Source of the DNA: Romanomermis culicivorax
Taxonomy: Eukaryota > Nematoda > Enoplea > Mermithida > Mermithidae
DNA length: 64,000 nucleotides
NCBI GenBank assembly: GCA_963922205.1
Contig: CAWUHX010000062.1
Coordinates: forward strand, 1,178,001 to 1,242,000
Reading direction: 5' to 3'
Shown here: positions 1-64,000 of the stretch, one piece after another
How positions within the stretch are numbered: position 1 is the stretch's first letter
How the letters are laid out: the number at the start of each line of letters is the position of its first letter
Notes under the pieces: generated by a model
The model's database searches: none
Seen by the model: only the letters and a program-made list of their open reading frames with translations
Told to the model about the DNA's origin: nothing
Translations under genes and position numbers: made by a program

Positions 1-620
1 TGATCTGGAAAGCAACCAGCTAACTGATCTGAGAAGCTATCGACCAACTTGGAAAGAACCAACCAACTGGTTTGGAAAGCAACCAACCAACCAATCTGGG
101 AAGCGATCAACCACCTGATATGTAGGAAGCAAGCAACCAACGAATCTGGGGAAACATCCAATCAAAAAATCCAAGAATAAACCAAACAACCAAGTGATTC
201 GGGACGCGACCAATCGATTGATCTGGGAAGCAATTAACTAATATAGGAAACAACCAACCAATATTGATAAACAAGTAACCAAATGATCTGGAAAAAACAG
301 CAAACTGAACTGAGAAGCAACCAATAAACTGACACGGGAGACAACCTATTAATCTGGGAGTTAGACTTTATTTGTCTTACAATCTGCCTCACAAATAAAT
401 TAACTTTATTTGTGAGGCAACCAACAAGTTTAGGAAACAGTCATTCAGTCAACCACAAAAACACATTTTGGTTAGAACCTAACAATTTGGGAGTCGAACT
501 TGACAAACAGCCAACTAAACCAAACAGGGTGTCAGTCAACCAACCAATCTGGGAAGAACCAATCGATTCGGGAAAAATCAACAAACCAGTCATGGAGTCA
601 GCAACCACCAACTAACAAAT
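1..620. repeat. Degenerate minisatellite, unit about 22-27 bp
   Basis: The block repeats variants of GGGAAGCAACCAACCAATCT with units of uneven length. Short frames through it are artefacts of the repeat. The order breaks down after about position 600. Its left end lies outside the window. Confidence 0.8.
386..418. repeat. Perfect 14-bp inverted repeat with 5-nt loop
   Basis: GCCTCACAAATAAA (386-399) is exactly complementary to 405-418, with the loop TTAAC between. It interrupts the minisatellite. It could be a recombination scar or a small cruciform; no function is implied. Confidence 0.85.
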
Positions 621-828
621 TTAATTACCAACTAATTTCGGATCAAAGTGTTAAGTTGGCACTTGTATTTTACGTCGTAGCAAGGCCGTATTTGGGGGGC
701 AGGGGCACCCGTCCTTTTGCAGCTTTGTCATGTCGATTTTGTGTTTGTCACTGTGAAAAATCTCAAAATTTTCCGGCGCTTTTGTGTATAAACAAAATTT
801 CTTTCGTAAAATGATTTTGATCTTTCAT
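621..828. other. Spacer, no gene seen
   Basis: This stretch holds one copy of the dispersed AAAATTTTCCGGCGCTT motif near 766-783 and no coding frame I can support. Confidence 0.5.
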
Positions 829-1604
829 ATGTATACAAGGGGAGCCAAAAAAGGCGACCGGTACTGACTTTCATAGCTTTGATGTGGTAAAGCTTTTCTG
901 ATGCGGTTTCCTGCCGTCGATAGATAAAACATCTGGCATAAAAACTGCAAAGTTTCAGCCAGATCGCTCCAATACTGAGTGAGTAGAATCAAAAATACTA
1001 AACGTGTGTTTTTTTGGAAATAAATTTTGAAAAATTGACAAAAACCCAAAATCAACATGTTTTATCACAGAAAAGTACAATAGATCCAACCACGAAAACC
1101 TTATAACAAGTGGAAACTACAAGAGAGCCATTTTAGTGTGTCCTACTTTCTGTTTCACCAATAACTTTAGTCGTTTTTCGATTTGGTCAATGACAGAATT
1201 TTGTTTTGATTTTTTCTTTTTTTCCCAATTTCAAAACAAAAGCTGTTGATTTTGGCGAAATTTTGCCCCATGTTGAAATAAGAAGTTAATGACTTTAAAT
1301 TACGTGTAACTCACAAATCTGGGTGACTTTTGAAGTATTATTGAGTGTAAAAAGCTTTACAAAACTTTTTTCACAATAGAACAACTTTTAATTTGACTTC
1401 ACAATTTTTACATTTTGAAAAATTACCACTTTTACTAAATTTCTGTTTGTACAGTAACTATAAATGCTAGAAGCATAAAATTTGGCCTTTACAAGAAAAA
1501 TAAACGGGGCATTTCAATGCAACAATCCGCATTAAACGAGCTTCATCCGTTAAAAAGGTATGAAAGTCGGCACCGGTCGCCTTTTTTTGACTCACCATGT
1601 ATAT
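829..1604. mobile_element. Non-autonomous DNA transposon (MITE-like) with ~47-bp terminal inverted repeats
   Basis: The left end (829-876) and the reverse complement of the right end (1557-1604) share a core reading AAAAAAGGCGACCGGT, followed by a variable base and then GACTTTCATA. Both ends begin with TATACA-like sequence. The 680-bp interior has no transposase frame. The superfamily cannot be assigned because the target duplication is not clear. Confidence 0.75.
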
Positions 1605-2501
1605 AAAAAGAATGTACAAAAAAGACTAGCTCTGGCTATCATTCGCTATTCTCTTGCGCAGGCACGGTGTTGAGCATGCTTTACTCTCATTTTTATTCAA
1701 CTTTTGATTGTGTTCATTATGTTAAACCATTTATCTGACTTTTTCAGTAAGCTTCGATATTTTGTTTTCACTTGAATTATTATGAGCATATGAAAATTCA
1801 TAATCCAACATTCGAGTCTGAAAATTTTTCCGGCGCTGCGCACTGCAAAGAGAGTTATGGCGTCGGTATAAATGTCCGTTGTCGAGCTTGTAGGAAATCC
1901 GGATTATTGCGCTTAAGATTTTTGTTCATTTCACTGTATTCAGCACTATCTGACCTAAAATTCAAAATCTTCATTTTCGCCCTTGATTAACACAAACTAT
2001 TGACTAATGGAACATTAGAATGCAAAACAAACTCGGAAGCGTTCATATAAATGATCGACATTCAACATTGGGCATTTTGGAGTGAAAAAGCACTTATGTA
2101 TGATTGAAACAAGCTTTTTGAAAAATGACAACCAACCTAAAGAAATTCGGTTTGGGTAGCTACGTTTGAAATGTGCTTTGCCCAAGTATGGATTTACTAT
2201 CTGAGCGTTCTAAAGACAAGAAAGTTACAATTTAAGGACATCAGATTACTTATTGATTATATATCTGAGCACTCTGCAGAGCAAGTATTTACCTAAAAGG
2301 TAGATGCAGATCAGTGACTTACTATTTGATTATTCTAAAGACCAGGAGCCGATTTCATCAGAGAGACTTAGCCTTTAGCCGAGCTGCAACTTAAACTGTT
2401 AAGTCTCTTTGATAAACCTACCCCCAAGTTCTTATGATTCAGGCACCTAAAAACAATGATAAAGTGCCTGAACAATTTACAGATCAGTTATTTACTAGAA
2501 A
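1605..2501. other. AT-rich non-coding stretch
   Basis: No gene is recognised. A GGCGCTGCGC hairpin motif of the dispersed family lies near 1828-1845. Confidence 0.5.
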
Positions 2502-2745
2502 TGTATCGGGTAGCATATTTTGAAAATATCGAGTCCTGGTCCAAAATTTTAAGAATATCGTATCCGGGTCCAACAAAATGATCGGCTAATTTCGGGTTTT
2601 GCTTTGGGTCCGGGCACCTCATACATCTCTAGTATCGGGTAGCATATCGAGTCCAGGTCCGGGTTTTAATTTTTAAGAATATCGTGTCCGGGCCAACAAA
2701 ATGGAATCTCGGGTCTTTCTTCAGTTCCGAGTACCGGATAAATAC
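2502..2745. repeat. Two tandem ~120-bp copies of a dispersed repeat
   Basis: Copy 1 (2502-2630) and copy 2 (2631-2745) both run through TATCGGGTAGCATAT, TATCGTGTCCGGG-like and CCAACAAAATG segments. Related sequence appears in the opposite orientation near 50140-50175 (GCTATGCTACCCGATCC) and near 51270-51370, so this belongs to an interspersed family. Confidence 0.7.
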
Positions 2746-2802
2746 TATTTAAGTAGCGATCATACAGTGATCTAAGGCCCTATCATACTTCATCGCGAGG
2801 TA

Positions 2803-2866
2803 CCGCGCGGCGCCGCTTTTTCTATTCATACTAAAAGGTAGTAGCGCGCGGCACCGCGCGGTGCCT
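2803..2866. repeat. GC-rich palindrome cluster
   Basis: Positions 2850-2865 are a perfect 16-bp palindrome, GGCACCGCGCGGTGCC. A degenerate partner (GGTACCGCGCGGCGCC) lies at about 2803-2818. It stands out against AT-rich flanks. No gene is present. Confidence 0.75.
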
Positions 2867-3527
2867 TGTCATTTTTGGAGCTGCTAATTGCACTCGGCTT
2901 CAGGGTTTTTTAGGCCAATTTGGAGCCATGGCTCCTAAAAATTCTGATTGGCTCCTAAAAATTTAGCGGCATAAGCCGAATTGGCTTGTAAAAATTAGAG
3001 CCTAGCCAACCTTTTGACTAGCTTTTCCTGTTAGGAGATGCATTTTTATGCATTTTGAAATGGAAAATATCATTTTCCGGCGCTTCGTGCCGGATTTCAA
3101 ATCATTTATGATTCTTGGTTTCTGTTGTGCGGTTAGAAAATGTCGGCCTAGCTTATGCTTATAGCTTTGAAAAACCAGCATGTTATGGGTGAATGTTTGA
3201 CCTTGTTTTGTTTCTTCCATGTATTTGACGAAAATCAAGATTTTTCTAGATTATTTTTACAAAATCATTTCGCGGCGCTTTAGAGTTTTTGGCTTTGGTG
3301 AACATAACTTTGCATAGATGCATTGTTGCTTGTCTAGTTTTTGAATTTGAGTTTGCGCCACTGAAAGCACATTGAATTCGCTGAGAAAGTAAACCCGTCA
3401 TGCAGGAAAAAAATATTAGAAATATTCATTTTCCAACGCTATAGAATATCATAGTCTAAAATTTTCTTCCAGTGCTAAGCGCCGGAGATATTCAAGCCGG
3501 AAATCGCCCTTTTTTATGCTTTACAGG
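2867..3527. other. Repeat-derived spacer with GGCGC hairpin motifs
   Basis: GGCTCCTAAAAATT-like words recur at 2918-3000. Copies of the TTTTCCGGCGCTTCG family sit near 3073, 3270 and 3475. No coding frame is supported. Confidence 0.5.
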
Positions 3528-3625
3528 GTGTAAAGCGGACCTGGAGAACCTGGAAAAGTCAGGGAAAAAAATTTTACGCCTGGAACACCTGGGAAAGTCA
3601 AGAAATTTCGCCTAGGATTCTTGGA
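3528..3625. repeat. Dispersed repeat with CCTGGAAAAGTCAGGGAA words
   Basis: The segment holds repeated CTGGAAAAGTCAGGGAA and CACCTGGGAAAGTCA words. A related block lies at 19480-19555 in the same orientation. It is an interspersed repeat of unknown class. Confidence 0.6.
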
Positions 3626-4021
3626 ACGTACTTATTTTTTTCTTTTTATTTTTTAAATTTATTTTGTACAGCCCGAAATTTGATTGCTGTGTGCAAAAAA
3701 TGCCTGATTCCTAGCCGAAAATTGAACTAAAATATGAAGTTCCTGAACAATTCTATTGAGTTATTTAAAGTCTCGCAGCACTCCATACCTGTAATTGGGT
3801 GTGTGGGAAAGGTTGGGGGAGATACTCAGCCCCACCCCCAAATTGTTCGAACTGTGTATGCAAATGTTGGGACTTTCACCACCTACTCGAAAAAATTTGG
3901 AAAAGGTATACTTTTTGAGAAAGTTTTCAAAATTTCTGTGATCAGTCACAGTAAGAAACATTGAACTGTACATTTTGTTCGCTGAAGAATGCTCATATGC
4001 TTTATCCAAGTGAGTATTCCT
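3626..4021. other. Left flank of the LTR element, no gene seen
   Basis: AT-rich sequence with short frames on both strands. None resembles a known protein, and they overlap one another. Confidence 0.4.
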
Positions 4022-4035
4022 TTGTCTGGTTCACA
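4022..4035. repeat. Left piece of an inverted-repeat arm split by the LTR element
   Basis: TTGTCTGGTTCACA here joins across the retrotransposon to 17954-17979. Together they match the reverse complement of 18144-18185. This marks an older inverted-repeat element that served as the insertion target. Confidence 0.8.
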
Positions 4036-4598
4036 TGTTGTAGTGTGTTTTCTGCCGATTTAGCCATTTTTGTCAAAGAGCGCATGAGGCCTGCAGGTAG
4101 CAAGTGGAGTGAGCAACGCGGACCATCAACAGTCGTCGTACTGTAGCACACATCCGTACGCATGTGCTGGCTCTCTCTCATTGTCTCTTTATTATTATTC
4201 GTGTATGTTTTCGTACTAATCGTGTGCCCCACTGGCCACTATTATTTTGCCATTCCCCGCCTCCCCGCACGAAACTCATTTGTTTTTCTCGTCCCAGTGC
4301 ATGGGAGTGATTGGTTTTATTTTCTCGCCCATTGTCGTTTGTAAGTAAGTGTTTTGTTTTTCAATTGCGTAATATAAAAGTAGAAAATTCTCTCCATTCA
4401 GTGTTACGCAATTAGGGAGACAATTAAGGAAACACCTTCATTCCTTAATTGGTGGGATAATTAGTGTTGGGTTTAAGTATGAGTAATTAAGTTAATCGGG
4501 TAAACATGGGCATGGGAAACACGTACATTAAGGACGAATCCTGGGATCGCAATCCTGCCTGTGACTCATCGATGCCCGACCCATCCACAAATACAACA
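4036..4598 (+). repeat. 5' long terminal repeat (563 bp)
   Basis: It begins TGTTGTAG and ends ATACAACA, and aligns without gaps to 17387-17949. A TATA-like box (TATAAAAG, 4373-4380) suggests transcription starts around 4400. A perfect 10-bp stem (CAATTAAGGA 4421-4430 with 4442-4451) follows. The stretch around this stem, about 4406-4464, is free of differences between the two LTRs apart from its edges. Confidence 0.95.
4373..4380 (+). promoter_or_regulatory. TATA-like box of the LTR promoter
   Basis: TATAAAAG in the 5' LTR corresponds to TATAAAGG in the 3' LTR (about 17724-17731). Its placement mid-LTR would put the R region just downstream. This is inferred from motif and position only. Confidence 0.55.
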
Positions 4599-4599
4599 C

Positions 4600-4617
4600 T
4601 GGTGACCGTTTGGATTG
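4600..4617 (+). other. Primer binding site for minus-strand synthesis
   Basis: TGGTGACCGTTTGGATTG starts two bases after the 5' LTR. It begins with the TGG that pairs with a tRNA 3'-CCA end. I could not assign the priming tRNA with confidence. Confidence 0.75.
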
Positions 4618-4904
4618 TACGCTTCCTTCCCTCGCCATTGTGTTGCATCTGACTACACCTGCAAGCTTCAAAATTCGACCATGCCGTAGTTGCACCCAAG
4701 GTTACAAGAAGGGTTATTATACCCTCCAGAAAAAGATGCCGAAAGTAAGCCATATGCCGCCAGACCTCACACGCCTCCCCTCGTGATCAAGTTCTCCCAA
4801 CACTGCCACACTCTGAGTTTTGATCAGATGTTATTGCCGCGACCGACAAATATTGCGCAATCATCAGCAGTACCCAGGGTAAGCCTCCCCCCCATAATCT
4901 GCTC

Positions 4905-7254
4905 TTGTCTACTTTCAGCACCCCTGCGTTGGACGGGACCGCACAAACCCAAGTACCACTCATTCGGGCAACCATGACAATAGTCAATTCATACGCGCCG
5001 CCGCCTCTGGGCCTAAACCCTCTCATTGCCGCCATTATTTGTCCTAACGTGCCAGCCGTATCACAAATACTGCCGCCAAGCACCGCCGCCCAAGTCAACA
5101 ATGACCAAACCATTGCCAGGACCGACTCTTCGGACTCCTTTATCAATATTAAACCACCACAGGCCCCAGCTGCCACCCGCATTTTGGAAACCAATCACTG
5201 CAGCAGCCTAGCAATTGCAAACGCCAATGAAGTCCATAATTTCCCAATCGAAGCACGCGACGCGTTGGACCAGCTCAGCACCGCCGCCGCGTGCATAACC
5301 AACAAATTGATCAAATTAATGGCACCGTTTCTGATCAATTTCAGGCCCAACAACTAAGTGTTCAACAAGAAATTTAAGAACAAGCCAAAGCCACAAAGGC
5401 GCGCTTCGCCACTCTAGCAGAACAAATTCAACAATTGATTTCGACCACCGCCCCCGCAACCAATGTGCATAATCTGCCTACACCAAGACCACCGCTGGTG
5501 TCCTCACAGTTTCACGGTGATGAAACACGAGATATTTACATCCCAAACAAAACTCTCTGTGAAACTGAACTGGCTCAGGTTTTCGGTCGACCGCCAATCC
5601 AAGTCGAACTTAAAGCGCCATCCACCAATACCCTATATAATAACAAATTTTCCCGTACTGCATGCGGTGAAGAAGACGTACCCCGTTCTGCACCTCAAAG
5701 ACACCTCCCGTCCACTGCAAATCCTTTTGGCTTCTCCAATTACCCGCCTGACAATTATTAAGACCACCCGCAACCTCTGTACAAAATGCCGCACACATCT
5801 CACCGTGAAGAAGATAGCCGCATTAAAACAATTGTCGACAATATGCACCCATTGACTATCAATGAAGCCCCGACAAATAAACGCCTATTACGCTTCTTCA
5901 TTCGTCTGGAAAATGAGTTCGGGTATGACGCCTCCAACCATGTGAAGAGCGCACTCTGCCGACTTACCCGTGATACGCCGAGTGACATGATTCGAGATAT
6001 GATGCGCTACCAAGACGCAAAAAATTTCCCCATGTTCCAATTAGCCCCGGATTGCAATCAGACGACTCTCAAATGCAGCTTGCCTCATTCACCCCCAAAG
6101 TCAGAGAGGAACCCCCCGCATTTTTGAGTAAAGTAATGACTTATGTACAATTATTGTACCAAGATGAAGATTGAACTTTTCGGCACAAACAAGTAATTGA
6201 CACTTTTTTGACAAAAATGCCTGTTTTCTATCAACTAACAATCAGCGAACAAGCAAAAAGTTTTACAAATGTTCAACAATTGGCCAACGCCATAGCTAAA
6301 GCCTATAGTGTCCTCAATGCAACGAAGGCAGAAATCCGAACTGCGGAGCGACCCATCCTCATCAACCAAGCGGACCCAGAAGTGCAACCGCCAAAGTCTC
6401 CGCAGCCCTTCAATCGCCATTTTGACTGTCGCTGTAGCATGGATCGCTCACAGAAGGGCTATCGCGACTGCTCCCTTTCAACTGACCGCTGCCCTCAAAA
6501 TTCAGTGCCACCACCCACTAAATTCGTCTCTTTCCAACTGCAGCCACCAGAACAACCTCTGCAGCCGCCACCATGCACAGAGCTGCTTTTAGAGCAATTG
6601 ATTCAATGATATGATCGCGACTACAAAGAACGTAAATCCCGACAATGCCCCAAGGAAAATCTATCCAGTGATCGGCAACAAAGCCCTCACAATCAATCTC
6701 AATCCCACGAAACATACGCCAACCGCTACGACCAATCTGCAAGCCGCAACCACCCCCGCATTGCGCAACCCACAGGTCTTTGGTGGGATGCCCACAAATC
6801 CTGCACCCACAACACTAAAGGTTGCATCTGGCTCAAGCGGCAAAATGCTCAACAAACAACTCGACAAGAGTTCACCCATCCAACACACGCCACTCAACCA
6901 CGGCAAACCAATTTTCAGATCAATTCCAATGATATCCATGGCCAATGCGATTGGAGACCCCGCCGCGGAGCACCACCCCAAAGAGGTTCAAACTACTCCC
7001 GCGGCGCGCAAAATTATTTTTATGAAGGTAACTCTATACCACACCCAAATGATTTTGTTCAGAACACCTACGCCGTTTACCTGAATCAGCAATTTCTGGT
7101 GCCATGAGAACAACACATTCGCTACAATGCCATGCCAGCCCCATACATTACAACACCTACAGATTCCTTGCGGGCCAGCTCTCAGTCCTCTGAGCTACAA
7201 CTAGCCCTACGGGCTTGTTGTAGCTCGGGCCACCAATATGGTCATCCCATCTAA
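4905..7254 (+). pseudogene. gag: gag (capsid/nucleocapsid precursor), broken
   Basis: The coding trace runs through three frames: 4905-~5300, then ~5300-6072, then 6073-7254. It has in-frame stops near 5372, 5759, 6172, 6607 and 7105. The first part is Pro/Ala-rich. A Gln-rich, probably coiled-coil stretch follows (5310-5440). A capsid-like helical region lies around 5870-6300 (frames reading FFIRLENEF and [11 protein letters not shown]). After that comes a polar tail rich in Gln, Asn, Ser and Arg. Near 6785-6840 a [11 protein letters not shown] stretch resembles a noncanonical zinc-binding motif rather than a CCHC knuckle. A TTTCAG acceptor-like site lies just upstream at 4914-4919. Gag identity rests on position and composition, so exact limits are uncertain. 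Confidence 0.75.
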
Positions 7255-7870
7255 GGAAATAGCATCCGCCGCACCAATTGTGAGCCCTGGGATAGTCTAT
7301 TTGAACCCAATGGGCCACCCTTTTCAAGATCCTTGTCACATCCGCTCGTCCGTTTGCCAAATCGACAATCTTACACCGTCCTCAAAGACTTTGGTTGGCA
7401 AATATGCCTCTAGGAGAGCTTTCCAAATTCCAATTAAACTCGGAGCCATCAAAGCACACCTACTTATTAACACTGGTGCCCAATGCTCCGTATTGTCATC
7501 AGGATTAGTCAAATGTGCTTTCAACAAGCAATCGCTCCAACTTCCAATATGTGGTAAAATCAAGGTAGCGGATAGCGCTGTTGTAAACACACATTGCCCT
7601 GTAGTCCTTACAATGGAATCCCCATTCGGTGAACATATGATCAAATGTGTAATTCTCCACCATGACAGAAACAATCAATGTATCACCAGCACCAATTTTC
7701 TCGCACACCAGGATATCCACGCGATTTTGAACTTCAAAGAAAATTATATTGAAATACAAGATGTGAAGTTGCGGCTCAAAGTAATCGCCTCGGTCCGCCC
7801 TCAAACGGAATTGTTCCTAAACCCCGTGTCTGGAGGAAATCCCCGAAGAGGAGCAAGTAAGCTTCTATGA
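7238..7870 (+). pseudogene. Retroviral-type aspartic protease region of pol
   Basis: The frame opens inside the end of gag and carries the protease core LLINTGAQCSVLSS. In this family the motif is DTGA/DSGA, so the catalytic Asp is Asn here (codon at 7469-7471), and the copy should be inactive. A downstream ILNFKENYIEI segment fits the C-terminal half of the fold. After about 7830 the reading continues for ~50 codons in another frame (about 7830-7980) before RT resumes at 8015, so there is at least one frameshift. Family assignment is firm; activity is excluded by the substitution and frame breaks. Confidence 0.8.
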
Positions 7871-8014
7871 TGATAAATCCAATATTTTCAGCCAACCTGA
7901 GGAAATTGAGGCCGAACAACCAATCAGGCAAGCTCAACCTAGTTCACACCAACCACACTCTCGGTGGCTTAGCAACCACCATGCCAGGTAGCAACCACCA
8001 CCGCAGACCATGAC

Positions 8015-9610
8015 TTGACCGACCATCAACCTGCCGCTCTCAATAAGTCGTTCCCTTGCCACACCAACCAGCAAAAATTGGATTTCGCTTTGAACAAAAT
8101 GACTGAAAAAACTTACGTTACCGCCGCGCAAAAGACCAAAGCTCTTTGCATGCTACAACAAAACTACGACATTTTCAGCCTGCCCTGGCACAAACCAACT
8201 ATCACCAGCGAATTGACCATTAGCATCGATACAGGCACCGCAAAGCCTGTATCCCGCCATTGTTACCCCGCCGCGATGGAGCAAAGACCAATTGTACGCC
8301 GCCATATTCAAGAAATGCTCGACTACGACTTTATCGAACAATCCCGCTCACCCTGGGCTGCACCCCTGTTCCTGGTAAAGAAAAAAGATGGCTCATGGAG
8401 ACTCGTTGTCGACTACTGCAGAATAAATGATGTCACGCCCAGTGACAAATTTCCAATTCCGCGCATTGATAATTATTTGGACGCCATGGGACAAGCAAAA
8501 TTTTTCACCATGCTCGACCTCAAAGCAGGGTACTGGCAGGTACCCCTCGATAACAATTCCCGCGACAAATCAACCTTCATCTGCCAAGGTTTGTTCAGAT
8601 TCAAAGTTTTGCCATTTGGTTTGAAAAACGTGCCCGCCGAATTCCAAGGCCTAATGGGAAGAATCCTCCGCCCGTACATCTGGAAGATTTGTCTCTTTTA
8701 TATCGACGATATTATAATTTTTTCAAACTCGTTCGAAGAACATTTGGAGCATCTACAAATCATTTTCAATGCCCTCAGCACAGCCAACCTCACGCTTTGG
8801 CCCCATAAATGCAAGTTCCTACTGCTGCAAGTCAAATTCCTGGGACACCTTCTTAGCGCTCGCGGAATCGCTGCCGATCCGGAGAAAGTTAAAGCTATCG
8901 CCGAGTATAAATTTCCAACCACCAAAAAAGGTATGCAAAGTTTTTTAGGCTTAGTCCAATGGTGCAAACAATTTATCCTGAATATGGCAACCTTGTCCAG
9001 TCCTTTGTATGGACTCCTACGAAAAGATGCCCAATATATCGCCACAGACAAACACCACACCGCATTTGAAGGTATCAAAACAGCCCTCACGTCATCGCCT
9101 TTTCTCCGCTATCTGGTGTACAATGGTAAAGCTCAATTTGTCATCCAAACAGACGCCAGTACAACCACTATTGGAGCAATTTTTTACCAAGAAAACAGAA
9201 ATGATCAATGGGTCATTGGCTACAACAGGGGCATACTCACCGATGCTGAAACCCGCTACAGTACAATGGAGCGCAAATGCCTCGCCATTGTCAATGGTTT
9301 CCGGATGTACAGTCACTACATTTATGGCCAAAAAGTTATTGTTCGCACCAACCACAAGCCCCTCGAATGGCTCAAAGATGAAAAACACCGAAATTCGTGC
9401 CTCCAACATTTTGCTATCAACCTCCAAGATAACGATTACAAAGTTGAATATGTCGAAGGTAAAGACAACGCTTGTGCCAATCTTTTATCCTGGAAAGATG
9501 ACCGTGATAAAAGGCCGATCCCGAATACTGAAAACTTAACCGCAATGATTTTCCATAAAGATTTTCACCCTGCTGGTGCATTATCCCCCCCCCAATTTGA
9601 CGGTTCCTGA
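8015..9610 (+). pseudogene. pol: Reverse transcriptase - RNase H of pol
   Basis: A single 531-codon frame copies RNA to DNA and removes the RNA template strand. RT motifs read in order: [24 protein letters not shown] (8509 onward), [13 protein letters not shown], and the catalytic YIDD at 8699-8710. The RNase H part follows, with [28 protein letters not shown] and NACANLLSW. The last motif normally reads ADxLSR/W, so a conserved Asp is Asn here (codon at 9479-9481). The palm motifs and 'tether' place it in Ty3/gypsy. A TGA at 9608 separates it from the integrase, which continues in the same frame. Confidence 0.95.
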
Positions 9611-9679
9611 TATATATACCCAGCAGCGGCCACACCACCCACGGAAGTCGACGCAGACATCAACGCCCTCACTTGTGCA

Positions 9680-10603
9680 ATGACCAAAAAAACCATCAGT
9701 CAACCCACACTCAAGGATTCTATGCCATTGATCGCCGACTACGCGCTGCCCCCGGCCGAAGCCATAACAATGGCCTCCCATGGCAAAGTCTTACAAGCAC
9801 AGGCTGCCGATCCTGCTATCACAGCAATCATTGCCTCTCTCCAAAGCCACAACATTTCAAAGTGCCCAACAATTTTCTTCACGGAAGGTGGACTCCTGTA
9901 CCACCAGATCAAAGATATCAAGCAATTAGTTGTTCCCGCATCCATGATTGACCAAACGTTACACCAATTCCACGGCGCAAAAATTTTAAATCACCAAGGC
10001 TCAAACCACATGCTAGCAGCCATCAAAGCTCATTTTTGGTGGCCCCATATGGAAGAAAACATCCGTGATTGGATCAAAACCTGCAAGATTTGTCAACTGA
10101 CCATGCCGCGTACATCACGGCCACTTCTGCTGCTGCCGATTCAAGCAAAACACCCCTTTGAGATCTTCGCCACCGATATTGTCAATATTTCGCTGGTAGG
10201 TGAGAAACGCCCATACGTTATTGTTTTTCAGGATTATTCTAGGAAATGGGATTCCGCGCATCCAATACCCGACCAAAAGGCTTCAACAATAGTGGAATGC
10301 TTCGTGAACAATGTCGTCCTAACACACGGTAGCCTGTTTGTTCTCCTTTCAGACCAAGGTGGCTGTTTCACGTCAAAGCTCATGCAAGATATTTGCGACC
10401 TACTCAAGATACAAAAAGTCAAAACGACGGCATATCACCCCCAGTGCAACAGAATGGTCGAGCGTTTCAATCAAAGGCTGATTGCCCAACTAAAAAAGTA
10501 CACCACCTACGATCCGGACAACTGGGAGTGCTACTTGCCATATGCAGTATTCGCCTATAACACCACGCCGCACACAGCTATGCGCCATTCGCCTTTCAGC
10601 TAA
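9680..10603 (+). pseudogene. Integrase, zinc-binding and catalytic domains
   Basis: The frame continues directly from RNase H past a single TGA. An HHCC-type domain spans about 9950-10110 (HQFHG, NHQG, FWWP, CKICQ). The DDE triad is intact: Asp at 10175 (FATDIV), Asp at 10352 (LLSDQGG) and Glu at 10460 (MVERFNQ). The last two are separated by exactly 35 residues, the hallmark of retroviral-type integrases. The TAA at 10601 truncates it before the C-terminal region, which resumes in another frame. It inserts the cDNA into host DNA. Confidence 0.93.
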
Positions 10604-10689
10604 TTAGGAGGCTACGAGCCGCGCATCACCTTCGACTATGACTGCGCCTGTTGTCTCAGGTTGCCCCTAAAATTATCACGTCTATCAGC

Positions 10690-11060
10690 ATAGTCTCACG
10701 CAAGCACAACTCAAGATGCACAAGAAGATAAAAGCTAACCTCGATGCAGCAGCCGCAGTCAGCAAAGAATATTTTGACCGAAAATCCTGAAAACGCGACC
10801 TTGCCGTCAACAACCTTGTCCTTTTGACCAACACAAGAAAGACTAACAAAATTCAACCTGATTTCTTTGGACCTTTTCTAATCACAGACCCATCCCGCGC
10901 AGCTGAAAATGTCATCACCATTGATTTACTCGATGCACCCGGCCGACCACAAACCATTTCCAGGACGCATTTGAAACCATTCATACCATGCCCCGCCAAA
11001 GAAGCTTTTGAACTCAAAGCGGGTGGACGGCATTTGCATCACAGTTCACACCACCAATAG
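10690..11060 (+). pseudogene. Integrase C-terminal region, in a shifted frame
   Basis: After a frameshift between 10603 and 10690 the third frame reads HKKIKANLDAAAAVSKEYFD. A stop near 10788 follows, then KIQPDFFGPFLI and TISRTHLKPF. This is the familiar 'GPF' module and C-terminal end of Ty3/gypsy integrases. I see no chromodomain. The frame ends at 11060, which marks the end of pol. Confidence 0.8.
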
Positions 11061-11581
11061 TTTGCTTTGAAATTTTTCTCTTGTGATACAGTGCTCATAA
11101 CGCCGAGTTGTACATAATTTTGGCATTTGTTTAATTCAGATCATGGCGACCATGTTGACGAGACAACAATGCTGATCAAGTGTAACCTGAGCAATTGTCT
11201 CCCTTTGTACCATTCACCACCAGCAAACAATTTACAGACTTTACAACATCGCATTACACATCTCCCCAGTCCCCACACTTTTGCCGTAGGAGCGGGTTTC
11301 TTCTGTAATGTTAGGTTCTGTTCAGCACGAGGCCATTCGGTTTATTTCCACCCGACCGTGGCTGCATTCACTCTCATAAGACTTATTGGGAAAGGTTGAT
11401 TTTAGTCCCCATTGACATAGTGGTGTTTGTGTTGCTTTTTGTAACTGTAGTTTTGCATTTTTCTTACTTTACACTCTCTTCACCTTTCAGTGGCTTATTC
11501 TTTTACTATTTCATTTCTATTTCTCGCTTCTGCCTGCAATAGTCGCATTTTCCAGCCACTCTCAAAAAATATTTTTTCGAA
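11061..11581 (+). other. Non-coding linker between pol and the second polyprotein, with acceptor-like sites
   Basis: No protein-like frame is convincing here. A pyrimidine-rich tract ending CTTCACCTTTCAG (about 11477-11490) looks like a splice acceptor 90 bp before the next ATG, and TTTAATTCAG lies at about 11130-11140. A spliced subgenomic mRNA for the second polyprotein is a plausible inference. Confidence 0.5.
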
Positions 11582-12082
11582 ATGACAACACCATCGACCT
11601 CGTCCACTTCCGCAGCCGATGAGCCCCCACCGTACCGGGAATTGATCAAAGTCAATGAACGCTATGTACGATGAGCAGAACAGCAGCCCCATCAAAACAA
11701 TTTGAGCTTGGCCTGCGACGGTACTTTATTTTTACACTTTCCTTGCTTCTATTTTTGCATGCTCTTTTGCTTGGGACCCCATGGGAACCCCCCACTCTGT
11801 AGCCCCGGGCCAGAACAAATGGTCAGCCGCCGTGATCCCATCATTGTCAAGTTGTGGCACCTAATACACCACAACCAGACACTGCTTCAACCTCTGCATA
11901 CGACAACTCTCGTCATCTCACTATTGTAGCCTGATCCAGTTGCCAAAATGCGCCCCTCGAAGTGACATCGCCCCCCAAGCCACCATTTCTTCAAAGCATG
12001 TTTCCCCTTTTCGAACTGCAAGCAAGGCCACACCTCTCTTAGTCCCTCTCTAAAGTCATCCTTTCGATTCCATTTCGCTCCC
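11582..12082 (+). pseudogene. N-terminal part of the second polyprotein, with PPPY motif
   Basis: An ATG at 11582 opens a Ser/Thr/Pro-rich start containing DEPPPYREL. PPxY is a WW-domain-binding 'late' motif in retroviral Gag proteins, though here it may have another role. The frame is the same as that of the exonuclease downstream but has stops at 11672, 11927 and 11963, so this copy is broken. Part of the interval (about 11720-11800) is Phe/Cys/Leu-rich and might be non-coding or intronic instead. I do not recognise a domain. The start is chosen because it is the first ATG after the acceptor-like site and in frame with what follows. Confidence 0.5.
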
Positions 12083-12930
12083 TTGATTTGGTGCCCATTG
12101 TGTCATATGTCAAATATCATGCTCACTCTTGTTCCAGAAAACAACATCAAACAATTGATCTCTGCCGCCGATTTGGAATCGTGGCATGTCTCCATGTACG
12201 CCAGACCTCTGAACATGTTGCCGCCGCCGATCTTTCTCTCACCCGGAAGTTTGGGGCAGGCCTTGGCCACCCAACCTACACCAAACTTCCGTGGCTACAC
12301 CCTGGTCGCTTTCGACACCAAATCAATCATGGCCGCGGACATGCAGAATTTCCAGTTTACCATGCCTATGCCAGCCGATTCCATGGCATCCAGCTATCCG
12401 CGATACGTTCAACTCGTGTTTCCTAACAGCACAATGTTTGTTTTCGAAACTTTCACCGCTACCCTGGAAGACTGGACTGCGCTATTCTCCCTAGTCGACG
12501 GCAAACACACCATCGTTGTTTCCTTGGATGGCACCGACAACTGGGCCGGTATATACGCTCTGTTGAGAACTCAATTCCGGACCGACTGCCAAAAGAAGAA
12601 TAAAGATCCCGTCGTCAAAGCAATTCATTTCAACGTGTACCGCGTAATCCGCAACATCAACATCTCCCCACCGCTGTACAAGCTGGCTCGAAGAATTGGG
12701 TTCTTCCCTGAAAAGGGCACCCTGAAGGCTACCGTTTCCGCCATGTAGGCGATGGACATTTCTAAACTCATTATATGATTCCCAGCCGCTTTGCAATTTT
12801 TCAACAACCCGGCGACATCTTTTCTGCAATCAGACATTCTTGCGTACGTCGCCCTTGACGCCTACTGTCCGCTCTTATTGTTCTTGGCCTTTGGCCGTTA
12901 TGGCTTCATCCCCGAGGTCTACAACCCCCA
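12083..12930 (+). pseudogene. DEDDy-type 3'-5' exonuclease domain within the retrotransposon
   Basis: One frame, interrupted only by TAG at 12746 and TGA at 12776, carries the three exonuclease motifs in order and at normal spacing. Exo I is GYTLVAFDTKS (Asp at 12314; the usual acidic partner is Lys at 12320). It is followed by RYVQLVFPN and MFVFETF, like the beta strands after Exo I in RNase D folds. Exo II is VSLDGTDNWAGIYALL (Asp at 12536), close to the WRN style. KGTLKATVSAM then resembles the 'GLKALV' segment. Exo III is ILAYVALDAYCPLLLF, with the Tyr-x3-Asp pair at 12845 and 12857. Family enzymes hydrolyse nucleic acids from 3' ends with two metal ions. The stops and the Glu-to-Lys change imply this copy is inactive. 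It lies in the element's own sense strand downstream of integrase. Confidence 0.8.
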
Positions 12931-12933
12931 GCA

Positions 12934-13378
12934 TTGTTTCCCCACGACTCGTTGGATGCCGCCGAAATGGACCATCTTGCCGAGACAATCATTGCAGCTT
13001 TTCACAATGTTGCATTGTCTGATGTTCTACCCCCCGACTCCGCGGGTCGAATTTATCCCACTATCTCGCAAATGGCCCTCCCTGCAATTATGCGAGACGA
13101 GGTTCTTTCCGCTTACAAATTTTTTATGTACAATTGTGCATCGTCTGACCACGGTGGGTCCTTTTGTTTAGGGACAGTGCCTAACAGTTTTTGCAACATC
13201 AAAGTTTTGACATGTACAACCCACCTGAAGCTTCTAACTGCTTCCAAGAAGCCCAAGGAAAAGAAGAAGAAACAGAAAGATGAGTGGAACAAATCACTGG
13301 ACCTCTCCGAGAACAAAGATCTGGCCCTCTAACCTCGATTGATATTGGATGATCCGAAACGCCTTCAAGCAGCTGTCA
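12934..13378 (+). pseudogene. Second polyprotein, segment after the exonuclease
   Basis: Coding continues in a different frame after a frameshift near 12925-12940. A helical stretch (DAAEMDHLAETIIAAF) is followed by a Lys-rich tail (KKPKEKKKKQKDEW, about 13240-13290) that could act as a nuclear localisation signal. After the stop at 13330 the same frame reads on to a TGA near 13384. No domain is recognised. Confidence 0.55.
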
Positions 13379-13382
13379 CCTC

Positions 13383-14621
13383 ATGAAGAGTAACCTCACA
13401 GACCGGATCATCAAATTACTCAACTTCCCGGTTTCCCCCATGTACAAATTGACATTTGGAGATCGCCTTCAATACAAAACAAACCCCGCGTTGCCACCAA
13501 TTCGGCACAAAGTTGATGACCTGTGGATCAAACACATCGCTGCCAACCAACCGCTCCGGGAGCAAACCTACCAGGGTACTCATTACTGTTATCACCCCTC
13601 CACCATTCTTAACTTTTTACAGGTGGATGAGGATTGGTTCGGATGGCTAACATCTTTCATGCTGTTGGCCGCGCTTTTGGCTTCCCTGTGTTCCGCCGCA
13701 GAATATGCCTACGTTAACGATTTGTTGCTTCGCCACACCCAAAATATGGATTCCGCAATTCGCACCACATTCTATGCTTGTATGTGGTACCGGGCCGACA
13801 GCAACCCCCGATCACACCTCACCGATTAGATGAATCGCATTCCCAAGGGAGAGCTGTCTTTCGCAAGCGACCCCGGAACATACATCTGCAACCGGTTCGC
13901 TTTACACCCGATCATCTTCGACAAGGAATTCCACATGGAAACGTCCGTTGAACAGATCCATATCAATGAATCCGATTATACGGCTAATCCCCATAGCCGT
14001 TTCCACTTCTACTCAACATTCATCACCATCATGGACTTCCAAAATCGATTTTCATTCCCCGCGCCGGTGTATGCATACCCCATGCCCACTATGGCTTCAG
14101 GGCACACGCTCACTGCTGAGGAACTGCTTGACTGCCCCACTGATGTTGACGTAGAACCTGCCAATGAAGAACTTTTGGAAGCGCCAATTTTCGACCTGAA
14201 CATAGCGAAGCTGCCGCCGTCAACTGACATGTCGACCCTTCCTATGCCCACTGCTCCATCCAATATTAGGGCAACAGCCACGCAAATCACTGACTTCTTG
14301 AAACTGACGCTCAACAAAATTTCAAACATCGCCCGGGGGCCGATAGACGAATCCACTCCCATCCAACCCGCTGAGATAGATACCGAAACGACCACCACCA
14401 CCAATCAAACATTAACAGACATACCCGAAGAAAGCACCTTTGATCAATCGACGTCAATAGACGTCGTTCCTATAGAACCCGCCACTACGTTGCCTCCAAT
14501 GGTGCCTGCCATAGACCCGCGAATCTATTTGGCCACACTGGCAATTCTGCCCAGACCTCTGATTATCACCACCATTGCCACCCCAGGTATATTGCACCTG
14601 TCTGTTTTTCACAACATATAA
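13383..14621 (+). pseudogene. Second polyprotein, middle region
   Basis: The third frame runs from 13383 to 14621 with only one internal stop (TAG 13827-13829, immediately followed by ATG), so it is a single ~410-codon coding stretch. The first third is rich in Trp, Tyr and Leu and has one hydrophobic segment ([18 protein letters not shown], about 13648-13700) that could be a membrane span or a buried helix. The rest is acidic and Pro/Thr-rich (DVDVEPANEELL; ETTTTTNQTL). I recognise no domain. An envelope-like role cannot be excluded, but there is no signal peptide, furin-like site or cysteine pattern to support it. Confidence 0.6.
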
Positions 14622-15694
14622 TTTCAGATCACCAATGGCAAGCACTAGCTACAGTACTCACCGCGTATCATTTTCCACTGCCGCCGCCCGGTATGTTGTT
14701 CGCCAAACACCACTGGATGGACTACCCCGATGTGCTTAAGGAAGAGATACAACATATTTTGCTGCCGCAAACAATGCCTGCAGCCCCCATTCCTCAAATT
14801 GCTCAAACGGCTCAGGTTAATGCTCAAGCGGCCATACAACCGCCGGTTGCATTACCGCCACCGATCGCCTTATCACCGCCACCGGCGCCACAACCACTGC
14901 AGCCCGCGACTCTTTTGCGGCCAACGGCACCTGTGGATGTTCAAACCCCACAGGCCCCCAGCACGTCTGGGCCGGCTCTAGATGGCCATGGCCAGCCCAT
15001 TCGAAAACCTGGATGTTACGAACACTCCGTGAAGCGCAAACAGCATCTTCAGGAAGAGGCCGAACATCGAAAATCTCACAAAAGGTGTATGACAGATGAA
15101 CCCCCCACAAGGCGAATGCTGCCACCCAGTACTTCGCGTACTGAGCGCAGCAAAATGCCTAGCAAACAAACAACCCGTCACCGCAAACAACGCGATAAAC
15201 AGAAAGCTCGTGAAGAGGCTGGTAAATCTTCACAGACAACTCCGAGGCCACTACCAAAAATCACGTCAACGAAAACAGCAGCGCCAGCAACACAACCGCT
15301 GCCTGCTCGCCAGTCGGAAAGCCACTGTTCATGCCACGAGTCTCACTCTCGTGATGATCGCCACCAACAGCCTCAAACCACAAGCCGTGATAGCCCTCAA
15401 CACCAACGTCGAGTCGATGCACCGCCCCATAGCACTCAAAGTGAGCAAATGGGCCAGGTGCACTCGACAAGTTTTTACAAAGACGTGTACCGACGTGGTT
15501 TCGGCTGGTCACCACCAAAATTGATGGATTACATCAGCCCTGTGCATTATGACGCCGAAATCCAAAGACGTATAGAAGCCTTGAAAAACCTGCCAAAAGG
15601 CGTGTTCAAGGCCCTGCTACCCCTGCTGCCCCCGATGGATGTGGAACCTGCAACGTCATCCTCAACTTGGCTTCCACCTGCAGCCACCTCCTAG
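14585..15694 (+). pseudogene. Second polyprotein, Pro-rich and basic region
   Basis: A frameshift near 14585 moves coding to the second frame, which then reads [15 protein letters not shown] and [16 protein letters not shown] Pro/Ala/Gln-rich stretch follows (14770-14960), then a long Lys/Arg/His/Ser-rich stretch (15000-15420) with many Gln and Arg residues. The frame ends at TAG 15692. The composition suggests a disordered nucleic-acid-binding region. The shift is placed where one frame loses, and the other gains, protein-like composition. Confidence 0.6.
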
Positions 15695-16490
15695 CCACCC
15701 ACGGCTCTGACGTCCGCTTCAACAACTATGATAACTCACACCACTTGGCTGCCGCCTACAGCCCCGTCGTCGGCTCAGAGTACCACATGAGCCCAACCAC
15801 AATTGGTTATCACGACTAGACCAGTTCTAGGAGTCGCTCCACCGACCAGCACAGCACAACGTGTCGAGCCGCTGTTGCCCAGTGAAGCAACCCGATTGCC
15901 CAATTACACGCATTTTCGAACCACAGACTCTCCGCATTGTGTTATGCTATTGACGCCTCGCCATCCACCGTGTAACAATCCATCCGTTGAGTTTTTCATG
16001 CCGCATACGTTGCACTAAATGGTTTTGATCAACTTCTTCAGCCACCTTGGTGTTTGCATTACTATGGCTGTCAACATTCGCGAATCAAACGCTTCGCTGG
16101 CTTTGTACCAATATTTTCGTCAACACTATCGCCCCACGTACCAAGAACAACAATGGCCCGTTTCGCATGAGTTGGCAGCACTAATCCTGCGATAAGTTGC
16201 TGGCCTGTGGACCGAGGAGCTCGGCGTCGTTGAGGCCATCCACACTGCCCATTTGGACCTCTTTCTGTACAAAGCTGGTGGCTTGGACAACCCCTCCTGT
16301 CTATTGCAGGCCTATAAGACCGCTGTTGGCTTGATCGACAGCTGGATGGCCTACCTGCAATATTCACCGTTCCTGCAACCGCCCGAAATTGTCGATATTC
16401 AATGAATTTACCTCCAGTATCATAGCGAAACCAACCGTCCGGTACCCCCGCGGTGTCGGCACGATTTCTCTGCCCAGTAGAACTTGTTGC
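15695..16490 (+). pseudogene. Second polyprotein, C-terminal helical region
   Basis: The same second frame continues past stops at 15692, 15788, 16016, 16193 and near 16403 with protein-like sequence throughout. It includes [30 protein letters not shown] and [18 protein letters not shown]. Unbroken composition on both sides of each stop shows that the stops are decay. It appears mostly helical, with no recognised domain. It probably ends near 16480. Confidence 0.55.
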
Positions 16491-17373
16491 CACCGCGACT
16501 GCTGCCTCCAACAGGGTTGCAATGAGACCGCCCGTCATTGATAGCTATGCAGCTGCCGCCCCGCGGTGTGAATCCTCTCACTGCTCCGATCGCAAACCTA
16601 CACTTGGACTTCCCGCCGGGGCCATACCATCAACTACTGTCGCAATCGCCACTCTCGCTCCGTTTGTTTCGATGGCCATGACAATCCCAGTGACCCCTAT
16701 GGTTATCACAACGACAGTTATCACCAAGACAATCACAACCGCGGTGACAACCGACAACAATCTTGATCCGCCTCCGATACTTGCCATCATGGCCGCCATT
16801 GATTGAAAGCTTTTGTACAGTAATATTCGTTTTTTCTTTTGTTTTTGTTCTCATTTAACCTCGTCTAATACAGGCTGTTTTCTTTTTCTAATCTCTTTTG
16901 TGTGCTTTATTTTGTACTAGTTCCCCCAGCGCACGTGCAGCCCATGCTAAGACCACACTGTAAGACGACTCCACATGTTCTACCGCCACATGCCCCCACT
17001 TGCGCCATTTTTGTCCTTTCTGCCTCCGCCGCCTTGTTTACGTTTTGTTATCGCCACTGTCGTAGTGGCCGGCCTCACCCTCCCATCCCCATGGCGTCAT
17101 ATGCTGGTGCGCTCCAGTATATGAGTGCGGACGGAGTGACAACACGAGCTGCAGCATTGCTGAACTTATGGCCTCGCTAATTGCAACTCATGTTGGAAGG
17201 TCTCACCCTACGCACCACCCAAAATCAGCTCAAACAACCCCAATGACTCTGTCGGCCCCACTGCACAAAACCGAAGACCCCTTCGGCCAACCTGGTGACA
17301 GCCTGTAGTAGCCGTGCCCTTCCCCTTGCATCTTTTGGTTATTTCTTGATGATCGCTTAGGGCGATCTACTGC
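16491..17373 (+). other. 3' untranslated or degenerate coding region of the element
   Basis: Frames at 16453-16806 and 16902-17180 are open but of simple composition (runs of Thr, Val, Ile and Pro) and have no match I can name. The sequence may be 3' UTR or a badly decayed C-terminus. Confidence 0.4.
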
Positions 17374-17386
17374 AAGAGGGGAGGGG
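17374..17386 (+). other. Polypurine tract
   Basis: AAGAGGGGAGGGG abuts the first base of the 3' LTR. It is the RNase H-resistant primer for plus-strand DNA synthesis. Confidence 0.9.
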
Positions 17387-17949
17387 TGTTGTAGTGTGTT
17401 TTCCGCCGATTTTGTCATTTTTGTCAAAGAGCGCATGAGGCCTGCAGGTAGCAAGTAGAGTGAGCAACGCAGACCATCAACAGTTGTCTTACTGTAGCGC
17501 ACGTCGGTACGCGTGCACTGGCTCTCTCTCGGTGTCTCTTTATTATTATTGTTGTATGTTTTCGTACTAATCGTGTGCCCCGCTAGCCACTATTATTTTG
17601 CCATTCGCCACCTCCCCGCACGAAACTCATTTGTTTTTCTCGTCCCAGTGCGTGGGAGTGATTAATTTTATTTTCTCGCCCGTTGTGGTTTATACGTAAG
17701 TGTTTTGTTTTTCAATTGCATTATATAAAGGTAGAAAATTCTCTCCGTTCAGTGTTATGCAATTAGGGAGACAATTAAGGAAACACCTTCATTCCTTAAT
17801 TGGTGGGATAATTAGTGTCGGGTTTAAGTACGAGTAATTAAGTCAATTGGGTAAATGTGGGCTTGGGAAACACGTACATTAAGGACGAATCCTGGGATCC
17901 CAATCCTGCCTGTGACTCATCGACGCCCGACCCATCCACAAATACAACA
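17387..17949 (+). repeat. 3' long terminal repeat (563 bp)
   Basis: It aligns gap-free to 4036-4598 with about 42 differences, roughly three-quarters of them transitions. The hairpin stem is intact at 17772-17781 and 17793-17802. CACA (17950-17953) follows directly. Confidence 0.95.
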
Positions 17950-17979
17950 CACACCCATCTTATAACATTATACACACTT
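17950..17979. repeat. Right piece of the split inverted-repeat arm
   Basis: CACACCCATCTTATAAC and the bases up to 17979 continue the arm begun at 4022. Removing one CACA copy gives the sequence found, inverted, at 18144-18185. Confidence 0.85.
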
Positions 17980-18143
17980 GCTGTATAGTGGGTTATTGGA
18001 GTTACTGGAAGGGGTTAACTGGGCGGGCGCTTACTTTATTTATTTCTTAAGCTTAGGTTTAGGGACGCAGCAAGGCGCCCGGCTGAGCTTGGTACGGAGC
18101 CAAAAGTCACGATTCTCCACCAATATCCCACTTGTACATGCTG

Positions 18144-18185
18144 AAGTGTGCATAACGTTATAAGATGGGTGTGAACCAGACGAAG
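18144..18185. repeat. Intact opposite arm of the target inverted repeat
   Basis: Its reverse complement reads GTCTGGTTCACACCCATC, the uninterrupted form of the retrotransposon target. About 40 of 43 positions match the split arm. Confidence 0.85.
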
Positions 18186-18879
18186 TTAACATCTTCAAAC
18201 GTTTCTGAGCTTTTTCAAACATTCAAAAATTTCCCAGAAGACTACCCTTGAGCATAATGACCTTGCATTACATAATAAATCGACCGTAAATGTTTCTATC
18301 ACCACAAGTGGGAGCTCAAAAAATGTATTAAACAATTCTTCAAATATTTATTTCAAGAATCGGATCCGAATTTTCTGTTTAAAAATCGTCAGTTCTAGAA
18401 ATTTATTATTTGTGAAATTTTAAAACCAGTATTCATTCTTCGACTTTCATATAAATTTGACGGCAGCAGCTAACTAATCGCGCTGTCGTTTAGCTAAGAA
18501 GTATATTTTGGGCTATATAGCCGCGGGACTGTATAGTGAAATTGGTCAAATAGCCGCCCGACTGTTTAATCCAAGATACATTCCTTTTTGGCTAAACAGC
18601 CGCGAGTCTCTCTAGCTAAAGTATATCCTGGTTGAAGAGCTGGCGACTGCGACGAGTTCAGTTGAGTGAACAGTTCTTTCTGTCGAAAAAATAAGAAAAG
18701 GTATGAGTTCATCAATTACACAACGAAGTATGCTTACCGTGCTTTTTTGCCAGAGGCGAATGAAAATCCTTGGCGGCAAACAAAATTCGGGTAGTCATTT
18801 GTATATATACAAACAAAAAATTATTATATTTCATCAACGCATGCTAGTATTTTGTGACATATTTTTATACTGTACTTCA
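18186..18879. other. No gene seen; short TATAGCCGCGGGACTGT-like words
   Basis: Positions 18490-18640 contain related words (ATAGCCGCGGGACTGT, ATAGCCGCCCGACTGT, ACAGCCGCGAGTCTC) that look like a decayed repeat. AAAAG/GTATGAG at about 18700 resembles a splice donor, but no coding sequence leads into it. Confidence 0.4.
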
Positions 18880-20000
18880 AAACCGAAAAGATGCATTTTG
18901 GTGGACCTTAAAAGGTCAAATCTCAAAATTTTCCGGCGCTTCGCGCCTGTCGGGCCTATAATAATCATTATTTTCTATTAGGCGCATCCGTTATCACATA
19001 TACTTCCACTTACTAATCAATGCTCAACAGTTTCTTACAATCAAGTTACCTCATCTTATTTTGTAATCGTTAACAGTCAGTATTTTACCTAAAATTGAGA
19101 TTTTTCAAACGCTTTCTTTCAAATTTTTCAAAAAACGGTGGTTTGAAGCATCATGATCAATGAAACAAAGCGCACCCTAAATCTGTCGGAAATCGAAGAC
19201 TTAGAACGTAGAGGAACACAGATTACTTAATTTGCATCGATTTTTGCTACATTATGTACAAAGTGCACAGATGAACTATCGGATGCCGTTTGCAAATCGG
19301 TCATGTACAAAAAAAGGATTTTCCTTCACAACAATTGAAAAAATCTTGTGAAAATGTATTAAAATCATTTTAATAATAAATATTTTGTTACGATCATCTG
19401 TGCTTTATACATGTCTGTTGTCTCCGGTACATATGTCTTTTACAATTTTATGTAGGAATTATTGTTAGTTTTCTCTGAAAAAACCTGGGAAATTCACCTG
19501 GAAAATCTGGAAAAGTCAGGGAATTTTATTTTGGGAAACTGCTTGACACCCTGACTTTGTATGATTTGGAAACAATCACTTTTGATAAATAATTGTGATT
19601 TGTAAATTACTGGCTGCAGATACATAAGATCTACAATAGAGGTACAATGTTTGATCTCTTCCACCAATCAAATGCTGAAAAGATCGTGATCGATTATCGG
19701 CAGTTGTAGAAGAATCTGCCGAAAAAATACATTTTCCGACGTTTTAGAGGCCTCGAAATCGAAATTTTTCGGTGCCAGGCACCGAACAAGTTACTTTAGC
19801 CAGATTTCTCGCCCAAAACTCAAGAAATTCAATTTTAAAAGTCAGGAATTGAATGAAATACATGCAAAGTACCTTTTATCATTTTACGGATAAAATTAAG
19901 CAAATTTATCGATTTTAGAGTGATGAACTAAAAATTAATCTGCGCAACCAAAATTTTTCCCCAAGTTACAGATCAACCTGACTTGTGCGAAAAAAAACCT
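18880..20000 (+). repeat. Degraded copy of the dispersed repeat family found at 32220-34170
   Basis: The first 200 bp (GATGCATTTTGGTGGACCTT onward) match 32230-32430. Positions 19690-20000 match 33830-34170 in the same order and orientation. A TTTTCCGGCGCTTCGCGCC hairpin word lies at 18928-18946 and a CCTGGAAAAGTCAGGGAA block at 19500-19525. No coding capacity is seen. Confidence 0.65.
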
Positions 20001-20780
20001 GATGGATTTGAATAGTGACTGATCTAATAGTATGTGAGCCTTATTATTCTGTGTGTCATTAAGAATGTATTCAAAATGATTGATCTGCTATGTGGGCTTC
20101 TACTGCGATTTTGAAGAGTGTTTTTGACTAAATTAAAAAAACATTGTTTTTTTACTATCCCATTTATTTAAGAACTTTTTAGTTTTGGTTTGTTGAAATT
20201 CGTATTGGCCTGTAAAATTTTGACCTTAGGAGGATAGTTTTTTTTGCACTTAGCAAGCTTTTTGGTTTGAGTACAAACAAAAATTTGGGTCTTGTTTGTA
20301 GCAGTACAAACAATTTTCTAGTATGAAAATTCAATTTGATATATCAATCACAGTGTAACCAATCAAGTATAAACAAATTTTAGGCCGTCGTTTGTACCAG
20401 TAAAAATGGGTCGAGCAATAAAAAAACAGTGCCTAGGAGCCAAATGGCCTGTCGGGGAAAAATTAAAAAAAACCTGCTTGGGTTATTGCTAAGGCAACAT
20501 TAGGCGGTGGAAACGTATTTGCACCTACTTTTGCGTATTAATAATTTTTTCACGTTCATATCTCCATTGTAAATTATGTAATCACAACACGACCTGTAGT
20601 CTCTTTTTCTGGAAATGCTTGTGAATAAAAAAGATGAAGCACGTATTATTTTATATTTCTATAATTTCCTGAGTCTGCTCAACTAATCATCACGAATTTT
20701 TTACGCCAAATATCGTATAGTAAACGGTTTGTGGAAACGACGTGGAGGGCGGTCCATTTTTTGTCCATTTTCCGTTGCAG
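20001..20780. other. AT-rich, no gene seen
   Basis: Neither strand has a frame with protein-like composition or splice-flanked coding sequence. Confidence 0.4.
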
Positions 20781-22300
20781 ACCGGGTGGCAGACTGTGCC
20801 GTCTGGCTGACTGTAGCTCTTGGCCGAGTACCGGGTGGCGGAATTCGATTTGAAATAGTTCATTTTTATAATTTAACCTTATGTAAAACGTTTTTGCACG
20901 AAATGTGAAAAAAATGTTGCTAAATGTATGTTTCAATGTACAAGATATCATCAAAAAAATGCAGGAGCAACGCAAAAATATGCTAATTAAGTAAAAGCAC
21001 ACAAGGATACCTATTTGAATTCAAAAGTTTTTCATTCTGTAAGAAATTTTCCCCTCGTAATTATTCACTTTGTTGAGTATATTAGTTATAGAATGAATGA
21101 AAATGATTTCGAGACTGGTGAATATCTGTTGACAGTTCATGGAAATTCGACGTTGCTCAACTGCGTAAGTCGCACAAATCCCAACCATTTTTTGCTTTTT
21201 AAAAAGAATAAAACTAAACGAGGATTTGACGGTTTGCAAATGTGTATTATGAATCATACATGTAGCGGCGCCCCGAGGTCTGGAGGGGGGTTTGGACGAC
21301 TTTTTTGGGCCGGGGGTCAGTAATTCCCAAAATTTTGTGGGGAGAGGTTTCTCAAGCAAAAAAACAGATTTTTTTACGAAGAAGGTCCGACAAAGAGTTC
21401 AAAAAATGATAATTTTTTCAAAAAAGATCGAAAAAATGTATTCATGGCGCGAAGCGCCCAGAAAATTCACATTTTTGACCATTTTTTGTTCAAAAATTGA
21501 CATTTTTCATCAAAAAATTAACAATTTTCAGTATTTTTCTGACAAAAAGTATGGGAGTTCCTACGACTACCATATGGCTAGCCGTAGGATTGGAAAATCC
21601 TGGGAGGCGGTCGCCCAATGGCTAGCCGTATGGTCGACGATTTCTGGGGGGGAGTTCCCATAGCACTCCACCCCCCCCCCCCCCAATCACATGTATGTTA
21701 TGAATGCAACAATTGTGCTAAGCTAGGACGAAAAAGGCCGAGTTTTAGTTAGGTATTGTCGGGTCAAGAGTGATCCTGAAGTTGGCCATAACTTACAATG
21801 TGCTCCAACTGATGCTACAACGACGGAAACCTTACGTGTTAAGCGGGAAATTATTAAAAGCGCCGAAAATGGCGAAAACCGTTTAGGGCTTACATGAATG
21901 GTCTAGCATTGCTCCCACAACGTTTTCCGGATCAAGAATTACGAAATAATATTGAATTAACTTTGCCGTCCTACGAATCTTTCTTGAAAATTCTATTTTT
22001 TGCCAAGTTCTAACATATTTTATCCATAGTTTTTTTGCTACAAAAATATTAGAAAAAGTCAATGAAATCAAACAATCTAGGCTTTTATAATGAATCAAAA
22101 AATTATGAAGGGCATATTTCTGCACTTAATTAGCATATTTGTGCGTCGTTCTTGCATTTTTTGATGATATTTTGTGCATTGAAACGTATATTTAGTAACA
22201 TTTTATTCACATTTCGTGCGAAAACGTTTTACATAAGGTTCGACTTACATATAAACTATTTCAAATTGAATTCGGTTAGACGGCACAGTTGGCCACCCGC
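20781..22300. mobile_element. Inverted-repeat element (~1.5 kb, arms ~200 bp)
   Basis: The left arm (20781-21001) and right arm (22113-22300) are inverted copies. Both contain CGGGTGGC, CTGTGCCGTCT, TTTGAAATAGTT, CCTTATGTAAAACGTTTT and ATATGCTAATTAAGT in mirror order. The left arm has an extra ~40 bp. The interior includes a separate insertion (21245-21705). No transposase frame is seen, so it is non-autonomous. Confidence 0.7.
21245..21705. mobile_element. Nested ~460-bp inverted-ended repeat with a GC-rich interior
   Basis: The ends TTATGAATCATACATGT and, inverted, TTCATAACATACATGT bracket a block with G-runs at its left end, a 14-C run at 21671-21684 and a GGCGCGAAGCGCC hairpin at 21449-21461. 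It sits inside the larger inverted-repeat element. The class is unknown. Confidence 0.5.
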
Positions 22301-22861
22301 TACACGATCCTTTTTTCAATTTACAAACATTTTATAAAAACGAAATATACATCTCAGTTTGTTCAGCTTCATTATCCAATTTTTTTGTCGCTGGTCTTTG
22401 TTTGCTGGACTGGGTCATCAGTATGCAAATGGTTAGCAGCAACCCAGACTTTGGCACATTTGCCAACTTGGAATTCTTGTTAAACGAGAAGAACCAGTAA
22501 ATTCTACTCAACGAAAAGAACCAGTCAATGGAATGACAAACAAGAAAAAATAAAATAACGATAGAAAAATTAATTTATCATAATTTTGGACTTTATCTTA
22601 CACTTGAGACTTGGACCACGTGCACCAATTGATGAATCGAAAATTTATTTTTTTGTTTTTAAGTTCTATATGTAAAAGTTTTACAAATTTTTGATTCGAG
22701 TGAACCGCAATTGTGAGTTGTCACGTTGAAATCAAAATTTTTATCTGAAGTGTCAAGTGTCTATGAAATTCTATTTAAAGTTAATTCAAAATTGAAATTT
22801 TAAGCCAGAAGGAGGGTTCATCATTTTTTTATTTGTTCAAAAGCTGGCAATGGACTCATAC
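22301..22861. other. AT-rich, no gene seen
   Basis: Only short frames without support are present. Confidence 0.4.
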
Positions 22862-23065
22862 CTGTACTTGGGGGGGTTGGGGGACCCCCCCCCCCCCAAC
22901 TTGGCCAACCCAGTACCCAAAATCATTTCCCCCCCCCCCCCCAGTTTGGAAAAAATTGAAAAAATTTCAAAAAAGTGTATGTTTTTTGGCCTTTTTTGGG
23001 AAAAATTTCGACTTTTTTCTACCCCCCCCCCCCCAATTGGTCGGAGGTCTTACAGGTATGAATGG
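22862..23065. repeat. Dispersed repeat with three 13-14-nt cytosine runs
   Basis: Cytosine runs lie at 22885-22897, 22929-22942 and 23022-23034, preceded by G-runs at 22870-22884 that can pair with the first. ACCTGTACTTGG near 22859 and CTTACAGGTATGA near 23050 may be its inverted ends. The long proline frames here are artefacts of the C-runs. Confidence 0.6.
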
Positions 23066-24019
23066 ACTTCACCTCGGAGGAGCTTAAAAAGTACTAGATC
23101 TCCGAAAAACATAATTTCTGTGTCGTATTAAAGCCGATAAATTCATATAATTTTCATAAATTGATAACGTAACATATGAATCAAAAATAGGTAATCTAGT
23201 CCAGAAGTGTCATTTATCTCATTCTCCCTAACAGATTCGTCTATGTTCGGACATGGGCAATCTGTTGGTGTTTTTATCCAGCCAGACGGTGTTGTTAACC
23301 AGCTAGAAAACTAAAATAATCGGCTAGAAATCCTTCGTTCTTCATAAATTTAGACAGAAGAGCAAAAATTAACATTGCTTTCGAGCTGAGAACAGTCAAC
23401 CAGAATTCATAACTCAGGCAACCAGCCAATAATTTGACTTTTTCTATCAGAAAAAATCTTCTGACCTTATCCCATATTCTTGACGCAGTTCAGAAATTGC
23501 AAGAACTCAAAACGAAAATGTAAAAATTGTTGAAATTCACTTTTTTTCTCATTTTGCCGATTCCCAGTTTTTTGATAGCTGAAAACATCAGTTCTATTTC
23601 AAGCTTATCCTCGAGATTAGTGCTGTTACTGAAATCATAGGAAAGGAAGGCCAATTTTTGAGGATAACTCTGATCATCGGTGGAATTTAAGTTCAAAGAA
23701 CTAAACAGATAACATTATTATAGTATCATGAGTATTGATGTCATTTAAATTTTCTAGCAATTTCCTACATAATCGCTGCAGAATTTTTAATTCTGTGAAA
23801 GTTTTGAAATTTTTTCACCATTTTTCCCGAGATAATTCATGAATAATTTTTTGAAACAATTGAACAAAGAGTCATCATTATTTTTTGAAACTTGATCTGA
23901 CTTTTCATACAAAATATAACTGTATCTTAAAATTAATTTTCAACATTATCGCCAATCCTGGTCGCGAAATCGTACAACATGCCCAGAATATTGTCTGTTA
24001 TTTTATTTTATGTGCGTAG
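23066..24019. other. Probable intron upstream of the SMAP exon
   Basis: No coding frame is seen. The stretch ends in a T-rich tract and the acceptor TGTGCGTAG (24011-24019). I could not find the preceding exon in the window. Confidence 0.45.
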
Positions 24020-24379
24020 GTCGCTGACCATTGGAGTGCAATGCTTTCGACATGCAGCGACGGGAAGCAAGCCGAAAAGTTGAAGAAGTTAATCGGCTTA
24101 AAATCTTCCGAGGGCGACGGTCAAAGTTCGGAACCGACTGATGCCCGTTCTACGGAATTATCTGATGCCCCTACGACAAGTGGTCTGAATCCGGCTCTGA
24201 GTGAAACGGCGCGCCAAAGACAAGAAGAGTTGTTCCGCAATTTGAACCAACAATATGAAATGGGCCGCATGTCGACGCATACGCACCGAGGTTTGGGCCT
24301 TGGATTCGGGAGTCAGATGACCGAATACACGGCGCAAATTCAAAATTTGGGTAATCAAAATGAACCCGGGCATCAATGA
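24020..24379 (+). CDS. Terminal exon of a SMAP (small acidic protein) domain gene
   Basis: The frame is open from a splice acceptor at 24018-24019 to TGA at 24377. It reads DHWSAMLSTCSDGKQ and KLKKLIGLK, then a Ser/Glu/Asp/Thr-rich linker, then RQRQEELFRNLNQQYE and HRGLGLGFG. A Trp, a 'KfLrLmG'-like helix, a Gln-Tyr-Glu-type helix and a closing GLGLGF are the signature of the SMAP domain. That domain is found in the small acidic protein (human C11orf58) and in lysine-rich nucleolar protein 1. Composition and GC content contrast with the AT-rich flanks, and a poly(A) signal follows 73 bp after the stop. ATG 24041 is in frame, but an internal exon starting at 24020 is more likely because the conserved Trp lies before it. 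The molecular function of SMAP proteins is poorly known. Confidence 0.75.
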   Translation, partial: VADHWSAMLSTCSDGKQAEKLKKLIGLKSSEGDGQSSEPTDARSTELSDAPTTSGLNPALSETARQRQEELFRNLNQQYEMGRMSTHTHRGLGLGFGSQMTEYTAQIQNLGNQNEPGHQ

Positions 24380-24451
24380 TTGTTGACCCAATAATGAGGT
24401 TTTTATGTAAAATTTTTTTGTTCTAAGATTTTATGTTTTCTAAAAACTCAA

Positions 24452-24457
24452 AATAAA
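24452..24457 (+). terminator. Poly(A) signal AATAAA of the SMAP gene
   Basis: AATAAA lies 73 bp after the SMAP stop codon, within a T/A-rich 3' UTR. Confidence 0.7.
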
Positions 24458-25902
24458 ATTTGGTATGCAACAATTTTTTAGAAGCTGGGTTTGATTGTTT
24501 CGTTATCTACTAGGAAGAAATTATAATCAGTCATAACATTGCGGAAAAAATTTTCGTGAGATGTGTATGCAAGGTAGATGGCTTCTGATGTTTTGGGCCC
24601 GAAAAATGCGACATTTTCCGTGAGTCCTTGGGAGGAATTTTTTTCTTATGTCGAGAAAAGACATGCAAAGCAATACGACTCTTCTACTACCGCACATCAT
24701 TTTTGCTTTAGTCAGCAATGTGACACATTCTTCGTTTCTCCATGTTTGAAATGCTCCCGTGTTTTTAGACATGCAAATTGTCAGCTGGTTTTTCAAGTCA
24801 CCATCCATCTTGTGAGGTTCGTCTGTTTGAGATGCAAGAATAAAATACTCGTTCCTAAACTACTTTCTTTATCAATTATGCTAATGACAAAGGCGGAAAT
24901 CATGATAACGTTTTTTTATGTATAATTCGTTGGAGTGAAGCCGAACTATCGCGTTAGTCCTACCGGTGATTCAAAAGCTAAAACTTTGAAATTCTGATGC
25001 TGGCTAATATTCAATTTTTCTATGTATTAAGGGCCGTACTGACCATCGTTTTTTATTGCTAATCATCACTGTACCCGAGAATGCCACTAAACATAACTGT
25101 TTTTCTAATACGTATTCACCATCGTGTTGAAGTGCTATGGTCTATTTTTTGTAAAATGCCTCCGAATTTAAACAAAATTCTCAATAGTTCAGATGAACCT
25201 TTCACAGCAAGGTGTTTCACTTTAAAAATAGCCAAAGATTAACTGAGTACGCAATTTGCAGCTCGTTGTGACATATGGTTCATTAGAAAATAATAATAAT
25301 ATGGCTAGTACTTGCTTTCCACTTTTATCAATCAAATTAGAAGCATTTTAAGAAAAACAGACTATAATCATGTCTGAGAAAGATAAATTAACATTCTCTA
25401 TTGTCCATATTTCTTCTAAATGTCTCAGAAATGAAAAAATCTTGTTGCATATGCGTGTTTACGGATTTCGTCGGATTTTTTTGTATTCGGAAGCTCATTT
25501 GAAAATGAATGGAGTATGTATAGCAAAACGATTCACCATCGTGTTTTAGCAGTTTATGATTAAAAATTTCCATCGTTCAATCAGCAATGTTAAAACAAAT
25601 GGGATACTTATTTTTTCAAAGGTTTTCTGTGATGATGAATGGGCATTCGCCATTGGTACTTTCCGAATCTTGCGAAATTTATCAGAAACCTTCAATTTGC
25701 ATAAACGCTGTTTTATACTACTCGAATAAAATGAATCAAGCATTTTGCTGTCAAAAAAGAACAGTTCTTTTCAAAGGCATCCAGTGAGAGGCGGGATGCT
25801 TATACTAAAGTTTACTGAGGTGAAAGTACTACAGTATTATGAGTATATATTTTTTATATATTATATACAAAAGCTGGCTTTTTTTGAAATTTTTTGTTTC
25901 AG
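24458..25902. other. Intergenic, AT-rich, no supported gene
   Basis: Overlapping frames on both strands at 24527-24925 have no recognisable similarity. A short frame ending at about 24989 (KPNYRVSPTGDSKAKTLKF then stop) is protein-like but too short to call. Confidence 0.4.
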
Positions 25903-26050
25903 ATTAGATGATTCTAAAGTATTAGGAGTACGTAAAGATAAAAAACAAAGCAACATGCTTGAAGCAGTCGCTTTGGAATATTCAAATTTGGAATATGGAA
26001 TATTCACTTCCCATATTCAAATTCGGGCCATAGTGTCCGGTAGTTCATAG
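25903..26050 (+). CDS. Candidate terminal exon, unrecognised protein
   Basis: A strong acceptor (TTTTTTGTTTCAG, ending 25902) is followed by a frame open to a TAG at 26048. It reads LDDSKVLGVRKDKKQ, then NMLEAVALEYSNLEYG and IRAIVSGSS. The composition is protein-like and unlike the flanks. No domain is recognised and no partner exon was found. It lies next to transposase-like fragments and could be part of the same decayed element. Confidence 0.35.
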
Positions 26051-26101
26051 CTTCTGCTTTATCTTCCTCGTATAAATAGTTCGCTTCAGCAGGATAGTAG
26101 T

Positions 26102-26281
26102 GGACTCATTGGTGTTCGGGAAGGCGACTTGCTTTCAACAAGAAACTTGCAACTTGTTACACTGTTCTGTAACTCATCTTTGGAAAACAGTCTGTTTTTG
26201 TAAATCAGTCTGGATATCATTTCAGCATCAAAATCTTGTTTGAGACAACTTCCTTCATCAAACTTTCTCGGTAGAAACTTA
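26102..26281 (-). pseudogene. Transposon-derived coding fragment, inverted copy 1
   Basis: The reverse strand reads KFLPRKFDEGSCLKQDF, then AEMISRLIYKNRLFSKDEL and VTSCKFLVESKSPSRT. This matches copy 2 on the other strand (26498-26680). The pattern of QKxFLxxKFxxG followed by an acidic residue and FSxxEL resembles a C-terminal module of zinc-finger/transposase-like proteins of invertebrate genomes, recalled from general knowledge. The pair forms an inverted duplication of about 180 bp per arm. Confidence 0.5.
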
Positions 26282-26363
26282 CTTTGCCGTAAGCGCTTTC
26301 ACATGTTCGTTAAATTTTGAGTGATCATCCATATCCTACATACAATATTGGTGCTCCCTGCAG

Positions 26364-26479
26364 TGCAAATTTTTGTAATGCTTCCTGAAGACGTGCGAAT
26401 AATAGCGTCAAATGAACTGCTTCGAGCACCAACTCAAGAGAATTTATTCAATGTGCAACGGATTTTGGCAGAGTCAAAG
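26364..26479 (+). CDS. Candidate exon between the inverted copies
   Basis: A CCCTGCAG acceptor-like site precedes a frame reading MLPEDVRIIASNELL, APTQENLFNVQRILAESK. It is followed by AAG/GTACAA, a possible donor. The sequence is clearly protein-like, with alternating charged and hydrophobic residues. I do not recognise it. Its place between two transposon-derived fragments suggests it belongs to the same element. Confidence 0.35.
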
Positions 26480-26497
26480 GTACAATCTTAATCCAAA

Positions 26498-26680
26498 TCA
26501 CAGTCTCAGAAGGGGTATGGTGCTCTAAAGTCAAAGAACATGTTAACGCTCACAACAAGGCAGAAGCAGTTTCTGCAGACGAAATTTGATGAAGGAATTT
26601 ATCTAAAACAAAAGTGTGATGCTGAAATGATATTCAAACTCATGTGCCAAGATGGACAGTTTGCAAAGAGTAATTTCTAG
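26498..26680 (+). pseudogene. Transposon-derived coding fragment, inverted copy 2
   Basis: The frame reads SQSQKGYGALKSKNM, LTTRQKQFLQTKFDEG and LKQKCDAEMIFKLM, then stops at 26678. Beyond the stop the nucleotide sequence still matches copy 1 (26102-26281, opposite strand), so the stop is decay. LTTRQKQFLQTKFDEG fits the 'LTxxQKxFLxxKFxxG' module described for copy 1. Confidence 0.5.
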
Positions 26681-26725
26681 CGGTGCAACAAATTGCAAGT
26701 ATCTGGTCACGGAAAGCAAGTCGTT

Positions 26726-27479
26726 GCCTTGCCAAAGACAGAGAAACCTACTACTGCAGACGATTTACGCGAAATAATTCGGAACAGTAGCTACGGATGA
26801 CCCAACACTATATGAACCGCAGTAACTTATTACAAACCGATTTGCCTCTGAAGCTTGTATGTAATGCATTTGTTTTTTATTTACGTTCACTACCAATGCT
26901 CTATTATGTCTTAATATGAAACATAAAATTTCGAGAAAAGCCAACTTTTGTTGATGGAAGATTGCAAATCAAAATTTACCGACTAGAATAGTTAGCAGTT
27001 TTTTACAGATTCAACCCCCTAGCAGTATATCAAGTTGTTATTCATCTAGGAGGCACCGTAAACTATCCATTGCACAGGGTATCGATCCTTTTGAGCTTTA
27101 GCAGTAGATATATACTTTTATTTTTACCATCTCATTTTCAACACTTTAAAACACAATGTCTGACAGATTTCACCTTGGATCGATAGAGTGGCTGGGAAGT
27201 TAAAAATGAAGTGGCCCTCAAAACTTGCTACATGAGATAATTTTATGCGCTGATAACAGCTGTGATATGCATTTGAGCTGGAAACAAAAATTCATTGAGC
27301 TACAGTATGACAAAGTTGCGATTTTTATCATATTTTGCCAAAAAAGACTTTTAACATTACTCTGTGCTGGGCAGACATCAGTTGGGCTAACTAACTGTTC
27401 TAAAATTGGCTTCTAGTGCCTTGGTCCCTGATGAACGTGGTTTTGAACTTTTAGGAAGACAACATACCGCAGACAGCAA
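26726..27479. other. AT-rich, no gene seen
   Basis: Only short unsupported frames are present. Confidence 0.4.
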
Positions 27480-29345
27480 TGTAATGGTACACATTTGAAG
27501 CATCCTGTGTGCAATGTTATTTCACTTATCTATTTACGTAAATATTACAGAAAATAAGTGAATCACATTTCTTTTAGTATCTTTTAGCTTTTTCTTATGA
27601 TGTATAAATTGATACGTAAACCCTACGCTGGATGTTTTCTGTGCTTCAAACTATTTAACTTAGCAGCATAACAAAAATTGCACTTGTTTTTTAACCCTCG
27701 GTGCTCAAAAAATGGTTGGTGGATGAGTCTCCTTCTTGCCACATATGCACTAAGTTTGAAGGCTTTGCACTCTATAAATATGAACCAGAGTCCTAACGAG
27801 ACAAATAACCACAGACAACATTATGCGTGAACATATGCTAGATGCCCATTGTTCAATAAGCTTGCATGACTGCTTGTGTACTGATATAACTGTTATTTAA
27901 AAGCAACTGAGCAATAAAAGATCCAATAAACATATTCACAAAACGTGATTTTACGTTTCTGTTTAGGACAAAAAAGTTATTCTTATGCAAGTGTATTATT
28001 ATGATTCACCGTTATTGAGTTGTTCAATGAAAAAACAGGCGCTGTTTATCTTCTATGAAAGATCACAAAGTCAAAGCTTGCAAATGGGATGGGTGCTTGA
28101 AGCACCAAAGCACGGTCACATGTTGAACAACAAGTACAGATAGTTTTTGATGATCATATATTAGGGAACATTCAGAAAAAGCAAGTTAATGTGGATGTTT
28201 ATGCTGTAGAAATTAGAGAGGATACTCGTTCCGAAGAAGGTAATAATGACCCAGCAGAACGCAAGTTTCTCTGGGCACGGGAAGCAAATAAATCGCATGG
28301 ATAACCAAGTGCTATTACATACTACAGTGCACCAAATGAAGAAACAGTGCAACAAGGAAGAGAAGAAATGATGAATTAGATGAAAAATCCAACATTCTAC
28401 GATGCCCCACTTGTTTTGAATAAACTTAAAAATTTTATATCTTTGCTTTTTCATTTATTTTTGAATATTGTTCTGTTATTTGGAAGCTTTATAGTCAGAC
28501 TATGTATTTTTTGGATAGCCATTTAGACTGTTTAATTCTTGACGTACAAACTGAAGGATCTACTAATTCCAAAATTTTTTATTAAATTAAAAGAAATTTT
28601 CTATCTCCAAGATTAATGCTTTTTGATGACTTTGCACGAATCATAACTTTTACGTGTACTTAAAGGTTTGCTAGCAGTGTTCGAGAGCATAGTTTTTTTC
28701 TAAACTTGAGTTAAGATTACCGAATTTGATTATGTTATGTTCTACATCGGTGGAAACACCATTATTCACTCAGCTCTTAGGGGTTTCTCGAAGTAAAAGC
28801 GTTTTTTTTCATAAAACTGAATAACTCGATGATAATAATACACTTGCATAAGAATAAATTTTTTTGTAGCAGAAATGTAAAATCGAGCTTTTTGAATGTG
28901 TTTTTTGTCTCTATTGTTGCTCAGTTGCTTTTTATTCAACAGTTATATAAAGGACATACAGCAGTCATGCAAGCTTATTGAACAGCGGGCATCTAGCACA
29001 TATTAATGCATATTGAGTTTCGTTGTTATTTGTCTTGTTAGGGTTCTGGATCATGTTTATAGAGTGCAGAGCCTTCAAACTGACCGCAAAAATGAATAGA
29101 TGGAAACTCATCCACCCACGGTTTTTTTTAGCACCATAGTTAAAAAACAAGTGCGACTTTTTTATGCTGCCAAGTTGAACAGTTTGCTCCGAAAGCACAG
29201 AAAAGATCAAGTGTAGGGGTTTAAGTATTAATTTATACATCACAAGAAAAAGCAAAAAGATACTAAAAAAATGTAATTCACTCATTTTTTGTGATAGACA
29301 GAGTAGTCATAAATGAACATTGCACACAGGGTGATGGTACAAATA
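27480..29345. mobile_element. Long inverted-repeat (foldback-type) element, arms ~560 bp
   Basis: 27480-28060 and 28785-29345 are inverted copies over most of their length. Paired landmarks include TGTGTGCAATGTT, TTCACTTATC/GTGAATTACA-like blocks, GAGTTTC/GATGAGTCTCC regions, CAATAAGCTTGCATGACTGC and TGCAAGTGTATTATTAT. About 730 bp lie between the arms. Neither strand has a long frame apart from a weak 97-codon one at 28161-28454 on the minus strand. A hairpin transcript would be extensively double-stranded. Confidence 0.75.
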
Positions 29346-29622
29346 TAGGTAATAATCATAACTAGCGCTAATCATTATTTTACGCGTGCTAAAGGGCTAA
29401 AAAAATATGAAACGCGTTTGATACAACCCTAAACTTTACCATCGTTTACAATCTGACTTCAATGTTTTCTTAATACTTTCTTCAGAATTTCAGGATAAAC
29501 TGTCAAAGGTGGTGGCTTTTGAAACTACAAGTTGTTACTTGCGATACCACGAAAAGTAAATAAGGGTAAATACTATTAGTATTATCTGGCGTGGTTGCTG
29601 AGTGGTATGTAAATTAGATCGA
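29346..29622. other. No gene seen
   Basis: AT-rich flank of the inverted-repeat element, without coding signal. Confidence 0.4.
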
Positions 29623-29801
29623 ATGGCTGATAATCCACGTTCGACTTCTGAAAGTGCTCGGAGTAGTCTGCACATAAATATATGGAAATTTGCGTGTAAA
29701 TTATACAAAATGAGTCCGAATGGATCGAATATCCCACTTTTCATCACTCTAAAAAGACTGAAAATCGAGGTTTGGAGGAAAATTTCCGATACCATCCTAA
29801 G
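29623..29801 (+). CDS. Candidate first exon, unrecognised
   Basis: ATG at 29623 opens MADNPRSTSESARSS and continues to LKRLKIEVWRKISDTIL, ending at AAG/GTGAAT, a possible donor at 29802. The Ser-rich start and basic helical end are protein-like. There is no known domain, no partner exon and weak donor evidence. Confidence 0.25.
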
Positions 29802-29993
29802 GTGAATATTTCCCGGATTTCTGTATGTTACACCAAAATCTGTCAATTGTTCTTAATCGTTTCGAAAAAGATCAATTTCTACTATTCAATGTAATCATGC
29901 TTATTTAGAGCAAGCGGCTCAATCCAGTTTTATTTTTACATAGATTAGGCAACTTCCGAAGCATAGACACGAAAATTTACATAAACAAAAGTT

Positions 29994-30563
29994 ATGTGTG
30001 CTATACTCCATTCATTTTCAAATGATCGATGTTGCGAGGTGGCAGCCAAACTTTTATTCAAAAATATTAAAGGCTCGTTGACTCCAATCAAGAACTTATT
30101 CCTTCATTATACCAGCTCCTTGATAATTACTTTTTCCATCGTTTCAAGATTATCGGTATTGATTTCCTGCTCTCTAGTAACTCTGCGTTTGCCGCAACTC
30201 TGCCCGCTGCATCGATCATTCCAAAATGAATGGGGTATAGTTTTCATTCACAGTTCGTGGTTACTCTGCTTTTCAATACACCACCACACAGGATTTGCAA
30301 ATTCCACAATTGAAAGGCCATTTACAAAGTTATTTAATTACCAATACGCAAGATCGAATCACGAAAGTTCTACATTTAGAATTCTTATGCTCATTTTACA
30401 TTATGTGAAAGTTTTATCATGTTTTGAAAAAGTTTTAGGTTATAGAAGCTCTGTGTTACTCAACAAATCAGTGCATAATGGTGAATATGTCTGTATTTCC
30501 TCCTTCATTTTTTATCTGTTAGCATCTTTCGAAGCATGTTTCTGCTTCTCAAATTTTCCTTAG
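29994..30563 (+). CDS. Unrecognised 189-codon open frame
   Basis: This is the longest uninterrupted frame outside the LTR element. It is rich in Phe, Leu, Ser and Ile, with several hydrophobic stretches (LIITFSIVSRLSVLIS; WLLCFSIHH). T-rich DNA yields such frames by chance and I see no splice-site pattern or domain. It may be spurious. Confidence 0.2.
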   Translation: MCAILHSFSNDRCCEVAAKLLFKNIKGSLTPIKNLFLHYTSSLIITFSIVSRLSVLISCSLVTLRLPQLCPLHRSFQNEWGIVFIHSSWLLCFSIHHHTGFANSTIERPFTKLFNYQYARSNHESSTFRILMLILHYVKVLSCFEKVLGYRSSVLLNKSVHNGEYVCISSFIFYLLASFEACFCFSNFP

Positions 30564-31439
30564 CGTATCGTTATCCCGGCGTCATGATGTAGTTAAGCTA
30601 GCCGACCTGCATTAGGAATGCTCATTAGCAAGGGTTTGTTTTATGTTTTAGACTATCTTTAGTAAAAATGCATCATATTGACGTTATTTTGGCTTTTACA
30701 AATTAGGCTATATCGACCAATATTCTAGTTTTTCTGCCTAGGCAAAGTTCGTCACCCGCCTACGATTTTTCTACTTTATCTATGATAATAATGCATAATC
30801 TTTCCGTTTAATGATGCGTATATTAATTGCAGAAAAGGAATTTCTCCCTAGTTCTCCCGTTAGAAAATTAGTCAAATTCTTGTGCAAGCTAGACTTTTAT
30901 GAGTGCAGTGGAAAGTTTCTATGGTAACTTATGGAGTTTCACAGTGTTGCTGTATTACTTCTTTCCATTGTTCTTCAACGACATCGAGCAGAACGGCTTC
31001 AATTCAGTTCCTGGCAGAATGCCAGGTCCACATTGCGAAATTGTGACTATCAGAAACAAATCGAGTTCCTAACTGAACGTGTCTTGGTTTTGCAGCCTTA
31101 AATTTTCTTGTTTATACAAAGTATTTTATAATCTATCATTTTATACCAAGTATTTCATCTATCATTTCTAGACATTTTTGATATGATCAGATGTCCTGTC
31201 GTCCTCATTGTCTTTCAGTAAAATTTTGATCAATATATCGTCACGTAAAATGGTTGAGCGGAGGTTGCCGCTAAATTCTTAGCTACTTCATTATACTGAA
31301 AGCCTTGTGCTCTCAAGTGATTACCTATGTTATAATCTATGTTATTACAAAGGGTAGTTTGTTTGATGAATTATGCTAAATTTTAGTCAGCTTTCTGATA
31401 TTCGTTCAAAGTTTCGTTTATAAGGAAATCTCTAACGTA
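30564..31439. other. AT-rich, no gene seen
   Basis: No coding or structural signal was found beyond short repeats (TATCATTTTATACCAAGTATTT-like words near 31130-31170). Confidence 0.4.
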
Positions 31440-31874
31440 AATCCCTATTCAGAAGTGAAATCCCCGACTGTCGCCGATTCCTAGGATTTAATCGATGACA
31501 ATCGGCGACAATCGGTGATTCCAAGGAATGAATCAGCAATCGGTAGGTCGAACATTTTAAATAACGGATTTGTGTTATCGGCGTTAGTTGCAGACCTATT
31601 GTTGCGTATTTTGTGACTCGTATATTTTTCAAATGAAATAAAACAAAATAAGTTTGCATCTGAAAATAGCAAACAAAATTTTTCTCTGGGCAAGGCTAAA
31701 AATAACCACAGTCCTAAAAAATCGAACAGTGTTCTATTTTCGGATCTCATCCCCGATTCCTTCGATTAAAATCAGTGACAGTCGGCGAAAATCGACGACA
31801 GTGTCAGCGACAATCCTATAGAATTGGTGACTGTCGGCGACAAAAATCCTAGGATTTTTCACTTATGAATTGGG
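31440..31874. mobile_element. MITE, 435 bp, with CAGAAGTGAAAAATCC-type ends
   Basis: The left end (TATTCAGAAGTGAAATCC) and the inverted right end (CAATTCATAAGTGAAAAATC) match, and both lead into CGACTGTCGCCGATT-type words repeated inside. A second member of the family is at 48959-49729. There is no coding capacity. Confidence 0.75.
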
Positions 31875-32120
31875 CTCAAGACATCCGTCGAACTGTGTTG
31901 CGCCAGCTGTTATTGAAAACACAACAACTGGTGATCACGAGGAAGTGGCCTAAGCTCTGAGTAGTAGATTGAATTTTGATGTTCGATGGTCAGAGAGCAA
32001 CTTTTGATTATGTCTAACTCTCAATGAAGCTGCAATTTTGATTTCGGCGCCTGAAACAGTCTGAACCTAAGAGAGACGAAATTCAGTAAAATTTGATCCG
32101 TCAGGTAACAGTAAAAAGTT
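31875..32120. other. Spacer between two transposons
   Basis: No gene is seen. Confidence 0.4.
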
Positions 32121-33214
32121 CTTAAGCTGTAGACATACTTAGCCGCAACGGGCGAAAACCAGTGCGGCCCGCACACTTTTTTGCGGCTTTCGAAAATTGC
32201 GGCCCGCAAGTTACCTGCAACCGAAAAAAGATGTATTTTGGTGAACTTTGGAAGGTCAAAATCTAGAAACTTTATGGCTTCCGTTAGGTATAATCAGTTT
32301 TTTTTTTGTGGAGACCCATCATGTCGTTTTCCTCGCTTAAATCCTACCCATATGCCTTATTTTTATGCATGCTTGAGCTTTCCTGAACTTATCCATGCTT
32401 CTACAGTCAGTAATTTATCAAAAATATAAGTTTGATTTTTGGGTCAGATTATAAGAATTTATCAAAATTCATAGTAACAGAAACCAAAGCGAAGGAAACC
32501 TAAATTGCGTTCAAAACCGACGGCTGACATAATTGTATTGAGCAGTGTTTTTGTGCCAAAACATGATTTTTTTGCACAAAAAATTGAGCGTTTGCACTGA
32601 TTGGCACAAAACTTTTGGCCAGTCACTAAAAACCGTCTAACGATCAAGATTATGTAAATTTTGGAGGAAGCTGATCTCGAGACGTTGAAACAAAGCAGCA
32701 TTAGTATAATTTAAATGTCCGAAAATTTTTGTGAATGTGCTACCAGTTTCATTTGTTTGATAAAAAACGTGTTCATTGAAATGTGCTTTAAAACACTGTA
32801 TTTTATTTGGTTAAACGTGTAAATTTATAGCAATGAAAACGTTATTGCTCAACATTACATGAAACATGGCAAAAACAATTCATTCTCGATTTTGAGTCTG
32901 CCAAAAGATGAAGAATAATTTATGGAGCAATTGATCAAATCTATCTGGAACATCCAGAAATAGTTCAGAAACATAGGCCAATCGCGTAAGTCGTTGATCA
33001 AATTATTGTATTGACTGCCAATTTGACAGGACAAATATACTAACAGCGCTTATGTTGGCGACGTTTTTGCGTGAGCCACCATAAAGTGCCCAATAAATTT
33101 CCTTCGTCTTCGAAAAATTCATCGAAATTAACGTCCATCTCTAAAAAACGTTTCACAATTGAGAAATTGAATTTGAGAGAATATGATAATTAAAATTGTT
33201 AACAGCATCTGGGA

Positions 33215-33640
33215 AAAAAACGAGTAAAAATATTCACAAATTGCTCATTTTTCACATATTTTCAATCAAAAATTTGAAATTTAAATCACATTATGACCAA
33301 GTTTCATAAAAAATTACTAAATTTTCGACTTTGATAAAAAAACCAGTAAAGTTTCACATTTATCCTCAACAATTTGAAATTTAAATCTGATTTTAATTAA
33401 TATTTTATTAAAAAACAATTATGAATTTTGGACTTTGATTAAAAAACAAAACTTTTCACATTTTTTGCTCAAACATTGAAAATTTGAATTAAGTTCTGAT
33501 TAATTTTCCATAAAAAACTATAAATTTTCATCTTTGATTGAAAAAACTGCATTTTTTTGCCCAAAAAATCAAAATATTAATCAGATTTGTATAAGCAAAT
33601 GATCGATTTTCAGCTTCGATCAAAACAATCAACAAATTTT
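33215..33640. repeat. Four degenerate ~100-bp tandem units
   Basis: Each unit contains TTTCACATTTTT-like, AAATTTGAAATTTAAATC-like, CATAAAAAACTA-like and TTTGATTAAAAAAC-like words in the same order. Confidence 0.6.
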
Positions 33641-33780
33641 TCGCTCAATTTTATCCAAAAATTTCCTAAAATCCAGATTTTCGCCAGATTTTTGAAAATT
33701 TTGACAAAAAAATGGCGAGTTTTTACGGTTTTTCAATTTGAAAGTTAAATTTCTACAAAAAATTATTCTAAAAAAATTTA

Positions 33781-33801
33781 AGGGGGGGGGGAATTCCCCC
33801 C
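33781..33801. repeat. G-run palindrome
   Basis: A run of ten G is followed by AATTC and a run of six C, so it can fold back on itself. It lies in the TIR element. Confidence 0.7.
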
Positions 33802-34435
33802 TTCCTTCTTCTAAATACGGGCCTGGATCGATCATGGACAGTTGCAGAAGAAAAAAATGAGCTTAAAAAGTGATTGTGCAACGTTTCTGGGAGCCTAATA
33901 ATCAAAAATTTTTCTGCGCTAAGCGCCGAATTAGTTGTTTACACTAGCTTTTCATTTTTTCTCGAAAACTCAATCAATTAAGTTTTAAAAGCCTAAAATT
34001 GATGCGTATTGAATGACATAAGAAAACCAGCTTTTGAGGTTTTTCCGATAGAATTGAGCAAATACATCAATTTTAGAATGAGCAACCAAAAATTTATCCG
34101 TGTGACCAAAATTTTCCCTCAAGTTGCACATTGCAACCTGTCCTGCACAAAAAAAAGCCGTGGTCTACATGTGGAAAAAAATTTTGATTTCCTCCTTCTA
34201 CATTTGTTGAAAAAACTTCATGGAAAAAAACAGTGCTTCTCTCATAAACACGCAGGAACAAAAAGCTAAAATTGAATTGAAAAATTCAAAAATCAAATAA
34301 TATCATCAATTTTCAACAGGTACAGTAAATGCCGCACAAAAGTATGCCATTGTGAGAGCCGCAACCAACCCGCAATTGCGGGCCGCAAAATTTGCTCCCG
34401 CAAAAAAAACCGGCCAAGTATGCCTACGGCTTTAG

Positions 34436-35499
34436 GACTGCAGTTTATCACATTCTACAAGGATCACTGCACTTTCGTGAGATTTTTGCTTGCTGGTCCC
34501 TAAAAGTTTTCGCAGTGTATCTAATAAAATCAGAGCATTTCAGTGTTGATCCTGTACTAATGATTTGAGCATGATTCACAAATTGAGATTCCTGATTTGG
34601 AATGGTTGATGAGTCCTCGATTTGCTGTTATAATCATGAGAAGTATCTAAATTAGTCTCTGTTGGTGAAAATCAAATGAACTCACTTCAAAGCCAAGAGG
34701 AGTGAGTCAACTACAATGTTGTTGTGGCCAATTTTTGGGATACAATGCATCTTTGTATGTCTACTCCCCAGTACCGAAAACGGCTACTCTGCTGGCGAAT
34801 TTTATGCTTGTTCGCTGTTTTCGTTCCTTTAATATTCATATAAAAACTGTATTACCAAAAACCCCAGTACCGAAAATGGCTAATAAACTTTACATGACCT
34901 TGCATAAAAATGCAACAGTCAACGCGACAAAGGTTGAGCAAATTTCTCTGGCTCCGTACCACAGTAAACAATTGTATCATCCGCCCTTTTCCCAAGACGG
35001 GAAACACATGGTTTCCTATTCATATTCAACTTTGCACCATTTATCTGATGATTAAGTAATGAAACATGTCATTTGATAATATTTCCTTCCCAGAGAACTG
35101 GATTAGAAGTGAGCGGGAGGCATCAGCTCTTGGGATTCACCATTAATGATGACGATAATGAAAACTAAAGCATGTAGTTTCACAATAAAAACAGCATATC
35201 AAAAATGGAAATGAAAGCATAACAATCCCCATATTATAATCAGTTTTTAATGGACTGGTTCTGAATTGGTAGTCTGACCTCACTAGGGAGTTTAAGTGGA
35301 AATGTTTTGTGAGATGATTAGGAAAAATATGTGACTCAATCGAAAAATAATCGTTTTCAGCGAATAATTAACCATGTTTATAGGTTCTTTGTGGCATTCT
35401 AAAATACTTTTCTGCCAAACTTGATGTTTTAGGAACCTTAGAAACTTTCGACTCAAAGCTTGTGAATTGAGAACGACTCGATATATTGCGGACTCCTTC
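34436..35499. other. No supported gene
   Basis: A 117-codon frame at 34702-35055 contains two imperfect CCAGTACCGAAAA.GGCTA copies but no recognised domain or splice pattern. I treat the stretch as non-coding. Confidence 0.35.
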
Positions 35500-35862
35500 A
35501 AAACCCCATGAGTGTCCGAAGGTCCCGATTCGCCGAATAATGAATAAAATTTCCGTTTCTCCCAACTATGCATTAGTCCCTATTCCCCGAACGCCCCGAT
35601 TCGCCAAATATTGTATATGAGACGGATCCACTTCGAATCCGGATCTGGATCTAGAAAACTGCAATCGCCGGATCCTAAACAGCTGATCCGACCGGATCCA
35701 GATCGAATCCGGATTCTGTGTAAAGCATGTGAATGAAAAATCGTGTATATAGGTTTAATTTTTCAAAATCAAGTTGCATTAATTTATATTTTTTATCAGT
35801 TCAAGAGTGATTATGATAATCATTGAAATGAGAGGCGAATTGAAGCAAAAGCTCAAAATCTT
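35500..35862. repeat. Left arm fragment of a long TIR family (GGATCC-rich)
   Basis: CCCGATTCGCCGAATAATG words lead into degenerate ATCCGGATC repeats and then an AT-rich block. Together they match the inverse of 37265-37600 and the same-strand copy at 62390-62760. It is cut by the insertion that begins near 35863. Confidence 0.7.
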
Positions 35863-36650
35863 TAGCGGCTCTCACAATGGCATACTTTTGAGCGGTTCCG
35901 CAAAAATGCGGAACCGGAAAACCGCAATTGTAAGCATAGTTAACCGCAATTTCGAACCGGAAATTACTTAAGAGATGCAAGGTTGTAGGTTTCCGAATCC
36001 AAAAGCGTCAAAATGCTTGGGTATGCTCCTAATTGCATGGAAAAGCATCCGTAGGTAGGCACATTACAATCGTTTTTAAAAATGGGGAAAATTTTTGGAA
36101 AATGAGGAAAAAAATTTTGGGTCCGGTTTTCATGTGGAAAAATCAACCGCTCTAAAAACATCATGTTTTAAAAGCTTAAAAACACTAAAATAAACCGTCT
36201 ATGAGCATTTTTAAGCGAAAAAAGACTTTGAGAAAGTTGGGGAAAAAATTTTTACCGCTATCGCCATTTGACGAAAAAGCCGGCGGGAAAAACAGTGATT
36301 AATGTTCACCAAAATACGTCTTTTCAGTTTTCGATTCCCCAAAATTTTTCCGACAATGAGAACCTTGCATAAATTTTTTTCCTCATTACTAATTTTCTTT
36401 CCTCAGAAGACTCTTTCGCAGAAAAAAACGGTGGACAGAGCAAATTCTGGAAAAAATTGAGTTTCTAGTTGATAAAGATCAGGTATTCAGTGTTATTCAG
36501 CGCAAAACGGCATGTACTGTATCAAGTGCGGCTACCAGAACCGCAAAAAGGACTCCACTCGATAACTCTTTGCGGGCCCATAAACCGCACTAAACCGCAA
36601 TGCGGTTGCGGGTTGCCACCCGTTGCGGCTAAGTATGCCTACGGCTTAAG
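35863..36650. mobile_element. Related GCGG-rich element, nested, left end incomplete
   Basis: Its right end reads GCGGCTAAGTATGCCTACGG then CTTAAG, the same terminus as the element at 32121-34435. The left part carries CGGCTCTCACAATGGCATAC, which also occurs subterminally there. No coding frame is present. Confidence 0.6.
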
Positions 36651-36935
36651 ATCTTAGTAATTTATTTTTTGACAATAATTCAAACTTCAACAACGCTTAC
36701 ACTAATTTCCTTTACGGTGCGAAGTTTAGACGAAGTTTCGTCGGGAAAATAGACCAATGCTATTTTTAGATTGCATTTTCTAAATATTTAATTTTTCCCC
36801 CGAAACACTGTAAACAGTATGTTACCCGGTTAAAAATAATTTTTCCCACAAAATTCTCGCCGTAATAGAAATTAGTGTAATAAAATGTCGTTGAAGCTTG
36901 AATTACTGTCAAAAATAAATTACAAAGATCTCGTT
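36651..36935. repeat. Inverted repeat, arms ~80 bp
   Basis: 36651-36735 (ATCTTAGTAATTTATTTTTT onward) and 36862-36935 are inverted copies around a ~125-bp loop. A direct relative of the first arm lies at 38560-38640. Confidence 0.7.
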
Positions 36936-36939
36936 GTTA

Positions 36940-37600
36940 CCTTTATTACTCAATAGAAGGCTATGGTCAAGCGACATTCACTCTCACGAAGCATCGGAAA
37001 TCGCAATTACTGAAATCTGAAAGTGTGGCGAATCCCACTCATTTTTATCTTGATGAATTTTCTCATTGCGATGAACATGAAATCATTGTTTTTTCTCACA
37101 CTCTTCCTTCGCTTATTCAGTACAATTATTTTCGGACTGAAAATTCAAACCAAAGTTTTACAGATATATATTTGTCAATATTTATTTGAAACGGAAAAAA
37201 CGTCTTCTGTGCAGAATTTCTTTAGTCTTTCCTGCACGGTGCAGATGGAAGCGTGCAAAAAAGCCTAGTCTAAAGATTTTGAGCTCTTGATTTAATTTGC
37301 TGCCCATTTCAATGATTATCAAAATAACTCTTGAACCGTTAAGATATATGAATTCATACAACTTGATTTTAGAAAATTAAACATAAAGATATTCATTCAT
37401 TCACATATATACATGCCATATACAGGGTCGTGAATCGGTCGGATTTGCTGATATGGATCCGACGACTGCAGTTTTCTAGATCCGGATTCGATGGAGCGAT
37501 TCTTTTAGGATCCGAATCCGATTTAGTCAAAAAAGTGGATCCGTCTCATCCCTAGTATTAGCGAATCGAGACGTTCAGGGAATAGGAATTATTGCATTGA
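36940..37600. repeat. Right arm of the GGATCC-rich TIR family
   Basis: GGTCAAGCGACATTCACTCT, GCATCGGAAATCGCAATTAC and the downstream AT-rich and ATCCGG-rich blocks match 63400-64000 in the same orientation and 62390-62910 inverted. Confidence 0.7.
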
Positions 37601-38000
37601 GCTGAAGGGCTTTCTGGTTGGCGCCAGAGCTGTCTCACCACTGACCAATGTCGGGGTCGACCAGGGTCCAACAAAAATGGCCGGGTTCGCAACACATGGA
37701 TGGCAGGAATATCAATTTTACGGGTGGGATGTTGTATATGTTATCATACAACTATTGTTCGGGCAAACGGGAAATTATTCATTATCTGGGGGACCTTTGG
37801 GGAATCGGGACATTCGGGGAAAAGGAATGTTCGGGGGATAAGGATACAATCATTCCCCAAATATCCTTTTCCCCTAATGTTCCGATTTTCCGAAAGTCCC
37901 TATTCCATGATGATCCCGATTCCCCGAATAATTAATAAAATTCCTCTTTCCCCGAACAATGCATTAGACCCTATTCCCCGACCGTCCCGATTCCCCGAAT
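37601..38000. repeat. Degenerate CCCGATTCCCCGAATA repeat tract
   Basis: Words of the form GGGGAATCGGGACATTCGG and their complements alternate through the tract. The same words occur at 35500-35620, 49340-49450, 62390-62530 and 63955-64000, always near the GGATCC-rich arms or isolated. Confidence 0.65.
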
Positions 38001-38430
38001 ACTGAATATATCATTGTCAATGAAATTATAGGCACGCATTTATTAAATTTGCATAAAAAGCGTAATTAGGTCCTTTTACAGATATAAAGCTGATCAAACT
38101 GATTTAAATGCTGGGACGATCAGTTCTACCTGTTTTGCAAACTCAGGTTCATCACATCGGCGGGGAATTTCGGTCAACCCTTCTCTATAACCTCTGATCC
38201 GTCTGATACGATTTTCGGCCAATTTGATCATATTCCTTATCAGAGAGTTAACGCCTCTATTGCATCAATTGAGGCCTTAAGCTCAATATGACCAACTTCC
38301 GGATTCTCCATAACATGATCATGTCTGACTATTGTCCTTCCTTATGTCCTTCAATTTATCACAATTTAGACATTCATAATAATCTGTAACCTGTTCCATC
38401 TGCTGATCTGCTAAACATATTTTTCTGAAG
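38001..38430. other. No gene seen
   Basis: AT-rich sequence without a supported frame. Confidence 0.4.
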
Positions 38431-38660
38431 AAGATAAAAATAAGTGGGATTTGCCACACTTTTATATTTCAGTAATTGTGATTTCCGATGCTCCGTGAGT
38501 ATAAATGTCGCTTGACCACAGTCTTCCATTAGGAAACAAAGTTAACAACATGATCTTATCAATTTATTTTTTGACAATAATCCAAACTTCAACAAATACA
38601 CTAATTTCTATCACGGTGCGAATTTTGTGTGACGTTTCGCTGAAAATTTTTCTTGAAACG
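38431..38660. repeat. Fragment of the GGATCC-rich TIR family, inverted
   Basis: Positions 38440-38540 are the reverse complement of 36945-37045 (TTGCCACACTT, GATTTCCGATGCTCCGTGAG). Positions 38560-38640 repeat 36651-36735 directly. Confidence 0.65.
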
Positions 38661-38680
38661 TAAGCATTTATTTATTCGTG

Positions 38681-39701
38681 ACCAGACATTAGAGTGTGGG
38701 ACAATAGAGCGCAGACATTAGAGCGCAGGGACATTGGACTGCGGACAATAGAGCGCAGGGCAATAGCGCGCAGTGACATTAGAGCGCAGGACAATAGAGC
38801 GCAGGACAATAAAGCGCAGGGACGTTAGACCGCAGGACAATAGAGCGCAGGGACATTAGCGCGCAGGACATTAGAGCACAGGGGCGCGCGAGTGCATTTG
38901 AAAAAATCGATTTTTTCGAACCAGCGTTCCCTGATCTGCAATGAACGCGAATTTGACTTGTCAAGCGGGTTTATTTCAAAAGCTGACAAAGTTTTCAAAC
39001 ACAGGCAAAAACTGGGTGAATATTTTAAATGCGAGTTAGAACTTCAAGTTGAATTCGCAAATAACAAAATGAAACGATTTGACCACAATGTTTACAGGTC
39101 AAATATTTGCAATTTTTTGTGTCTTTCGCAGCTTTTGTATGAGAGATTTGCACACCCCATCTATTTACAAACTACTGGAACAAGCATTGATTCAGCCATT
39201 TATATACTCACAAAGTGTCTTTACAAACGGAGATTTACAAACAATAGTTTCACCATATCTAAAAATAGAAATGAACTTTAAAAAACATCAATATACCCTA
39301 GTTTTTGGACATAAGCTCACGCAGTTTTTTGTGGACAGATTTCATAAAATTGATGACTGAACTAAATATTGTTAAATCTCGCAAGAATCGAGATAAACTT
39401 ATTTTTGATTCTAAAATTTATCGCGTGGCAAATACATACGTGTTTTTTGTTTCGTTTGATCATATTAAACTATTTAAGGACCGCGAAAATATAAACTGAA
39501 ATTAGTTATTTTTCAAATTATTTCGTTTTCTTTTTTTTATTCTGCTCTGATCCAATCTTTCTGTGCTCTAATGTCCGCTCTCTATTGTCCTGCGCTCCAA
39601 CGACCCTGCGCTCTATTGTTCTGCCCTCTAAGGTCCCTGCGCTCTAATGTCCCTGTGCTCCAATGTCCGCGCTCTATTGTCCCGCGCTCTAACGTCTGGG
39701 T
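38681..39701. mobile_element. Foldback element with minisatellite arms (unit GACATTAGAGCGCAGG)
   Basis: The left arm (38681-38884) is a run of 14-17-bp units of GACATTAGAGCGCAGG/GACAATAGAGCGCAGG. The right arm (39543-39701) is the same repeat in the opposite orientation. The outermost bases are matching CCAGAC/GTCTGG. The 650-bp core between them carries a coding-like region. The design matches Drosophila FB-type foldback elements. Confidence 0.8.
38892..39360 (+). CDS. Coding-like core of the foldback element, with a possible 34-bp intron
   Basis: Frame 1 runs from 38892 to 39097 (RSLICNEREFDLSSGF; KHRQKLGEYFKCELELQVEF). It is followed by GGTCAAAT...CTTTCGCAG, a 34-bp GT-AG interval (39098-39131). 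Removing it joins, in phase, a frame that runs to TGA at 39358 (IYKLLEQALIQPFIYS; LKIEMNFKKHQYTLVF). The interval is very short for an intron, but the phase agreement supports it. A further frame (39350-39499, KSRKNRDKLIFDSKIYRVAN) may be a third exon or continuation. No domain is recognised. This could be a captured host gene or an element-borne protein. Confidence 0.4.
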
Positions 39702-39992
39702 ACCAAATTTACTATGTATCCACGGAAAAACTAACAATTTACAAAATGCTATCTAGAAATAGCCTTCTACACTGTGGGTGAAACGGGATTTGACAATTTC
39801 GGAGAATGGCGGAAATTAATGTTTGATTCAAAGCACTATTGAAAGTATTCGGGGAATGGGGAATACATCCACTTTCACAACTTTTTCCAATTGATATTTT
39901 TTTCGGCTGGTTCGTTGTTTCATGTAAGCCAAAAAGAAAATTCGTTGTACTCTGGTTCTGATAAGAAATTATGCGCTCTTTAATTAAGTTGA
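39702..39992. other. No gene seen
   Basis: The stretch contains a GTATTCGGGGAATGGGGAAT word of the CCCGATTCCCC family near 39845. Confidence 0.4.
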
Positions 39993-40256
39993 GAATTAGC
40001 ATTATCAAGAAAAAGTGTATTCAAGCCAAATCAAATTCGTCGAAAGAAAAAGCCTAAGAAGAAGTTTCAGAAAATTATAACCATTGTTTCTCGTCGAAGC
40101 AGATATCGATTTTGGAATCAGACGTGCCTAGAAAAAAATGAAAGTTGTGGCCAAAGGCGAGACGAGCAACTTCACAAAAGTTTGTCAGAAAACTGGTCGT
40201 TATTTAACAGGACAGATGCCCCAAGCAAATTGAGCGAAAAAAGTAATGCATCATAG
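39993..40256 (+). CDS. Coding-like frame without a start, unrecognised
   Basis: The frame is open for 87 codons to TAG at 40254 and has no internal ATG near its start. It is strongly basic first (IRRKKKPKKKFQKI, RRSRYRFWNQ), then mixed polar (RRDEQLHKSLSENWSLF, SKLSEKSNAS). The composition is more protein-like than the surrounding AT-rich DNA. The acceptor is weak (GAATTAG, or TTTCAG at about 40070). It may be an exon or a transposon relic. Confidence 0.3.
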   Translation, partial: ELALSRKSVFKPNQIRRKKKPKKKFQKIITIVSRRSRYRFWNQTCLEKNESCGQRRDEQLHKSLSENWSLFNRTDAPSKLSEKSNAS

Positions 40257-42313
40257 AGTGCATCTCAAAAGCTGAACTCTAGAATTTTGATTTCAAACGA
40301 GTTGACCTAGGATTCTGTCGATAATTTTAGAACCAGAAGAGAAGTTTTCATAAGACTTTTGCATAGCTGAAAGGCATCCGCGATGCTTAATTCAGTTCAT
40401 CTGTTTTAGTTCCAAAACCATCGAGGTAATCTGTGATTGTTCTTTCTGATAATTTTATTATTATCGGACTGAAAAAGAAGTTGCAGTGTCAAGTTTCACA
40501 AAGCACTTTCATAATTTGTTCCAATGAACCACAGTTGGGATTTTGAAGAATAAAGATGACAAGCTTTATTTAGAAATTTAGGTCTAAAAAAGAAGCGTCT
40601 AGAACTATTACGTAAACGCAAACTTCAAGAAAAATCGACTTTTCTGCTACAATGAAAGCTCATGAAAAAAATTTACCTTGTGCCTTTCTTCTTAAACCTA
40701 CCCGAATGAAGGTCCAAAAATTGCATGCAATTCGAAATCTCAGTTTAATGGCGGAAACTCGGTTTAACGAAAAGCTCGTTCGGAAAACTGGAAAAATTTT
40801 TAGACCTAGTCAAGACCATAGTTAAACTCAGTTTGATGACAAACCTTCTTCGAGAAACTCATCCCATATTTTCTGCGAAGTTTATATATATTCAAAGTTT
40901 ATAAAGTAGTGAAATGTATGTCGTAAACTTTCGCCGTAGGCTTTTTGCATCATTTTTGTTCGGCAGTAAGTCACTGAAATTATGCTTATCAAATTGATAC
41001 TTTGAGTTTGACACAGAAATTAACTTGATCCTCAATTCCCAACCATGACAAAAATATCATAGCACAAATTTTTTTCTCGAAGTGCTGCTTAACAAAAAAA
41101 CTGAAAAACAAGTACTATTTCATATTTTACGCTTCTAAATCATGTGCCAGTTAGGAATTAAAATTTGTGAATGCGTCCGATTATGTTACAATTATTCTTT
41201 GAGTGAATAAATTCTTCACGTAAACAATTTAGACGACAGTTTTTATTTTTGCCGAAGTAGGAGCATTTTATAAAAAGATGACTATGGTTTTGAATGACGA
41301 TTTTGGATGCAATATTCGGAAAATGGGCAAAAACATAGTCAATTAATTAAAATATGCAGAAAATGTGAATGAATGCGCAGTTTAGATCGCTGCAACTAGG
41401 TTTCAGGCTTCTCCGATCGCTCGCAATGTTGATAGCAAAGAAACTCAGCAAATGGTGTTCTCAACTAACGATACACTTTGTAATTAATTGTTTTATAACT
41501 AGAGATTTATTATCACATAATGACAGAGTATCGAGTATTTGAATTTTTCAGAAGCGCAACTGTTTCAAGAGCAGGTGTTTTCCAAAAATGACTAGGTGCA
41601 TATACATCGTGCATCCTTAGAAGGTAGAATGCTTCTATAACATGTCCGTCCATCCAATCTATTATTTGATCCTTCTTTCTGCCCATATGTATACAATAAA
41701 CATTATATTGCTTTATTTGTCAGTTGGAAATGTATTCTTGCTTTTTTAGTCCCTATTTTGCTAATTGCTTTTTTCGACGAACTTCTCGCAAGGCTCTGTC
41801 TTTTTATCAACACTATGGTTCGTGCAGTTATGTTGCGCCGTTGTAGATTATCTAATTGGTTGCCGACCAAAAGTTTTTTTTCGGTTATCTGCATAGGGTA
41901 CAGAATATAAACAGATTTGTATTTGCGTTTCGTATGATTCGCTCACCTAGAAACGGAAGTGATTTGGTTTTGAGGAGCGGGTCGACCAGGAAATTCCCAT
42001 ACTCTTTATGTTTCAGGAATCCAGGAATTGAAAGTGCGGACGGTGTGTCCAATGAAAAATTTATTGTTATAAAAAAAATAATTCTCAAACCAAAAAACTT
42101 GAATGGGGCTGTGAAAATTCATTGCATTATATGCATATAATACATCACGTGTGACGTACTGTGATGTTCAGCAGTAGTCAATTTCTTTGACAATTGGAAA
42201 TAGCACCAAAACAATTTTTGAAGCACTCATCGTATGGTACATACGAAAAATTTCTATGTTCATTCACCAGACAACTCGAAGTTTTGAGTTTTAGAGTATT
42301 TTGGTCATTTTTT
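40257..42313. other. AT-rich, no supported gene
   Basis: A minus-strand frame at 41703-41894 (RRNITARTIVLIKRQSLARS) is basic and protein-like, but unsupported by splice sites or similarity. Confidence 0.35.
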
Positions 42314-43068
42314 GGATCGTGCCCCAACTCCGCCCCCGTCCCAACACCGCCACCGTACCAACACCGCCACCGTCCCAACTCCGCCACTTTCGTGTCCCAA
42401 CACCGCCACCGTCCCAGCTCCGCCACCGTCCCAACTCCGCTACTTTCTTGTCCTAACTTTCGCAATCTTTCAAAAAGTTTGTTTTTTGTAACAAAGTTTT
42501 TTTTGTAACTTAACAACATGACATTGCTAATTCTTAGGATGGCAAAAACTGATATTATCACTAAAGCAATAAATACATGGTATATCTATATAATCTTCGT
42601 TTGTGTAGTCGTATTTAATTATACAAACAATTTTACCGAAATAACCAAAAATAGAACAACGAGCGTGAGACCGGAATTTAATTCATTAGCATAATACCAA
42701 AATAACTGTGTGCTTTGCACATTAAAATACAAATATACGTGTCTGTTTTCATTCTTGTTGTCAATTGATTCGAATTTGTGTAATCAAATCATGGGTGACT
42801 TTGGTCCTATTGAAAATTTTATGAATCAGGAATTAAAGAGTAATTTAGTGGAAAAACGGAAAAATTATCACTTATATCTTAAAATATTGTTCATTCATAG
42901 ATCTGATAAGCACATTTGGTTAAGTTTAACGTGTTACAAAAAATAAACTTTTTGAAAGATTGCGAAAGTTGGGACAAGAAAGTGGCGGAGTTGGGACGGT
43001 GGTGGAGTTAGGACGGTGGCGGCGTTGGAACGGTGGCGGTGTTGGGATAGTGGCGGTGTTGGGACGGT
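42314..43068. mobile_element. Foldback element with minisatellite arms (unit GTCCCAACACCGCCACC)
   Basis: The left arm (42314-42455) repeats GTCCCAACACCGCCACC in 15-18-bp units. The right arm (42965-43068) is the same repeat inverted. Just inside each arm lies an inverted unique segment, CTTTCGCAATCTTTC plus AAAAAGTTTG...GTTAC (42456-42493 and 42932-42969). The core of about 440 bp holds a 78-codon frame. Confidence 0.8.
42710..42946 (+). CDS. Coding-like core of the second foldback element
   Basis: The frame reads CNQIMGDFGPIENFMNQELK, then LVEKRKNYHLYLKILFIH and stops inside the right inner repeat. No domain is recognised. A loose resemblance to the last frame of the first foldback element (RKN followed by a Lys-Ile hydrophobic run) may be chance. 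Confidence 0.25.
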   Translation: MLCTLKYKYTCLFSFLLSIDSNLCNQIMGDFGPIENFMNQELKSNLVEKRKNYHLYLKILFIHRSDKHIWLSLTCYKK

Positions 43069-45484
43069 ATCATTTTTTGTTGGAAGGCATTTTATAAAAA
43101 AATAGATTGTGGTATTAAATCTATGGTCTGTTTTTATAAAATGCTTCTAAATTTAAAAATGTTACAAAGAGATTGTTTCAAAAATCGTTTACACGAAACC
43201 TTTACTGTTGAATTTTTCTCACTAAAATTGTCAAGCATTATTCGGCTTAGCTAGCCAATTTAAAGCTCTGTATGATTGCAGCATAATTATAAAAATACGA
43301 AATAGTGCTTCCTTCCCACATTAATTTTTTAGAAACGTTTCATGAAAAACATACTTGGTAAAGTTTTTCGCGAACGAGGAAAATGTAGACGTTCGTTCAA
43401 TCAAGCAAATGAAATGTTATTGTAACGTCAAACGGAAATTTTAGGTCAACTCACAACCCTCAATTATGACTTTTATAGCAATAAAAATTAATTTGTGACA
43501 TCCACTGTTCACATCTTCTGAAAAAATTCTTTTACGTTGTACTCGCGAAATACTTCATTCACATTGTAATTGTCCCCTGAGTCTTGTTTCACCTTTTTTT
43601 TTATTAAGGCAACTTTCGGTTCGTTAGAGAAATTATTGGTCAGCAGTTCCGATTCATTGCCCGGTAGCAATTAGTTTTTAAGAGTATTATTTCTTTTTTT
43701 GCGTGATAATTTTTGTTTTATTTTTAGGTCTTTTTGTTATGATTCTTTGCATAAATGAGATTTGTGTCTATAATCTAACATCAAAGCTACCTTCGTTTGT
43801 ATTATGTAGAATTCCACTAAAAAGACTTTTACAAGATGTCACCTTTCTCAGCTTATGAGAAAGAGAAAACAATGTAGTTTGTATGACGAAAAGAAAAAAA
43901 ATATAATGGCTCAAAAATTTATGAATAGCAAAAATAGGTAAAAACAGAAAAAATTGTCTCTGTTCAGTATGTCGTATTTTATTTTATTGATTCAATGCGT
44001 GGTTAATTATTCTTTAGCCATTAATTCACGTCTGTTTAATTTTCTAGAACTTTCTATCGGCATTTTCATTGCATTTGGCTCTGGCGCTAAGTTCTATGGT
44101 ATATTTGTTTGCTGAACGTCGCGTATTCCTGTTGTTTGCTATCCTGTGCTTATCCCATGTTGCTGTTTAATTAATGCGTCAAAACGCTTCAGCTTGTAAA
44201 ACTGTTGTTTTTCTTCCTGATTTCGCTACTGTTATAGTTTGTTTTCTATAAAACGCTTCTAACTTGAAAAGTGACAAAAATGATTATTGTCGTCAGAATT
44301 ATCAAAGTCTTTCACAGTAAGATTCTTCATTAAAATTGTCAAAGGTTGGTTGTGTACGCTTACAAATTTTCATTCTAAGATTTAGCAGAAAATCAAAAAG
44401 CTATGAAATAGTGCTTGCCTTCTACTCTCATAACCTAAAACCATTTCAAGAAAAACAGACAATAGTTCTTTTACTTTATCCTTTAATTACTATGTAACCT
44501 GCTCATTTCCATGTTCATACATATTTGTTTTCACATAAAATATAATGTGAATTAAAAAATGACTAACTTTTATTTCTATCCACTTTTATAACACGATGGA
44601 GTGACAAAAATAACTACCGTCTTCAAAATTGTCCACACACAGTTTTTACTGTAGAATTTTCTACTCGGAACACAAAGGATTCCTTGAGTTTGATGTTGCA
44701 GGAATTTACAAAAATAACGGTGCTTGCATGGATTCCAATTGTTAATTTTCGGAAGAAGACTTTGATGCCCTTATGAAGTATTTGGTAATTAGCAACCACC
44801 TGATTATAGCTTTTTAGCCGTGCTTTTTCCCCGTGGTGTCGATTTAAACTGAAATCATGTATATCAACGCATAGCCTGTTTTTTCTTGAAATGCTCATGA
44901 ATTATAGAATTTCGTATTTTTAAGATTTTCTGAAGGGCCATGAGTTACATACCACTCAAAACTAGTCGACTTACTCAACTAACCTTAATTTTTTTGAATG
45001 TAAAATCTTATTGTTGGAGCAAGAGCTTTCTGTAGACAATTTTGTCGGTAGTACTGATTTTTGTCATATTCAGCTCACAAGCATTTCACAAAAAGACCAT
45101 CTTATAGAGTAGCTTCGTATACACGATGGTCACTGATAAGTTTTCACATCCAAAATGCCAAAGCAATCTTTACTCATACCTTTTAAAAGTAAATTATTAG
45201 TCGTGCTTCTAATAATAGTTACGAAAAGAAGTACCTTGAGGCCAGAACTGGGCTTCACAGTGCGTAAATAAGCAGTTTAATACATTATTCTGATGAAAAG
45301 GAACGAAATTCTGTAAAGAACTGTTTTTGGATGAACTTCCAATGTTCGAAATCACTGAACAAATAAAGCTGTGACACTTCGCTTTGATTGAATCACAAGA
45401 TGCAAAACCAGAAAGAAAATCCAAAACGATAAAAGGGTCAAACCTTGTGTGGGAGCCCTGCTTATGGGGGTAGGTTCATCGTAA
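43069..45484. other. AT-rich, no supported gene
   Basis: A 91-codon minus-strand frame at 44623-44898 is protein-like in composition (HHGEKARLKSYNQVVANYQI), but has no recognised domain or splice support. Confidence 0.35.
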
Positions 45485-46300
45485 TCAGTGCGTTCACTTG
45501 GCCGGCATAGTCGGATGACCTGTCAGTGCGTTCATAATAGCTGGCATAATGTAGCATAGCGAAACCCCAGACACAATGAGAACATAGAAAATTTACTTGG
45601 CAGAAGCCCAACAACAAGGAAGTTGAGAAAAAACTTCCTAACAGGGTCATAAACAAAAAAGACATGGAGCCGCAATTTGAAAAAAGTCAGTTTGTGATCT
45701 GAAAAAAGCATGACGAGTGAAAAATTTCGACTTCAACGCCAGATCAGGTAGAAATACAGTAAAAACACAAGATTTATGTTTGAGACTAAAAAATTACTTT
45801 GAGTCCTGAGCTCACGGTTTAGTTAATATCGTAATTTTCGATCAACTATCTGTAATCATTTTAAACCTGACTTGTATGATGAAGATGAACCAGCGATTTT
45901 TTCAAACTTCGTCTTACGCACCAAAATCATTCAAATGACAGCTGACTCTTATTGAGTTTGATGAAAAAACTGCTGGAATTCGTCTAGAAGCCGCAGACTC
46001 AGGGCTTGTTATTCGAATAAGTACCGCTTTTTAAAGTACCTCAAAACAGTCATTATATCCCATGTAAATAATCCCACACCTTGATTTTTTGTCAATAAAA
46101 TAGACGTATCACGATGTATATTTTTTCAACATAAATATTTAGCACTATCTTAAAATTTATTTAATGCCATCGCTATATCTTACATACACTACGCAATTCT
46201 ATATAGTACTTTTGCTGGTCATTATGCGTGTTGGCTGGCCATCTCACTATAAGTGAACATGCTGACCAAGTGAATACGCTGGCCAAGTGACACCGAATCG
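45485..46300. mobile_element. Third probable foldback element (GTTCACTTGGCCAGC-type arms)
   Basis: Left-arm words GCGTTCACTTGGCCGGC and TAGCTGGCATAATG (45485-45560) recur inverted in the right arm as CATTATGC, GACCAAGTGAATACGC and GGCCAAGTGAC (46215-46300). The arms are shorter and more degenerate than in the other two elements. No supported frame lies in the ~650-bp core. Confidence 0.55.
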
Positions 46301-46915
46301 CTTAAAGGATCATAAATAACAAAAAAACGCCCGGTTTTTGCTGCTGAAAATTTATTCAGCTTATTCCTCCGAATCGGATCGAGACGCATAGTTTTTTGTG
46401 AAAGACCAATTGAGATGTAGCTTTTTGCACCTCACACATAATACATTTTTCATTGTGTAACGTAAGTTTGAGGAAATTATTCAGACTTATGCGTTTTTAC
46501 ATACTGAATAGCGATGCTGGCATAATGGCATAATGTTTAAAAAACAGTTACAGTAGGATGTTACTGGAAACAGTTGTTTCAAGCTATATTCTACTTTATT
46601 TGAATGATGCTGCAAAAAAGTTTCACTTTTTTTACCATCTCCGTAAAAATCTGTTGATTCCAGCATGTCAAGTAGCGGTTAATCTTTCGCTTCAGATTGC
46701 TCTTTTTTCCAGTTATTTTTCGACCAAATGATCGTCACACGTCGCATCGGCATCTATGTTTTTGTTCGTTTAGTATTTCATGCTCAAAAACGGTAGCCAA
46801 TTAGGCGTAAATGCGCGAACGCATTTTGTTTTAAGACCCAACTTAATATGTCCCAAAGAGAGTTGCTTTTTGGAAAATGGCCGTATACAACAAATTGTTC
46901 TTCGCGTGGTTTCAG
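46301..46915. other. No supported gene; possible intron
   Basis: AT-rich stretch that ends in the acceptor GTGGTTTCAG before the next candidate exon. Confidence 0.35.
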
Positions 46916-47083
46916 TTTATAGTGAGGACGAATGAAAGAGGATTAGCATCATACATGCACGCGGGGTTTTGGGGGTGTGACCCTCAGCAGATCCTTGCTA
47001 ACCCCTCAGAAATTATCATGAAGATGATAAAAGAAAATGAACGGGGGGTACGACGAGAAGATCGTCGTAAAAAAACAAAATAA
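46916..47083 (+). CDS. Candidate terminal exon, unrecognised protein
   Basis: After the acceptor GTGGTTTCAG (ending 46915) the frame reads FIVRTNERGLASYMHAGFW, then GCDPQQILANPSEIIMKMIK and ENERGVRREDRRKKTK, and stops at 47081. GC content is visibly above the flanks and the sequence is well balanced, with a basic C-terminus. I do not recognise the family and found no upstream exon. Confidence 0.4.
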   Translation, partial: FIVRTNERGLASYMHAGFWGCDPQQILANPSEIIMKMIKENERGVRREDRRKKTK

Positions 47084-47646
47084 TGCCGTAGTTCAACAAT
47101 TTTTTCAAAGAGCGTACCTGGTTCCAAAGAAGTGAGATTAGAGCTCAAACAAGTGCTGATCTAACAAATGATTTCACTATTTCATTAATCTGGGTTGAAG
47201 AATATGCTGCTTGGGAGACAGAAAAAAAATCGAGTCCATCTCCTGCACTGGCTGACCCCCAGCTGAATTTCTATGCTGTGAATGCATGATTAGAACGGTA
47301 GTCTGAAAAAACGGTCCTCGTATAATTTTTATTGTACAACATACAGTAATTAGCACTGATATTATGTTCCGTTGTTTTTGCGTCAAAATTTTGCAGGTAT
47401 CTGAATTTCATCAATTTTTCGACGTTTAGATGAATCTAGGAAAAACTAAGCAAAAGGCTAAAAATTTTAAAATATAGACTGCTATCCATAATAATTGGGT
47501 ATGATAATTATTTTAACTACAAAAGAATATCTAGAAATCTGGATATCAACAATCACAGAATCTTAAGTTTTGAAAAATCTATAAACGCTATTTGATTCAG
47601 TTACGAAATTTTGCTGCTAGTTCGCAGGATTTGTTATGACTGAAGT
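47084..47646. other. AT-rich, no gene seen
   Basis: Only short frames are present. Confidence 0.4.
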
Positions 47647-47715
47647 TTCTGCAGTCGCGTTAACCGCGATGGGGTTGCTGTAGCTATGTATGAGGCAAGA
47701 CTCTTTATGGTATAA
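47647..47715 (+). pseudogene. Possible remnant of a non-LTR retrotransposon endonuclease
   Basis: A short frame reads FCSRVNRDGVAVAMYEARLF. LINE-type endonucleases often contain an 'SRxNRxGGGVAxYV' block. The match is 23 codons, with the Gly run altered, and nothing else of a LINE is visible nearby. Confidence 0.25.
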
Positions 47716-48676
47716 ACTAGAAGTTTCAGCTCTTCTAACGTTTTTCGAACTTCACCGAGTTTGAGAAATTTTTTGCAAACATCACAGAACGTCCAAAAAA
47801 TAATTTATCTATATGATAAAGAGATTTAAAATGTCAATTTTAACCGTATACTTGCATTCGTCAGCCTTAACGTTCGAATACTGGACACGAATTTTTGATT
47901 GCGTGATATACAATCGTATTCTAGTTCACAGTTAAGTTGACCCAATTTTAGAGTTCTTCAGTTAGTGTAGACATCTGGCAAATTTCGAATCAGAACTGTG
48001 GCAGACCATTGGAGAATCGGAATCAGAATGTTCTATGTTTATCTTCTGTAGTATAATAGGAGTAAATTTCGTCTTACAATCTTTATGTTTTTTCATTTTT
48101 CTCCTTCTGTGTGTTCGAGGCATGAACTACAAAAGTCACGTGATGTGCTTGATTGAACGCTTTTCCTTGAACGAAAGCTTAGCAATTTCAGAAAAGCACT
48201 CCTTTTATTGATCGTTGACGCTCATCCATCCATCGTACTCGGATTAATTCCCACAAGTAAGTACGGTTAGCCGCCAAGGAAAGAACGTCATGTCCGAATC
48301 TTTAGGCATACTTTTCATGTTTGTTTCCGTACTCCGGGTTTAAGATAAATTTTCTAGCCACCACAAGCTTGCTCGACGTAATTATTTCTAGTTGAAAGAT
48401 AATCTCTTTAATATAATTCATAGTTACCGGAAGCTTAAGCTAGTTGGGCAAAGTACACACATTCCACAGTAATGAGTATATTTCTTCGACCAACCTGCGG
48501 AAGAATAATTACGATCAATAGTTTTTAGCATAGCGTAGCTATCTTAGTGCTAAAGGTTTTATAGGCAAGTAGTTGCTATACGAGGGTTAAGGTTCATCTA
48601 TACTTTTTCGCCAATAAAACAGACGCAAGCAGTTTGGGTTTGAAGTATTACGAATCTGGGTATATAATCGATTGCA
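47716..48676. other. AT-rich, no gene seen
   Basis: No coding or repeat structure was found. Confidence 0.4.
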
Positions 48677-48958
48677 GGGTAGACATCGAAATTTCCGATC
48701 GGGAAATATCCAACATGTTCAACAAATGCGTACTATGCGCTCTGGTTTGAGGCAAGAAATTCGCGACCCTTGAACCGCACGCCAGAACCATGGCAGCCGC
48801 CCATGACAAATCAAATCTTAGTGTGCACGTGGCAAGCAACCAATCATATTTAACGTAAATTTTTTACAGCGCCATCTGAGTGGTCATGGTCACCGTGGCC
48901 GTGACGAGAAGTATAAATGGGGAATTACAAGGACCCGGCTTCTAATTGATTCGTTTAA
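48677..48958 (+). pseudogene. Possible broken exon pair cut by a MITE
   Basis: After GATTGCAG a frame reads VDIEISDREISNMFNKCVLC, meets TGA at 48748 and continues as FATLEPHARTMAAAHDK. After a second acceptor (TTTTTTACAG, ending 48869) another frame reads RHLSGHGHRGRDEKYKWGIT and RTRLLIDSF, running into the MITE at 48959. Both have protein-like composition and raised GC. The family is unrecognised. Confidence 0.3.
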
Positions 48959-49729
48959 CCCCAATCCAGAAGTGAAAAATTCCTAGGATTTTTGTCAGCG
49001 ACAGTCATCGATTGTCTCCAAGTTTAATGAGAAATCGGGGATGAAATCCGAGAAATAGAACATTGTTCTATTATTTAGGACTGTCGCCGATTTTTTACAT
49101 GCTAAGCATAGGAAGCTTAGATTGCTCGAGACCTCACAAGGTTATTTTTAGCTTTGCCTAACCAATATAAAGCCCCGAAAACATCCAATGTTCATGTGCA
49201 TACAATCCATATGTGTGGGATGAAAATCTTGTTTGGCTATTGTGCAACCTTATTTTGTTTTCTGTTTCTCTAAATGTTTGAACTCGTTTTTCCAAAAATA
49301 TTCTTTTTTGATTGTGTCCTTATTTTTCCAACATCCACTTTCATCCAATGTCCCGTTTTCCCGAGGATTCCCCCTATAAATGAATAAAATTCCCATTCCG
49401 CCGAATATTCCAATTTTCCGAATACTGAATAGAATAACTTTCTCAATTCCGCGAATGATAAATAGAATTTAATAAATCGGCGACTGTTGCCGACTTTCGC
49501 CGAATAAATCCTAGAAATCTGTGACAGTTGGTGGTTCTGCCGATTGCCGATTCATTTCTTAGAATCGACGACTGTCGCCGATTATTCTTGAAATTAGCTA
49601 TACTCGGCGATTCTACCTATTGCCGATTCAGTCTTTAAAATCGGCAAGTGTCGCTGATTGTTGCCGATTAAATCCTAGGAATTGGCGACTGTTGGCGACT
49701 TCACTTCTGAATTGGGCTTAGTTCGTTCT
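48959..49729. mobile_element. MITE, 771 bp, same family as 31440-31874
   Basis: The left end CCCAATCCAGAAGTGAAAAA and the inverted right end GCCCAATTCAGAAGTGAAGT match each other and the first copy. The interior is filled with CGGCGACTGTCGCCGATT-type words. An insertion with CCCGTTTTCCCGAGGATTCC words lies at 49340-49450. Confidence 0.75.
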
Positions 49730-49751
49730 AACTTAGGCCAACAAATTTACC

Positions 49752-49880
49752 TCAAGCATGCTTGACGAGCATGCTCGGGAAGCATCTCAGAGCACAGCTC
49801 CGAGCATGCTCGCCAAGCATACTCGGCGATGCTCGGCGAGGACCTTACTCGCCGAGCGTGCTCGGAGGTAGTTCATTTTT
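49752..49880. repeat. GAGCATGCTC palindrome cluster 1
   Basis: The tract is built from overlapping CTCGCCGAGCATGCTCGG words, each largely palindromic. AGCATCTCAGAGCACAGCTC here recurs in the same orientation in cluster 2. Confidence 0.75.
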
Positions 49881-51483
49881 CGCGAGCAAATTTTTCTCCT
49901 AAAATGCATACTTATTTCTTTCCATGTACGAACCATAAAATAAGTACCTTGAAAACATGGCGTTTTTTCCTAACGTCCTTGTAATCAGAGGATCAAACGT
50001 TAAACAGGAATTCTTTTTTACGAACAAGCTCAATACGTTCAATTTTTCATCATCTGGTAATTTTTTTCGAATAGACATTGCAAAAACTTAACAACAAAAA
50101 AATGAAATCCTAAAAATAAATCTAGCGATTAGAGATGTATCGGACCTTTTGACCATATGCTATGCTACCCGATCCTACACAATGTTTTCTGACCCAAAGG
50201 ATGAAAAAAGACTTGACCTTAGCCGTTATCCAGGATAACTCTGTGCCTTAAAGGTCACGCGTGTCAAAAACCGCAGGTAAAAAATTCGGTTGATCATTTT
50301 CACTGTTAGAAGAAAAAACAGATAAAATTTTGTTCTACGTGAGATTAATTTAGTCATTATTACATATATTTCAAGAATAAAATTTTCTCGGTAGTTTTCC
50401 AATGAAGGTAGGGAATGATCGATTTATTGGCATCGGCTGATAATTGACTTTTTTAAATATCGGCCGATGGTTTTTCGGGCGAGCTAGGATCGATAATATC
50501 CTGTTTTCTACGGCAATTTTTGCATTAATCAGCCCTGCATGTGATTACTTACTGGGCGAGTGTAAATCTTGGGTCACTTTCGATTAATTGTGATCAGAAA
50601 AATGTTGAATGAAATGATAATGTGCTTTTTCCCTTCAATGCATTATGACACAATGGTTGATGAATAATTTTCAGCCACCTTCTGAAAAAGTGTGCTTAAA
50701 AATCGTTCAATTTCCATAATTCACGAAGAATTATTCAACCATATCATGTTGAAAGCAAAACTTTTCGAAGTGAAATACTGTTTCAAATTAAGTGTTCCAT
50801 AATTTCTATTGTATTCAAAAAGTTCTATAGTGAAACTTTTGCGTGAACACCGATGTTGGTCATTCTTTGATTTACATGCACTTAATAAAAAAGAGACAAA
50901 AATAAATCTTGTACCTGAGAGAAAGTTTTCAAGGAGCAGTTTTTGAGATTAAGCAAAAAATGAAATTCTTAACAAATATTATTTCGGCAGACAAGAAGGG
51001 CATGCCATCTTTGGCTATCATTTCAGATTTTTTTATCTGTTTCCAATAATCGTAGATCGGGTTGATTTTCGTTTTTTGCCTTGAATAAGAGAAAGAATTT
51101 ATTTCTCATTTCCCTTGTCTCGTTTCATTTCTCGTTTCTCAAAGCAGCAATTACTATTTAAAAGCAATAGTCATTTCTCATTTTCAATGTTTATTTACAC
51201 TAAATAATAAACAAATATGTAACATGGCGAGTATGTGCTTGTGTTACACTTTATGAACTGAACATATTTTTTGACCCTTGACCTGGTTTGCTAGATGTCT
51301 CTGACCCGACCCGTGACCCGATATGGTATTTTAACCGTCTGACCCGGTCCGATATTCTGTGGTCCGATACATGCCTACTACCGACCGATCAGAGCGCCCA
51401 TAATTTGGCATTGATCGTGCGCGCATTGTTTAATTTTTGATAAATTATTCCAGCCTGAGACGCGTCTGTACTTATAATATTTG
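49881..51483. other. AT-rich, no gene seen
   Basis: The stretch contains dispersed-repeat words (CCATATGCTATGCTACCCGA near 50152; GACCCGGTCCGATATTCTG near 51340) related to 2502-2745. Confidence 0.45.
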
Positions 51484-51667
51484 TTGCTCGCCGAGCATGC
51501 TCGGAGGAGTAGAAAAAATTTCTACTACCCCGAGCATGCTCAGTGAGCAAATTTTTTGTGCTCGGGGTTCTGCTCGACGAGCAAATATTCGCGCGCCGAG
51601 CATGCTCGGCGAGCAGCTTGCTCGACGCTGTGCTCGCCGAACATCTCCGAGCACAGCTCCGAGCAAT
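51484..51667. repeat. GAGCATGCTC palindrome cluster 2
   Basis: GCTCGCCGAGCATGCTCGG words are repeated, including a long near-perfect palindrome around 51595-51615. It ends with CATCTCCGAGCACAGCTCCG as in cluster 1. Confidence 0.75.
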
Positions 51668-51688
51668 GAGCTGAAGTATGAACCGGGC

Positions 51689-51735
51689 TTAACACGGTGT
51701 TGACTAATAGAGAGTTTTCATGGAGACCGTGTTAA
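51689..51735. repeat. 10-bp inverted repeat TTAACACGGT
   Basis: TTAACACGGT (51689-51698) pairs perfectly with ACCGTGTTAA (51726-51735). Further GTGTTAA words follow to about 51785. It lies downstream of the tRNA gene on the other strand. Confidence 0.75.
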
Positions 51736-51839
51736 AGTTAACCCCTTATTCACAATGGCGTGTTAGGCCCGTGTTAACCAACACTGCGTTGTGAGTGTCG
51801 TATGCCCAAATCCATGCGGCCGGCGCGTCAGAAAAATAA

Positions 51840-51912
51840 CGCTCGGCGAGGGGCTCGAACCCCCGACCTTCTGAATACAAGGCAGACGCGCTACCAACTG
51901 CGCTAAGCGAGC
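51840..51912 (-). tRNA. tRNA-like gene, anticodon position reads UGU (nominally Thr)
   Basis: On the minus strand a 73-nt cloverleaf folds with a GCGC/GCGC D stem around AGTTGGTA, a 5-bp T stem with loop TTCGAGC, and a 7-nt anticodon loop CTTGTAT. The acceptor stem pairs at six of seven positions (one C-C mismatch), and the last anticodon-stem pair is C-T. A box (TAGCGCAGTTGG) and B box (GGTTCGAGCCC) are good matches to the pol III consensus, and a T5 terminator follows within a few bases (51832-51836 on the plus strand). No intron is present. The two stem mismatches leave open a decayed tRNA or a tRNA-derived repeat. Confidence 0.75.
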
Positions 51913-52228
51913 CACGTGGATGATTTGGAAATTGTGGTTTTAGTGGTGGTGGTGAGTGCGGGGCATGCCGCGTCATGAATAGCCAGACGCACCACTACGA
52001 CATGAGTAGATGCACAGATTTTGTTTACATTTTTACGTTCGTTTTCGGTGACAGTGACTGACCTACATGACCTACGAGTTTTCATTATGTATGTGTGTTT
52101 TCCCATTTTTTGTACTATATTAATCAATAGAAAAAGATAAAAAATGCGAGAACAACATTTTTCTATTTAAGGGATTGAATTTTTGATTCAAAGCGTTTCG
52201 GAAAGGATTACGATAATCTATGTGATAT
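51913..52228. other. No gene seen
   Basis: The 5' flank of the tRNA gene, with short frames only. Confidence 0.4.
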
Positions 52229-52530
52229 TTGACATGCCAGTGTGTTGATGAGCAAATAAAATTCTTGATGGAAAATTTAAGTAATTTACATGAAGAGCTG
52301 GTTGAACAGCGTGATTTCAACCTGAATTGACAATCAACCTGAATTGAGCAAAAACTTGATGAAAGATTGCTCAATTCCCCGAGGCAAGTTTCAGCAGCAT
52401 TTTTTGCTCCAAAAGTTGATAATCTCCACCTCGACTGCACTGCACTAGACCATTTGGAAGTTCACCAAGTTTTTTCAACATGGTTTCTAATTTTAATTAG
52501 CACACATGATCGCTCATGGAGCTAATTTGA
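52229..52530 (+). pseudogene. Coding relic with coiled-coil character, unrecognised
   Basis: A frame reads CVDEQIKFLMENLSNLHEEL, VEQRDFNLN, then two stops within a short tandem duplication (TCAACCTGAATTGA twice, 52317-52347). It continues in the same frame as IEQKLDERLLNSPRQVSAAF and FAPKVDNLHLDCTALDHL. The heptad-like Leu/Ile spacing suggests a coiled coil. It may be an old gene or transposon fragment. Confidence 0.35.
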
Positions 52531-53585
52531 AAGAAGTCTGCCAGCAGGTGGAGCGAAGACAGTCTCATCCGTTTATTCGTTCGCTTTTTCTATCCTTTGC
52601 GTCTTTTAGTAGTCTTCAGTAGTCACCTTGACCACGTCCCATAGAAGATCTATGTGGGTTTCACTATGGAAAACATATCGGAATCGATAAGTGGCTGTAA
52701 AATGGATCATCATATTGTACTGCAAACTGCGAAGTGATTATTAGTGAATTTAGAACGTTCGAATCTAATCAAATTTATTCTGATGCTCGGGTTTATTTTC
52801 ACTTTTTTGTCTGTTTTCCTTTTTCAGATTGTTTGATTATTGCTATCAATCTTTATGCCCAAGTATCTTTTCGAGCTTTAGATTTCGGACGCTGAAGCTC
52901 TTACATATTAGGCAATCATTGGTTGCGGTTCGTGATTTCTTCCAGAATGGCCGGAAATTACAAATCATACATGGATTTCTTATTTCCTGGTGCATGCTAA
53001 TAAGTGGTCCAAAAACGCAGCTTTTAATGATCAACTTTTGTAGCTTCCATTGGTAAAATTTTATAAACATAATTTAGCGGACTACAGAGTAATTAGTATG
53101 ATTGATTTTGCAATATACTTGGACATTTTTCAAACTTTGGCTATGATTACATTGAAATGTCCCTCTTCATCTTTTTCCATCGAATTGAGTTATGTAGTAT
53201 TTTTCCCAAAATTTGACAAAGGCGTCGTTTCAAAAAACAAAATGTTAATGATTCAAAGGCAAGTTTGTTCGCAGTGAGTTTTGTACAAAAAAGAAAACTA
53301 CTAGGCTTCTAACCGTGAAAAAATCCGAAGCATGATAACTATTTTGGTTACCCATAGCCGAACTTTCATTTGCCATCGATAAGCTTTAATAGCGTGGCAT
53401 AATTTTCGTGAGGGCACTTTTGAAGCTCAAAAATTCATGTAACTTCCAAAATGTTCAATTAATTCATGTTTACATTCTTTCTAATGATAATAATTCAGAC
53501 TTGACTTTTTCCATTTCTTTATAATTCAATCTTTCTTTATTTATCGGCGCGTTTCTTTTTTCTTCAACGATCATTTTACTTTTAA
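52531..53585. other. No supported gene
   Basis: Frames at 52829-53056 and 53050-53277 follow a TTTTTCAG acceptor (ending about 52828), but no consistent exon can be drawn. Confidence 0.35.
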
Positions 53586-53711
53586 TATAAAACCGGTTCA
53601 CCGCCGCCGGACGGAATAACGTCCTCAGATGGGGGCCGGGGCTTCCGCGTGTTTGTAGTAAATTGCCAGAATAATCTTTTGGGAATTATGTCGGCTTGTC
53701 GAACGTATTCG
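53586..53711 (+). CDS. Short GC-rich coding-like segment, unrecognised
   Basis: A locally GC-rich stretch reads TGSPPPDGITSSDGGRGFR, VFVVNCQNNLLGIMSACR before a stop at 53709. It stands out in composition from several kilobases of AT-rich DNA and could be an exon. An overlapping frame at 53696-53896 is also open. No domain is recognised. Confidence 0.3.
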
Positions 53712-56706
53712 GGATTAACTTGATTAATAATGAAGATATTGGTTCAAGAGATGAATTTCTCCTTTTACTGCTGCATCCGAATCGGACGGAAAAACTATTT
53801 TCCGCACGAAACTATTCATTAACGATTGTTTTGATTAAACAAACAACTTCCTGCTTTTATATGAGCTTTTCTCATTTTCCATATTCATTTGGTTAATATA
53901 CATGGTGAGGACGGAAAGACCGTTTGCTTTTTACCAATATTCGTTAGATGTTGAAATTCAAAGCACACTGTGCCAAGGAAATTTTTTCCACACTTAGGTT
54001 ACCTTGATTCATAGGTAATCAAGTTCTTTAAGTTGAAAATTTTTGTAAACTCACATTTTATGGCGTATTCGACAGTCTAAAGGAACCCAGTTGATTAAAT
54101 CTATGAACTTTGCATATAATCAACAGAGATAAGCTGATCCAAGTATGAAGTGGCAACATCTGCATCGCATAGACAGTTTCCGACTTCGATTCACTTGATT
54201 GAATTGTGTTCTTCTAGAGCCTATTGCGCGAAAGAAACTTTTTTTTATATCACTGAATTCCACGAAATCATTTTCATATGTTCGTATATCCGTGGTAGTT
54301 CCTGAAATAAGATGCGAGCGATTTTCTTACTGTCTAACAGGGAAAATAGGCATCCAATGTTTGGTTAGAGGGTTACAACTCTTCTACATAGAGGAGTTGA
54401 AATACTATGCCTAATGGTCAAGTTGATTATCGTATCACAATTGATCAAATTTATTTCTCTCTTTTCAAAATTTTGAATCTTAAAATTTTATCATCATTTG
54501 TCCAAAACTTCGTCTATTCCACGCAACGTTTTACGTAGATCATTTGTCGAGAGAAATTTCCTTTCTGTGATAGTAATATTTTTATGAACTCGTTGAACAA
54601 TACTTGCTTTCAACATAAGATAATTTGGTCAAGTCGTTTTAAGGTTTTGGCTTTTCAGCAAATTTTGTTTGACTTGTCGTTTTCGAGTTCCTAACCACCA
54701 CAGAAGTGAATACATGAAAAAGCTTAGAATCAGACATAGAGACGAAGCTATTGTTCAAAACTGACATTCCACCCCATAGTTAAAATGCCCATTCGAATGT
54801 TTCTGGTAATCATACCACTGGTTTCAGTTTCAGATCCTGTCAGTGAATGGCTTTGAGTGATTATCGAAACGCACAGGAGTTTTTTTTTTGTTTAGTCCAA
54901 TCCATTTTATCAGTTTTTGTATCCATTCGTATTTATTTTTCTATAATCCTTCATCCGAAAAAATCTTGCATTATCTACATGCACACTGTCTCAACAAAAA
55001 TAATTTCCAGTAGACAGTACCACACAACATTTCCTACATAACATACAACGTATGAGCTGCAAATTAGAAATCTTATGCTTCTACGATTGACCTGAAAATA
55101 ATGCATTTAAACTACAGAGCCTTTTATTTTTTGATTTACTGAATTTTTGATATTCGGTGTGACGTCTTTGAGCAATAATAATCTTGTTGCAAATATGACT
55201 TATCTTCATAGAGATCATGTCTGTTTAGAATCATTAAGGGCTTTCTCAGATAGTTTATTGTTATGGGTTCCGTAAAAGTTCAACTACGCTGAGTTTTGTA
55301 AGACTTTCATTAGATGATTGATTTCCGTCAAATTTTCATCCCTCATCAATTAAGGCTTCCTATAATGCTGGTTGCATTTCGCCACGTCACTCGCTTCCGC
55401 CAGTCTTTGAATTTTGAATGATTTTTTTTTGTGAGGCATCTTCTTCTCTCAATAGTTTTAGATTGAAGATTGTGTGATCAGACAGAATACTTCATAAAAT
55501 GTGTCACCTGCTAAGATCTTTTTCCAATTTTCGACCAGGAACTGATTTTTTACCAGCTTTGCCATTTTGTATGCGACTTTTCTTCAAAATTGAAATGTTG
55601 GTATAGGAACTCTCGAACTTTGTATCAATTTTTTACACTAAGTGGGATAAAACGAATCCTTTACTTATTGTTGTAACGAATTCTATTGGTCAAGTCGAGC
55701 AATCATGATGTACATCTGAAGAATGAAATAGTATCAAAGTTGTGCGCAAGATGCCTGCCGAAGATAATTAATTTTCTCTGCAGTATAACTCAAGCCGCAT
55801 GCTATCAAGTATTTTTTCAGCATTGGATAGGCAAGAAAATTCTACATTGATCGGTGTTAGATTTACTCGAAAAGCTTTCTTCAAAAACAGTTTTTCAAAC
55901 AACAAAGGTGCCAGTTAAATATCTCAGTCTCTGGAATGACAGTGCTCATTTTTAAGGGACTGTACACCATTCGAAATGTATCTAAACTGTTTTTAAGGGA
56001 GTTTCCTGCTCTTCACGATGCGAACAATCACATTATCATATCTTGATTATTGTTTATTCAGATCAAGATAAGTATTGATTTTTCAGCCTTGCCTGTTTTT
56101 CCCTTAGCAAACAGATGTTTTGTTGCAGATTGTAATAAACCAATGGCAGCTCATGATTTTCCGGAAATCCGGTTTTTTTACTTGATAAGGTCCAAATAGC
56201 AAATGTGAACGAGGAAACAAATTAGCCTCACATTTTTGCTCAGAAGGTCCTCAAAAAATGGTCTTCGCTAGAGACGGTATCCAAGAAGATTTGAGCCCCA
56301 ATTCCCCAATGCCTATTAATGTCCCGTGGGAGAAAAACGTGCTTGTGACGTCGCTTGGATAATAGTTCATAGATTTTGTGAAAAAAATCAGTTCATCTGG
56401 CGAACTCCAGCATTTCTAATTTTTTCTGCTGTGGTGTGTCGGGATCTTGGACAATTTCCTCGAATTTATGTCCTTTAACTTCTTGCTCCATCCAGAATTA
56501 TTCTGAATAATCGTGGCCGCACATTCTTATGCAAATATCAATCTTAAGACTATTTCCATATTTATACATATACCACGCAAGTTCCAGAGATTCTCCAAAA
56601 ATTAATTACCATTCTTCATCTAGCTCTTTCGGAAAACCATTAATTCGAAACTGGCTGTGCTTCAAAACTCGTTTTATACGTTAGAGAATAATTTTCATGT
56701 TTGCAG
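53712..56706. other. AT-rich, no supported gene
   Basis: Several T-rich frames of 60-70 codons occur on the plus strand, but they lack recognisable sequence or consistent splice sites. Confidence 0.4.
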
Positions 56707-56935
56707 TTTTTCGAGAATTACTTTGCAATGTTCTTTTGGACGTGATAAAAAGGGTAGAAGTACAACTATCAGTCTTTTGTTTGGAAATTCATTCACTTTT
56801 TTGTACCATTATTTTTTGGTTGCAAATAAATTCGGAAATATTAAAACTATCGTCTATTACTACGAAATGCTTGTTAATTCGAAAATGTTCAAAAATAGAC
56901 ACTATCCAACAGAATTTACACAGAAATCGACTAAC
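56707..56935 (+). CDS. Candidate internal exon, unrecognised protein
   Basis: The segment is bounded by TTTGCAG (ending 56706) and CTAAC/GTAAGTGAG, a near-perfect donor. Its 229 bp are open in two frames. The more protein-like reads LQCSFGRDKKGRSTTISLLF, NSFTFLYHYFLVANKFGNIK and KMFKNRHYPTEFTQKSTN. No family is recognised. Its distance of 2.3 kb and lack of similarity give no reason to join it to the GPCR gene downstream. Confidence 0.35.
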
Positions 56936-59273
56936 GTAAGTGAGTTGAATAATGTTTCTCTAATGGTTCTTCATTAGCCAGAACTGGTTCTCAAAGGAAA
57001 ATATCTGTCTTTGAATATTTGATGCAAAATTTAATATGTATAAGTTCCCACCGAAAACTAAAGCATGCGTAGCACAACGTGTTTTAGCTTGGCTATCGAA
57101 TATCGAGTGCATTGCGACGTTTTTTGGACATTTACAATGCGAAAGTTATCTCATTATAATGTAGAATATGTTAAAAAAGTATGTCTTTTTCCTAGTGTAA
57201 TAAATTATTTTATCGTTGCTGAATCATGATGATTATTCTTCTATGTTCGAACACAAATCTATGAAATACCATCGAATTTGCATAAAATTAATTTGTGTGA
57301 ATGTCTGACTTTTAGCCTGATATAACATTTTATATTAACGAATGTGTATATGGTCTCTTTTTTATAAAATTCATGCAAGTTTAGAGGTATGAGTATAATG
57401 AGTCTTCAAAATCGTTTGCCCGAAGCTTCTACAATAGAATTTTTTTGCACTGAAGATGTGAAGGCTAGTTGGGATGGTTCGCAGATTTTCACTCGTATAC
57501 GATAGAAAAAAACGTGCTGTGTAATTCGGTTGATAGCAACTGTCCTGTTTGCTGAAATTTTAGACGTGCATAGCATTTGATAGCTAACAAAATTCTGCAA
57601 TTTAATTGATTGGATATTATTCATTTTAACGGCGTTAAGTAAATGTTAGTTGACTATCTGAAGCGGGATAATCAGAAATACAAAAAGTAAAATTTTGCAG
57701 CGCAACACATCGAAATAGTTTTTGAGTAGCCACGTCGTCTTCAGATCATCATTGTGTGATATGAAGTTTTCACTCTGCATGAGAACTGTGCTCTTCAGAT
57801 CTAATATATTGCGTGATATACTTGGCATCACATTTTTTCTGTATTTTACTTGGCATCGCATTTTTTCGTGAGATCATGTGAGAGAAATACGCATTTTGAA
57901 CCACTCATAATTGCTGTGATTTTTTGAATTTAGGAACCAAATTTTCATATTTATTCTGGCCTTTTTGTACCCTCTCGTTGGTTTATCACTCTCCGATGTC
58001 AATAAGCAGACGGAGAATTGTTGCACTCGCCGCATTGGTTTTCCACTCCTCGACATGTTATTGATTTTCTATCAATTTGTTGCTCTTTCTTCCTACGTAA
58101 ATTTTTTACTCTACGAGCTCAGAACTTGATTCTGTACTAATTTTCTTGACATCTTAGGCGACGCTGAGAGTAAATTAGCCTACATTGTTATTTGTTGAAA
58201 AGGATTCGCCCAAAAATAATGATGTAGCTTATTGTAGACGACTAACTCGATCGTCGGAATGAGAATCTGACGTGAGAAAATTTCTGTCTGTTTTGTAAAT
58301 ATACCGAAAATTCTTGATTAAAAGTTATACTTTAGTAATGAACTTTAATATTAGCTAATGAACGTTGAAGCTAGTTTGAGCTGCACACTGAAAAAGTGGA
58401 TGTTATGTCTTTTGATGTAAATAAATCACGGAATCTACATAATCGCGGTTTATAGTTAGCGAATTTGCCTTCGCTTTTTGATTAAAGCGTTTGGGAAAAA
58501 TTCTGTGGGAACAAATCCGGCTTGGAAAAAGGAGTACTGTAACATTTCGAACGACTGCTGAAAATGCAATATAACATGTACAGATTTACAGTCAGAGGCA
58601 TTTCTTGTTAATAAAATATTAAAATATTGATACGTGCGCACTGATGGTTTCACTGACATTATTCCAATCGAATGATTGCACCTGCTAGACGTGGGTGTCC
58701 AAAAAACAGCATGCGCTTATAGGACGTTCAACTCTACATCTGGTACAGTCGACGGCTCCAAGAGCGATTGTGTCTTTTGTGGCATGAAGATAGCCGCACC
58801 TTCACTAAATCTAATGAACACATGAATGAAAATTCCTGTAAACTATAGCATGCTGCGAAAAGTTTTTCCAGTAATAGTATTTATCGATCAACTGGGCATT
58901 AGAATACATTCTTTGATCGGGATTGATTTTCCCCTCACTTTATCTCCTGAGCATCCTACATGTAAACCAAGCATCGTCATCTCGATTATGATCCTCTAAT
59001 GATATTTTAGGTTAGTATTTTTTACAGTATGAAAATAAACGAACAGATTCCAATCTTTCCCCAAGTCGACATAAATACGGTGAACATGCATTAGGAGCTC
59101 TGATCCTTTTCCCCGCATAGGTTTTGGCTAATTAATTTATAGATTGGCATTTTTTCGACCTAATGAAAGAGTCATACTCGTGCTGCGTTATATTCAACAT
59201 CCATATCTGGATGAAAAAAGTCGACGCTACGCTAAAAGTTTTGGCCCCCTCTGATAGACATTTTTGCTTTCAG
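56936..59273. other. AT-rich, no supported gene
   Basis: Only short minus-strand frames are present. The stretch ends in the acceptor TTTTTGCTTTCAG that precedes the GPCR exon. Confidence 0.4.
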
Positions 59274-59389
59274 ACTAATTTGCGTAGTTATGAATGACGA
59301 CACTAATCGGAATTATCCGCATTTAGCCCAAAGTTTGGAGAGTTGCATCAGCGACCTCACAGATCGAGAGCAACCGACTCATTCCAAAG
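59274..59389 (+). CDS. Class B GPCR gene, exon A (start of hormone-receptor domain)
   Basis: The exon lies between the acceptor TTTTTGCTTTCAG (ending 59273) and the donor AAAG/GTTAGT. From ATG 59290 it reads MNDDTNRNYPHLAQSLESC, then DLTDREQPTHSK, ending one base into a codon that exon B completes as Asp. Cys 19 is the first of the six conserved cysteines of the extracellular domain. The frame is also open upstream to the acceptor (reading LICVV before the Met), so a signal peptide may come from an earlier exon that I did not find. The product would sit in the plasma membrane and bind a peptide hormone. Confidence 0.7.
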
Positions 59390-60667
59390 GTTAGTTTCCT
59401 TTCTTGCGGTGAATGTTGTGCAGACAGCCCCATAGGGAGGGGTATGAGGGGGGTATTACCCCTACGTGGAGTCCTAAAAATTGATCACTGGTTGCCTAAT
59501 TTTGAGACAAAATAACGTGTTTAGCGGACATTTAGGTACACTACCGCGCAAATTTTCAACTTCACTCCTACCTGAGAAGTTTGACGTTGGGGGCCTCTGA
59601 CGTTGTGTAATTAGAAAACAGATTGTCTTAATCTTCTTTGTTAATTTTAGCTCAAGTTTGGAATATACAGATTCATATCCGAATGCTGGCGTTCTCCTAT
59701 CCGAATACTCATGCACTTTTTGGGGCAGACGCAGACTCATAGTTCACCCATAAATCTTTCGAATTTTATATATCCCAGATCGAGTGTCAAAAATCTAGAA
59801 CTGAACTGTGATCAATAAAAGAAATTAAAGAGCGAAATAACTATACCCGAATAGTGTGAACAGTCGCTTTTTCCAATCAAGTGTTGTATCAGGAGCCTAA
59901 AATAATAGGCAAAAATATGTTTAATTTTCAATAGTCTCTCATACATGCACATAGGGGGGGGGTAGGGGGGGGTAAACCCCCATACCTGAGACCCTGGCCA
60001 CCCCCCGCTGGCCGAAAGAAATTCGTAAAACACACACCCTGAACTTTTTCAAAGACAGCTTTTTTCATGATTTTTGTGCATATTTTGTATGAAAAACAGG
60101 CTTGCAGAACTTTTTTCTTGTTTTTTTGCTCACCCACCCCCCTACTCCCCTGGGAAAAAAGTCCATGGATCCTCCCCCCTGGAAAATTCTTGCCGTGCAT
60201 GTCTGTAGTCTCTCGTTGTACGAATTTTCTCCAGCCGTTCTATTTCTTAAAGTCCGAAAATTTCGCACCGTTTCAAAATTTTCTAATTTTAAGGTCCTAA
60301 AATTTCTAGGTCCATTATATTTTTAGGAATCTGTAAGAAGTTGAGTTCTTTCAATCACCACTCGCTTATTTTGATAAGGTAGTGAATGAAAAGTTTCACG
60401 AACAAATAAATGTAAAGAACAATTTTCTTGTTCTGGTTCCGCACATGAATCGTGCATTTCATAAGATTCTTTCTTGTCAACGAGACTTATGATTCAAATC
60501 TAATTCCGATATTTTTCCAGATTCAAATTTTCTATAATTTCTTAGAAGGAAGAGAACAAATTTTCTGAATTTTTCCTCTCACTAAAAATTTCTCCACTTC
60601 CTTTCTAGCCTTTGGTGCAATCAATTTTCAAGAGCTTATTTTGCTAATACTGTAATTTTTTCTACAG

Positions 60668-60781
60668 ACGGTTCTCTATGGTGCAACGCCACATGGGATA
60701 CTTTGTTGTGTTGGCCGGCCATTGCCGCTAATACCAGTTATAGACTGCCTTGCCCCCCGTTGCGCGGTCTTGACTTGGAAA
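60668..60781 (+). CDS. Class B GPCR gene, exon B (core of hormone-receptor domain)
   Basis: The exon runs from the acceptor TTTTTTCTACAG to GGAAA/GTAAGC and encodes LWCNATWDTLLCWPAIAA, NTSYRLPCPPLRGLDLE. WD followed by CWP, then PCP and a Gly-Leu-Asp, is the diagnostic pattern of the secretin-family hormone-receptor (HormR) domain. It supplies cysteines 2, 3 and 4 and two N-glycosylation sequons (NAT, NTS). Entry and exit are both phase 1, matching exons A and C. The receptor subtype cannot be settled from this domain alone; PDF-, calcitonin/DH31- and CRF-type receptors are all possible. Confidence 0.88.
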
Positions 60782-61298
60782 GTAAGCAAGACAGAGGAGC
60801 GATATTTTGAGCCGACCAAGGTTGAAAATGAAATTTCAGAGAATTAGGAAAGTTTTCAATATCGGAGTCTGAAAACGGATCGCGTCTTTGCCGATCAGAA
60901 GAGATATTGACGGAAAAAGGCGGAAATATTACCATAGTCTAAGTTTGACCCTAAAACTTTCTCCACAGTTGATGTATTAAATTTCTAAAATATAAAATCT
61001 TCAGACCTGATGGTTAAGACCTTTTGAATTTATAATTAGTTTTTTCTCCATATCAAATCAAGCTTGATTGACGGCCTAATCAACGTCGCTTCCCCGCTAT
61101 TTTCTCTTTCTGGCATTTTCGTTTGATTGCAGGAAAGTTTCTGTGGTAAAAATTATGAGCAAATATAGTTGCAGCATTTATTATTTTTGATAGCTTACTG
61201 TTATTCCTCCTCAACCTTTCAATTCGAAAAGTTGCAGTACAAGGAAATCTCGAATTCAAGCTCCTCCGATCATTTTTTCAAATTTTCTAATTCGCTAG

Positions 61299-61423
61299 AA
61301 TTCGTCACAAAATATTGTGACGAAACTGGTCGATGGGCTGGTCGAGCGGGCGACGAAGAATTTACGGTTCACGGTTATACTGACTATAATCCTTGTGTAC
61401 CCTTCGATTTGGCCACTTATGAA
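61299..61423 (+). CDS. Class B GPCR gene, exon C (end of hormone-receptor domain)
   Basis: The exon follows the acceptor TTCTAATTCGCTAG and ends at TATGAA/GTAAGC. It encodes KFVTKYCDETGRWAGRAGD, then a loop and HGYTDYNPCVPFDLATYE. The pattern C-x3-G-x-W, then YTxYxxC, completes the six-cysteine HormR domain (cysteines 5 and 6 at joined residues 78 and 104). The transmembrane exons should follow. A possible 13-codon exon at 61632-61670 (after TTTTGTCCTCAG) is in phase but not convincing, and the rest probably lies beyond the window or past the repeat at 62390. Confidence 0.88.
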
Positions 61424-62389
61424 GTAAGCGATCAAATCCTAATGTCCATTCGCCTAAACCATAAGCTTCATATAGAGTATTATTTCCAGTTTTATAGATT
61501 CTTAGAATTACCCCCTCTCCATCAAATGAAATTTTCATTAAATTTCCTGATTTTGACTCATACATAGTTCCCCAAATGCATTTTACGTCTTTCACCAGTT
61601 ATTAGTATCTGTTTTGATTTTTTGTCCTCAGAATTTACAAGCAACGGCTCCTCATTTTGTAGAATACCAAGTTACTTTCTTAGTGCCTAGAAATTGATTT
61701 TTGACTATACATCAACAGCAAGAAAAATCTGGAGATGTCAACAAAAATTTGTCGATTGATGCTCAATTCGTTGCACCTTCTAGGAAAAAATTTCGTTTTG
61801 CCTCAAAATCACTGTTCACATGGATTCAAGAAACACCTATTTGGATGAGGTCAAAACCACCTAAACCTCTCTCACGCTGATGTATGTTTCTGACCGATTA
61901 TATTTCAAACTGATGAAGGACTATTGTAATCAGAAAATTGAGTGAACATTCTAAGGCCACACTCACTTTCGAGCTGTGTAGATTTAAAAATGACCGATTT
62001 CTTGATGAATAACGGTTTAGTGTTATCACTACCCAGGAAGTTATCGTTTAAGAGAGATCACCGTGCACCGCATCAAGTATGATCGTACCCCGTTAGCCGA
62101 CTGTCTCTTTACCACGAACTTCCAGTTACTGTGACTGTGCCGTTGCCCCGACTAATGCCAAAGGAATGACGTCGAAATTCCCGTTATTCCTACTGTTTCT
62201 TTATCCCGAATATGCTTTAGTTTTAAAAATGAAGATAAACGGTACGTTCACATGTTTCCATTGCGATTTACTTCCTGCCCCGTGATCATTCATTATAATA
62301 AGTTATAAACGAAAAAAAGATTTTGATTGATTTTTTGACCTTGGAAACTAAACTGCAATGGGAAAATGGATCGTGTTCTTATTCCTCGT
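61424..62389. other. Probable intron of the GPCR gene
   Basis: AT-rich stretch with no transmembrane-like exon recognised on the plus strand. Confidence 0.45.
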
Positions 62390-62910
62390 ACATCCCTTTC
62401 CACCGAACGTCCCGATTCTCCAAAAGTCCCTGCTACCCGAAGGTCCCTATTCACCGAATAATAAATAAAATTCCTGTTCCCTCAGGTAATGCATTACTCC
62501 CTATTCCTCCAACGTCCCGATTCCCTGAATACTATGGATGGGGCGGATCCACTTTTTTGATTAAATAGGGTCCGGATCCGGATTCTAAACGGCAGGTTCT
62601 AAACGGAAGTATCCTGTATATAGCATATATATAATCGCGTATATATGTTTAATTTTTCGAAATCGAATTGAATGAATTCATATTTTTTAACAGTTCAAGA
62701 ATTATCATGATAGCCATCGAAATGAGAAACGATTTGAAGCAAGAGCTCACAATCTTTCGACTATTCTTTTTGCAAGCTTTTATCTGCACCGTGTATGAAT
62801 GATTAAAGAAATTCTGCAATGAAGAAGTTTTTTCCGTTCCAAATAAATATTGACAAATACGAATTTTTAATACTTTGGATCGGATTTTCAGTCCGAGAAT
62901 AATCATAGGT
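62390..62910. repeat. Left arm of a second GGATCC-rich TIR element
   Basis: It begins with CCACCGAACGTCCCGATTCT-type words, then GGATCC-rich words, then an AT-rich block with GAGCTCACAATCTTTCGACT. It is inverted relative to 63530-64000 and to 37080-37600. Confidence 0.75.
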
Positions 62911-63399
62911 GGCGCGATAGCGTCAACCTATAATATACTTGGCTCCAAAATTTCATGTCCCCTCTCTAGAGCCAAAACGGTAAGAGCTAGAACTTTCGGG
63001 TTTTTTTCATAATTTCGGGCATAGGGGCAAACTATAGGCTGCCTTTTTTCGTTTCGCCTCTATCTGCAAGAGGTGCTCGGTGGGGCCCCAAAACATGCAA
63101 AAAAACGCACTTTTTAAGGCTCCCCAGTTCCACCTTGCCCAGCAATGGGTGTGCCATATCTAAAGTCCATACTTCGGCCTAAGCATCTTGGGGGTGCAAT
63201 CTCAAATGCAATTTATATATTTTTTAAATATGGCCGCAATTCAATTATATGGTGGTCCAAAGTCCCGGAAAACGCCAAAGTCCCCAATTATGTTAGATAA
63301 TACTTATGACCAAAAAATAATTTTTGCAGCATAATGCACTACTAATTTTTTGCAGTTTCAACTGAACCGGTAGCCTTATTGGAATTACTAAGATCTTGT
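62911..63399. other. Insert or core between the arms, no gene seen
   Basis: The stretch includes a GC-richer segment (62930-63190) with words such as GGTGCTCGGTGGGGCCCC that has no counterpart in the other copy. It may be a further nested insertion. Confidence 0.45.
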
Positions 63400-64000
63400 T
63401 GTTAACGTTGTTACTCGGTGTATGACTATTGTAAACCAATATTTATTCTCATCAAGCATCGGAAATCGCAATTACTGAAATGTGAAAGCGTGGCGAATCC
63501 CAGTTTATCATCTTAAAGGAATTTTCCTATTGCGATGAACATTGAATCATTGATTTTTCACATGCTTACTTCACTTTCCGAACCGAAAGTATTAAAAACT
63601 TATATTTATTTAGAAGAAGAAAAACTTCTTCAGTGAAGAATTTATCCGGTCATTCCGCAGATAAAAGCTGGCAAAGAGGCCTAGTCTAAAGATTTTGAGC
63701 TCCTACTTCGATTTGCTTCTCATTTTAATGATTAATAACTCTTGAACTGCTAAGAAGTATGAACTCATACAGCTCGATTTTGAAAAACTAAACATATATA
63801 CAGGATTATTCATTAACATATATGCCATATACAAGATCCGGATCCGATCTGGATCCGATCGGATCTGTTCTTCAGGATCCATATCCGATCCGACGATTGC
63901 AGCTTTCTAAATCCAGATCCGGATTCGAAATGAATCCGTCCCATCCCTAGTATTCAATGAATCGGGACGTTCGAGGAACAGGAACTAAGTTCGGGGAACA
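63400..64000. repeat. Right arm of the second GGATCC-rich TIR element, cut by the window end
   Basis: GCATCGGAAATCGCAATTAC, GTGGCGAATCCCA, GGCCTAGTCTAAAGATTTTG and the ATCCGG-rich block match 36940-37600 in order and orientation. The element continues beyond the window. Confidence 0.75.

What the first reader, a model, noticed from the sequence alone, without database searches (positions are those of the whole stretch)
12083..12930. A DEDDy 3'-5' exonuclease domain encoded inside an LTR retrotransposon
Seen: Exo I (GYTLVAFDTKS), Exo II (VSLDGTDNWAGI) and Exo III (ILAYVALDAYCPLLLF) occur in one reading frame, in the right order and spacing, within the LTR borders and on the element's sense strand. 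Known: DEDDy exonucleases (RNase D, WRN, EXD2, the nematode MUT-7 group) trim nucleic acid 3' ends; Ty3/gypsy elements normally have no such domain. Inferred: the element captured a host exonuclease gene, or it belongs to a lineage that uses one in replication, in processing cDNA or RNA ends, or against small-RNA silencing. MUT-7 relatives act in transposon silencing, which makes an antagonistic role worth testing.
Basis: partly seen in the sequence, partly recalled or inferred. Interest (0 to 1): 0.92.

Follow-up and report, generated by a model that had tools for sequence, protein, structure and literature searches.

The report
Dead nematode retrotransposon with exonuclease-like gene
A long, old jumping gene in a mosquito-killing nematode carries, after its usual copying genes, an extra gene with a much-altered nuclease-like domain; this copy is broken, but many relatives in the same worm keep the domain, a trait so far described in rotifer elements.

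Summary
The window comes from the mermithid nematode Romanomermis culicivorax (all 74 relatives bear that name). The finding lies in a complete 13.9-kb LTR retrotransposon (LTRs 4036-4598, 17387-17949; RT-RNase H-integrase) with about 5 kb of further coding sequence (ORF3) behind the integrase. The DEDDy-like frame begins ORF3, but this copy is dead: Exo I reads DxK, the Exo II residue is N, stops stand at 11672, 12746 and 12776, and the frame shifts. Relatives show DxE, D and YxxxD; all five residues stand in 4 of 10 rows covering them. The domain belongs to the element: all 290 matches of 126 relatives lie inside it; 13 relatives join it to gag/pol, 40 to later ORF3. The DEDDy assignment is probable, not proven: no significant Pfam or PDB sequence hit, poor AlphaFold models, and in one control an unrelated ORF outscored RNase D; but profile-profile comparison beats all 296 column shuffles. 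Selection, activity and host origin were not testable. DEDDy ORF3s in rotifer LTR elements were published in 2017; a nematode lineage with a far more diverged domain is the new part.

The parts
4032..4035 (.). target site duplication CACA, left copy (right copy 17950-17953)
   Evidence: flanks printed
4036..4598 (+). 5' LTR (TGTTGT...ACAACA)
   Evidence: 522/564 identical to the 3' copy, no gaps; 30 transitions, 12 transversions, K2P 0.079
4599..4616 (+). putative primer binding site CTGGTGACC...
   Evidence: position directly after the 5' LTR; matching tRNA not tested
7154..7870 (+). protease region (relative P0044 carries precomputed PF13650 and PF13975)
   Evidence: the window ORF itself has no significant Pfam hit
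7973..9610 (+). reverse transcriptase and RNase H
   Evidence: RVT_1 E 7e-32, RT_RNaseH E 3e-26
9611..11060 (+). integrase (zinc-binding, core, C-terminal part)
   Evidence: Integrase_H2C2 E 2e-17, rve E 3e-7 (31.3 bits, cut-off 32.6); C-terminal part from P0060 and P0071, which join it to the exonuclease segment
11582..11720 (+). proposed first ORF3 exon, MTTPSTSS...DEPPPY..., with a stop at 11672
   Evidence: relatives P0002, P0008, P0019, P0089 and others
11721..12137 (+). proposed GT-AG intron, 417 nt, phase 1
   Evidence: ends and phase; gene models P0002, P0019 and P0047 have the exact junction, other models of the region join elsewhere; no RNA evidence
12138..12943 (+). DEDDy-like exonuclease frame, broken (TAG 12746, TGA 12776)
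12293..12325 (+). Exo I-like block, DTK instead of DTE
12518..12553 (+). Exo II-like block, N at 12539-12541 where 58 of 78 rows have D
12836..12883 (+). Exo III-like block with YVALD at 12845-12859
12944..16800 (+). rest of ORF3: lysine-rich and proline-rich stretches, no Pfam family found; several frames, stops; 3' end approximate
17374..17386 (+). polypurine tract AAGAGGGGAGGGG
17387..17949 (+). 3' LTR

Best explanation
The window holds an old, inactive copy of a 13.9-kb LTR retrotransposon of Ty3/gypsy order in R. culicivorax. The element family carries a third coding region behind pol whose first folded domain is a strongly diverged DEDDy (DnaQ-like) 3'-5' exonuclease. Shown: element borders, domain order, multi-copy linkage, damage of this copy. 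Probable (about 0.8): the DEDDy assignment. Inferred (about 0.35): ORF3 is made from a spliced subgenomic RNA while the unspliced genomic RNA keeps the intron, and the nuclease is an accessory enzyme that trims 3' ends of the element's own RNA or cDNA in or near the particle. The PPPY motif near the N terminus, of late-domain type as recalled, would fit an association with particles, but this is untested.
For: LTRs, duplication and PPT; RT, RNase H and integrase. All 290 tblastn matches of 126 relatives (E up to 1e-4) lie on the + strand inside the element; of 124 relatives with the exonuclease segment 13 join it to gag/pol, 40 to ORF3 beyond 13000, and 124 are collinear within 400 nt. Majority DxE, D, YxxxD (D 29/37, E 31/38, D 58/78, Y 64/69, D 58/67 rows; 126 rows from 118 proteins, window row included); all five intact in 4 of 10 rows covering them, the window row among the ten, in two separate branches. 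Family against six DEDDy enzymes: local P 0.0025, reached by 0 of 296 column shuffles; reversed family P 0.32. The C half aligns to Exo III (0 of 100 shuffles as good, with either DEDDy profile), the N half to the stretch from the QL strand to Exo II (5 of 100; 1 of 98 with a 33-sequence profile). The weak PF01612 hit of P0076 (E 0.13) covers profile positions 143-169 of 173, the Exo III end.
Against: PF01612 in only 2 of 67 members, best E 0.092; no PDB sequence match of the A2 profile at E up to 10. hhalign probability stays low: 12%, 1-2% with untrimmed alignments (P 0.031 and 0.049), 2.6% and P 0.018 with the 33-sequence profile, though 0 of 98 shuffles reach it. Exo I lies in no local alignment, only in the global one, and 6 of 35 circular shifts score at least as well globally. 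In a family-HMM control, DEDDy sequences score on average 1.7 to 3.2 s.d. above shuffles, but three single decoys and an unrelated 321-residue reductase-like ORF (6.3-7.2 bits) exceed the best DEDDy (6.0 bits). Of the five catalytic columns three are below the median conservation of 0.863 (0.78, 0.82, 0.74) and two just above (0.93, 0.87). No RNA data for the intron.
Confidence: 0.6

Rival explanations
1. The ORF3 domain is of DEDDy descent but works without catalysis, as a nucleic acid binding or scaffold part, as for Maelstrom and EXD1.
For: Three of five catalytic columns are less conserved than the median column; 6 of 10 fully covered rows lack one or more of the five residues (one of the six, P0043, looks misaligned there). 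PMC5408684 passages name Maelstrom and EXD1 as inactive derivatives.
Against: 4 of 10 fully covered rows, from two separate branches, keep all five residues. Most divergence is on terminal branches (sum 9.5, internal 1.8), as expected of dead copies, so losses there say little about the active lineage.
Confidence: 0.2
2. The exonuclease acts against small-RNA silencing of the element by trimming or degrading small RNAs, a mimic of MUT-7 or Nibbler.
For: Only by analogy: MUT-7-type enzymes act in small-RNA pathways (recalled; mut-7 is mentioned in PMC5408684).
Against: No specific similarity to the MUT-7 group was found or could be tested; PF01612 itself is barely detectable. [quoted passage not shown]
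Confidence: 0.12
3. ORF3 is not an exonuclease at all: the motif resemblance is chance in an otherwise unrelated element-specific protein (env-like or regulatory, as CERV of Cer1).
For: No significant family or PDB match; poor models; loose motif pattern arises in 2.3-4.0% of shuffles; an unrelated reductase-like ORF scores above RNase D against the family HMM. CERV shows that nematode LTR elements carry unrelated spliced third proteins.
Against: Local profile-profile signal above all 296 shuffles, both halves in the right register; YAALDAY together with DxE is typical of DEDDy enzymes (recalled; compare).
Confidence: 0.2
4. A separate gene or element inserted in this one copy (nested insertion), not part of the element.
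For: The region is long (about 5 kb) and without known domains.
Against: 13 gene models of other copies join gag/pol to the domain in the same order, 40 join it to later ORF3.
Confidence: 0.03

Closest known systems
Bdelloid rotifer LTR retrotransposons Juno and Vesta with DEDDy ORF3 (Rodriguez, Kenefick, Arkhipova 2017, PMC5408684; abstract, passages and section 3.3 seen)
   Same: LTR retrotransposon with an RNase D-like DEDDy exonuclease in a third ORF besides gag and pol; role unknown there too.
   Different: The rotifer ORFs show strong homology to DEDDy enzymes and their motif reads DEED; the nematode domain is barely detectable, opens a coding region of about 5 kb, and may be preceded by an intron. 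Direct kinship was not tested (no rotifer sequences held).
Terminons / Athena elements of rotifers (PMC6431247 and PMC5408684, passages)
   Same: Giant retroelements carrying DEDDy exonuclease ORFs.
   Different: Penelope-like, not LTR elements.
Cer1 of C. elegans with CERV (PMC10309623, abstract and passages)
   Same: Nematode LTR retrotransposon with an extra protein from a spliced mRNA, genomic RNA unspliced.
   Different: CERV is required for export of genomic RNA; the passages seen name no exonuclease motif.
Cellular DEDDy exonucleases (RNase D, NrnC, WRN, EXD2, MUT-7/EXD3; PF01612)
   Same: DxE, D, YxxxD in order in relatives; profile-profile alignment in register.
   Different: No significant single-sequence or Pfam match; about 15 extra residues between Exo I and II and about 35 between Exo II and III (positions).

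Membership tests
Ty3/gypsy LTR retrotransposon | paired LTRs with TG...CA ends and short target duplication | tested here: met
Ty3/gypsy LTR retrotransposon | RT and RNase H before integrase | tested here: met
Ty3/gypsy LTR retrotransposon | RT phylogeny within Metaviridae | not tested
   no RT tree was built
DEDDy exonuclease (PF01612) | Exo I DxE, Exo II D, Exo III YxxxD in the window copy | tested here: not met
   DTK and N in the window copy; YxxxD is kept
DEDDy exonuclease (PF01612) | the same residues in the element family | tested here: met
   majority residues; all five in 4 of 10 rows
DEDDy exonuclease (PF01612) | significant match to the Pfam model | tested here: not met
   2 of 67 members, best E 0.092; window frame no hit
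DEDDy exonuclease (PF01612) | profile-profile similarity | tested here: inconclusive
   P 0.0025, above all 296 shuffles, but HH probability about 12% for the whole domain
DEDDy exonuclease (PF01612) | DnaQ-like (RNase H) fold | tested here: inconclusive
   models too poor, pLDDT 52.7
DEDDy exonuclease (PF01612) | 3'-5' exonuclease activity | not testable with these tools
   needs an assay
Juno/Vesta-type DEDDy ORF3 | DEDDy ORF behind pol in an LTR element | tested here: met
   position, given the probable assignment
Juno/Vesta-type DEDDy ORF3 | common descent of the ORF3s | not tested
   rotifer sequences not held
MUT-7 group | closer kinship to MUT-7/EXD3 than to other DEDDy enzymes | not tested
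   only two parts of a mut-7 homologue were printed

The most novel reading that the evidence does not exclude
A nematode retroelement lineage acquired a DEDDy exonuclease independently of rotifers, kept it long enough to diverge almost beyond recognition, and uses it from a spliced transcript as a replication or counter-silencing enzyme; accessory exonucleases would then be a recurrent tool of animal LTR retroelements.
Probability: 0.15. Interest if true: 0.7.

Novelty: new variant of a known kind. Interest (0 to 1): 0.45.

Why it matters
It probably extends exonuclease-bearing LTR retrotransposons from bdelloid rotifers to a nematode, in a family of many copies, and with a domain that ordinary profile searches miss; such ORF3s may be commoner than known. 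Recurrent gain of one enzyme type would point to a shared step in element replication or defence that it serves. It also shows that at least 126 public protein entries of R. culicivorax contain stretches of this element family, a few of them under host-like names.

Tried and rejected
Direct Pfam, NCBIfam and PDB sequence searches of the window frame and of members: no significant match. Weak DUF4350 matches in 9 of 67 members (best E 0.01) and one DUF4313 match (E 0.0039) were taken as chance. Two AlphaFold runs gave poor models; Foldseek on the first found nothing; the second was not searched. Viral contigs: none of 68 pattern matches encoded a relative. I first thought of the stretch before Exo III as a possible intron; relatives run through it in the same frame (P0003), so I treat its stops as damage. 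Global hhalign P values were rejected as evidence because 6 of 35 circular shifts do at least as well; four shuffles with huge global scores were one-column artefacts. A family-HMM control went against separation: three shuffled decoys and a reductase-like ORF of the RNase D loci scored above the best DEDDy sequence. Selection could not be measured: only protein models of other copies are held, the tree is star-like, and three of five catalytic columns are below the median conservation. The residue with the poorest conservation is arginine (mean 0.48), as expected from CpG decay of dead copies (interpretation mine). The third protein search scored 7999 candidates, 7989 of them with E up to 1e-5; the 120 listed were short RNase D / NrnC-type bacterial proteins, so a broad eukaryotic tree was not possible. 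That no nematode case was found in print rests only on the rows listed (one search found no paper); several of these searches list 8 to 20 of hundreds of papers, and most listed papers were not opened.

Full report
The finding was checked first as sequence. The three motif-like stretches are present on the + strand in one frame and in order. The frame is interrupted: TAG at 12746 and TGA at 12776 lie between Exo II and Exo III, and relatives' proteins jump frame near 12943 and 13383. Exo I here is DTK and the Exo II position is N, where 31 of 38 rows have E and 58 of 78 have D. So this copy cannot make an active exonuclease of the usual kind.

The surrounding element is complete in outline. 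LTRs of 563 nt at 4036 and 17387 begin TG and end CA, are flanked by CACA on both sides, and differ at 42 of 564 aligned positions (K2P 0.079), so the insertion is old. A polypurine tract precedes the 3' LTR, and a putative primer site follows the 5' LTR. Pfam finds RT, RNase H and integrase in Ty3/gypsy order; a protease is seen only through the relative P0044. About 6.3 kb separate the integrase from the 3' LTR.

The source was not given. All 74 relatives of the read-through frame are R. culicivorax entries of UniRef, as are all 120 listed of the 204 profile matches (84 not shown). A tblastn of the 126 distinct relatives against the window gave 290 matches at E up to 1e-4, none on the minus strand and none outside the element; 124 relatives hit the exonuclease segment, 13 of them also gag/pol, 40 also ORF3 beyond 13000, 10 beyond 14300, and all 124 are collinear within 400 nt. 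These are automatic gene models over many copies, so their joins need not be real proteins, but they show that the segment is a regular part of the element family. That contradicts a single-copy capture or a nested insertion.

Is it a DEDDy exonuclease? For: family majority residues are DTE, D and YAALD (D 29 of 37, E 31 of 38, D 58 of 78, Y 64 of 69, D 58 of 67 rows), and four of the ten rows that cover all five positions, the window row being one of the ten, keep all of them. The trimmed family profile against six known DEDDy sequences gives a local P of 0.0025, better than all 296 usable column shuffles (4 of 300 failed), while the reversed family gives 0.32. The C-terminal half finds the Exo III region (0 of 100 shuffles as good), and the N-terminal half finds the stretch up to Exo II (5 of 100; 1 of 98 with a 33-sequence profile). 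Against: no Pfam, NCBIfam or PDB sequence match of significance; local hhalign probabilities of about 12% for the whole domain and 18% for the C half, and less with untrimmed alignments or the larger profile; Exo I in no local alignment; poor AlphaFold models; 6 of 35 circular shifts at least as good globally; and in a family-HMM control DEDDy sequences average 1.7 to 3.2 s.d. above shuffles, but three shuffled decoys and an unrelated reductase-like ORF score above the best of them. I put the assignment at about 0.8; the mended control details do not change this figure, since the column-shuffle tests of both halves carry it.

Is it used? The data cannot say. Of the five catalytic columns three (0.78, 0.82, 0.74) are below and two (0.93, 0.87) just above the median column conservation of 0.863, and most divergence lies on terminal branches (9.5 against 1.8), as expected when most sequences are dead copies. 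DNA of other copies was not available, so dN/dS was not computed.

Expression: the protein of relatives begins MTTPSTSS...DEPPPY. In the window this is at 11582-11720, and the next exon-like stretch starts at 12138. The stretch between them starts with GT, ends with AG and is in phase; P0002, P0019 and P0047 have exactly this junction, while six of the eight models listed, which include P0002 and P0019 but not P0047, join elsewhere. An intron in the sense strand suggests a spliced ORF3 RNA beside an unspliced genomic RNA, as published for CERV of Cer1 (PMC10309623, abstract and passages). No RNA evidence exists here.

Known work: Rodriguez and colleagues (2017, PMC5408684; abstract, passages and section 3.3) describe DEDDy ORF3s in bdelloid Juno and Vesta LTR elements, gained at least twice, and in Penelope-like elements; a 2019 paper (PMC6338049, passages) already counts the DnaQ-like domain among well-known accessory domains of LTR elements. 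The rows listed by my paper searches showed no nematode case (one search found no paper), which is a limited look. The present case is therefore a new variant of a known kind. The most likely role, by analogy with what the rotifer paper discusses for RNA 3' ends, is trimming of 3' ends of element RNA or cDNA; a silencing role or a non-catalytic role cannot be excluded.

Noticed in passing
P0003, P0086, P0042 (R. culicivorax UniRef entries): Entries containing stretches of this element are named DNA-directed DNA polymerase, Autophagy protein 5 and Peptidase M12A domain-containing protein (the last also has a precomputed M12A domain, so a fused gene model). The sequence of P0086 was not inspected.
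   Followed up: partly
window 20841-20992 and 22124-22273: Inverted repeat of about 150 nt, 87% identical, about 1.1 kb apart; possible terminal repeats of a DNA transposon.
   Followed up: no
window 35516-39700 and 62381-63988: Several mutually similar segments (69-87%) in direct and inverted order, probably another repeat family.
   Followed up: no
window 51840-51912 (-): tRNA-Thr (anticodon TGT), the only tRNA found and the only Rfam match at gathering score in the window.
   Followed up: no
window 14750-15700: Proline-rich and basic coding stretch late in ORF3, shared by relatives, without a known family.
   Followed up: partly
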